Shown: positions 1-64,000 of the stretch, in pieces
Layout: every line of letters begins with the position of its first letter
How positions within the stretch are numbered: the stretch's first letter is position 1
Source: Pelecanus crispus
Lineage: Eukaryota; Chordata; Aves; Pelecaniformes; Pelecanidae
Direction of reading: 5' to 3'
DNA length: 64,000 nt
Assembly: GCF_030463565.1 (NCBI RefSeq)
Contig: NC_134662.1
Location: 6,673,001-6,737,000 of the forward strand
Program-made: the position numbers and the translations under genes
The notes under the pieces: model-generated
The model's database searches: none
The model's input: only the letters and a program-made list of their open reading frames with translations
What the model was told of the DNA's origin: nothing

Positions 1-403
1 TCCCCAAACATTGAAGATTGTTCTAGCAACCAAGCCATTTTTTTTTAATTAAAAAAAAAAAAAAAAAAGAGGGGGCACAGGGGGCACTCTAAGAACTTTC
101 ATAATCATTAGCAGCCTTACCGGAAACACTTTGTAAGTCCATTAAAAAAATAATTCTGTGCTGATGAATGGCAGTTGGGGGGTAGGGGGGGAACCACAAA
201 GTTCAACATTTAGAACGAAAACAAAACCCACGAACATACAAAAGGATATTCCTTGAAGTTTATAGTTTTTTAAAAACAAGGAAGACTTTAAACTTTTTTA
301 GGGGTCCGGGAGAACAAAGACTACTTTTTTTTTTTTTAAATTAAGCCCATTGAAAACCCATTAATAAGTTTGAACAAAAGAAAATTAGAAGTGCTTTACA
401 GAA
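1..403 (-). other. UHRF1: UHRF1 3' UTR (may run off the window)
   Basis: AT-rich sequence downstream of the UHRF1 stop. On the minus strand the only poly(A)-signal-like hexamer is ATTAAA (plus-strand 44-49), beside an A/T run. No canonical AATAAA is present, so the true 3' end may lie left of the window. Confidence 0.6.
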
Positions 404-12986
<12,583 letters not shown>

Positions 12987-13159
12987 GGCGCCGGTCCTGT
13001 AGGCGGCGGGAGACAAGGGAACGGCGTTAAAACGACGGAACCCGCCGAGTCCGGCCCGCCGGGCGCCCTATCAATGAGACCGCTCAACCTACCGCGCCGC
13101 CCCGGCCCCGCCGCCCGGCCCGCCAGCCAGCCGGCCGGCCCGCCCTCCCCTGTGCCCCC

Positions 13160-13400
13160 CCCCCCCCACCCGCGCTATTGGTCGACAGCCCGGCCGGTTC
13201 CAGCATGGATTGGCTACTGGATGCTTAGTCCCGCCCCTCCCACGCCGAGCCTAACGGCTTTGGTTGCGCCCGTGCCTCTCTGCCGCCTCGCGGGCGCGCG
13301 CCAACTGTATCTCGCGCCACAATTGAAACGCTCCCTCCGCTCTCGCGGGGGGCCGCCCCCCCCGCCCTCCGCGGCTCAAGTCTCGCGAGATTATGCAAAT
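13160..13400. promoter_or_regulatory. Second promoter-like module in UHRF1 intron 1
   Basis: Contains inverted CCAAT boxes (CTATTGGTC and GGATTGGCT, about 13175 and 13209), E2F-like GCGCGCGCCAA (about 13293), the palindrome TCTCGCGAGA (13381-13390) and an octamer ATGCAAAT (13393-13400). TCTCGCGAGA is a known CpG-island core element bound by BANP. The module lies immediately 5' of the first coding exon and could start transcripts that need no upstream splice. Confidence 0.5.
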
Positions 13401-14078
13401 GACAGCGGGCGGCCTTAAAGGGGCCGTCACCGGCCGGCAGCCCCCACCCTCCCATCGCGGCCCGGTGGGAGGTCCCGGCGGGGAGGGGGGGGGCACGGGG
13501 ACACCGCGGGGCTGCCCATCGCGCGCCGAGCGCACCGGCGGCCGCAGCCCCGCGCTCACCCCGGCGAGAAGCGGGGGGGGGTAGGGGGGCTCGCTCTCCT
13601 TCCGAGCGCGGAAGGAACGGGGGGTGTCAGCGGCGCCCCCCGCACCCGGCCCGGCCGCCGCCGGCCCCGCCCGCATCACAGCCCCGAAAGCCAAGCGGGG
13701 CGATGCCGCGCCCCGCCACCGGCGCCGCCGGCCACCACCCCCTCGGTCACACCCCCCCTCCCGCGGTCCCGTTTCGGGGGCGGGGGGTCGGTCCCGCTGC
13801 CACGGCCCCCGAGCGACGCCTCCCGCCAAGCGGCACCGGAGCGCTCGCCCCGCCCGAGCCGGGAGCGGGGCAGCAGCGGACCCGCGCACCGCGCCCCGGC
13901 AGCTGTCACCGGCTCGGGCGGCCGCGGCGCCGCTGCTCGCAACGCCCCGGGCACGGGCAGCGACCCGGAGCGGGGGGAACCTCCCCCGGCCCGCCGCCAT
14001 CCTCCCCCCCCCGCTGCCACCGGCCGCTCCCCGTCCCGCGGCGGGCGGGGGCTGGCGGGGCGGCCCGGCGGGACTCAC

Positions 14079-14220
14079 CGGCGTGGCGGTGCTGGAGGCC
14101 GGTGCCGCGCTGCGCCCCGCGGCCGCCGCCCGCGCTCTCCCCGGGCTTTGGAGTTTGGCGCGGAAAAGCCCCGTGCGCGGCGGGCGCCCGCCCATTGGCC
14201 GCCGCTGGCGGGAACGAGCG
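14079..14220 (-). promoter_or_regulatory. UHRF1: UHRF1 main promoter and non-coding exon 1
   Basis: A consensus donor (GTGAGTCC, plus-strand 14071-14078) would splice an untranslated first exon, starting near 14150, to the acceptor at 12997-12998. At and above the likely start lie an E2F site (TTTGGCGCGGAAAA, 14154-14167), an inverted CCAAT box (ATTGG, 14194-14198) and a GGCGGGAA E2F-like site (14207-14214). This E2F plus CCAAT design is typical of S-phase genes, and UHRF1 is a known E2F1 target. The exact start site is inferred. Confidence 0.7.
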
Positions 14221-14601
14221 GGCGGGGCGGGGCCGCCGCCGCCTCCCGGGAGCGCCGCGCCGCGGGGGGGGCACGGGACTCCCGCCGGAACCGGCGCTCC
14301 CGGGGGCGGCCCCGGGGATCCCCGGTGGGCAGCGGCGCCCCCCGCTCCGCTGCCGGCGGTGGGGGGCAACCCCCCCCCCCCCCCCCCCAAAATCCCGAGG
14401 CGCCCGCGGCGGGCCGGCTCCGCCGCCGGGAAGGCCCCGCGCCCTCGGGGCCGGTTATTGTTCTAAAAACGGAGAGCCCTGCGAGCAGCCTGCGGCAGGG
14501 GAGACCCGAGCGATTCCCGCCCTGACAGCCGCCCTCGCAACGCACCCCCTCACCCGAGGGGTCCGTCCCACCCGGGGAGCTCCAGGCCCTGCTGTGATGC
14601 G

Positions 14602-14628
14602 AATAATCCGAATAATCCAAATAATCCG
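14602..14628. repeat. Three tandem copies of a 9-mer
   Basis: AATAATCCG, AATAATCCA and AATAATCCG in direct succession at the edge of the UHRF1 CpG island. A minor minisatellite seed. Confidence 0.8.
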
Positions 14629-17328
14629 CAAGAGGCCTCTAACTCCCCCAGGCCGTTAGCTCCAGCTCGCTTCTGGGGCTCGTGTACGGCCCCGCTCGTG
14701 AAAACGTGGCCCGGGTGACACGGCAGAGCCGTGCGCGTGGCTGCGGGAGCCGACAAAAAGGGCTGGTCCAGGAGGATGATTTTCCCCCAAACTACTAACG
14801 CTACGAGGAAATTCAACGTATAGGACGGCCGTCGGATGGAGTAAACTGTAAGCAGGGGATTACCGAGAGGTTTCTCAGAAGAGTCAGCTTCAAAAGAAGG
14901 ATAAAAGCATGAAAGTCGGTGGCTGGGGAGGAGAGACCCTGGGGTGGGAAAGCGGGAATGGCGGCAGGTTCGGCGCTGCCGGAATAGCTCCACCAACACT
15001 GCAACCTGCCAAGGCCCCACAGAGCCGCTGTCCTGCCTCTACGGACAAAGAGAACACGAGGCGCACTGAAGATAAATGCAAAACAGTATTTCCTGTGTTA
15101 TACCCCCCCTGCACCCACAGAGCTAACCTCTCACACTAAAAAATACAAAATCAGAGGGATGTGGCACCCTCCCACCCCCCCCCCCCCCCCGCGATTTGCA
15201 GACTGCTGTAGAGAATGCATACGGCACGCGAAAGCCTCCTAAGCAGCGTGCGCCTCTTCCTTATTCCCCTCCTTTCTCAGGATCTGTTGGGGATCCCACC
15301 GTTCAGCCGCAGATCGCAGGTTGGAAGTCACTGGCCTAGATTAGGTTAGTACCAAAGGTTAGGCACGTGTCAATGCACAAAAGCCTTGAATCTGACCTGC
15401 GACCTGCAGCAGTCAGGCTTCATTTCCTCCCAGATCCAAAGGCTTTGCCTTGCCAGAAAGTCATTTTTTCCCCCTGTAGATGCGCTATAGTCTTAACCTT
15501 GACCTGCCGCAGCAGCAAGCCCTCCCCACAGCCTGAGAGGGTTCTCAGATGTTACAGACCTGGCAGGGAGCAGCAGGAAAGGCTGAGTATCGGAAAAACG
15601 ACTGTCACCTGTATAAGGACAGGTCGCATGTCTAAAGCATGTTGGTTTTGGATCTCCTAGCCTAGAGTTCAAATTACTGTTGCTTACCAGCGTACCTGGA
15701 GCCATATTCTGTCACCCACGTAAGTCCCATTTCCAGAGGAGTGGAGAACCCACATCCCTCGTGACTTCCAGATGCAGGACAGTTTAACAACAGACTTTTA
15801 CTACCCTCTTTCAGACTTTTTTTCAGCATCACCCACACCTCTATAGAAGTGTCATAAGAAGCTCAAAAAAAGCCACTTTAAGATACAGACCTGACCCTTC
15901 TTTCCTTGAGTACTCTGCGCCCCATTAAGCTGACGCACCAGGACTGTGTATCTGAACAGTTAGCTATTCACGTCACACACACACTCGGGTGCCAAATATC
16001 TTTCTGATAGCACCTTACTGCCTTGCATTTGACCCTACCATATGCCCCATTAGGGTCCCGTCTCATGTCCATTTAAGAACTATATATACATGTATCCAAG
16101 TGCATAAAACACTTATGTCCTTTTACTCTTGGCCATTCCCATCACAGCACAGGGAACGTAGTCTTACTGTAAGACACAGGCTGTTCGAGGAAAAGGCTCC
16201 AGCCAGTTGCTGCATATGACTAGTAGCGTCCCTAGGACTATCAGAGTCAGAAAACAAGAAGCCCACTTTCTAGAGAAACTTTTACTCATTCAGTGAATCC
16301 ACATACTGCAAAAACTGTGCTGCATCCTACACACTGTTCAGTTGGGTCTACAAATCACTTAAAGTAAGGCTCAATTCGAGATCATTCTAGTAGTGGAACA
16401 TAGATTTCATTAGAGGTTAAATTATATACGCTCTCCTTTTAAGGTCCTCTCTTCTACTAAAACAAGAACATTGCCAGAGTAACTTACAGAGAACTTGGTG
16501 TCAGTGAGTTAAAGCCCTGGGAGCTTCAGGTTTCCAAAGACCGTCAGAAAAAAGAACATGACTTGGTTATGTTGCAGTGATCTAAGAGGCTGATGAGTTT
16601 TAGTTTCCTCCCTTTCAGATTGTGTGAGGCATTTCTTTTCTTTGGAGTTACAATTCTGATTGAAAACACTGTTCTGCCATCTGGTAAATGCCCCATGCTG
16701 TGAGGAAACAATATCTCGGTTCTCCTGCCAGCAGGGATATCCAGTTCAGTTTATGAAAACTTAAAGCATTGTTGAATTCATTTGCAAAAAGATGCAGTCA
16801 GCAAGACAAAATTCTAACAGTCTCGCAGCCCATGGAAATACTGTCCAAAGCGAAATTTTGGCACAGGTTTTAGGACAAACGAAAGCCCAGGCGTGCACAT
16901 AAGAACTGCCAGCTGATAAACATCATTAAAACAAGTCTTGGATGAAGAAGAATTGATAGCCTGTCTTATCGGTTCCGAGGGGGGCAAATTTATCCTTGGG
17001 TAGGCAGCACAGTCTCCTCGTTACAGCTACTATGATTCATAGTCCATCTCTTACAATGCCTTTACAGCACTTTCTGGGAAAAATAGCAGGGGCGCTGGTC
17101 CCATAAAACCACAAGAAGCATCACAAGAGGTACGAACATCCTAAATCTTTAAAAGGCCCATGGTAACAGCAAGTTGCTTAGCTTGCAGAAGGCTGGCTGG
17201 GTTCAGGAACGTGCACCTTTGACTTCCCCTTCAGCTAACCTCCCTGGCTCCCCTCCACACTCACCAGCTAGAGAGGCCACATCTGCTTTGTCCAAGGGAC
17301 TGGCTGTGGCTCTGAAATCATCCCAGCT

Positions 17329-17382
17329 ATAGAGAAGATGCACCTATAGAGAAGCAGCCATATACAGCTATAGGGAAGATCT
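17329..17382. repeat. Short degenerate tandem repeat
   Basis: Three copies of CTATAGAGAAG/CTATAGGGAAG, each followed by a variable spacer, within about 55 nt of the UHRF1-PLIN3 spacer. No function suggested. Confidence 0.55.
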
Positions 17383-20300
17383 CTTGCAAATCATGAAGGA
17401 CACATGAAAGACCAGGTAAGGGAAAGAGACTATTCTTGACACAGGCGGAAAAGATGCCAAGAACTGACCCTCTGCCCCAGCTAGCTATCCGATGGCTGGC
17501 CCATCGCTAACAGCTGAATGTCCTCATAAAAAATCATTGTTTGATGTGCAAAGAACTTAATTCTGTCTTCCACCTCTTCTAAGAGAAATAGTTTGGTTTT
17601 CATGGAGCTTGGAAATCAATGCTCAGATGTGGAAACCAGTGCAGGAAAACACGGGTCCCAAAGCAAAACCATCTGAGCTGGGGACACAGAGTGCTCATGT
17701 TCTCATCTAGGGCATTAACTTTCTACTACTCAACATCCATGAACTTCCATCACTTTGCTGAAACTTCTTCCTCTTAGTGTTTAAGTGACACTTTAACCAA
17801 ATTCTGCCATCTCTGCCCCGGGGTTTGCACTATGTTTCTCTTCTAGCACACGATACATTGTATGGCTTAGCCCCCTTGAGCCATAGGAAGTGCTCTGAGA
17901 GCCAGGACTCTCTGAACTGGGACAGCTGGTCAAATAAAATCAAGACAGCTAGAACACACCGCTTTTAACCATCTTTTGGCCTTCCTTGCAGCTACTAACA
18001 TTTATGCTTTTACATGCAAATATGTATTCTTTGTGTAGCTGCTCACAAGGACTAGTGATGATTCAGCCATGTCGCATGCAACACAGAGAGAGACTTTCCC
18101 CTAGGTTAAACAGCAGGGCCCATACGTAAGGTCAAGCAGTCTCAGTGGGTGTGTTCAAATTTCCACATGCATTGGGACAATACAGAGTCATGCTGCATCC
18201 AGCAACAGCAACTCACCAGATTTTGTTTTCCTCTCCCTCCGTGCAAGGCTCTTTGGTGATGGAAGCTGAACAAGAAGCAGTTTCTCTCTGCTGCTTCAGC
18301 AGAGAGGCTCTGTGATTCTTCAGATTTCCCTAGGGAAAAACATATTTGCCCCCGGTGAAACCACTGCCTGCACAATAGGTATCGGCAACAGGTTAAGCAA
18401 ATACATTTAAAACATGTTATTTATTTTGCACTCAGTTGTCCTGTATGAGATCTTCACCACTTCTCCGAAGACCAAAATGAAAGAGATGATGCTGGAGCCC
18501 AGGAAAAATGCTGCCCTCCTTAATGCTCCTACAATTTCCAAAATAATTGGGGTAAAGCTGGCCAAACTCCGAGACTGGGGAGTGCAAAGGAAGCCTGTGT
18601 TTCTGATGACTGGGGAAGCAAGAGTAGGGGTCTCAGCAATCACCTGAGATGGAGAGGACACACTTAGCAGGCCCAGATGACATCCGCTCTCTCATCTGTC
18701 AAAAACCAACCAGCATTATGTTAACCCACCCCACCTCTACCTAAGGTTATGAGGCAAAAGTGCAGCAGTAGAGGGAGAAGCAGATGGGTGTGTAGAAAAC
18801 CAGCCTGCAGCCTGCAAACCAGCAGAAAGGTGAACTGGAAGACTGGGAGAGCAGCCAAGAATCCATCAGGCTGTTCCCTGCAGTGAGGGCAAAGCCGGCT
18901 GCGGCTCAGGGCAGGAACCTGCCTGAGCTGCCGCCGCCTGCCTTTATGCTGGGGTAGGTAAGCTGCTGGCAGGGAAGCAGGGGCTGGGAAAGCCTCCAGG
19001 TGAGACGGGCAGCCAGGCAGCAGGAGACAGGCACGTCCTGTTTCTGCTGACGCAGGGCGAGGGCAGCAGAGAGCTGCAGCACGCCCCGAACTAGGACAGC
19101 GCTTTGAAGGTTTGGAGAGACCAGGGGGGTTGGCTGGGAGGCAAGAGCTGGGCTGAGGGTTTTGGCACCTCACTGGAGAATTGTTTTCAGAAGGCCATAG
19201 CACTTGGAAGGCCGTCGTCTTTGGAGATTGGCATGCAAAGACTGGTGAAAGAGACTAGCAGATGGGTAGCATAGGACAGTATCCAGCAAGGAGTCGTCTT
19301 CTGCCATGGCCCTGCCTCCATCACTCTGCTCTGGATCCAGACACCCAGCGCTGCAGGACCAGCTCAAGGACACCCAACGTTCCTTCAGACTGTGGCCTTG
19401 GACCAGGCTGCTGTGAGGAGCACCAACAACTGCTGCAGCTGACAGGAAGCCGGAGCGTGAGGGGGAAAGAGTGCTTCGAGTTGATGTGCCCAGCTAAAAC
19501 TATTTCTGCCAGTGCTACGCCAAGGACAACCCACTCCCAGCAAGGGGAAGTGGTGGAGCAGAGGAAGACCGGAACATGAGAAAGCAGGGTCTCCGGGAAG
19601 TGGAGACAGATGGGGCTGTCAGCAAACATCTTGTGGAGCCTTGCACAGCAATGAATGGCAAAGACCACAGGCTGATTTGTCCCCTCGCTGGGCTCCAGAC
19701 AACACCGTGCTGCAGATCCTAAAAGAGGAACACCTGAGCTCAACAGTACAGAGCTTCTCAAGCAGTCTGCTGGAAGCCCGAGGGCTTTGCTTGACTTAAC
19801 CAAGGAACAGAAATCAAAGCAACGCATGCCTCACCCTTGAATCATCTTTTCTCGTGCTTGTGTCTGCCCCGGGGAAGGTGACCATGGCATCATGGCAGGT
19901 TACTAATGGAGTAAATGCCATGGAAGATCAACAAGATCATTTCCTTTGCAGTAGATGAACACTTGCAGATGGGGCGCTTCAGTGTCACGTGTGGCCTCTG
20001 GTCCCCAAAGAGACGATGTCGAGCTGTGACGCACCACAGAGCAGGGAAAGGAATTGGGCCTAACAGTGGGGACTCAACACAAGGGCCTGATCCTCTGAAT
20101 CCTCCACATACCAGCATGCTTTCCTCTCAACAGAAATCCAAACAGGATTGGGACAACTGAGAAGCATGGAGCTGGAGAGGCCTTGTCCACATGCAGAGCC
20201 CAAGACACGGCTGAAGCCAGAGCTGTAAGCTAGCGACAGGGCTGCAGAGGAGCGGGGTTTCCTGGCTGCCGACAGGCACGGGAGACAGGGTTTACGTCTG

Positions 20301-21399
20301 GGGATCTCGAGAAGGATTCTGCCCCATGTCTTGATGATGCAGCATTTGCACAAAGGCCACAGTTACCGACACGATGCTGCCTTTTGTGGGAAGCGCTGCC
20401 CAGTGCCACAGGGCTCGTTCGCTCCAGCCAACACGACTGCCCTTCTCTTCCCCAAACATGCTTCTCTGTTTCCTCCTACACCCTTCCCACACCCACCAAA
20501 CTTCTTACAACTGATTTTATCTCAGCTTTAAGCATGTGGCATTTATACAGTAACAAGAATCACAGAAATGATCATGCAAACCTTTGCTCTGAAATTGCAA
20601 TCTCCACATTTTCAGTGTTCTGACATTGCAGGCAGGTCCACCACCGAGCAGGAACTCCAAGCATTGGTATTTTGACCTAGTATCTAAAGCCACACTTTAG
20701 TGATTAAACATTGGCTCATTAATTATAATCACCGGTTATCTCACTTGCAGCTTCTGCTCACATTCGTCTATGCCACATGAAGGTGTACCGTGCAGATAGT
20801 GCTGTTTTACCCACTTAGGTGATGAAATATAACCTGCCTCATGAGACTTTCACCATCGCCACCGCAGCTGGCCTCGCCTACTCAGGCACTTCACACCCAT
20901 GAACCAACTGACAATTTGCATCATTGACACTTTACCTGAGGATGCAGCTGCTGTCTATATACAGGCCAACATTCAGAAAAACATAGGAATAATTTACTGA
21001 CTCCTGGTTCCTGAAAAAGAAAAAAAAAGATATCACCAGATCTTCAGACAAGAACATCCACTCTTTCCCCTACACATATCGCAACATATAAGGGCCACCT
21101 TGTGACACCTGCTAAGCAGCTTCAGTTTTAGTACAAGACATTGAACACTTCAAAATTGCAATTTACCCTGTGAAGGGAATGAGATCAAAGGAGGGACCAT
21201 GAGTTTGTTAGATGAAAGGTTCCCAGGTGATGCTAGAATATGAAGTTCATGTCACACAGACAAACGTGCAAAAAGTCTTCTCAGCAGTGCACGTGGCAAA
21301 ACAAGAGACAAAAGCCACAATTTGTAGCTGGCGAAGTTCAGAGTGGACCTTAGGAGCTGCTTCTTCATTAGGCGCATAATGCAATACTGGATCCAATAC

Positions 21400-21558
21400 G
21401 CAGAGAGGCTGTGCGGGATCTCCATCCCTGGGAGTTTTCCAAGACTCAGCTAAATAAAGCCCACAGCTGACCTGACCTGGCGTTGCTAATAGAGCCGTCT
21501 CAAGCAGCAGGTTGGACTACCTGAGCTCCGGAGGTCTTTTCAGCCAACAACTCCAGAT
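21400..21558 (+). mobile_element. CR1 LINE 3'-end fragment
   Basis: Diverged match to the avian CR1 3' end. Recognisable landmarks in order are GGATCTCCATCCCTGGGAG, CAGCAGGTTGGACTAC, and AGGTCTTTTCAGCCAACAAC. No terminal ATTCTATG-type octamer is seen and the body is missing, so it is an old 5'-truncated copy. Confidence 0.75.
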
Positions 21559-23094
21559 AAGTCTGACTCAAGTAAGGAGGGGGATTCCTTTTAACCTCAA
21601 AGCTGAGAAGTGATAATTGTCTACATTTTTGTCAGCTTAACAGCATGTTTTCAAAAATCACTGACAACCTCCTGGTCCCACTGCCTTCATGGCTTTCGGT
21701 GGGCGATGCAGAAATGAGACCCAAGGTCTCCTGCATTCACCGGCCAAAAACAAGGTGACTCAATCAGTTTAATAGCTTTAGAAGACTTCAGATAATTCTT
21801 ACCTGTGCTTCAGTTTCCTCCCCCACTGATCTTGAAAACAGACAACAGGAAGCATAATTGATGGTTTCAAACCAGTTTTTGAGATCTGAAGATGAAAAGG
21901 CACAAATGGAAAAGCAAAGCATTAACTAAAATTTTCATTACTGTTACTGCTATTAAAAAGCCCAAACTTCCCCCAGCTAGGCTGAGTCCTGCACTGGGGT
22001 CCTCTGAAAGTATAACAACAAAACGCAACCCCTGTCTTGAAAATCGCAGCCAACTTGAGAAGAAACACGTTCACCACCACGTATTTGCTGTAGCCAGGCA
22101 AGGGCTGAGAGCAGGAGAACACGTCTTACTCCTTGGGTAGTTACAACACCCATGCTGCAGGGTAGGAGAGATTTGCCAAGAAAACACCGCAGCTGAGTGA
22201 TGTTTTCACATCACAGACCCCACGTCCTGCTTCTCTGGGGCTTCTTGACGTCTGCCATGCCATGCAAGGAGCAGCCTAAGAGCAGGCACAAGCGTGCTGA
22301 GCCCCACCACCCACACACAGACTTTTCGACTGCGCTACTGGCTGCTAACGCAGACGCTCTTTGGAAAAAGCCAAGCACAAGCGGCCTGCTGGCGCTGGCC
22401 GACCCTGCACGTGCCCATGTGGGGAGCAGGTCCCCGCACCTGAGGAACAGGGGCTGAACTCCTGCCCCAGCACCCTCTTTCCAACCAGCTCCAGCGCTAC
22501 GGCTCCTCCAGGCTGAGGACGTGTTTCACATCCACACTGCGGATGGCGGGCAAGGCCCGTGCTTGAACCCGCATCCCTAACAGCACAGACACACGTTTGT
22601 GAGCAGGGCTTTGCTACAGGGTTTGCAGGAATAGTTCAGTCTCTGGCCAGGCCTTTCTTGGCTCCCAGAAGCAAGGCAGTGTGTTTGGGCCGACATGGTG
22701 GCAAGCAGGATTATCCAGCTCAGACATTTAGCCGAATGGGCATGCAAGGGCATGGGAACAGGAGCGGTGCCTGCAGGCTGATGGACCGAGCCCATTTCAC
22801 AACGACGGGGCAGATCCCCATAGACTTCCAGCACCTGTGTCCCTCAGCACCCCGCCATGCCGGGGGGTGCATCCCTGTCCACAGCTGCTGGGGGGCAACG
22901 CACAGCATGGCCCCAAGGCCATGGACGGCCTCCAGCAGGGCCCTCTGGGATGCCCCGGCAGGTACGTCCCTCTTCGGGGGGACACACAGCAGCACCCCGC
23001 CACCCCACGGCCCCCAGGTCCCGGGGGGGCCCCCTCACCTGCCTCCCTCACCCCGCCCCACACACCCCTCCCACCCCTCCCTCTCCCATCCACT

Positions 23095-23225
23095 CCCCAT
23101 TGGCCAGGCCAGCACCTGCGGCATCCCGATTGGCTCCCTCAGCTGCTCGTCAGGCCTTTGGGGTATTTGTACGGGCGCGGCCCAGCGCTCCCTGTCTTGT
23201 CAGTGCTGGGGAGCGGAGGAGCCAG
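23095..23225 (+). promoter_or_regulatory. PLIN3: PLIN3 promoter and non-coding exon 1
   Basis: Two inverted CCAAT boxes (ATTGG at 23099-23103 and 23129-23133) precede a weak TATA-like TATTTGTA (23164-23171). A GC-rich leader follows, ending CCAG with donor GTAAGG at 23226. The next acceptor in the right orientation before the PLIN3 start codon is at 28251-28252. The start of transcription is inferred to lie near 23190. Confidence 0.6.
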
Positions 23226-25050
23226 GTAAGGCATGGCTGGAGGGGAGGTGTTCATGGGGTCTGGGGCCTGGCTGGGGGCCAGGGGGGACCCCCCAAGGCT
23301 GCCCCTTGCGTCCCCAGGGGCTCTGCAGCCCTTGCCTCGGGTGGCACTTTGCAGCCCTCCCAGGGATGGAGGGTGGAGGCTGGGCTCGGAGCTGGCTCCA
23401 TCCTTGGGGCCCTTGGCTCCTGGCCCTGGGGAGCACCGAGGCTAAAAAGTACCCGCTGAGGGGCTGTGTGCCCCCGGCAGTGCCCATGGGGAAGGCACAG
23501 AGCTGTGTGTCTTTTCCCCATCTGTGCGTGGGGGGTGTCTTGGCTTTTTGGGGCCCAAGGTGACATCTTATGGTGTCATGCTGCATCTGCTGTGCCTTGG
23601 GGAAGAGCTGAAGGGCTTCAAATCCTTCCCTAAAGGCTTCTTCCTAGCCCTGAGATGATGACTTGGTAACACTATGGGTCTCGGATTTGTGATGGCAGCT
23701 CCGGGTCTGTAAGCTCTTTTCTGCTTACTGCCTGATGAAGATCAAAGCTGCGTGAGGGGGTCCACGGGAGGTGGCTCTCCCACCCAGCCACGCAGGGACA
23801 GCACGTGATGGGCACCCTGGACATCACCGCTGACTTGCGCTGATGTTGGGGGAAGCGGTTCATGCCTCAGGAGGCAGACGGATCAGTTGGGCATTCCCTT
23901 CCTGTTGACAGTGCTGCCGGACCTGCCTGCAGCTATTTCACATGATCATTTGGTGTAGGCACGATAATAGTGCTAACGAAGGGGGTGCCTGGAGTGACAA
24001 GGTAACTTCTCTCTTGCTCAAGAGCACCGTGGCTCTGCAGACGGAGGCTGCAGCCACGCACGGCTCTGCCGGCTTGCTGGAGGGAGCACTTGGCAAACTA
24101 GCTTAGTGTTTCTCAAGACTAACAGGGTTCTTAAATGTGGTCATGACTACCTGAAACTGTGTATGGCTGTGAACAACTTAAAATTACTAAAGCTGGTTCT
24201 GCTGAAACTTCCAGATGAAACTGTGTGTTAAAGAGCAAGCAGAGTATTGCTTGCTCTGCAACTTACAGCTTCTGTCTGAAACAGAGAGGTCTGTCCTCGT
24301 GGAAGAATTGGTACATGGAAAGTACTAGAAAGCTGAGTAGCTGTTTTAAGTAAACTCGCTCCACTCTTTCCTAAAATATCTCCAAATACCAGTAGCTTGC
24401 ATAGCTTATACACTCACTGTCCCAAGGAATTTCCGACCTAGTAATGGCCGCTGGCTGTGGTGCTTAATTTCCACTGGATGTGGGGGAGAAACCCCTGCCT
24501 CCACCTGCAAAAGTGGCTTTAATCTTTGAGGTTCCCTAATGCTGATGGCTTCCAGAAAGCTTACATGGGCACCTCTGCCAGCAATTCTGAAACTAATGTC
24601 CTAAGGTCAATGATGAAAATCATCTGATCCTCATCCTAAAACTAACTCTGCCCTTGGGAGCATTTGCAAACGACTCCCTCAGTTGCGGGCAGTGGCATTG
24701 CCACTGCAGCAGACATCCTGTGACCCAGTTCTGCCGACTGCATTTATGGTAACTGGGGTATCGGTGGCAAATCTCAAAGAACGTAAATAAGTGCTTTAAC
24801 CACAAATTAATACCTCTGCCCTGATTGCCCTCCCTGCTCATATCTAAAGCACTAAATTTAGCTTTGTGTTTCTAAATGATCACTAAGGAATTGCCAGTTA
24901 AGCTATTGAACCAGGCATGCTAGCTATGGCTCAATCTGTCTTCCCAAGGTAAAACACGTTTGGAGGGGAAAAAAGCTTCCCGCACAACAAGATCCTACCT
25001 CTCTGCAGGACAAAATAAAAGCAGGCTACCTTCATGGGGCAGAGCTTCCT

Positions 25051-25089
25051 TCCACAGGAAAAATAAAAACCTTACACAAGTTAAAGAAC
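25051..25089 (+). repeat. Dispersed direct repeat, copy 1
   Basis: TCCACAG followed by AAAATAAAAACCTTACACAA and GTTAAAGAAC. It matches copy 2 at 26597-26634 at nearly every base, while the flanks are unrelated. Confidence 0.7.
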
Positions 25090-26596
25090 TACTTTTATGT
25101 ATGCTGGTCGTTGTCTGAGTGACAGACATCAAGGGAGGTGCTTTCCCCAGCAGCAAAGTACTTGCTCTTCTGCCAGGCTAGCATGCTGCACTGGCTGTGA
25201 CAGTCCGACCGAGGCAGGGAAAAGGGATGGCAGCTTGGCAGTTTTGGTGCCTCTGCCCTTGCTTTTTCACTGAGCTCAGACTTGTGCCAAACTGGGTAGT
25301 GATCAGCAGTTAAGCTGTTGTGCCATGCTAGAAATGTGCACCGAAGAGTTTCATCTTTCTGAAACTACCTGTTTGAAGAACTTTCTCCAGCAGTGACCTA
25401 GTATTTCTGATGTAGCAATGGTATGAAATCATCTGATCACTTCATACAAAGCAAACCGCAACCAAAGCAAACGGTGATGCTGTTTCTGCTTTTCTGCCTG
25501 GTGGTTCCCATGCATGGCGTCTGCCTGCTGGAACTCCTACTTGCAACTGCTCTGGCTTGAAGCTGTGCCTTTCTCCAAAGGATTCTGGAACACCTGACCC
25601 AGAGCTGCTAAGCGGTGTGCTTTCCTGCAATCTCTGAAGTAAAACAAGGTCTGCTCAGCACTCTTGCAGGGGAGAGACTAGAAAGAGAAAATAAAACCAT
25701 GCTGTGGGCTTATAAAGACTTGCCCACACCACAAATGCTGGTGTTGCAACACACCCCAATTCCTCTTACAGAGGAGAGCAAACCATGTTCTAACATGACC
25801 GTGCTGCAAGGATTGTCACTGACACAGTTGCATCCATAATTAAGATGGGCTCCTAGTACTTCAGAGGTTGATTCTAACCTTATACTAGTTTTTACATCAG
25901 CCAAGGAGTTACTCCTGACTTATGCTAGCAACTAGAGTCCTCTCCTCTTTTTTTTTTTTCCCCTGCAGTGTATCTCTGCGTGCTAACCCTGACAGCAAGG
26001 CCAGTAAGACACTCTGCAGTTTGAGGTTTTTCCCAGCTGTCTAAAAGTAAAATAACTGAGCAAAGGGGTTGTTTGTAATGGTGTTGAAATAGTTGGGCTT
26101 TGCCCTGTGACAGGGCTGCAGACTGATTCAGCCTACTTGGCTTCAAAAAAACCCAACAAACTTGCCCTAAAGCAGCGCAAGAGGACTAACCACTAACTGA
26201 GCAAACCCTGTGGACTTTGGGACTGAGACTTTATGTTCAAGCCCTGCTTTTGTTTGGAGCAGTTCTCCCAGGCTGATGAAGTCCAAGCTGTATTTTTGCT
26301 GCGCTGTTAAATGAGGCAGCCCCCTGGGTAGGGTGGTTACCAGGAATGTGCAGGAGAGCGCTGGCTCCGGGCTTCTCCCTTGGGGCTAGAGGTCCCAACT
26401 TTTGTGACAACTTTTGCTGTAAACATGTAGCACTCTGCATCCCTGCCTTGCTTGAATCTTACTAAAATGCTGACTAATTGCACAGTTAATGCAGCAATAT
26501 TTGATATCCTCTTGAGATGTCTGCCCTGGCTCTATCCATAGTCCAGGGCGAACAAATGCTTGTTTCACTGCTTCTTCCCCAGCTCTCTGTTCCTGT

Positions 26597-26634
26597 TTCC
26601 ACAGCAAAATAAAAACCTTACACAAGTCAAAGAA
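26597..26634 (+). repeat. Dispersed direct repeat, copy 2
   Basis: TTCCACAG followed by AAAATAAAAACCTTACACAA and GTCAAAGAAC. It is a near-identical copy of the segment 1.55 kb upstream in the same intron. Confidence 0.7.
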
Positions 26635-28269
26635 CACAAGAAACAAGACAATGGTCTCTGTCACAAATCAGATGGCAAGTTTTTTGGGGTAGAGTCTGCC
26701 AGTGAGCCTGGAGCTGTGCCTGGCTTGGGAATCCAGTTCATGAGGAATTTTGGTTTGGGGCTTTTCCAGTGGAAAATGCCATAGCACTTCTAAGAATAGG
26801 AATTAACTGGCAAGGGAGAGAAAAGTGGACGCTGCACTGAAGAACAAATATGCTGAAGTCCTTGCTGTGCCTGACTAAGGCTGAGAAGTAATCCTGGATT
26901 TATTGCACAATACTGGAGTGTCCAGATACCAACCTAGGTCTATGCTAGGGAAGCCAATACATGTTCAAGATATTGCATAACTTTTATACTTTAATCCCAT
27001 TATGTAATGAGAATACTTCTGAGACTTGGTTTCATAGGAAGTGAGATTTCCTGCCTAGTTGGTCAGTAGGATGGGAATGCAAGCATCAAGGTAGCCAGCC
27101 AGAATGCTGCAGCTGTGAAACCTGGCTCAGTCCTCTATGAAAACTTTGAAGGATTTTCATATCCTTCCCAGAGCTGCAAGACTGCCAGTGTTGCCGGAGT
27201 TGGCAGTGGTGGGGAAGTTGATAAAAGTTCCCCACTATGAACACAGGTATAGTGGGACTACTCTAAAATGACTCTCATCTCAATGTCCTTTGCAAAGGAT
27301 ACTCCAGAGTGAGCCTTCAGAGGAAAGGGGCTATGAGCACTGAACAATGATTAAGAAGGTAAAATATGCCTATTGCTGTTTAGCATCTCTGTTCAGTCTC
27401 TGGCCCTGACACCTTTCTGGAGGGGAGCTGAAGTCCTGCCAGTCTTTTTTTTCTTTTTCCCTCCCCCAAAGAGGAAAACGGATTAAGCCATTGTAAACCC
27501 CATCTCTACTTCAGACAAAGTGGGGAAAATCTGAGGGCTTTCCCCCCTTAAAGGGTATTAAGCAAGTTCAGACTTTTTTTTTCCAAATAAATATTTCTGG
27601 CTTATAAACTCCATTATTAAACTGTTTGAGTTTGCCACATTTTGAAAATTAAAACTAAAAAATTACTTATACTACTGTCCTAACAAGTCCTGCTGCAGCT
27701 GCATTTCAGCAGGGCTTGTTAAAAGGGCAGTAATCTGTTGTGATTGAGTGAGACAATGTTCAGTGATTCCCACCATTAGCCCTGCTTCTGCAGGGTGTAT
27801 CTCCCCTTCAAGCATTCCAGTCCTTGGCCAGCAAAGAGCCTGTGCAGCGGGAAGCTGAAGCAGACCTATCTCTAGCAGAGAAAATGCATGACAGATAAGA
27901 TAGTTCTCACCCACTTCTAACCTGCAACTTTGAAGCCAGTCAGATGTTATCAGCAATGAAATAAGTAGGATGGTTACTTAGTTTAAAGTATTTGGCTGTT
28001 TGGGGATTGAGGGAGGTGACCGAGTATAGTCTTTGTCCTACCTAAATATTTGCACATCATAAATCATGGAGCCTCTCAATATCTTCACACCCTTGCAAGA
28101 AAGACTGGTGATGCCACACTAATGTTCCTAGGACATGCTGAATGATGGATCCCAACTTTGCCCTCTGCTTTTCAGCAGTTTTGCTAGGACTTTGATTCAC
28201 TGGAGGAAATTAAGTTGTACTCACGCTACTATACTCCTGTTTTTCCTTTCAGCTGCAGTTGAATTCAGT

Positions 28270-28329
28270 ATGGCATCAGAAAAGACCACAAAACCCCATC
28301 TGCTAAAGGCTGAGGAACAGCAGCAAGCG
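28270..28329 (+). CDS. PLIN3: PLIN3 coding exon 1
   Basis: Encodes [20 protein letters not shown]. The spliced exon starts at 28253 after CTTTCAG, and ATG at 28270 is its first ATG. Donor GTAGGT. Confidence 0.88.
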
Positions 28330-31300
28330 GTAGGTGCCAGGGCAGCTAGTGCTCCAACATGCAACAGTTAAACTACCTGCTGACAGATATGTTGGTAAAC
28401 TAACTTCTGCCAGCACCTCAAAACCAGGCTGGGAGTAGCAGAAAGATTAACCATATGAAGCTGTGGCTAAATCTAAACTCAGTTAATACAGAAGCTATCA
28501 TTTTTTGCTCAAGAGAAAACTTCAGGGCTGGCTCAAGTAATTCTGAAACATGAGCTGTTATAGGTCCTATTTCCACATCTGGGTTTGGTGCTGAAACCCA
28601 GTGTGACTCAGAATTGATGAGCCCAGAACTCAAACTTTCAATCCTGGCTTGTCACTGACTTGCTAGCGGTCTTTGGATGAGTCCCTTCAACTCCGAGTTT
28701 AAGAAGGATGAGGAGATGGGTTGGATGTCCCCTTAGACCTTTCTCGAGAGCCACATGGCTTGTATTCTCTCACCAGCTTGAGGCTGGGCCTCTAGCATCA
28801 CTTATTTCTCTTGGGTTTTAGAGTGCTGTTAATCGGGTAACCAGCTTGCCCTTGCTCAACTCTGCATTCAACCTGGTCTCATCTGCCTACAACCATACCA
28901 AGGAGACGCATCCTTACCTCAGTGGTGTCTGCAATGTGGCTGAGACTGTGGCTGCTGTCGCAGTAGGTAGCGTGGTTGGTGGGGCACAGCCCATCCTGAA
29001 CCAACTTGAGCCACAAAGTAAGTGAAGAGGCTGGAGTGACCCTTTCTACACAGAGGAGTAGGTGGGGAGGGGAGTTCCATGTGCCTGTTGGGTGATATCC
29101 ATCTCCTATAGCATATTGTTCTGCATAATTGTAGCACTGAGTCTTCCAGTCAGCAGCTCCCACCTGCTCAGCTAACCCACTGAATTTCATGGACATGAAA
29201 CTAGCATGTTTACTAGCAGAAACAAAGTTTGGCCTCTTGTCTGTGGCTTCTTTAAGTCACTAAGCAAAAACTCCCTGCTTTTTCTCTATCACTCCAAGTT
29301 ATGAGCATCCCAACTGGTAGTGGCAGTGTCCATCTTGGATATAGCTCAGTCTGTCTCATCCCAACACTTTTCAACCCTTTAATCCAATTGCCCTACCCAG
29401 CAGGGGCAAGTATTATGTTCTAGCTGGAGCTGCCAATAGCTAGAAAGCTGGGGAGGCAAAATAGAGACTATTTGAACCTACCAAATCATAGGGTTTGTTC
29501 ACTTTTTAACAAGACACCACCCCAGAATAGTGGGGTTGGTTTTTTTTTTTGGCTTGCTTTTGTGAGTGTATCCTAAATTGGCCATTGTAGGGTCAAAAAC
29601 CCCTCTTGAAATCAAAGAATAAACTGGTACCTGTTGTCTTGTCTAGTTGCACTTGTAAATGAATATGCCTGTAAAGGACTGGATCAACTGGAGGAGAGCT
29701 TGCCTTTTCTTCAACAGCCAGCAGATAAGGTAAAGTAAAGGATTTTCCTGGGGAATTTATGACTTGATCTCTTGATTGATGGAACTGTTATGGTTACAGA
29801 AGAATATGGGGAAATAAACTTCAGCAGCGCTGCTTTGTCAGGTCAGTCCCTGGTATGGGCTAGAGGAGGCACTGCTAGCTGGTGAAAGCATGTGGAAGTG
29901 AGTATGTCCATGTAAATACAGGTGTACTGACTTCCCCAGCTCTCCCACAAGACTGCAAGCACAATTTAGGTATATGGAAAAGCTGCTTCAGGGAGGGAAA
30001 ACCTATTTCAGAAAAAAAAAAAAATGTATCTTTCTCTGCCTCTCCCTGTTGTAGGTAATCTCAGACACCAAGCAGCTGGTTTCCACTAAAGTGACATCTG
30101 CTATGGATGCTGCCTGTGAGGCAAAGGAAGCAATGGCTGATAAGGTGACTGAAGCTGTGGACCTCACTAAAAATGTTGTTGGGGACAGTGTCAAGCTGAC
30201 TAGGTCAATGGTCACCTCCACTGTTAACAGTGCTGTGGAGGCTGCTCAGGGTGCCAAGGACCTTGTGACTAACAAGGTGACAGAGGCAGTAGACCTCACT
30301 AAACACATGGTGGAGGACAGTGTTGGACTGACCAAGTCTGCGGTTGCTTCTACTATCGTCAATGCTGTGGAGGCTGCCCAAGGTGCCAAGGTCCTTATGA
30401 CTAACAAGGTGGCTGAAGCGGTGGACCTCAGTAAACATATTGTAGAGGACAGCATTGGACTGACCAAGTCTGCAGTTGCTTCTACTGTTGTCAATGCTGT
30501 GGAGGCTGCCCAGGGTGCCAAGGATGTTGTGACTACCAAGATGACCGAAGCTGTGGACCTTGGTAAACATATTGTGGAGGATAGCGTTGGACTGACCAAG
30601 TCTGCAGTTGCTTCTACTATTGTCAATGCTGTGGAAGCTGCCCAAGGTGCCAAGGACCTTGTGACTAACAAGGTGACAGAGGCAGTGGATCTCACTAAAC
30701 ACATTGTGGAGGACAGTGTTGGACTGACCAAGTCTGCGGTTACTTCTACTATTACTGCTGCTGTAGGAGCTGCCCAGGGTGCAAAGGATCTTGTGACCAA
30801 CACAGTGACTGAAGCAATGGACCTAACCAAAGAGGCTGTTCAGGATGGTGTTGAGAAGACCAAATCAATGGTCACTTCTACAGTCAATACAGCTCTGGAT
30901 GCTGCATATGGCACCATAACTAGCAAAATAAATACAGCCTTGGAGCAGAGTAGAGAGGCTATCCAGGAGGGTGTGGAGATGACTAATTCAGTAGTGACCA
31001 AGAGCATAAGCAAAGCCAAGACAGTGAGCCAAGCAGTGGCAGGTGGTGTGGAATCTGTCCTAGGTATATCAGAAGAACTGGTGGATCACTACCTCCCAAT
31101 GACAGAGGAGGAACTAGGTGAGAAAATGCTTAGCTGGCGGTTGTAAATGCAAATCCTTTTCCACATGACTAGAGACCACCTGAAACTGCAAGACCCATCT
31201 TCTGAAGTAGACAGGTAGCTCTGAATTTGTCACCAAGCTGGCTGGCTGTCAACACTGACTTGCCACATGGTATGGGTTCAAGCATTTGCTAGCTGGCTGT

Positions 31301-32718
31301 TGCCCATCAGGCTCAAGGCAAATAAAGACGTGGGTGCATGTTTCAACGTATCTGTCAAGTCTGCTTATCTGAAGAGAGCACGCTGAGCAGGGACTAGCCT
31401 ACCTTTAATATCTGAGCAACTCCAAACCTCCACTGTTTACACAGCAAGCTTCAGCCTTCGTGGTTTTCAATGGGTGATCTTATCTCTTCCCCTCTCTTAC
31501 AGCTGGGGGAGCAGAGCACAGCTGCATCTCTGTTTTTGTTTCCTTCAGGTAAACTGGCCACTGCTGTGGAGGGATTTGGTATGGCTTCTGTGGAGGAGCA
31601 GAAACAGCAACAGAGTTACTTTGTGCGTCTGGGTTCCCTCTCTAACAAAGTCCGCCACCAAGCCTACCAGCACTCCCTGAACAAACTGCAGCGTGTGAAG
31701 CAAAGCACCCAGGACACTCTCTCACGACTACAGCTGGCAATAAAACTGGTACAAACATGCTTTTTTCCTTTTTCCTCCTGTCTGTAGTCTTCCTGCCCTA
31801 CTATCCAGATGGAAGCTCTTCCTCCATCCTGCACCAGCTGCATGTCATCTTGGCTCCCTCCCTGGGAGGGAAGTGCTTGTGCTTCTCTGATGGTGTGTGC
31901 TTGCAGTACAGCTGTTCCTTTCGCTTTTCCCATCAGATTGAATCTGTGAAGCAAGAGGTTGGCCAGAAGGTTCTGGATGGGCAGGAGAAGCTCCATCAGC
32001 TGTGGGTGGATTGGAGCCTGACACAACCCAAAGGAAATCAAGTTAAAACTGCCTCCCAAGCAGAGGTATCCCTAGAAGGGCGTATTTAATCAGGCCTCTG
32101 GTGAATGGTGTACATCTCATTTGCTCTAGTAACTGAGCTATATCTCTTTCCCAGCAGATAGAGTCACGGACTCTAGCTATGCTGCATATCATCACCCAGC
32201 AGCTACAACATGTTTATGAGAATCTGAAAGCCAGCATCCAAGGCCTCCCCAGCAACATCCAAGAAGCTGTGTATCAGGCCACTCGAAATATCCACAAGCT
32301 CCATAGTTCTTTTTCCAGTGCTATGTCTTTCCAGGAAGTCTCCAGCACCACCCTGACCCAGAGCCAGGGCTGCGTAGCAGAAGCCCGAAGGTCCCTAGAT
32401 GACCTGTTTGAGTATGTAACTCAGAACACCCCTCTAAACTGGCTTGTGGGTCCCTTCAGGGCGATAGCTGCAGTGTCACAGGATAGCAGAAAGCAGAAGA
32501 AGAAAGATATGGTGACTGATATAAAATCACCTGTGTTGGAAAAGGCTACATCATCAAAGGAGGTGGTTAAGACACCTGAAGAACCAAAGAGAGTGAAGAG
32601 GAGACCAAGGAAAGGGTGTGAAGTGCTAGGGAAGCCGGAAGAGAAGGCAGAGAAAGACATAGAGGTGGCAGAGGCTGCAAAGGAGATAAAAACTAATGCA
32701 CCAGAGGAAGATCTCTGA
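28270..32718 (+). CDS. PLIN3: PLIN3 (perilipin-3/TIP47-like), seven coding exons
   Basis: Coding exons: 28270-28329, 28822-29017, 29647-29729, 30055-31117, 31549-31748, 31937-32065, 32155-32718. They total 2295 nt, 764 residues, all in phase. Order: PAT region (residues 1-112; [11 protein letters not shown]), amphipathic 11-mer repeats (about 114-450), then the C-terminal four-helix bundle (about 468-680; [16 protein letters not shown]), then an 84-residue charged tail. Perilipin-3 is a cytosolic protein that coats nascent lipid droplets through 11-mer helices. Human PLIN3 is 434 residues; the excess lies in the repeat block and tail. PLIN3 is preferred over PLIN4 because of the YFVRLGSLS/NTPxxWLVGPF match and its place beside TICAM1. 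The repeat block is PLIN4-like in character. Confidence 0.9.
28640..28720 (+). repeat. Possible old MIR-type SINE in PLIN3 intron
   Basis: TCCTGGCTTGTCACTGACTT and the following segment to GATGAGGAG resemble the MIR core in order, but diverged. Weak support by eye. Confidence 0.35.
28822..29017 (+). CDS. PLIN3: PLIN3 coding exon 2 (PAT region)
   Basis: Encodes [33 protein letters not shown] to [13 protein letters not shown]. It matches the conserved PAT segment of perilipins. Acceptor GTTTTAG, donor GTAAGT. Confidence 0.92.
29647..29729 (+). CDS. PLIN3: PLIN3 coding exon 3
   Basis: Encodes [28 protein letters not shown], parallel to human AHRGLDKLEENLPILQQP. Acceptor GTCTAG, donor GTAAAG. 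Confidence 0.92.
30055..31117 (+). CDS. PLIN3: PLIN3 coding exon 4 (11-mer repeat array)
   Basis: A single 1063-nt exon encoding about residues 114-468. It runs from [13 protein letters not shown], through tandem 44-residue units, to [11 protein letters not shown]. Acceptor TTGTAG. Donor GTGAGA at 31118. If not spliced, the frame runs to a TAA at 31144-31146. Confidence 0.93.
30145..30927 (+). repeat. PLIN3: Tandem array of 132-bp units coding 44-residue perilipin repeats
   Basis: Units start at 30145, 30277, 30409, 30541, 30673 and 30805, each opening with a variant of [10 protein letters not shown] and containing [12 protein letters not shown] and [13 protein letters not shown]. The first five are 44 residues (four 11-mers) and the sixth is 41. 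A degenerate unit follows ([19 protein letters not shown]). The middle units are nearly identical in DNA, which implies recent duplication or gene conversion. Confidence 0.95.
31549..31748 (+). CDS. PLIN3: PLIN3 coding exon 5 (four-helix bundle)
   Basis: Encodes [20 protein letters not shown], then [20 protein letters not shown] to LQLAIKL, very similar to human PLIN3. Acceptor CCTTCAG, donor GTACAA. Confidence 0.93.
31937..32065 (+). CDS. PLIN3: PLIN3 coding exon 6
   Basis: Encodes [20 protein letters not shown], then [15 protein letters not shown] to AE. It parallels human VKQGVDQKLVEGQEKLHQMW. Acceptor CATCAG, donor GTATCC. Confidence 0.92.
32155..32718 (+). CDS. PLIN3: PLIN3 coding exon 7 (end of bundle, charged tail, stop)
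   Basis: Encodes [20 protein letters not shown] to [11 protein letters not shown], then a Lys/Glu-rich tail (from about residue 681) ending APEEDL, TGA 32716-32718. The acceptor is a tandem CCAGCAG, so the exon can start at 32155 or 32158, with or without one Gln. Human Gln at this place favours 32155. Confidence 0.9.
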   Translation, partial: QIESRTLAMLHIITQQLQHVYENLKASIQGLPSNIQEAVYQATRNIHKLHSSFSSAMSFQEVSSTTLTQSQGCVAEARRSLDDLFEYVTQNTPLNWLVGPFRAIAAVSQDSRKQKKKDMVTDIKSPVLEKATSSKEVVKTPEEPKRVKRRPRKGCEVLGKPEEKAEKDIEVAEAAKEIKTNAPEEDL

Positions 32719-33660
32719 AAAATTCCAGCTCTTCTGGCCAAGGCTCCCTGGCTAGAACAGCACTTTATCTTTTAGTGGTGTGTCCAACTGCCAATAGTGC
32801 CAAGAGTGCTTCCTGCTCTCTCCCTGTCCCAGGCTGAGTTTACAGTAAGATGTAGTTTGCAAGGAGACTTGATAACCAAGGTGGGGTGATTCCTTATCTT
32901 GATTTGCTATTGTTTTTTTTTTTTTTTAAATCACACTGTTGCTCTGAAAGGGAAGATGGGGACCTGTACTTCAGTTTTTTAAGTCAGCCCAGCTGTATGT
33001 GTGAATGGCTAATTCTTGCTGAGACAAGTTGTGGGAGAGAAGAAGCAGTCTCAACTTATTTTTAAAGTTGGATTTGTTTTTAATTCATCCAAGCTGCAGA
33101 GATCTTGAGATGATGATGCACTTGACCTTTGATACAGTTTCCCTCCTCCTACAAGTTTAAAAAATGTGTTACAGACACAACTTCCTTTCTTCCTGTTGTG
33201 CTTCTGCAGCAGACCCGGAACAGCAAGAAGCTGCTTCTCAAAAAGAGACTTCTCTTTATGGATCAGCCAAACTTCTTCTTTGATAGAGAAACACATAGCA
33301 AGGTGGGATTTTCCTCTAAGCATGCCAATTTGCAGTGGGATTATCTTTCCTAGTCATACAAATGACTTCAGGGATCATCTGTTTCTGTGTGAGTAACTCC
33401 ATGTGTGAAACCTTTTGCAGCTATTAAGAAGCTGGCAAATGAGGCAGCTTTTGCCAGGAGTTATTCTGCCATGGTAATAGGATATCCTGTTATTAAAATG
33501 GGGCAGATAGGTGCTGGTTATTTTCCCGCAAACAATGCTTTGTAATCATTCCTAACGTAACTTACTTTTGTTACTTACGTCCTGGCATGGTCCCTGTGCT
33601 AAGGTTGGAATAATGGCAAGCAGACTTCAGAATAAAGTGTAACCTGCGTTCAAAGAAATA
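32719..33660 (+). other. PLIN3: PLIN3 3' UTR with poly(A) signal
   Basis: About 0.94 kb after the stop. AATAAA at 33631-33636 is the best poly(A) signal, predicting cleavage near 33650. A T run lies at about 32911-32927. Confidence 0.65.
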
Positions 33661-33849
33661 CCCGTCTCCTGTGTATATCTAAAGCTGCAGCGTTATATTG
33701 CCCCTTCGGCCTCAGTTGGTAAGAAACTTGTATTTAACAAATCGCTTGTTCCCTCATCTTCCTGGAGGAAGAAAAATAAATTATTTTAGCAGGTCCCACG
33801 TTCTGCCTCAATCCTCAGCAGAAAAGTGCCTTTGCTATTTGGTCCCTAA

Positions 33850-34640
33850 GGCTTCCGCCTGTACTGGCGAGGCTGAGCCGCGCCTGTGCCGCTGCCGTCC
33901 CCGCACCCAGACCCGTCCGGATGCTCGCGTTCCTGGCCCCGCCGGCACCGACAGCCGCGTGCGGGGAGGCGATGCCAGCGCTCCCTCGCTAGAGGGAAAC
34001 GCCGGGTCCCGGACCGAGCCCCCCGCCAGCTCGGCTTTAACCGCCCCGGGCGCTCCCGTGGGGGCCGGCGGGTGCCCGCGGCCGGTGCCGGTCGGTGCTG
34101 GCCGTCCTCTACCGCCGGCGGCCGCGTACCGGGCCGGGGGCCGTCCCCACGGGGCGGGGGGGCAGCTCACCCGGGCCGAGCCGCCCCCGCCCCGCCCCGG
34201 CCGCCCTCGCCCCGCCCCGCCCCGGCCGTGCCCCGCGTGCCAGCAGGTTCCGGCGGGGCGGGCGGGCCCCGTGCCCGCCGCAGCCCGGATCGCCCCGCTT
34301 CCGCCTGCCCCGGCCCGGGCCCCGCCGCACCGAGCCCTCCGGCGGGGAGCCCGGGGAACCGCAGCGCAGCACCGGCCGGAGGTAGGCTGCCCCGGGCCTG
34401 CCTCCCCTCCTGCCCGCCGAGGCTGCGGAGCAGCAGGGGGGCCGCTCCCGGGGGGCCGGGCGCGCTGCCGCCGCGCGGGGCGAGGCCGAGGGGCTGCGGG
34501 CGGGGCGGGGCGGGGGGGGGGGTTGCGGGGCGGGGCGGGGCGGGGGGGCGGTGCGGTGAGTCAGCGGGAGGGGCAGCCCCCGCCGAGCCGCCCCGGCCCT
34601 CCCGCCGCCGTTCCGCTGAACCAGAGCCGTTCGTGGCGAG
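33850..34640. other. CpG island upstream of TICAM1
   Basis: Very CpG-rich 0.8 kb between the PLIN3 3' end and the TATA-type TICAM1 promoter. A donor-like GAG|GTAGGC at about 34381 could mark an alternative non-coding first exon. An AP-1 motif TGAGTCA lies at 34557-34563. Confidence 0.7.
34497..34551 (+). other. G-quadruplex-prone G-rich tract
   Basis: More than eight G-runs of 4 or more separated by single C or short spacers (GGGGCGGGGCGGGG type). On the TICAM1 coding strand, about 250-300 nt before its TATA-like box. Confidence 0.75.
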
Positions 34641-34792
34641 CGCCGGCAACTTCCTCAGGCTCAGCTCGAGCCGGCTCATTAGGCAATTGGAGGATTTTTG
34701 TGAGATAGAAAGGAAAAAAAAAAAAAAAAAACAACTTGAAATTACAAACTTTCCCCAGCTGAGAGCTATTTTGGGCACGCGCTGGTGCTCCC

Positions 34793-34911
34793 TTTAAATA
34801 GGGCAGGGTTTTGCAGCGGGCTCAGTCGGTGCCTGCGAGCAGGGCCCTCCCGCCAGCCGCCCGCTCCGGACGAGTTCTGCTGTCCAACGTAACCCCGCTC
34901 AGAGGCCTTTG
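34793..34911 (+). promoter_or_regulatory. TICAM1: TICAM1 TATA-type promoter and non-coding exon 1
   Basis: TTTAAATA at 34793-34800 is a TATA-like box, placing a start near 34825. The leader ends at 34911 with donor GTGAGT. The acceptor TTCTTGCAG at 35375-35383 opens the coding exon at 35384. The donor/acceptor pair and spacing are good; the start site is inferred. Confidence 0.65.
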
Positions 34912-35505
34912 GTGAGTGCAAGCGTGTTTAGCAGGGCTCAGGGATGAGATGCGGACGGAGATAACGTCCACGGCTGCATCAGGCAGCCTGACACCGGATG
35001 CGCGTGGGTTAGCAATCCTCCTGGCGTGAGCGCTTTGAAAGGGCTTCTTCCTCTAAGCACGCTTTGCTCCTCCGCTGCCTGTCGCAAGGAGCCTGCGAGG
35101 CTGCTGGAACCAGCTGCCTGGAGGAGACGGACACTTGGATTTACCTAAATACGTTATCAGCTCAGCAGTTATTTTAAAACAGTTGTAATTAACGTGAAAT
35201 TGCTCTTTGCTTAATAACAGTTGGAATAACGCGTGGAGCACTGGCGGACCTGCGAGCGCTGAATAGACGCAAAAATGCTAAGAGAGCTGTGAGGGAGAGC
35301 CTTGGGGGTCTGCAAGCCTGGCGAGGAACCCCCCAGCTCCCCACATCGCTATTTCTGAACGTTGTCCTGTGTTCTTCTTGCAGGTTCCTCAGGACGGAGA
35401 GATCCCCTGAGCAGCAAAGCGCTATCGCCTGTGCGGTATGTGAAGCGTGAGCAGGGCATCACAGAGCAGCACAGGGAAACAAACCTCCGCCCCAAGTGCC
35501 GTAAT

Positions 35506-35556
35506 ATGCTTTTTCCATCCATGCTGCTTCAGTCCATCCTCTGGGCCACCAGCTGA
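35506..35556 (+). CDS. Upstream ORF in the TICAM1 leader (16 codons plus stop)
   Basis: ATG at 35506 opens a frame that ends TGA at 35554-35556, four nt before the TICAM1 start at 35561, in a different frame. It is present if the exon runs unspliced from 35384. It may limit or tune TICAM1 translation. Confidence 0.5.
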   Translation: MLFPSMLLQSILWATS

Positions 35557-35560
35557 TGAG

Positions 35561-37705
35561 ATGGCACAGAGCGCCGAGCTCCAGCCAAGCTTTGAGGACA
35601 TTTTTAATATTCTGTCCCAGATCCCACAAGATAAGCTCCTTAGCCTCAAACATAAACTGAAGCACTTGATACCTGGGCCCAGCAGCAAACTACTGCAAGC
35701 CATGGTCCTGCTTACTCTGGGGCAAGAAGCAGATGCAAGAATTTGTTTGGATGCCTTGAGAGAGAACCAGGCAGCCCAGTACGTCCACCAGACCAAACTG
35801 GGCACCGCAAGAGTGCAGGAAGACGGGGAGGATTTGCAGCCTCCCCAGCTGGATGCAGGTGCCATGGCGCTTCTGGCACACATCTACTCAGTGTTAGCCG
35901 AGGAAAAGCTGTGCAGTCATGAAGCCATGGACAAAGCCTACCAGGCTGCCACCAAAGCCTGCAACGCCAGCAAGGAAACTCAGGGGGACACGCTCAACAG
36001 CATCCCAGCTGACGACCAGGAAAACCATGGCTCTGCTATCAGCACGAGCCCAGGTGACAAATTTCAGACACTGAGATCTGATGAGGGTGTAGGATTTCTC
36101 CAGATGGTCAGCCCAAACGACATGGTGAGAAGTTCCCCAGTGCAGATTAGAGGCAACTCGGACCTTTCAGGCCCACGGACCTTGTGCTCTTTGGGGAGTC
36201 CCTCTTTCCCCAGCCACTTTGAGATCAGTGCGTCGCCAACAGCTGCTTTTCACACCCAGCCTTCTTCCCACAAGCGTGTTCCCCAGCCCAGCCGGCTGTG
36301 CGAAGGGAGCACCGGCGGTGCTGGACAGCCTGACGTGGACAGACAGAGCCACGGCCTGCAGGAAACAAGCTGGGCCAGCAGACCCAACTCTCATCCTGGG
36401 CAGGACACGGGTGCCCAAGTCCCCCAACCGGAGAAGGTTCTGCAGGTCAGCTCACGTCGTCCAACTCTCCCTATTCCTGAAACACAGCTGCCCACGCCGG
36501 GCGCTGTGAACCAACCTGTCGAAAGTAGTGATGTTTCCAGCACAGTGGCAGCGGAACCTCGTGCACCAAAAGAAAACACAGACAAAAAGCAAGATGAAAA
36601 GCCAGTGGATACTGGTTCTGCCCACATATCCATGAGGCACTCCTATGTTCCAGCAGGCCTTCCTTCTAGCTCTGCATCTGCTTCCATTTCAACCGGTTCC
36701 CTTCCTCCTCCTACCTATTCCTCCTCCTCAGCCCTTCCCCCTCCTCTTCAGAGAGTTCCTTCCAACTTATATGCCCCTTCCCTCCACTCATCCCCCTCTC
36801 CAGTCTGGCCTCCTCCTCTCCAAACTGTAGAACCAGCGCCCACATCAGAGCCAGATAGTGGAAAGTTCTTCACTTTCGTTGTCCTGCATGCTAGTGAAGA
36901 TGAGATTGTTGCCCATCGGGTCAAGGACCTGCTGGAGAACATGGGGGTTCCCAATGGTGCCACGCTCTGTGGGGATTTCTTCATTGCCGGACGTAGCCAT
37001 CTGACTTGCTTCCAGGATGCTATGGAAAACTCTGCTTTCATCATCCTTCTGCTGACCAAGAACTTCCCATGCGACCTGTGTATGTTTCAGACAAACACTG
37101 CTCTGATGGAGTCCATCCTGAAACCAGACAAGCAAGACTCAGTCATCCCTTTTGTGCCCAAGGAGAACCCCCTGGAGCGGAGTCAGATTCCCAGCACGCT
37201 CGGTGGGCTGATGCCCTTGGATGAGAACTCTCCTGGGTTCTCCAGGACAGTGCAGAACACCTTTACTACCAGCAGGATCAACAAGAGGAAAGCCATGTGG
37301 GACCTGACGCAGAGAAAGAAACTACAGCTGTATCAGGAACGGTATCAAACACTGCAGAACTTCGCTGCTCTGAACCTCGGCTCCCTTCCCCAGGTGCCTC
37401 CATCAGCAACAGGGCCGCAGCTGCTGCAGCGATCACCCCAACAGTGGTGCCCGCCGGCTTCAACTGTCCCTCCTGCCACGTACCCGCCTCCCCCCGTGGG
37501 TCACCCCATGCCCACTCAGATGGGTCCCCCTCCTTTCCAACCATTTCAGCTCCCATCAGGCCACTACAGCATGATGCCAGGTCTAGGTGGCATCCCGCCC
37601 CTCATCATTCAACACGCACGAATGGTTCAGATTGGGAACCACAACATGATGCAGGTAGAAACTGTCACACCAGGTCCACAGGCCAGTGAGGAAGAAAGCA
37701 GGTAG
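35561..37705 (+). CDS. TICAM1: TICAM1 (TRIF), TLR3 adaptor
   Basis: One coding exon, 714 residues (human 712). The N-terminal helical domain begins MAQSAELQPSFEDIFNIL and carries LSLKHKLKHL and LLQAMVLLTLGQEADARI. It is followed by a Ser/Pro-rich middle, a TIR domain from about residue 434 (FFTFVVLHASEDE; BB loop GVPNGATLCGDF with its Pro), and a Pro-rich tail with a RHIM core VQIG at 689-692 inside PLIIQHARMVQIG. In the known family TRIF links TLR3 to TBK1/IRF3 and NF-kB, and to RIPK1/RIPK3 through the RHIM. SHFEIS (residues 218-223) lines up with the IRF3-binding pLxIS motif, with Phe for Leu. ATG 35561 (GAGATGG context) is the first ATG in this frame; the open frame extends upstream only from a GTG. 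Confidence 0.96.
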   Translation: MAQSAELQPSFEDIFNILSQIPQDKLLSLKHKLKHLIPGPSSKLLQAMVLLTLGQEADARICLDALRENQAAQYVHQTKLGTARVQEDGEDLQPPQLDAGAMALLAHIYSVLAEEKLCSHEAMDKAYQAATKACNASKETQGDTLNSIPADDQENHGSAISTSPGDKFQTLRSDEGVGFLQMVSPNDMVRSSPVQIRGNSDLSGPRTLCSLGSPSFPSHFEISASPTAAFHTQPSSHKRVPQPSRLCEGSTGGAGQPDVDRQSHGLQETSWASRPNSHPGQDTGAQVPQPEKVLQVSSRRPTLPIPETQLPTPGAVNQPVESSDVSSTVAAEPRAPKENTDKKQDEKPVDTGSAHISMRHSYVPAGLPSSSASASISTGSLPPPTYSSSSALPPPLQRVPSNLYAPSLHSSPSPVWPPPLQTVEPAPTSEPDSGKFFTFVVLHASEDEIVAHRVKDLLENMGVPNGATLCGDFFIAGRSHLTCFQDAMENSAFIILLLTKNFPCDLCMFQTNTALMESILKPDKQDSVIPFVPKENPLERSQIPSTLGGLMPLDENSPGFSRTVQNTFTTSRINKRKAMWDLTQRKKLQLYQERYQTLQNFAALNLGSLPQVPPSATGPQLLQRSPQQWCPPASTVPPATYPPPPVGHPMPTQMGPPPFQPFQLPSGHYSMMPGLGGIPPLIIQHARMVQIGNHNMMQVETVTPGPQASEEESR

Positions 37706-38010
37706 AATGCTTGATCAGAGGTGCAGCAGGTCAGCCAAGGCCAGAGACACTCACGCTTTGTTTCAAACCCTGGACTATAGTGATTCTCCTGGGACTGGGA
37801 CTATTTTTATTTCACTGTGGGTAAAAGGTGCCACTTCCTTGGAGCAGAGGAGAAAATTACCTTCTTTTTTGTTGGACAAAAGAGGTTGCAATCTCCTGAG
37901 ACTGTTTACCTTGTGCTTATTTTCAAGTAACTGAGAAAACTCTTCTCCTGATTTTCTGAGGCTACTGGAAGGTTTTATAAATAAATTTTAATTAATTTGT
38001 TTGTGTTTCT
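37706..38010 (+). other. TICAM1: TICAM1 3' UTR with poly(A) signal
   Basis: About 300 nt to AATAAA at 37980-37985, followed within 30 nt by a GT-rich stretch. This predicts cleavage near 38005. Confidence 0.7.
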
Positions 38011-41000
38011 CTGGTTCTTTCTTGCAGAATTAGCAGGCAGTCAGGGATATCAGGAAACCCGTTCTGCATGTCTGTACCTCTGGGATGGAGGGGGCTGGCA
38101 GATGGCGTACCGGGGTTCTGTTTCATAACCCGCTGCTGACCAAATCATTTGAGGGGCAAATCTTCAGGGGCTGCTTTGGGGAGCTGTGGCCCCCTGCCAG
38201 GTGCTAAGCACCATGAGGTCCCACTGTTTTCTTCCAGCAGCCCTCTTTCTTTGCTCAGGGGTCACACGGCATCCTCTTGGCCTTTCACGCCGACGCCTAC
38301 TCTGCGTGCATGGCGCGCTCCCCTCGCCGCAGCGCGCCAGCCGCGCCATTTCCCCCAAGCCTCTCGCATCAGACCCAGGAAGGCTCAGGAAACCAGCTTC
38401 ACAGCCTTCTGAGAGGCTGCAGGCCACTGAGGCATTGAGATCACTTTTCCCAGTTCCCCTCTGAAACTACAGAGAGAAGTTTTTTGTTTGTGAAAGACAA
38501 AATTCCTGCGTGCCCCCAGAGGCATAGCTTGAAAGAAAGTATTTTTGTATTTAAGAAAACTCTGTTAAAGAACTGAGATTACACACCAGATAGAGGGCTA
38601 AACAAGACTCTTTAAAGTAAAGCTGTGTTTGGGGGGAAAAAAAAAAATTACTTAATGAAGGTGGAATGAGAGGGGAAATGCAGAGAAAGTGCGAGGAGGC
38701 AGAAGCTGAGTGTTCACTCCTCCGTTCTTACTTGCCTGTAAAAGGTCAAAGGTGGGACCAGGGCCCTTTTAGACTGGCTGTTGCAGAGAGGAATGTGCCC
38801 TATGGAGATTACTCCACCTATTTATGTTATCGCCTTTGAGGAAAGAGTTTGACGCAAGAACAAAAGCATTGAGCAGAGCATTACAGAAGGGGTGGACAAA
38901 GGCCAGGAATGGGGGAGGCGTTCTGCAGGACCCGGGTGAGGGCTACACCAGGCAGATCTCTACTGAGCTTTTAACACGAGCAGGGCATCAAAAGCAAAGC
39001 CCCAGACCCCACGCTCTCCCTCGATGGCTTCTGCTGCGGCCATTTGCCTGCTCTGTCAGCAGAGGTCGGCCCGAAGCCACCAGACGACTAGAGATGGGAC
39101 TGCTCCCTCTGCGGACCAGAGCCCAGCCAGCAGCACGGAGCTGCAGACCCAACCCACCCTGCGCAGGGGCCTCTGCAAGCTGCAGGGCAGCGCTCACCCT
39201 ACTCCTCACCCCAGGAGGAGCCCGAGGGCTGCCAAGTCCTCATTAAGGTGGACCTCCAGGGCCAGTGTGATTGATACAGGGGTGGTGACCCCGTTGCGGG
39301 TAATTCTGCAGATGTGCGTGAGCTCGTGTCACTCTGAATAGTGACGTTGTCCCGCTACGTTTCAAATTGAGAGGAGCCAGCACGGTCTGGCAGCCAAAGC
39401 GCAGGACTCCTACAGGCCATTCTGGACCTGGGACTACCCAAACTAGGCACTCACAGGGCCTAATTCTTGATTATAGTCTTTGTCCAAGAACCACCCAAGC
39501 CTTACAACCAACACCTCCGTAAGATGGACATTAATAAGTCCTTGGAGAAAAGACTGTTCAGCTGACACTAATCCCCTCTCAGGGAGCACTCTGGTCACGG
39601 GGGTAAAGACCGTCCAATTCTCACGCCTCCCCTCTGGCTCAATCTACCTCAAGCTCGTTCTGCACAAAGCACGCCCTCCCAAACAAGTACCAGCCTACTA
39701 AATAAAGCTCACTGCTGAGACATGAAACCCCAGCACGGAGGAGAGAGCAGAATGGGAACCTCTCCTTAGTCCTGGCTCCTCAGAGGATAGCAGGTAACGG
39801 TATAAAGGAGGACAGCTCCCTCCACCTGCCCTGTGCTGAAAGCTGCAACTGCTGCCTTTTTGATGTTGAGCAGCTTATGCCCCTCAGGAGGGGCCAAGGA
39901 TGTCTGCAGGATGATGCTGGAGAGCCTGGGCACTGCCCGAACTTCAGTGCAAGCTCTGGAGCTCCTGGGCACCACCAGGCATAGGAGCTGAGAGCTGACG
40001 TGTCCCTACTCTTGAACTGCACCAGAGCAGTGGCCGTCAGAGTTTTGGATTTAAATCCCACAGAATTTCCTCTTAAGAAGCCACAGGTCCTTTCTCATGG
40101 ATCCATCTACAGGTGGTCTCTCTGCCTCCCTCCCCCCACCTCAAGGAGGCTTAGCTCCTCCTGGACATCTTTGGCTGAGAAGTTCTCAGCACAAGACACC
40201 AGGCTCAGACAAATCAACGCCCTCTCTGTCCTGAGCAGAACACGAACCACATAAAAGCATTGCTATTTAAAAGCTGCCATCAGTTGTTGGCTTCCAGCTT
40301 TGAAACCATTTGGCTTTTAACTTCCAAGGACCCAGTGACAATGGATTAACTCATTTGCTCTTTATAGAGCCTGCTGGAATCCTCCAAGTGCTTGGATTCC
40401 TTCTATTTCCCTATTTTGTCTCCTCTACGTCACCTTTGTTCGAATAGGTGTTGTGTTACTGCAATTCTGTCACACTGCAGTTGTTGCTGTGCAGCCACCA
40501 GGACAGCCCCTCCCCTTGGGAGAAAACATATACATCACTCCTTCCCCAGCTCTCCTGCTTTCTATAAATAAACGTCATGCAAAACTAGTCAACTGGACGC
40601 TGCTCTAGCTTGTAAACAACCTTAACACAGTCACATCAAGTTTGCTTGGACCAGAGAAAGGGAGAGGGAAAGACATGGCAGCAGGCTGGAAAACATCGCA
40701 GGGTTGGGCTTTTTTTGAACTTCCAGCATGTGGAGGGCCAAGAGGCTCAAAGGTTACTGGGAGCAACTTCCACTTCAGAGCCACAGCCCTGCTTTAACCG
40801 CAGCAGCGGGTTCACTCTTCCCACATTTTCAGGGCCCTCTTTGCCGTTGCTCACCCTGGAAAGGGAGCTTTGCCACCAGGGTCTTGTTTTCACCAGGAGA
40901 ATGCACGTGTGCTTGTGACCCCCTTGTTCTTCCCTGTCTCTTCGAGCCTGGGAAATGCTGACACAGTATCCCTGTCTTTATGCTCTAGGCCACTTTCTTT

Positions 41001-43960
41001 GTAAGCACTGATCTTGGGGCATTAGGAGGCTCCAAAGACCTCCACGGAAGGGGACCAGCATCTGGCTCCAGGGAAACCCCAGTGAATTTCTCACTACTTT
41101 TGCATTTCTAAAGAAACCTGTATGGGAGACTTTATTGCCAAGAGGACCAATTACCAGTATTAGAGAGAGAGAAAAGCACATCTTGGGTTTTAAGAAAGGA
41201 ATAAAAGGCAGACATTTTGTTCATGGCAGTGTACGGAAGGGCTCCTGGAGAGCAGCATGCTGCAGGAGGGTCTGTAAGCCACCCCAGGAAAAAAAAACAA
41301 CTCCACGCTCTGTCCGAGATAATTACTCAGATAACAAAATCATCACTGAAATGTTTCACTGCTCCCGACAGCTCCTTGTTTTGCCCCACATACTGGAGCT
41401 GGCCCAGAACACACCTACAATAAATAAGGACCGTTCATTGTAATTACCCCTAAATTCACGCAGTGATTTCTCCCACCCAGTAATTACTATCAACATTTAA
41501 TTGCTAGGTCCTTACTATGTAATTACAGATTATTGCTGTCTTAAAAAAGAAAAAAAATTAAAGCCCTTTTCTGTCACACAAAGTATTCTCCTCCTTGAGG
41601 CTTTTGTACATGACTGGATCCCCCAGCTACCTGATCACAAGACCACGGCTCCAGGGTCACTTCCCCGCGCCAGCTGTGGGAGAACTCCCCCCTCCTCTCC
41701 CTCCTCCCAGCAGCTCTGCGCAGGGGATGGGACTGCAGAGAGCACCACAGTCAGGAACTTTCAGCCTCAGCCCTGTGGCTATCCGGCTCCTTGTACCTGC
41801 GGTGGCAGCTGCTCACCTACGTACCTGAAGATCACCTACAGCACAGCAGCAGTATTTTGACGGGAGAAGCATGTCGCACAGAACCGCAGACACTGCTTAA
41901 ATGTCGTGTCTAGCATTTTCAAAGGAAACAGAAGGCAGCAACATTGCTCAAACCATCAAGAATCATTTCTGAGGATGGAGCAATCAATGAAGGGACAAAC
42001 ATTCAACTATTTTATCCATCTGCTCCCATCCTCCCTGGGGAAGGCCGAGCATTTTTGGAAATCCAAATTCTTGTGTGGAACTAACTCCAGTATCTTTAAT
42101 TCCTCTGCCTGCTTCTGACTTCCCAGCTCTGGGGTTGAAAAACATAAACTGATGATAAGCACACTGCATCCCTCTTTCTGCTTGCTGTGCCCACAGTCCC
42201 AACTGTATATAAGGCAGGTAATATCGGAGCCAACAGAGTAGCATCCCTTCACACTGTTCATTTATATCAAAAGATAAGGCAAAGTATATAGAGAGAGGTG
42301 TCACTTCAGTGTCAGTGTCATCCTTTTTCAGGGCAAGTGTTTGCAAGTGCAATACATATTATCTTCTCCCAGGAGTAAATTCAGATGAAATGAAACAATC
42401 GCATCTGTTGATTGCAAACACCCAGTATTTCCGTACCCACACATGTATCATCCCTAGGAAACAAGCTGAAAATACAGGCTTACCAACAAGAAGTCCAAGG
42501 CACTTGCATTCTAGCAGCCATTTTTTGGTTTATTATTTAAAGTTAAGAGCGCTCATCAGCTCACAAATTAACAAATTCCATTCCTGCAGTTTAGTTCAGG
42601 TTTCAGCCAAAAGGAAGAAAAAAAATAGAACGTAGCTAAACTAACTCTGCACTTTACATCTCAATAAAAGTTAAACCTCCTTGCTTTATAAATAAATGTT
42701 ATAGTTAACACTGCAAAAATGTAATGGCAGATCTACAATATCTTTTAAGGGGCAGAGAGCATTGGATTATTGAGGCATATAGATATGCTGGCTTATAAAT
42801 ACAAGTAGAGAAGCTTCAGTAGCATATAGTGCATGGTTGTTTATCAGGGTTCTGCTCTCCCAGTCCTGACCTTTCCCAAATCTCCGAGGCAGCTGCTTCA
42901 CCCCCAACTGTGCTCTCCACTCTGCCCGGGGCCAAGAAATGAGCCACAGGCTGCCAAAGCCCAGTCACTCCCCCTGCAAGAAGATAAACTGCTGGAACAG
43001 CATCGCATTTACCAACACTGCCTGTTTACCACCAAGGAGGGTTCTGCTGATGGAGGCAAATGCCTACCCTGAGACTACGGACTTAAAGAGAAAAATAAGT
43101 TGCATGCAGATCCTAATCAAAGAAAGGAGCTTGCCCAAATAGTAGCCAAATGAGATTTCAAATTCAATCTTTGAAGCAGCACCATCCTCAGTAAAGTTGC
43201 AAAAAGAATCAAAAGCCAAAACCAGATGCTAACAACCCACTCCATGGAGGTTTTCAAAATGGGATAATTAACAGAGCCCAATCAGTTGATACTAATAAAC
43301 CTCGGAACAAGAAGGCACCCTTCATTTCTTTCTTGCTTCTTCCTTCGCGCCACCCTCACGCAAACATGCCACCAACACTCACTTGCTTTAATAACCCCCC
43401 AAGCACCACCCACACTACAAGTACCTCCCATCTTAGAGGCCTGCAAGAGCACATCCTCAAAGATGGTTCAAAGTGCACTGGTTTGGCTCTGACACCCGGC
43501 CATGTCCACCCTGTACAGCTCAATCCCTGCTGACCTCTGGAGCTAAAGGACCTCTGTGCGGGAAAAGGAGTGAACGTGTGCAGAATGGCCAAGCTAAGGG
43601 CCTGAACGCCACATCAGTATTTTGTTTTTAAGGTAGCAGTTTTTCCTCCCCATTCATAAAAACCAACATCTATTGATGAAACTGTATAACCAGAACTGAC
43701 CTTACTATATCTTACAGGATTGAAGAAGTCTTGCAGCATAGATAGGGCCTGGCTCTAAAAGAGAAAAAATAACCCAGCTTTATGCACAATCATTGAAACC
43801 TCAGGCCTTTAACACCACTTGCTACTTGGCCAACCAAGGGAGGAAAAAAAAAACACATCCTCAACATACCCAGCCCTACTGCCATGCAAGGCAACTACCT
43901 CAGCAGAGCAAAGCCACTCGGCTGTTAGACTCGTACTGTACCAAATCTGAGAAGGGGGTG
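38010..43960. other. Spacer between convergent TICAM1 and FEM1A
   Basis: About 6 kb with no recognisable coding exon or RNA gene. Small ORFs resemble nothing known. It includes the AT-rich motif cluster at 41.3-41.5 kb. Confidence 0.6.
41318..41530. promoter_or_regulatory. Cluster of homeodomain-type sites (possible enhancer)
   Basis: Four TAATTA motifs (41320, 41441, 41481, 41520) plus TTAATTG (about 41498) in 210 nt of otherwise unique sequence. TAATTA is the core site of many homeodomain proteins. Function is inferred. Confidence 0.35.
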
Positions 43961-44447
43961 GGGAAAGAATTAGTTGGAAGATTACTTTATTCCTCACTTG
44001 CATTCCTATCTGTTCGGTATTTGGGATGGGAAGGGCTAGAGCACATGTGTGATGTGTAGCTGCTCCAAAGCTTAACGCTGAGTTAATCCAGCACTAATGG
44101 GAGAGGCAGCAGGTCCCAGGGATCTCCATTTTCCTTCCTTCTCAGGACAAGACGACTGGCATGGGAAAGGGCAGGGGCTGCGGCCTTCTCTGGATACAGT
44201 GCACTGGAGATATCTGGTACCTGAAGATGACAACAATGAGGGACAGCCATGAGTTCTCGAGCCTCCTCCTCCCCTACCCCTGCGCACGCCAGCTTGATGG
44301 TGACAGATGAGGACAAAGCTCGCAGCCCGTCTCAGTACAGCGACGGCCTTCGGCACCGAAGCAAGGACGGCCCGAGATCTCAGGCTGCACTACCTCTGCA
44401 GGGTGAAACAGGTGACGGGAAAGGCTGGGGACTTCAGCTCTCCCGCC
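43960..44447 (-). other. FEM1A: FEM1A 3' UTR
   Basis: Downstream of the FEM1A stop on the minus strand. A canonical AATAAA (plus-strand TTTATT, 43986-43991) predicts a 3' end near 43965. Confidence 0.6.
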
Positions 44448-46496
44448 CTAGTGCAGTTCAATGAAGGCTTCCAGTTCCTCAGGGATGAAACCCTTGTAGG
44501 GAATCTTGTGCTTGTCCAGGGCGCGAGCAGCAAGGCACTGGAGGGTGATGTAATTGAAGGGCTGCATCATGCTCTTGGTGAGCAGTTTCTCATCCAGCAG
44601 CTCATAAGCAGTCTGCTTGAAGGCATTGGTGGCATCCATATGGGCTCCAGCCTCCATCAGGGCACTCATGATCAGCGGGCAGTTGTTGCGGGCAGCAACA
44701 TGCAGCGGGGTGTTGTTGTCATAGTCACGGCTATCTGGGTCAGCCCCACACTCCAGAAGCAAGTTCACAACGTGGAGTGATGGGAACTTGCCCACGGGAT
44801 AACGTCCCACTGTTGTGGTATCTTTGTCTACAGCCATATGCAAAGGAGTGAAGCCGTTCTTGGCCCGGGGGCTGCACTTTAGCAGGCGGTAGATAGTCTG
44901 GCGTTTCTGGTGTTCCTGCTCCGGGGTGCACTCCACCTTCTCCAGCAAGAAGACAAGGTGGAGGATAATGGCCAGCGTCTTGGTGAACTGCGCTGAGTCA
45001 ACTACAGGGTCCTTGCCATGCACAAGCGCCCTCTCCACCTCCCGGACCCCTTTGCTCAGTACTCCCATGAGGTCAGAGAAGCCCAGGTGGGTAGCTAAAG
45101 TGCCTTTGGAGCGGTCCTGAAGCACGTAAGAGAAAAGCTCAGCAAAGGAAAGGAAACTGCTGGCAGTCATCGGGCTGAGAGGCTCCAGGTTGCCTTGCTG
45201 CATGTCCAGAGCATACTTCCACAGGTTAATGCAGCGTTCGAAGTTGCCGGAGTCAGCATAGACTGCCCCTCGGTAACGGATGTAATAGGAGGTGTCTGGG
45301 TGGGAAGGACCCAAGATGCGCTCTCTAATCAGCAGTGCCTGCATGCGCATCTCATCTGGGTCAGTAATCAAGGCTTCCAGTTCCTCCAGCGAACTCACTT
45401 CCCGGGAATAGTCGTAGGCCAACACCAGCTGCCGGGGCTCAGGTTTAGGCAAGTACTGCCCGCCCTCACACCGAAGCTCCATCGCCCTTCGCCAGTACTT
45501 GTGGGCTCCCAAAAGGTCACGTTTCTTATCCACAAACGTAGCACCCAGCAACTCCAGTGCTTCCACAGCAGCCTCTCGAGTGCAGAACACGTTAGGGACC
45601 TGCTGCTCATCCTGACTGGAAGCTGAGGCACAGCATCTCTCACAGCCCTCTTCACCGCAGCCCTGAGGAGTTTCCTTGTCAGCGCTGCAGCATCTCTGAT
45701 GGCTCCCACCTGATGCACAGGTCCCATTTTGGTTCCCTGCAACCTCCTCCTCCTCCTGCTGCAGCCCTCCTTGGATGAGGTACTCCACAATGTTGGTGTG
45801 ACCGGTGACACTGGCAGCTAGCAGAGGAGTCATGCCATAGCCATCTTTCTCCATGCGGGCTTTGGAGCGGAGCAATAGCTGCAGGATCTCCAGGCTGCCG
45901 GACTCAGCGCAGTCATGCAGGGCCGTATTCCCCTTCACGCTCCGGCGGTTGACATCAGCCCCCTTCTCTAGCAAGTAGCGTGCAATTTCCCGGTGCCCTT
46001 TGTAGCAAGAAATCATCAAACAAGTGTGTCCGTGCCGGTTGGCTACTTCCAGGTCGGCCCCGCGCTCCCCAACTAAGTAGCGCACGATCTCCAGGTGCCC
46101 GTCAAAGCAAGCAGCCCGCAGCGGCGTGGAGTTGGTCAGCGTGGTCTGGTTCACCGACGCGCCGTGATCCAGGAGGCTGCGCACCACCCCCAGGTGCCCG
46201 GCAGCCGAGGCCGCCCAGAGCGGCGGGGCCCCCTCGATGGTCTCCCCGTCGAAGCTGACCGAGCCTCCCTCCTCCACGCGGGCGCCGCAGTGATCCAGCA
46301 GGTACTCCACCACCTCCAGGTGCCCGTGCCGGGCGGCGATCAGCAACGGCGTGCTCCCCGCCCCGGGGCCGCCGCCCCCGCCGGGCCCTGCCGTCAGCGC
46401 CTCCAGCTCCTCCCGGCTCCGGCTGCCCAGCAGCTTCTGCAGCAGCTTCAGCTTCCCATCGCGGGCCGCGTTGTACACGGCCGTGCGCAGGTCCAT
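44448..46496 (-). CDS. FEM1A: FEM1A, CUL2 ubiquitin-ligase substrate receptor
   Basis: Intronless coding region of 682 residues (human 669), from MDLRTAVYNAARDGKLKLLQ to GFIPEELEAFIELH, TAG 44448-44450. The N-terminal ankyrin repeats include TPLLIAARHGHLEVVEYLL, GAPPLWAASAAGHLGVVRSL and NRHGHTCLMISCYKGHREIA. A variable Gln/Glu/Cys-rich linker (about 285-345) and a TPR-like region (PDEMRMQALLIRERILGPSH) follow, then C-terminal ankyrins (KNGFTPLHMAVDKDTT; DYDNNTPLHVAARNNCP). FEM1 proteins recruit CUL2-elongin through a VHL-type box and recognise C-terminal Arg-type degrons. FEM1A is chosen over FEM1B/C by sequence and by its neighbour TICAM1. The frame stays open for 51 codons upstream, but only from GTG; ATG 46494-46496 is the family start. 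Confidence 0.97.
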   Translation of the reverse strand: MDLRTAVYNAARDGKLKLLQKLLGSRSREELEALTAGPGGGGGPGAGSTPLLIAARHGHLEVVEYLLDHCGARVEEGGSVSFDGETIEGAPPLWAASAAGHLGVVRSLLDHGASVNQTTLTNSTPLRAACFDGHLEIVRYLVGERGADLEVANRHGHTCLMISCYKGHREIARYLLEKGADVNRRSVKGNTALHDCAESGSLEILQLLLRSKARMEKDGYGMTPLLAASVTGHTNIVEYLIQGGLQQEEEEVAGNQNGTCASGGSHQRCCSADKETPQGCGEEGCERCCASASSQDEQQVPNVFCTREAAVEALELLGATFVDKKRDLLGAHKYWRRAMELRCEGGQYLPKPEPRQLVLAYDYSREVSSLEELEALITDPDEMRMQALLIRERILGPSHPDTSYYIRYRGAVYADSGNFERCINLWKYALDMQQGNLEPLSPMTASSFLSFAELFSYVLQDRSKGTLATHLGFSDLMGVLSKGVREVERALVHGKDPVVDSAQFTKTLAIILHLVFLLEKVECTPEQEHQKRQTIYRLLKCSPRAKNGFTPLHMAVDKDTTTVGRYPVGKFPSLHVVNLLLECGADPDSRDYDNNTPLHVAARNNCPLIMSALMEAGAHMDATNAFKQTAYELLDEKLLTKSMMQPFNYITLQCLAARALDKHKIPYKGFIPEELEAFIELH

Positions 46497-46730
46497 GGCG
46501 ACGGGGGCCGCGGCGACTGCACCGGCCACCTCCTGGCCATGGGCCGGCTGCTCCTCCACGCCCCCAGCTCGGCCCGGGGCAGGGGACGGGGACGGGCGGC
46601 CCCCCGGCGGGGAGGAGCCCTGCGGGGCCGGCGGCGCCCGGCGAGACACCCCTCACCTCAGCGCGGCAACCTTCAGTCTCCCCGCCCGGCCGCCATCTTA
46701 GGCTGTAACGCGAAACAAAATGGCGCCCGC
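46497..46730 (-). promoter_or_regulatory. FEM1A: FEM1A 5' UTR and promoter with paired YY1-type sites
   Basis: The minus strand reads AAGATGGCGGC (plus-strand 46689-46699), a YY1 consensus often found at the +1 region of TATA-less genes. A second, oppositely oriented AAAATGGCGCC lies at 46717-46727 on the plus strand. Transcription of FEM1A probably starts near 46690, inferred. Confidence 0.6.
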
Positions 46731-47049
46731 ACGGCCGCAGGGGCGGGGCGGGAGGCGGGCGATGGGAAATGTAGTCCGGCGCCCGGCGCGGCCCGGCCGG
46801 CCCCGCAGGAGCGGCTCCCCGCGGGCTCGGTTTCCCGGCAGGCGGCAGGAAGGGGGCGGCCGCCGGGGCCCGCTGGCCGCGCCGCGCGGGGCGCCCCGGG
46901 AAGCGTGGCCCTGCCCCGGCCGAGGGCGGCCCCGCCCGCGGGTCCCGGCAGCTCCGGGACTGCGCTTCCCAGCGCGCCCCGCGCCGCGCAGGGGCTGCTG
47001 GGGCAGGGAGCGGGCGGGCGCCGGGCGGGCGCGGCGCAGGGGGGCCCGG

Positions 47050-47125
47050 GGCCCGGGGCTCGGGGCTCGGGGCTCGGCCGTCCCCTGCCCTGCTCGGAGC
47101 CGGAGCCGGAGCCGGAGCCGGAGCG
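47050..47125. repeat. GC-rich short tandem repeats (GGGGCTC)n and (GGAGCC)n
   Basis: About three GGGGCTC units (from 47055) and five GGAGCC units (from 47096), upstream of FEM1A in its CpG island. They are likely copy-number variable. Confidence 0.8.
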
Positions 47126-48034
47126 GCCGGGCCAGGCCTGCCGCTGCTCGCCTGGCTGTGTGCGGGCCGGCGCCGCGGGTGCCGGGGCCCCGGGCCCGGG
47201 GCGGGGGGGAGCGGAGCCGGGTGTGAGGTGGGGCCCGGGGACGGGAAAGCGACCCCGGTCCTTGTGCCAGTGCGCCCTGAAAGCCCGGGGAAGGTGACCC
47301 GGGGCCTCCCTTTCTGTGCCAAGCAGGCGCGGCCTGGGCTGGCAGCGTTTTTCTGTAACCTCACAACGTCGGTACATTTCATGGGAGGTTTTATTTCTGT
47401 TAAATTCCTGGAACCGATTGAACTTCAGAGTACAGTAGCTACGCAGCATGCTAGTACGGCATTAGTCTGACGTGGGTTTAAGTGGAGCGAATCATTTGGG
47501 TTTGGTAGAGCATGTTAAAGTACCGCTTTTCCGCCTAGGCCAAGGTAGTCTGGAGGTAGCCAAGCCTCAAGCGTAACAGCAAACACAAGAGTTACTGCCT
47601 TTGATCCCTGCCATAGGACAAGATGTACAGCTTGCTCCATTCCTGAATGGTAATACATGGCCAGAGCGAGGGAAAAATATTCGAGGCAATAAATAGCCTA
47701 GCTTAGATGAGTGAAGCTTTAGTTACCAGAACCTATTTTTAGGGCATAAGTTGAATTTAAGTGGCTCTAATCTTTATATGGGGAATTGGCACAGGGTTTC
47801 TCCTGTTGTATTTTATTTATAGCTGTTTCTTCTCCTTTCCAGGGAAATAGGATTAGTCTCATTATTTCCATTATTATTATTCTGTCTGTCATTATTAATA
47901 TTCAGTCTGTCCATCCATCCGTCCACCCATTTAGGTCTTGTCTGGAATTACCTAGGATCATCCCGCTAATGCATGTTGCCTTCACACAGAATATAATTTT
48001 TGTTGCTAAGAAACTGCTTTTGCATAACAGACAG

Positions 48035-48115
48035 CGTGGGCCTAATTTTCACTTCAGCAGCTGTTAAAGTCAACGGGAGCAGCAGGTGCTCAGCGCTCCT
48101 GAGAGCCAGAGCCAA
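48035..48115. repeat. Old amniote repeat fragment
   Basis: CCTAATTTTCACTTC, then AAAGTCAACGGGAGCAGCAG, then GTGCTCAGCGCTCCTGAGAG. This order resembles a repeat I recall as common in reptile and bird DNA (aattttca...gtcaatgggagct...gtgctcagcac). Family name not certain. Confidence 0.4.
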
Positions 48116-49974
48116 AGTGTCCGTGGCAGAATTCCCACACAAGGTCTGACTGTGCATGCGAGTGTGTCATCTACACGTGCGATGTGCTCAGGGACGCAGC
48201 AGCTTCGCGCTTGAAAAGAAAAGGAGCAAAGGCGTCTTGAGCATCTCCAGCGTGTCCGTGCTGCGCGAGTGCAGCTTGCTGCACGCCGGGGCAGGAGGAG
48301 CGGCTGTGCGTGCTGGAATATTTGCTAGGTGGGAGGGTTCCTGTGTCCCCTCTGCACACAGATGTGTGAATATGCACCTATGGTCACAAGCGAAAAATTG
48401 TGTTCTTGTAAGTAAATAGCCGACAGCAATGACTTTGGGCACAGGTGGTCCATTTTAGTCTTGACGTGTCAGCCTTCACGTGCGTGTCTGTGTGCACTAA
48501 CTCACTGTGTGTAAATATCTAATGGCTGAACGCCTGAGTGGGCTGTGTGCATGCGGGGCTGTGCACCTGTACGTGTCTCTGTCCCCACTTGTGAACATCC
48601 ATGTGTGAAATCCGCAGCACTTAGGCTGTTTTTGCTGCAGGTCAAGGCACAGACACGGTGACATTTCCTCTCCCTGCTGGCTCTTTCATGTTGCTATGGT
48701 GATCAGATGCACTCGCACTTTTATCTGAAGTATCTATTAACTAAAGCTTCCTATTAATTTCCCCTCCGTAGAATGCATGTGGAATTCACCAGAACACCAG
48801 GTAGGCTTTTTAGGTCCCAGATTTACATCAGAGCCTGCCCCAGTTCTTGGGTGGGCTGTCAGAAACATCACAGGGTAGAAGTGCAGCTGATGAAAATGCT
48901 TTTTCCATTAATAAAGAAATTGCTTAGTAATGAGAAAGAGAATAAAGAGCACAAGGAGTAGTGTCACAACAGCCTCTCTCTGTAGATCTGTGAATACAAA
49001 ACATACTTGAGCCTCAATACCTCGCCCCCGACCCAGCTGTAAATGCATTATTTGGTCTGGGAAGTCAAAGACAACTGAACTGGGCGGCCACGCTGCTTGC
49101 CTGGAGCAGATGGGCTGTAACTGCGTCAGCCTGAAAGGTCTGGGGCAAGATCTTGACTCTGCGAGAGGCAGAAACCAGAGGCACCCTGGTTCGTCCTGGG
49201 CAAATTCCTTTGTCACCTTGGTTCTCCTGCATCCCTTGGCTTCCTTTATTGAGGTCACCACTGAAAGAATTAGTGTCCCAAACGAGGGCACCAGGGTGAT
49301 GGAGACATCACCTAAAGGTGGAGACTCTCCTGAACCAGACTGGCCTCAGAGGTGCAGCTCCTGCTCCCGTGGACACGGCAAGCAGGAATAAAACACCTGC
49401 CAGTGTGTAACACCCCATCTGAAAGTGTGGCTGAGTGATGCAGCGCTGCGATGGGCGACCGTACGCAGGGGCGCTTCCCGTGTCCTCCTGCAGAGCTCAA
49501 GCTACTGCTGCTTGTCAGAGAAGCTGCCAGGAATCCTTCCTGTGCGAGTGACAGCTACGAGTAACACGGGGTGGATCTGAACACCTGGGCTAGAAATGAA
49601 GGGCTCAAAACTATCACATCCCTCATCTACAGAATACGTCCTCCACAAGGCCCTGGAGACTCCTGTGAAGGTTTTGTAGGGCAATGCAGATAAAGCCCCA
49701 GCCAGTATTCTGAGAGTAAAGAGGGAAATTAAATACCCACCAGAGGACGAGAAGATAAAAAATGAGACGTTTTGACAGGACTGCCAGATTGTGTGGCAGG
49801 AGGGTTAATTTTTTTTGAAACTGCCATTTCATATTCCCTTTCAGACAAGCTGAATTACACAGTACTGGCTGCTGGAGGAGTTGCATAATTTTCTTCACAG
49901 AAATAATGACAGGGTACTTAAAAAGCAAGTGAATGGATGGCTAAAGTATTGGGCAGAGACTTAAGAAATGTAGG

Positions 49975-50120
49975 CTGAGACCCAACCTTTGCTAGAGACT
50001 ACTTTTTGTGACCTTGGGCTGGTCATTTAATCTTCCTCTGTCTTATTTCCTTGACAATAACATGGGAATAATAACTGTTCTTTATCTGTCTAGCTCATTT
50101 AGACTGCAAACTCAGAACAT
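49975..50120 (+). repeat. MIR-like SINE
   Basis: TTTGTGACCTTGGGCTGGTC, ATTTAATCTTCCTCTG, then CATGGGAATAATAACTG and TAGCTCATTT follow the order of the MIR consensus core (tgtgaccttgggcaagt, ctcatttaa). An old, diverged copy. Confidence 0.6.
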
Positions 50121-51279
50121 ACAGGTTGCATCTTCTGTGCTTATAGGGCAACCAAAGCCAAAGAGCTTCAATTCATGCTAAGGTGTCTGAGACAACCATA
50201 ATATACAAAGTAGATAATAATAAAAGGGCTTGGATATATAGTTTGGAACATTTTCAGCACGAAAGGCTCAAAAGTTCCTAATCCGTTGTTCCACTTCTCT
50301 CAAAATGTGGAGAAGTTTGGATCAGTGCTAAAAGTTCCAAAAGCACATAAATAATTTAGGAACTAGGTCCATGCTGATTTACTGAATCCCCGAGTTACTT
50401 CTGAAACTGTGAGTGGATAATTTAGATGCCTGCAAAATTTTTGCAAGGTCTTTCTGCTCAGTCTGTCACTGCATTAAGGGTTAGCAGCAGACTGAGTTGA
50501 GATCCTCATTTTTTTCAAAGTTTAAATTTAGGTTTGCAGGCAGCTGCCTACCAAGTTTTTATCAATCTCTTCAGCTTTTAGGGGTTTGTCTGATTTCCAG
50601 AAGTGAGAAGAAGATGGCTTCTTGCTATTAGGTCCGGTGAAGACAAGATCTTCTATATAGTTAAGCAACTACATGAGAAATTTGCTGTACAAAGGGAACG
50701 ATTCTAAAAATAGCGAGAAATGGCACCATGACATTAGCAGGAACAATGACCCAATACCCAACTTGCTGCAGGGGCTTTTGTCCTATAACTACCTTCATCA
50801 TTAAGGCTTGTGATGACATTATTTTCTGTGCTTATATAGGGCATGAGGCCACAGCTACCTGGAAGGAAGGATTTTGATCAGACTGCAGAAGATGAACAAG
50901 CAGGAGAGGCACGTTGGGTAACACTAAATCAATGTAGTTTCATTTACATTAGACACCAGCCTGGCAATTTCAACATTAATGGTTGCACTGCTGCCCTCTG
51001 AATTTTTGTAGATTTAATATATCAGTGGGGGAGTAAAAGAGAGGGGGAGTGTGAGTCGTTCTTGCTTATGATACATGGATCTTTTCTTTCATGCATCATC
51101 AAAGGACAGCGATTTGTGCAGTTGTTAAATTCTTTTGGCAATACGTTTCCTGGGATAAGCATTGCTCTGCTCCTGCCTCACAGATTACCTGAGATGATAA
51201 TAGCAATAGTATCTTTGGATCCCTCCCTCTCCCAAACGGAAAGGACAAAAGGCTGGCTCTCAGGCAATGGCAAGGTAGC

Positions 51280-51445
51280 AAGAGCATCAGATCTGGGCCT
51301 AAACCTTAGGCTCAGTTTGCTTTTGTGGAGCCACCAATTTCCTTTGTGTGTTTTGGCAAGTTATCACCTCTGTCCCCTGCCACAGTTCTCCTGTGTAACA
51401 CGCTGCTACCTCGTAGGAGTCGTGGTGGAATAAAGTGCTCAAACA
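51280..51445 (+). repeat. MIR-like SINE, diverged
   Basis: TTTTGGCAAGTTATCACCTC, then CCTGCCACAGTTCTCCTGTG and GCTACCTCGTAGGAGTCGTG parallel the MIR segments for the core, the 'cagtttcc...ctgta' part and 'ctacctcatagggttgt'. Confidence 0.45.
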
Positions 51446-52164
51446 CAAAAGCGATGAGGGACATACGGACTTCTAGGTAGATGGAGAACTAAATTAGCCA
51501 TCTTCCTAATGGGCAAGAATCACCACTTCCCTTTACAGAGGCACCAAATGAGGCAGGGACTGGCATAAGAAGTTGCAACAGGTCAATAGGCACGTAGGAA
51601 ATAGAACCCGTTCAATACCAGCTGCAAAGAAAGGAGTATTAGGACCCACTAAGAACCTGGATGTTATTGACTGGCTTCAAGGACTGTAAAGTATGTTTGT
51701 AAACTACAAAGCACAGGGATTTGGAGGTCAGTGGACTGTCTTCACCTTGTAGACATCTGCTGTAATATGCTCTGGTGCTCTGCTGCACCAGCTCTGCAGA
51801 TAATCATCCCAGTAGGGGTTTGTTTTCAACCTAAGTGGCCAAGCTGAAGGTAAAGGCGAAAGGACTTAAGTTCCTAAATCACATATGCCATAATAACAAT
51901 GACAAGTGTGCAATGCTGAGCATATCCTGTTCAGGTTAAAAAAAAAGAAAATGCTCAACAGCACCAACAACCCAAATTATTAAAGACATTTCGGTACTTA
52001 CTTTTACCACTGGCCTTGGCAGGATTCAGGAGCTTCATTTTCACACCTAAATACTTTTGAGAATAGAGACTCTGGGTGGTATTGAAAATTTGCTCTTTTC
52101 ATGTTTTAAAACCCTGTTGGAAGCAAAGGGCTAGACTTTCAAGACAGTCCCCTCTGGGCATCAA

Positions 52165-52290
52165 GGTACAAGCAGGGTCTCTGAGTGCCCAGCAGACCTC
52201 CGTGCCCTCAGCAGCTGGGGTTTGAGTCCTAACCCTGCCACAGATTTGTTGTGGGGCCTTTGAGCAAGACACTTACCTTAGTGATAGTTG
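52165..52290 (+). repeat. MIR-like SINE, diverged
   Basis: TTTGAGTCCTAACCCTGCCA, then GTGGGGCCTTTGAGCAAGAC and ACTTACCTTAGTGATA resemble the MIR 5' half and core. Confidence 0.4.
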
Positions 52291-52609
52291 ATTTCTATGT
52301 CAAATTGCGTTGAAGTTAGAGCGGGTGAGTGGCACGCTTAGGGAGGGCTGCTCAGGGCTTCAGGGTGAGCCCCACAGATTGCTTCTTCACGGACACTTCT
52401 GTTGCTTCACTCGGAGCCCAAATTCGGTTAACTTCAAGGGGATGGGAAACGAGGAGCAGAGTAAGTCACGATACGACCTCCAGCATACCAAAGCACTTAA
52501 ATACATACTTGGCTTTCAGGTGCGGAGCGGCTGCGGCGCAGCCGGGGCTCTCCGTGGGCAGGTGCACCGCTGCTGTGGCCCAGCCCGTCCCCTGCCAGCG
52601 AGCGTGCAG

Positions 52610-52696
52610 GTCTGTGCTGTATGGCAGGCTATGATTTGTTGTCACCTTTATAAATCAGAACAACAAAATCACTAGTCTTCCACACAGAGCCAGACC
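52610..52696 (-). ncRNA. MIR7-3: miR-7 precursor hairpin (MIR7-3 by synteny)
   Basis: On the minus strand the 5' arm (52682 to 52659) is TGGAAGACTAGTGATTTTGT followed by TGTT, identical to mature miR-7-5p. After a 17-nt loop the 3' arm (52641 to 52620) reads CAACAAATCATAGCCTGCCA then TA, very close to known miR-7 star strands. The arms pair with a lower stem (GTCTGGCTCTGTG with CAGCACAGAC). MIR7-3 lies between FEM1A and DPP9 in human, on the FEM1A strand, as here. miR-7 is abundant in neuroendocrine and pituitary cells. The primary transcript is not visible. Confidence 0.97.
52659..52682 (-). ncRNA. mature miR-7-5p
   Basis: Exact 24-nt match to the mature miR-7 sequence; seed GGAAGAC. Confidence 0.97.
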
Positions 52697-55600
52697 ACCG
52701 AGAGCGAGCAGCGCTTCCTCCTTAGGGACATCCTCTTTCACGTCGTCTTCTGTTATCCTTCCTCAGTTCTCATTCTTTCCACACTTGTTTCTCATTTCAG
52801 GGATGGATGCTGCCCTTTGCAGTGCAAAAAAACCAGTGTCCTTTGTGAGACTGTGTCAAATCTCACTATAATCGTCTGTCCAATTTTGTGACTGTAGCTG
52901 TGAGTTTCTGCTCCATTTTCTCACTCAGGAGACTTGTATATGCCTATAAAAATTTGGATCATGTTTTCTTCAGGGGTATCAGGGCTCAGCAGGGTCTCCT
53001 TTTTCCTTACCCTATGATAAACTTCTCCAGGAGTGCTCTGTCAACCTGTCTATCTCTCAGCTGTATTTTGGTCTGACTAAAATAAGCAAATGCAATATAT
53101 ACTTGGGAATGCTGGAGAAAAGGAATCAGTTAGCAAAGAAAAAGATAATGATAGTGCTGAGTTTCCTGGAATCCTACTGAGAGAGTGATTTAAGCAAGAA
53201 AAACAAAACCTTTTTGCTGTTTCCTTTCCTCTGAATTTGTTGATGAGCAATCTTTATTTCACCCCAGGTTTAGCTTTGCTTCCACTAGCCAGCTTTTTTC
53301 TGTTAATACCTCACATATGGCATGAATAAGGTGTGAAAGGACAATGCTGGCTCACATCCATGGAAAAGATCTTACTTTATTCCTTTCCACCGCCGTTGTC
53401 TGAGTGAGGTTTACTTACCTCAGCCACTGAAATCAAACAAGGGACGGCATCCTTCCCGTCTTCAAACCAAGCCTGTTAAATGTACTTTTGTAAGCAGTTG
53501 TAAAAAAAAGGGTAAGAAACAAAAGTATCCTTCAGCGGCCTCGGCTCTGCAGAGCTGCTGTGGTGAAAGGCTCCTTTCACAGAAGGAGAAAGAGTTCAGC
53601 AAAAGGAGAGGGTTTGCTGCTGCTGACAGAGGTGGTGCCCCATGCGAGCTCACAGAGAGCAGTCCTCCCTCCCTCCCTCTCTCTCTTTTTTTTAAAAAGA
53701 CATATGTGCTTTCTGTGGACACTCTAATCAAACTCCAGATGGGTTGTTTCAATCTGGGGATTTGTGCTGCTCAGGAGATAACAGTCCATTGTGCTAGCCT
53801 AGGTGTGTTTGTGATAGCTAGGGCTGATACCAGGAGATGTCCAGGTGGTCTTATTTAACAGGGGTATTAGTGATACTGCCATTGTCCAGGAAATCAGATA
53901 AAACTGCAGTCCAGGTGTTACCCTACACCGTGTTTGTGTAATGACATTGCCAACTGCTGATTGCTACCTACATTAAAATAGAGACCAAACACTGCAGAAG
54001 GGTGACATTTTCTCGTACAAGATTGCCGTCATCCCCAAACTTCCTGGGGTGCACTGTTTAAAGTGCAAAATTTAATCTGAATATAAAGTGGAACAGTAGT
54101 GAGCATGCACCCCTTGCTTGTGCTGAATACAGCTTTACTCTGATACCTGCCTGTTCCTGGCCTGGGCTTGGATTTCCTAAATTGAGGCATTTCCTCTAAA
54201 CCGTGATCTATTTTCCTCTCTGCCCTACCACAGAGCGTTCTCAAATGAAAACGCTTTGGGGGGCGAGACAATTTTTAGAAATAAGCTGCCCAGGACAATT
54301 CAGTATTCTGCCAAGGATAATTAGAAAAGAGAATGAATTGTAAAGATGAATGACCTTGAGAGAGAGAGGATAGTTTGGGAAGTGCTAACCTGGGCTGTAA
54401 TTTCAGGTGACAAGAACACTTTGCAGTCTTTGTTCCAGAACGACGCTGCCCAGCACAGTGATACACCAGGTCCAGGAAGGGATTTGCCACAAATTATTGC
54501 TAGACAATCACGTAATAATCAAGACAGAAGAAGTAACTGCTCAGCTTGAGCAAGGGATGAAGTCCTCTGCTGTTTTTACACACATGCATTCCCTTTTTGG
54601 AGCAAGGTATTTAGTAGAAAACATAAATTCCAGGCTCAGAGGTGTGCGAGACTTTTGTCTAGACTTCAGATAGCGTGACTGTCTCTGTAGGGCCATATTT
54701 CTCAATGTGATATTTTTCAGGATGGGATCTGCCACTTCCAGTTTGTCCCAGAGATTTCAGCAACGTGGAAGCTTATGGCTCCTTGTACCCATGGCAGATG
54801 AACCCCATGGTGCTGAGAGGCCGCTGTTGTTTCTTCGTAATTGTTTATATAGATAGGATCTAAACTTAGCTACAGAACATGGTGAAAAAAAGCCTGGTTA
54901 GAAAGAGTGGGGACTCAAGAGCTTAGCCTCCAGCTATCTTAGAAGAGGCTGGCCCATCACGGAGAGATCCCCAGCTGCACTTCCAGGCTGTAAATTAAGC
55001 GAACAGTATTTCCTATATACCAGACCACAGGGATGGTAGAAAGAACAGTGTGGCCTTATTGCTGTTATTTCCTTTGGTTTCAATCTCTGTCCTCTGCCCC
55101 CCACCTCCTTCTCAGACTGGTGGTGCCCACTTTACCCAATTTGTTGTTTATTACAATGGTTTAAAGGGAGGCAGGGGGAAAAATGCTCAGTGCAAATTAT
55201 ATTTTGAGCTGTTGTGCTTTGCCTCTTTGGCGGATAATAAATCTCTCTGGCAATGCTCCTCTGTATAGGATTTGTCATTAAATGCAATTAAACAAACCCT
55301 GCAGGTGTCCATGATCAGGCCTGCAGCAGCCCATTCACAACTGCAATGTTATTATCATCCTGACAACAAAACACCAGATATTTCCTGAGCTCCTCTGATC
55401 GATGAGCTTGCCTGACTTGGAACTGGAGGGAGGAGAGAAGGGGGGAACAGAGTGGTTCAAATGCTCTTTAGACTTATTGATGGAAAAGTCAAAAAGCTGC
55501 TCAGCAATCAGAGAGAAGGTGGAAAGAGAAAAAGGCAGAGGAACAGGAGGGCTGAAAGGAAAAAATGAGAGGAGTGTTTGGGAGCAAAAAGATAGAAATG

Positions 55601-57444
55601 AGGCAATAGATCACGTGGTTTCCATCTACCCAGTGATTTTGTTAATGCACAAGACTAGAATTTAGGAGGCAAGCAAGGTATTTTAGGTATGATTCTTCTC
55701 ACGTAACTTTATCCTATTAACAGTTAGGCTTCTAGTGTAAGAGAGTCATGTAGGCTCCCTTTGCAGTCAGTGCAAAAACTAATCTCACCCTAAGACAGGA
55801 CTTGACTGGTAGGTTGGCTTGTTGTCCAGAGATATCTGTCTGTCTCTGTTAACTGTAGCTGAATGGTTGGATCACATACCCAACCAATTGCAAATCGCAC
55901 CCGTAACAGCCAAAAGAATTGGCTTTTGCTGAATGCATGTTCCTTTCTATCTTCATTCACGAGGAGGCATTTCCTGGCACAGCTGTCAGGACAGCATGCT
56001 ACAGAGGCATTGCTAATAGTATTTGTAGAAAGCAGATGCAACAACATTTACACCAGAATTGTTGTGTGCTCTGACAATCGGGAAACAGGGAAAAAAAGTC
56101 CTGTGGTTTGTGTCAGCCATCCCAGGCAGCCTGCAGAGTATGAAGGTCAGAGATTCACAGGGGACTAGCTGCTGTCGGGTCCAGTGAGAGAGAAAATTTT
56201 GCAAACACCGGTCAAATTATTCTGCCTGAATCATTTGCTCAGTTCAGCCTCAGGGTGCTCTTGGGATGAACCTCTTTTCCTCTTCTATTCTCACCCCAGG
56301 AATCCTAGTTTAGTCCAGTTGATTGCTGGGGCACATACAGAATTGCAGTGACAAGGGATAGTTTTATATTACTGTAGCACCTTTGCAAATGCATGGCACC
56401 ACAGAAAGCAAGCCATTTTTAGGTTGGATAAAGGGAATTAAATGAGTAGGCTCCAGTAGTGCGTGTGCATATGTAGAGTGTAAGGGATGATTATTTACTA
56501 CTACAAAAAAAAAAGCTATTGTCAGGGTCTTTGACTAAGTTTTTATAGCCTCATCTGAAATGCCCAGTAGAGCAAACAGCATGGAACCCTCTTTACTGGC
56601 ATCAGAGATGAAGCTGGGATTACGGCAGAAGGATCCCAGATTTCTGCTATCAATGCGTGGGTCTCAGGATGACAACTTCCCCGGACCACGCATCTAGATG
56701 GCTACGCAGCGCTGGTCTCTGGCTCCCTGGCTGCTAGGGCAGTCCAGATTCCTGTACCAAAGAATGTCCTCTCTTTCTTACTCTCCTGCTCGAACACTGG
56801 AGGATTTCCCTCTACCACCTTGTATGTCTTTCTTTCCACACTGTATTACCACTTAATCTGCTGGTTTGCGCCAGCAGCAACCCAATGTGCAATTATCTAG
56901 TGGCACAAGTCAGCACGGGTGTATCGAAGCTAGCAGAAGTGTTCCTGTGTTACCACAGAATTTGGCCCTCGAGTCCGTCTACGAAGTGTCAATTCACTGG
57001 ACAAACCAGTGGTTCCCCGGTTGTGGTCCTGGGGTCAGTGGTGGTCTGCAAGGGCATGGAAAGATCCACAGGTACCAGTAGTATTTATGAATAAGTCCAT
57101 TTTGCATAGCTTCACCCACAGATCTTGGGGACATTTGAGATGACACTGGGTCAGAACATTTGGGAACCATGCACATATGCAGAAACCAGCAGCCTTACTG
57201 GTAACACGGCATTGCACCTCTCTACTTTCTGCCATTTCCCTCAGTTTCTGCCTAGACTCTGCTCTCAGACACGTCTGCCAAAATCTAGAAACATCTCTGA
57301 TTTATTCCTCCCAGATGCTGTAGGATTTGCACTGGGGTGACAAAGCCGAAACAAAGGGACGTGCTCTCTTCCAGGGAAAAAAGACAAGAACTGGCATGTC
57401 CCAGCTGCCAGTCTGAGCAGCCCGGTGACTGTTAATGAGTGTCA

Positions 57445-57555
57445 CTGGGACAGATCTTCAGCTGGCGTAAATGAGCAGTAGCTGATTGTAAGTCCACAAG
57501 GACTTTAGTGAAACTCTGTTGATTTACACCAGAAGAGCAGCTGGTCCAGGGCTCA
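57445..57555. repeat. Old inverted-repeat element
   Basis: The left arm CTTCAGCTGGCGTAAATGAG and the right arm, which reads CTCTTCTGGTGTAAATCAAC in reverse complement, can fold over a spacer of about 40 nt. It resembles a foldback repeat I recall from sauropsid genomes (cagctggtgtaaatc ... gatttacaccag). Confidence 0.5.
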
Positions 57556-58179
57556 GGCTGGCTAGGGAAACCCCCTGGAGTTTCCATCAGTGGGTGTGAG
57601 AGCGGGGTAGAAGCCGGCTGCGTATGTGAAGGGGTGCAGAAAGCAAATAAAGGGAAGAATGGGAAATGCACATCTTATTGCATTGACTTCTCCAACAAAC
57701 ACTTTTTTTTTCCCCTTCTTTCCACTTCCCTTCTTCCCCACCTCCAGCAGCTCCTCTCTCACAAGCTCCCTCTCCGTGCTGCTCATCTCCCTTTGTGCAC
57801 CTCTTACCCGCACTCTCCTCTCTAAACAGGTGCAGTTGCCACTCAATAGACTTTAATTACCACTTCAAGGGCTCTCACCAGGGTCTGTTGGGAGGGTGGA
57901 GATGAATTTTCCTGAGGATTATGCGTATGTCTGAGTTCTTTTTAGTCAGATGGCAATACTGTTGTCAGTCTGTATCCTTCGAGAGACTGTTTCTTCATGT
58001 TCTCTCTGCTTGTGTTAACAAAAAGCAAAACTGCTGATGAAGGAAAAAACCCCCAGCCATTAGCTAGATTAATTATCAGGACAGCAAATTGGTCTAGAGA
58101 AAAATATTATGGGCAGGTTTAAAAAAAACCCAGGAGTCTCAGCTGGGCTTCTAAAACATTATTTCTGCTTGCAAATAAG

Positions 58180-58245
58180 AGGCCAAATTTTCAGAAGTGG
58201 AGAGCTCAGCATCTCCAAAGATTTCTGTGGGAGACTGGGGTCTAA
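58180..58245. repeat. Old amniote repeat fragment
   Basis: AGGCCAAATTTTCAGAAGTG followed by GAGCTCAGCATCTCC. It appears to belong to the same kind of old repeat as the pieces at 48.05 and 63.3 kb. By memory only. Confidence 0.35.
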
Positions 58246-61200
58246 AAATACAAGTTGTTTTTAACCACTTTACCTTCTTTTTTGCTCCATACTCTTCCCA
58301 TCACAGCTCACTGGAGAAATGCACCATTAATGCATTCTGCTGGTACCCGGGGGATTCCTCCAGAGTGAACGTGTCAGTTGATTTCTGTCTTCAGCATAGT
58401 TTGCCTATGATGGAGAGTTATTCCCAATGTTTAACTAGTAACATAACATTATTTTTATTATTAAGATCCTCTTCAGAAGACAATCCTGCAGAATGCAGAG
58501 CAGAAGCTTATGTCTGTTGGATCTGCTTGAAATTGTTTGCACAGCATGTGAGCATGCGCTTGTGTATGAATGGAGATGCACACAGAAATGTATATACGTG
58601 CTTATATATGCTGATACATGCACCACGGGAAAATATAGGAGCTGGAAATATAACAGTATCTTTTGGGACAGGGAAGATTTCCAAATATTTAAAGAATAAT
58701 TTTGCTTTTGCTCAACATTAACATTTTTAATTTTTTCATAAAATGAAAAGCAGGAAGGAGATTGTTTTATAGCAAATTAAGCAGCATTTTCTTCTGCCAA
58801 AATTAAGTTTGTTTTCCTAAACAAGCAATTCAGAAAAATGGGGAAATAGCGTAACCAAATCTGCGTTTTTGCATACGTGTTTTCCATGAAACATTTTGCC
58901 AGGCTCCAAAACAGCTGGGCATATGCAACATCTGGGCTTCTGTTTGGCACTCGCTCCTGTACTGGCCCCCGGGCATGCACCAGTGTCGGTGCCAGAGGGC
59001 AATACAGTGCCGTGCTTGGCCTTCACTGCCCGTGCAGGATACAGGCTGTGCTGAGCAATTCTGCATTCATGCCACTGAGCCAGCTTGCATTTCTGGGTCT
59101 GTATCCAGACTCCTCTTATCCCCTGGGCATTAGCAACCACGCAATGAGACCCAGGCGCTGGGCTGAGGTTCTTACGTGTAGTTGTGTCTCTGCACCCGAA
59201 TGGCATTCATTTCCCATCCGGCACAGCCTGCCTCTGCGCTCCTGCCTGCTCTCAGCTCTGGGCTTTGCTGATACCTGCAGCACAAAGACAGGAGAGGTGA
59301 AGGAAGGATAGGTGGACAACACTGATGGGAATATGCTGCTAAAAAAGCAAAGTAATCGTAATTGCCCTTCTGTCCTAAGACATCACTTTAGTCTCTGTGT
59401 GGGAATGTTCTGTTCCTCCTTCCTTAGGCTCAGAGCGCGACAGTGACCCGATAAAGTAACGAGGAGCTTGACACCATGGGCTCAGTCTGGGACAGTGCTG
59501 CCCCTTGGCACAGGGTCTGTGATGGGAAAAGGAAGAGGCGTGTTGATGTGCCTACGAGAGACTTCTCCCTGTGCCAGCACAACATGTCTATGCCACTTGC
59601 CCTGAACTTTCTCCTCACTCAGGGGGATCCATTCCCCTCTTCTTCCTGTACTTCTCCACCAGGAATCCTCCAGTCCCTTCCTCTCCTATTCCTCTCCAGC
59701 CTCTGGAGATCTGCCAGCCCTCCTGATGTTCCCACTCTCATTTCTCAGGTTGTATCCTTCTACTTCTCACCATAGCTCGCTCTTTCAGCCTCTAGGATTT
59801 TAAAATCCTTCTGTCTTCAACATCTCTTCCTCCCCCGCTTCCTTTTCTTGTGCATTTTGCTTTCCAGGCCCATCTCCCACATGTTCTCCTGCCATTTATG
59901 TGGGACTAGGATGAACATTGATCACAGCCATCTCAAACCCATCTCTCTCTTTTCCCGAAGAGCCAATGAAAATGTCACCCATGAGATAATCATCATGTTG
60001 CTCACGTCCCTTAATTGCTCTCAAAGTACACATTGAGGCTGCAGAGCCTCTTTGAAAGGCAGGTTCTGGCCTTTGGCACATTATTGACAGGCTGTTGATA
60101 GGCCCCTTTGTTGAGGAGCAATTTTGTCCCTTTTGCTGTACAATTTTTTGTTTTTTTTAAAGACAGCCCTTTCAGAGAGAGTAGATTTTAAAAATAGAGC
60201 TGAGCTTTGAATGAACAGGCACCAGACTTATTCCTGAGAAGCAGTGGCATACATGTGAGATGAGAGCTACCAGCATGTTTCATGCAAGACTCCATGCAAG
60301 AAATCAAAGCTATGATGACTGATAGCTTCATCCTAGTTGCTTTTTATCCCTTCCCTTCTAGACCTGGTAATTAGATGTTTACTTGCAGTGTATTACTAAA
60401 CCATTAGATGTCTTGTGTGTTCCGGTGCGTGGTCCCTGGTAAACAAGTAAGAGAAAGTTGACACTCAAGCTGTGCGGCAACCCATTTCTATCTATTAGTG
60501 ATAATTCTTTTGTTTATTTAATACCTGCTGATTAAAATGCACTAAGATTTCCCCATCACAGCAGCCCTTCACCATCTCAAAAGCTGTACAGGTCTGGGGC
60601 AATTGCTGGTGTGCCTGCTGAAAGGGAATATTGAGAGCAGAACAAAGCACACTTGCTCTCCCATTACTGTCATGGGCAGAGATCCTCCATTAGCAGTGCG
60701 GAGTCTATGACATGTAGCTGAGCAATTCTCACATCAGCTACTGATTCCTGTAGTACACACACGCTTTGAAGCCACCTCTTTAATACAAGTTTATTTTAAC
60801 CTGCCCCCATGGAAGCTGGGGTCCCACCGTGGTAGGTGCTGCATGTACATCTCAAGTTAACCCTACTAAAGCCTCCAGCATGGCTGCACAGCCAAGCTCC
60901 AGTCTGCATCTAAGTAGACTTTCAACACAATCCTTAGCAAAATCTCCAGGCTATATGCAACTAAAAACCAATCCTGACAGAAATGAAATTCTTTCCTCTC
61001 TGAAACAATGTCCCTTGGAATGATTTTGCTGTTAATGAACCCCGACTGAGCTGCTGTATTTTGGAGCCACTGGTGTGCATTTTAACAAGGAGCTCTCTAC
61101 GTGTGGATGTGCATCAACATGGCCAGCCCCCATAATGGAAGTCTGTTCAGCATTGTAAGTCCCGCATTAGGCTGTGCCTGTAGGAACCCTGGGACGTTCC

Positions 61201-61991
61201 ACTGAGACTGCCTGAAGGTAATCATCTCTGCCAGCCTCCTGGCTGTCCCTAACCAAGTGCTCAGCTTGCATCTATTCCAGGAAACAGCTCTGGAGATTAT
61301 AAAGTTTAGACCCTAACGCATTCACTAGCAACAAGGGGAGGGAAAGTGCCGTTTGATTATAGATGAAAAGGAAAAATGCAAGGGGCTTTGGTATTCAGAA
61401 AAATCTCCAGCATGCTGTGATTTGGTTGTTGAACCCTGTAAGGGACTGGAAGCCCTTGAACTTCATTGTTTTCTATGAGTCAGTTCAGCCAAATTATAAG
61501 CAATACTTGAAAAACATAGTCCGCCTCGAATTTATCTTGGACTCCTGCATGATTAAAATGATGCATCCCAGTACTTGCCATCACAGAAACCTATTTCATA
61601 CATTACATCTACTTAAATACATATTTTTTCTGTGCATGTGTATCAAACACACGTCACAGGGAGTAGAACATATATGCATTATTTAGATCAGTGTACGTTA
61701 GAATGGAGTCCATTCTGTCAAAATTCAGGAAAAGGAGTTCTTTCAAACCTGTTCCCTCATGGATAGGCCAGCAGAAAAATATAACACCTGTCTTCTAGAG
61801 AAAAAAAAAATCAGCTAATTTATTTTTAAAAGTTGTGAACTCATTTGTTGGCATCTATTGTTCTACCTACCTGTGTTGCACCTTGTCAGGTTATGTAAAA
61901 TCTGCACATACCTCTGTTGCCAAATAGCCTTCATCAGCATGTAGCGAGAACTGTACTAAAACAAAATGTTGGCTGAATTAGATGGAGCGGA

Positions 61992-62204
61992 TTAGAAAGA
62001 TGATAAAAAATAAGCTAAGAGAAAATAAGACGATAAATAGGTCTGGCAAGATAGATGGATAATCTTCCTCGCAGGCCAAACATGACAAGATAATAACCTT
62101 TTTCTTTTCTCTAGTTCCATTTGCTCTTGGATCTCCAGAGCTTTACGAATATCACTTAATTTGGTCTTCTGGTACCCGTGTGAAATGGCTATCACAATGT
62201 CCAT
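61992..62204 (-). CDS. Unrecognised 70-codon ORF, possible small exon
   Basis: ATG-initiated ORF (MDIVIAISHGYQKTKLSDIR, then KALEIQEQMELEKRKRL). The part up to KRKR is charged and helix-like, unlike the compositional ORFs nearby; the C-terminal part looks random. Same strand as miR-7 and about 9.4 kb upstream of it. It matches no family I know. It could be chance, a microprotein, or part of the miR-7 host transcript. Confidence 0.2.
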   Translation of the reverse strand: MDIVIAISHGYQKTKLSDIRKALEIQEQMELEKRKRLLSCHVWPARKIIHLSCQTYLSSYFLLAYFLSSF

Positions 62205-63269
62205 TTTTACAGAAAAGGGATCTGAGGTGCATTACTTAGGAATAGGTTTTAGTTTAAGATTAGGATTGCAAAAATCAACCAAACTGTTCTCTTTTGTTGG
62301 TTTGCTTCTTAGCTAGCACCGTGCCTCGGGCAGTACGGTAGACTGAAGACAAGCTGGTAAAACGAGCGAGCTACAGCCGTGTTTTCACAACTCGCCTCTG
62401 CCACGCTGTTTGCGCAGCCAAGCCAGAGCGGGAGCGAGTCTCGTCCTCTCCGTCAGAGTGTGTCCCTGTTCCTGTCACCAGCTGGGGACAGTGGCTGTCG
62501 CGTTCAGAGCTAGATGCAGCTGCTGTGATGGTGCAGCTCTCCTTCTGCTCCCTTATCGTGTTGTGATCTGCAGAGCAGAGGTTGCACCTGGCGATGGGAT
62601 CAGGGTAACTTTCCTTCTGTCCCCTGCGCTTTCAGAATATAGATGATTTCTGAGCAAATCCAAACAACCTGCATGAGGAACTGATAAGCTCATTAAACAT
62701 TCAGGACTATGATGGTGCTTTCTGAATTCAGAGAAGGCTTGTCTGAACTGTCCTTTGCTCTCCTTGCTCAGGAGAAATTCCCATTGCTTCTGCTAGATTC
62801 AGTGCAAGGTCTGAGTCTGCAGCCAGCAAAGCGTTGGGCCCTTTTCTGGAGCCTTTGCCTTCCAGACAGTGACATCTTAACCAAGTGGGAGGTCCTAAGT
62901 AAAGTTTTCTGTTGCTTTGTGTCATTGATTTCTCCATGTACATTCAACTGGCAACACGGAGCAACAGAATATTTGATTAGACAGAATTACAGACCACAAC
63001 ATTAATAATTTTGTGAGTTTAACTGAAAAGATTTGCAATTGTTCTCCCTGGGAACTGTGCAATTTTCTCCTTCTTCTTAAGAGAACCTCTCCTTTTTACT
63101 TTAATGGCAGGGTGTATTGTCATCTTACGGTAGCAGGTACTGACTATTGCTTCTGATTCGGGGGGCCTGAATCCATGCAATTTTCATCTGGGCTGGAATC
63201 TTGTAGGTGGACTGTTCATCATGGCTCTAGATTTTCAAAAGAAGTTAGCAATTTGGGATACCTTATATT

Positions 63270-63420
63270 TGTGTTTGAGACACTTTGAAAGGGAACCGCT
63301 TACGAGAGAGGCAGGTGCTAAGCAGTCCCTGAAAATCAGGACTAATTGAAACATGTCATGCTGGGCACCTGAAAACACTAAATGCTTTGGAAAATCATAG
63401 GTGGGTGTTCTGTTTCTGAA
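63270..63420. repeat. Old amniote repeat fragment
   Basis: GAGACACTTTGAAAGGG, then CAGTCCCTGAAAATCAGGAC and GGGCACCTGAAAACACTAAA, TTTGGAAAATCATAG. This order parallels a widespread sauropsid repeat as I recall it. Name uncertain. Confidence 0.4.
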
Positions 63421-63839
63421 CATGACTTGGGAAGACTGTGCAGCCTTAAGTAACACAGGATAAAAAGAAGATCTTTGCATAATATTATGGAAACATCCTT
63501 TAATCCTCAGTTCAGCCAAGTGCTTAACTTTAGGCATGTGTTTGATTCCTGTGGGAGTTAACTGCTGAAGTTTCTGCAAGTGCGTGTGTATTTTCCTGAC
63601 GGGGGCCCAATGCTGTGTAAGTTACTGTAGGTTTGTTTTATGAAAATTCCTCAGTCAGTCTCCAAATGAAAATAAAACAAAAGGCAAAATTCTCCTCTAT
63701 CCTGAAGTGTGATGCTGAGCAGGACGCACAAGGCATCGCTGACTTTCTGCATGTCCATGCATTCACATGCAGAGCTACAGACTGCACCATGAAATGTCCA
63801 TTCTTTGCACTCCATAAAACCCCAAAGCCTGAGTCACAG

Positions 63840-63910
63840 ACTGTGTTAAGTGCTGAACAAACACAGAACAAAGTGTCCATGCCCCAAAGAGATTACAGTC
63901 TCACACAGCA
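63840..63910 (+). repeat. Old SINE/L2-type tail
   Basis: TTAAGTGCTGAACAAACACA, then GAACAAAGTGTCCATGCCCC and AAAGAGATTACAGTCTCA resemble the 'tgccccaaagagcttacaatct' tail of old L2-related amniote repeats. Confidence 0.5.
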
Positions 63911-64000
63911 GCCAGGCTGGTCACCGTGGTGATGTAGCTGTAGGTTTGAATTAATGCAAGATTCTGCAGGGCTGCAAACATGCAGTTGAAAAGCAAACAA

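Follow-up and report, generated by a model that had tools for sequence, protein, structure and literature searches.

A mir-7 family hairpin upstream of FEM1A in Pelecanus crispus that is very probably the MIR7-3 microRNA gene

The window, by which we mean the whole 64,000-nucleotide stretch of Pelecanus crispus DNA that was analysed, carries on its minus strand a genuine mir-7 family precursor hairpin at 52608–52697. We conclude, with a probability of about 0.97, that this hairpin is the vertebrate MIR7-3 microRNA gene, named gga-mir-7-3 in chicken, an assignment based on the neighbouring genes, the terminal loop and the AGCC motif of the star strand. The locus is already known, its chicken counterpart having been named and mapped in print (PMC2777939, PMC11050503). 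What is gained is that an apparently empty stretch is seen to hold a conserved regulatory gene; otherwise, the value lies in correct annotation.

The mir-7 covariance model (Rfam RF00053) matched 52608–52697 of the minus strand along its entire length (model positions 1–91 of 91) at 80.5 bits (E 6.7e-16), well above the Rfam gathering score of 51.8 for mir-7, and within the 64-kb window no other Rfam family reached its own gathering score. The mature miR-7-5p, TGGAAGACTAGTGATTTTGTTGT, is present as an exact 23-nt match at 52660–52682 on the minus strand (0 mismatches), as the sequence-only reading had claimed, with the seed GGAAGAC intact and all 23 letters kept. It is the single such site in the window even when up to three mismatches are allowed, against a mean of 0.01 expected, a match having occurred in 1 of 100 shuffles. 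An 18-nt terminal loop (52642–52659) separates it from the predicted star strand, miR-7-3p, CAACAAATCATAGCCTGCCATA (also written CAACAAATCATAGCCTGCC), which the fold places at 52620–52641 on the opposite arm, again in keeping with that reading, whose bounds of 52610–52696 were at most two bases off those given by Rfam. One weak match to another family, mir-1756, lies at 57446–57548 on the plus strand; with 27.2 bits (E 0.13), where mir-1756 has a gathering score of 100, it was taken as chance.

Folding had been proposed as a check on the hairpin, and it bore the proposal out. The minus strand of 52600–52705 folded at −37.1 kcal/mol with a z score of −3.18, and none of 200 shuffles folded equally well. 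As independent proof, folding was nevertheless rejected. When 1726 segments of 100 nt from both strands of 46650–64000 were scanned, and z scores (40 shuffles each) were calculated for the 340 with a minimum free energy below −28 kcal/mol, the best segment over the hairpin ranked only 16th by z. Identification therefore comes from sequence plus structure, not from folding alone.

For comparison with the human paralogues we used a printed precursor that we take to be human MIR7-3, together with the presumed human sequences of the MIR7-1 and MIR7-2 hairpins and of miR-7-1-3p. The printed precursor appears as pre-miR-7 in Table 1 of PMC7336199; aligned with it, the hairpin agreed at 73 positions, with 12 mismatches and 5 gap positions, for a score of 55.5 as compared with a best score of 17.5 in 500 letter shuffles. 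In a two-sequence consensus with this precursor all 29 predicted pairs were kept, five of them changed on one side and none on both, so that compensatory pair changes between the window and human were absent from these 29 pairs. Whole-hairpin scores were 57.0 for MIR7-1 and 32.5 for MIR7-2 (both presumed sequences), on either side of the 55.5 for MIR7-3, while the star strand agreed with the presumed miR-7-1-3p at 20 of 22 letters and with the stars of human MIR7-3 and mouse miR-7b-3p at 17 of 22 each. With MIR7-1 slightly ahead in hairpin score and closer in the star, the paralogue is not proven by sequence alone; similarity disfavours MIR7-2 but does not separate MIR7-1 from MIR7-3. Shared with human MIR7-3 are the mature sequence, the 5′ flank GTGGTCT, the loop start TCTGAT and the AGCC of the star, although the human loop has 15 nt as against 18 nt in the window.

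The neighbouring genes are those of the MIR7-3 locus: FEM1A, on the same strand as the hairpin, TICAM1, a perilipin and UHRF1. The FEM1A coding region, whose reading frame was checked, runs from ATG to stop at 44448–46496 on the minus strand (682 codons plus stop), and the hairpin lies upstream of it on the same strand, with 6112 bases between the hairpin end and the start codon. The FEM1A product contains ankyrin repeats, and in a phmmer search FEM1C chains came top (E 8.6e-284), with FEM1B weaker; none of the best 60 of 450 matches was a FEM1A-named chain, and it is from the neighbouring genes that FEM1A takes its letter. The main TICAM1 (TRIF) open reading frame, stop to stop, occupies 35444–37705 on the plus strand (PDB TICAM1 chains, E 4.9e-70). 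This frame also matches the Pfam families TRIF-NTD and RHIM, with RHIM close to the C terminus. Two perilipin reading frames lie on the plus strand at 30055–31146 and 32137–32718 (Pfam Perilipin, E 5.2e-36 and 1.9e-32, respectively), in the PLIN3 position, and it is this position that gives the gene the name PLIN3. A run of about five tandem 132-bp repeats, each of 44 codons and with 82% matches, is found within the perilipin gene at 30142–30905. At 6711–7067 on the minus strand, a reading frame contains the PHD exon of UHRF1 (PDB UHRF1, E 2.3e-32), with UHRF2 the weaker match (3.1e-22). The neighbours, the strand of FEM1A, the loop start TCTGAT and the star AGCC all agree with the earlier placing of the hairpin at the position and on the strand of human MIR7-3, the human gene order and strand being taken as background.

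The same set of genes is reported for chicken, in which UHRF1, TICAM1, FEM1A, PLIN3, gga-mir-7-3 and other genes are given within one 0.656-Mb stretch of GGA28, their order not being shown (PMC11050503). We therefore place the hairpin at the MIR7-3 locus. In print, gga-mir-7-3 is mapped to chr28:4436025-4436119, gga-mir-7-2 to chr10 and gga-mir-7-1 to chrZ, the chrZ coordinates also being given for gga-mir-1452 and possibly an error (PMC2777939). Human MIR7-3 lies inside an intron of its host gene (MIR7-3HG/PGSF1) on chromosome 19 (PMC8004586), at 19p13.3 (PMC10746940). The comparison with gga-mir-7-3 covered the gene list and the 23-nt mature sequence, which is identical to that of the window (PMC9876980). 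These observations weigh heavily against the hairpin being a different miR-7 paralogue, MIR7-1, which lies in HNRNPK. Despite the lead of the presumed MIR7-1 sequence in hairpin score and star identity, that reading is very unlikely, because in chicken FEM1A, TICAM1, the perilipin and UHRF1 accompany gga-mir-7-3, the other two chicken copies are mapped to other chromosomes (with the reservation about chrZ), and the star AGCC and the loop TCTGAT are as in MIR7-3.

The star strand of this MIR7-3 hairpin contains CATAGCC, which the sequence-only reading had set against CACAGTC and offered as a possible mark of the avian locus. As a whole the variant is not supported as such a mark. Its AGCC is common to human MIR7-3 and mouse miR-7b-3p, and is thus no avian mark; only the T, in CAT for CAC, differs from both. 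Of the mouse stars, miR-7b-3p, CAACAAGUCACAGCCAGCCUCA, has AGCC and agrees with the window at 17 of 22 letters, while miR-7a-2-3p has AGTC (PMC8044879). CATAGCC is accordingly a MIR7-3 feature (AGCC) plus one C to T change, and this change may be particular to this lineage. The notion of the star strand as an avian signature is thereby corrected. The 15-letter core of the star, sought as RNA, DNA and reverse complement, was not found in the main texts of the literature searched, an absence that says little, since tables of this kind often sit in supplements. A further mouse sequence, labelled let7b where it is printed, we take to be miR-7b. This mature sequence, printed with the miR-7b-3p star, has U at position 10 (PMC4947922), where the window has A.

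We also considered whether the plus strand yields a microRNA of its own from an antisense hairpin. The plus strand of 52600–52705 does fold (z −3.29, with none of 200 shuffles as good) and matches the mir-7 model at 35.8 bits (E 0.00028), but this score does not reach the gathering score of 51.8, and when one strand forms a hairpin its complement usually does too. A second product from the opposite strand thus seems highly improbable.

Beyond the sequence, hairpin and locus documented here, we infer for the source animal a host transcript, processing and tissue use of the usual kind: a primary transcript from the minus strand, which probably corresponds to the human MIR7-3 host gene, itself noncoding, would fold into the hairpin, which Drosha and then Dicer would cut; the 5p strand would be taken into Argonaute as miR-7-5p and would repress seed-matched mRNAs, mainly in neural and endocrine tissue. 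The processing signals are mixed. A UG is present at −15 in both the window and the human sequence, one base off its usual place, and the loop is without UAG. Within the region examined, +1 to +27 past the 3p arm, CNNC starts only at +1 and +11 and not at +16 to +18, whereas human MIR7-3 has CNNC at +17.

Expression of avian miR-7 is documented in print. In zebra finch, three miR-7 loci are reported with three sequenced star strands that differ in read counts (PMC3585881). In chicken, gga-miR-7 is called abundant in pituitary and hypothalamus libraries (PMC5364632), gga-mir-7-3 is tabulated among the miRNAs that differ in expression in chicken cells (PMC9876980), and its reads are given as four in lung and none in trachea, mature reads not being locus-specific (PMC2777939). 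The mature letters printed for gga-mir-7-2 and gga-mir-7-3 are identical (PMC9876980), and mature reads can therefore not be assigned to one of these loci. That the hairpin is a dead copy, kept by chance after expression was lost, is very unlikely, the least probable of the alternatives: the absence of CNNC at the usual distance would fit it, but the intact mature sequence, the Rfam match, which spans the whole model and exceeds its gathering score, the chicken lung reads (with the limit on locus specificity just given) and the three stars for three loci in zebra finch all speak against it.

The terminal loop invites a further, tentative suggestion about how MIR7-3 is controlled. UAG, a Musashi-type motif, occurs in neither the window loop nor the human MIR7-3 loop; the window loop contains AUUUA, an AU-rich motif at which HuR could still bind. 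HuR and MSI2 are reported to repress pri-miR-7-1 via its loop (PMC6298569, PMC8216281), and the MIR7-1 loop has UAG plus a run of U (PMC8216281). Conceivably, though we consider it rather unlikely, MIR7-3 escapes this loop-based block, in birds as in mammals, a reading drawn from three loop sequences only. If it were true, MIR7-3 would be under transcriptional control and not under processing control.

The hairpin had further been described as the only gene to be identified in the 17 kb to the right of FEM1A. This stands as far as it goes, in that no other Rfam family reached its gathering score and, among the 40 open reading frames scanned of the 71 of at least 70 amino acids to the right of 47470, none reached a Pfam cutoff, all seven weak Pfam matches falling below theirs; further genes may lie in the other 31 frames or in short exons, and a host transcript without coding capacity may run there. 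Regulatory DNA in this region, which the sequence-only reading linked to miR-7 expression, may serve miR-7. The section closest to FEM1A is a CpG-rich island at 46601–47400 (GC 0.79, CpG observed/expected 0.89), which, from its position, probably belongs to FEM1A.
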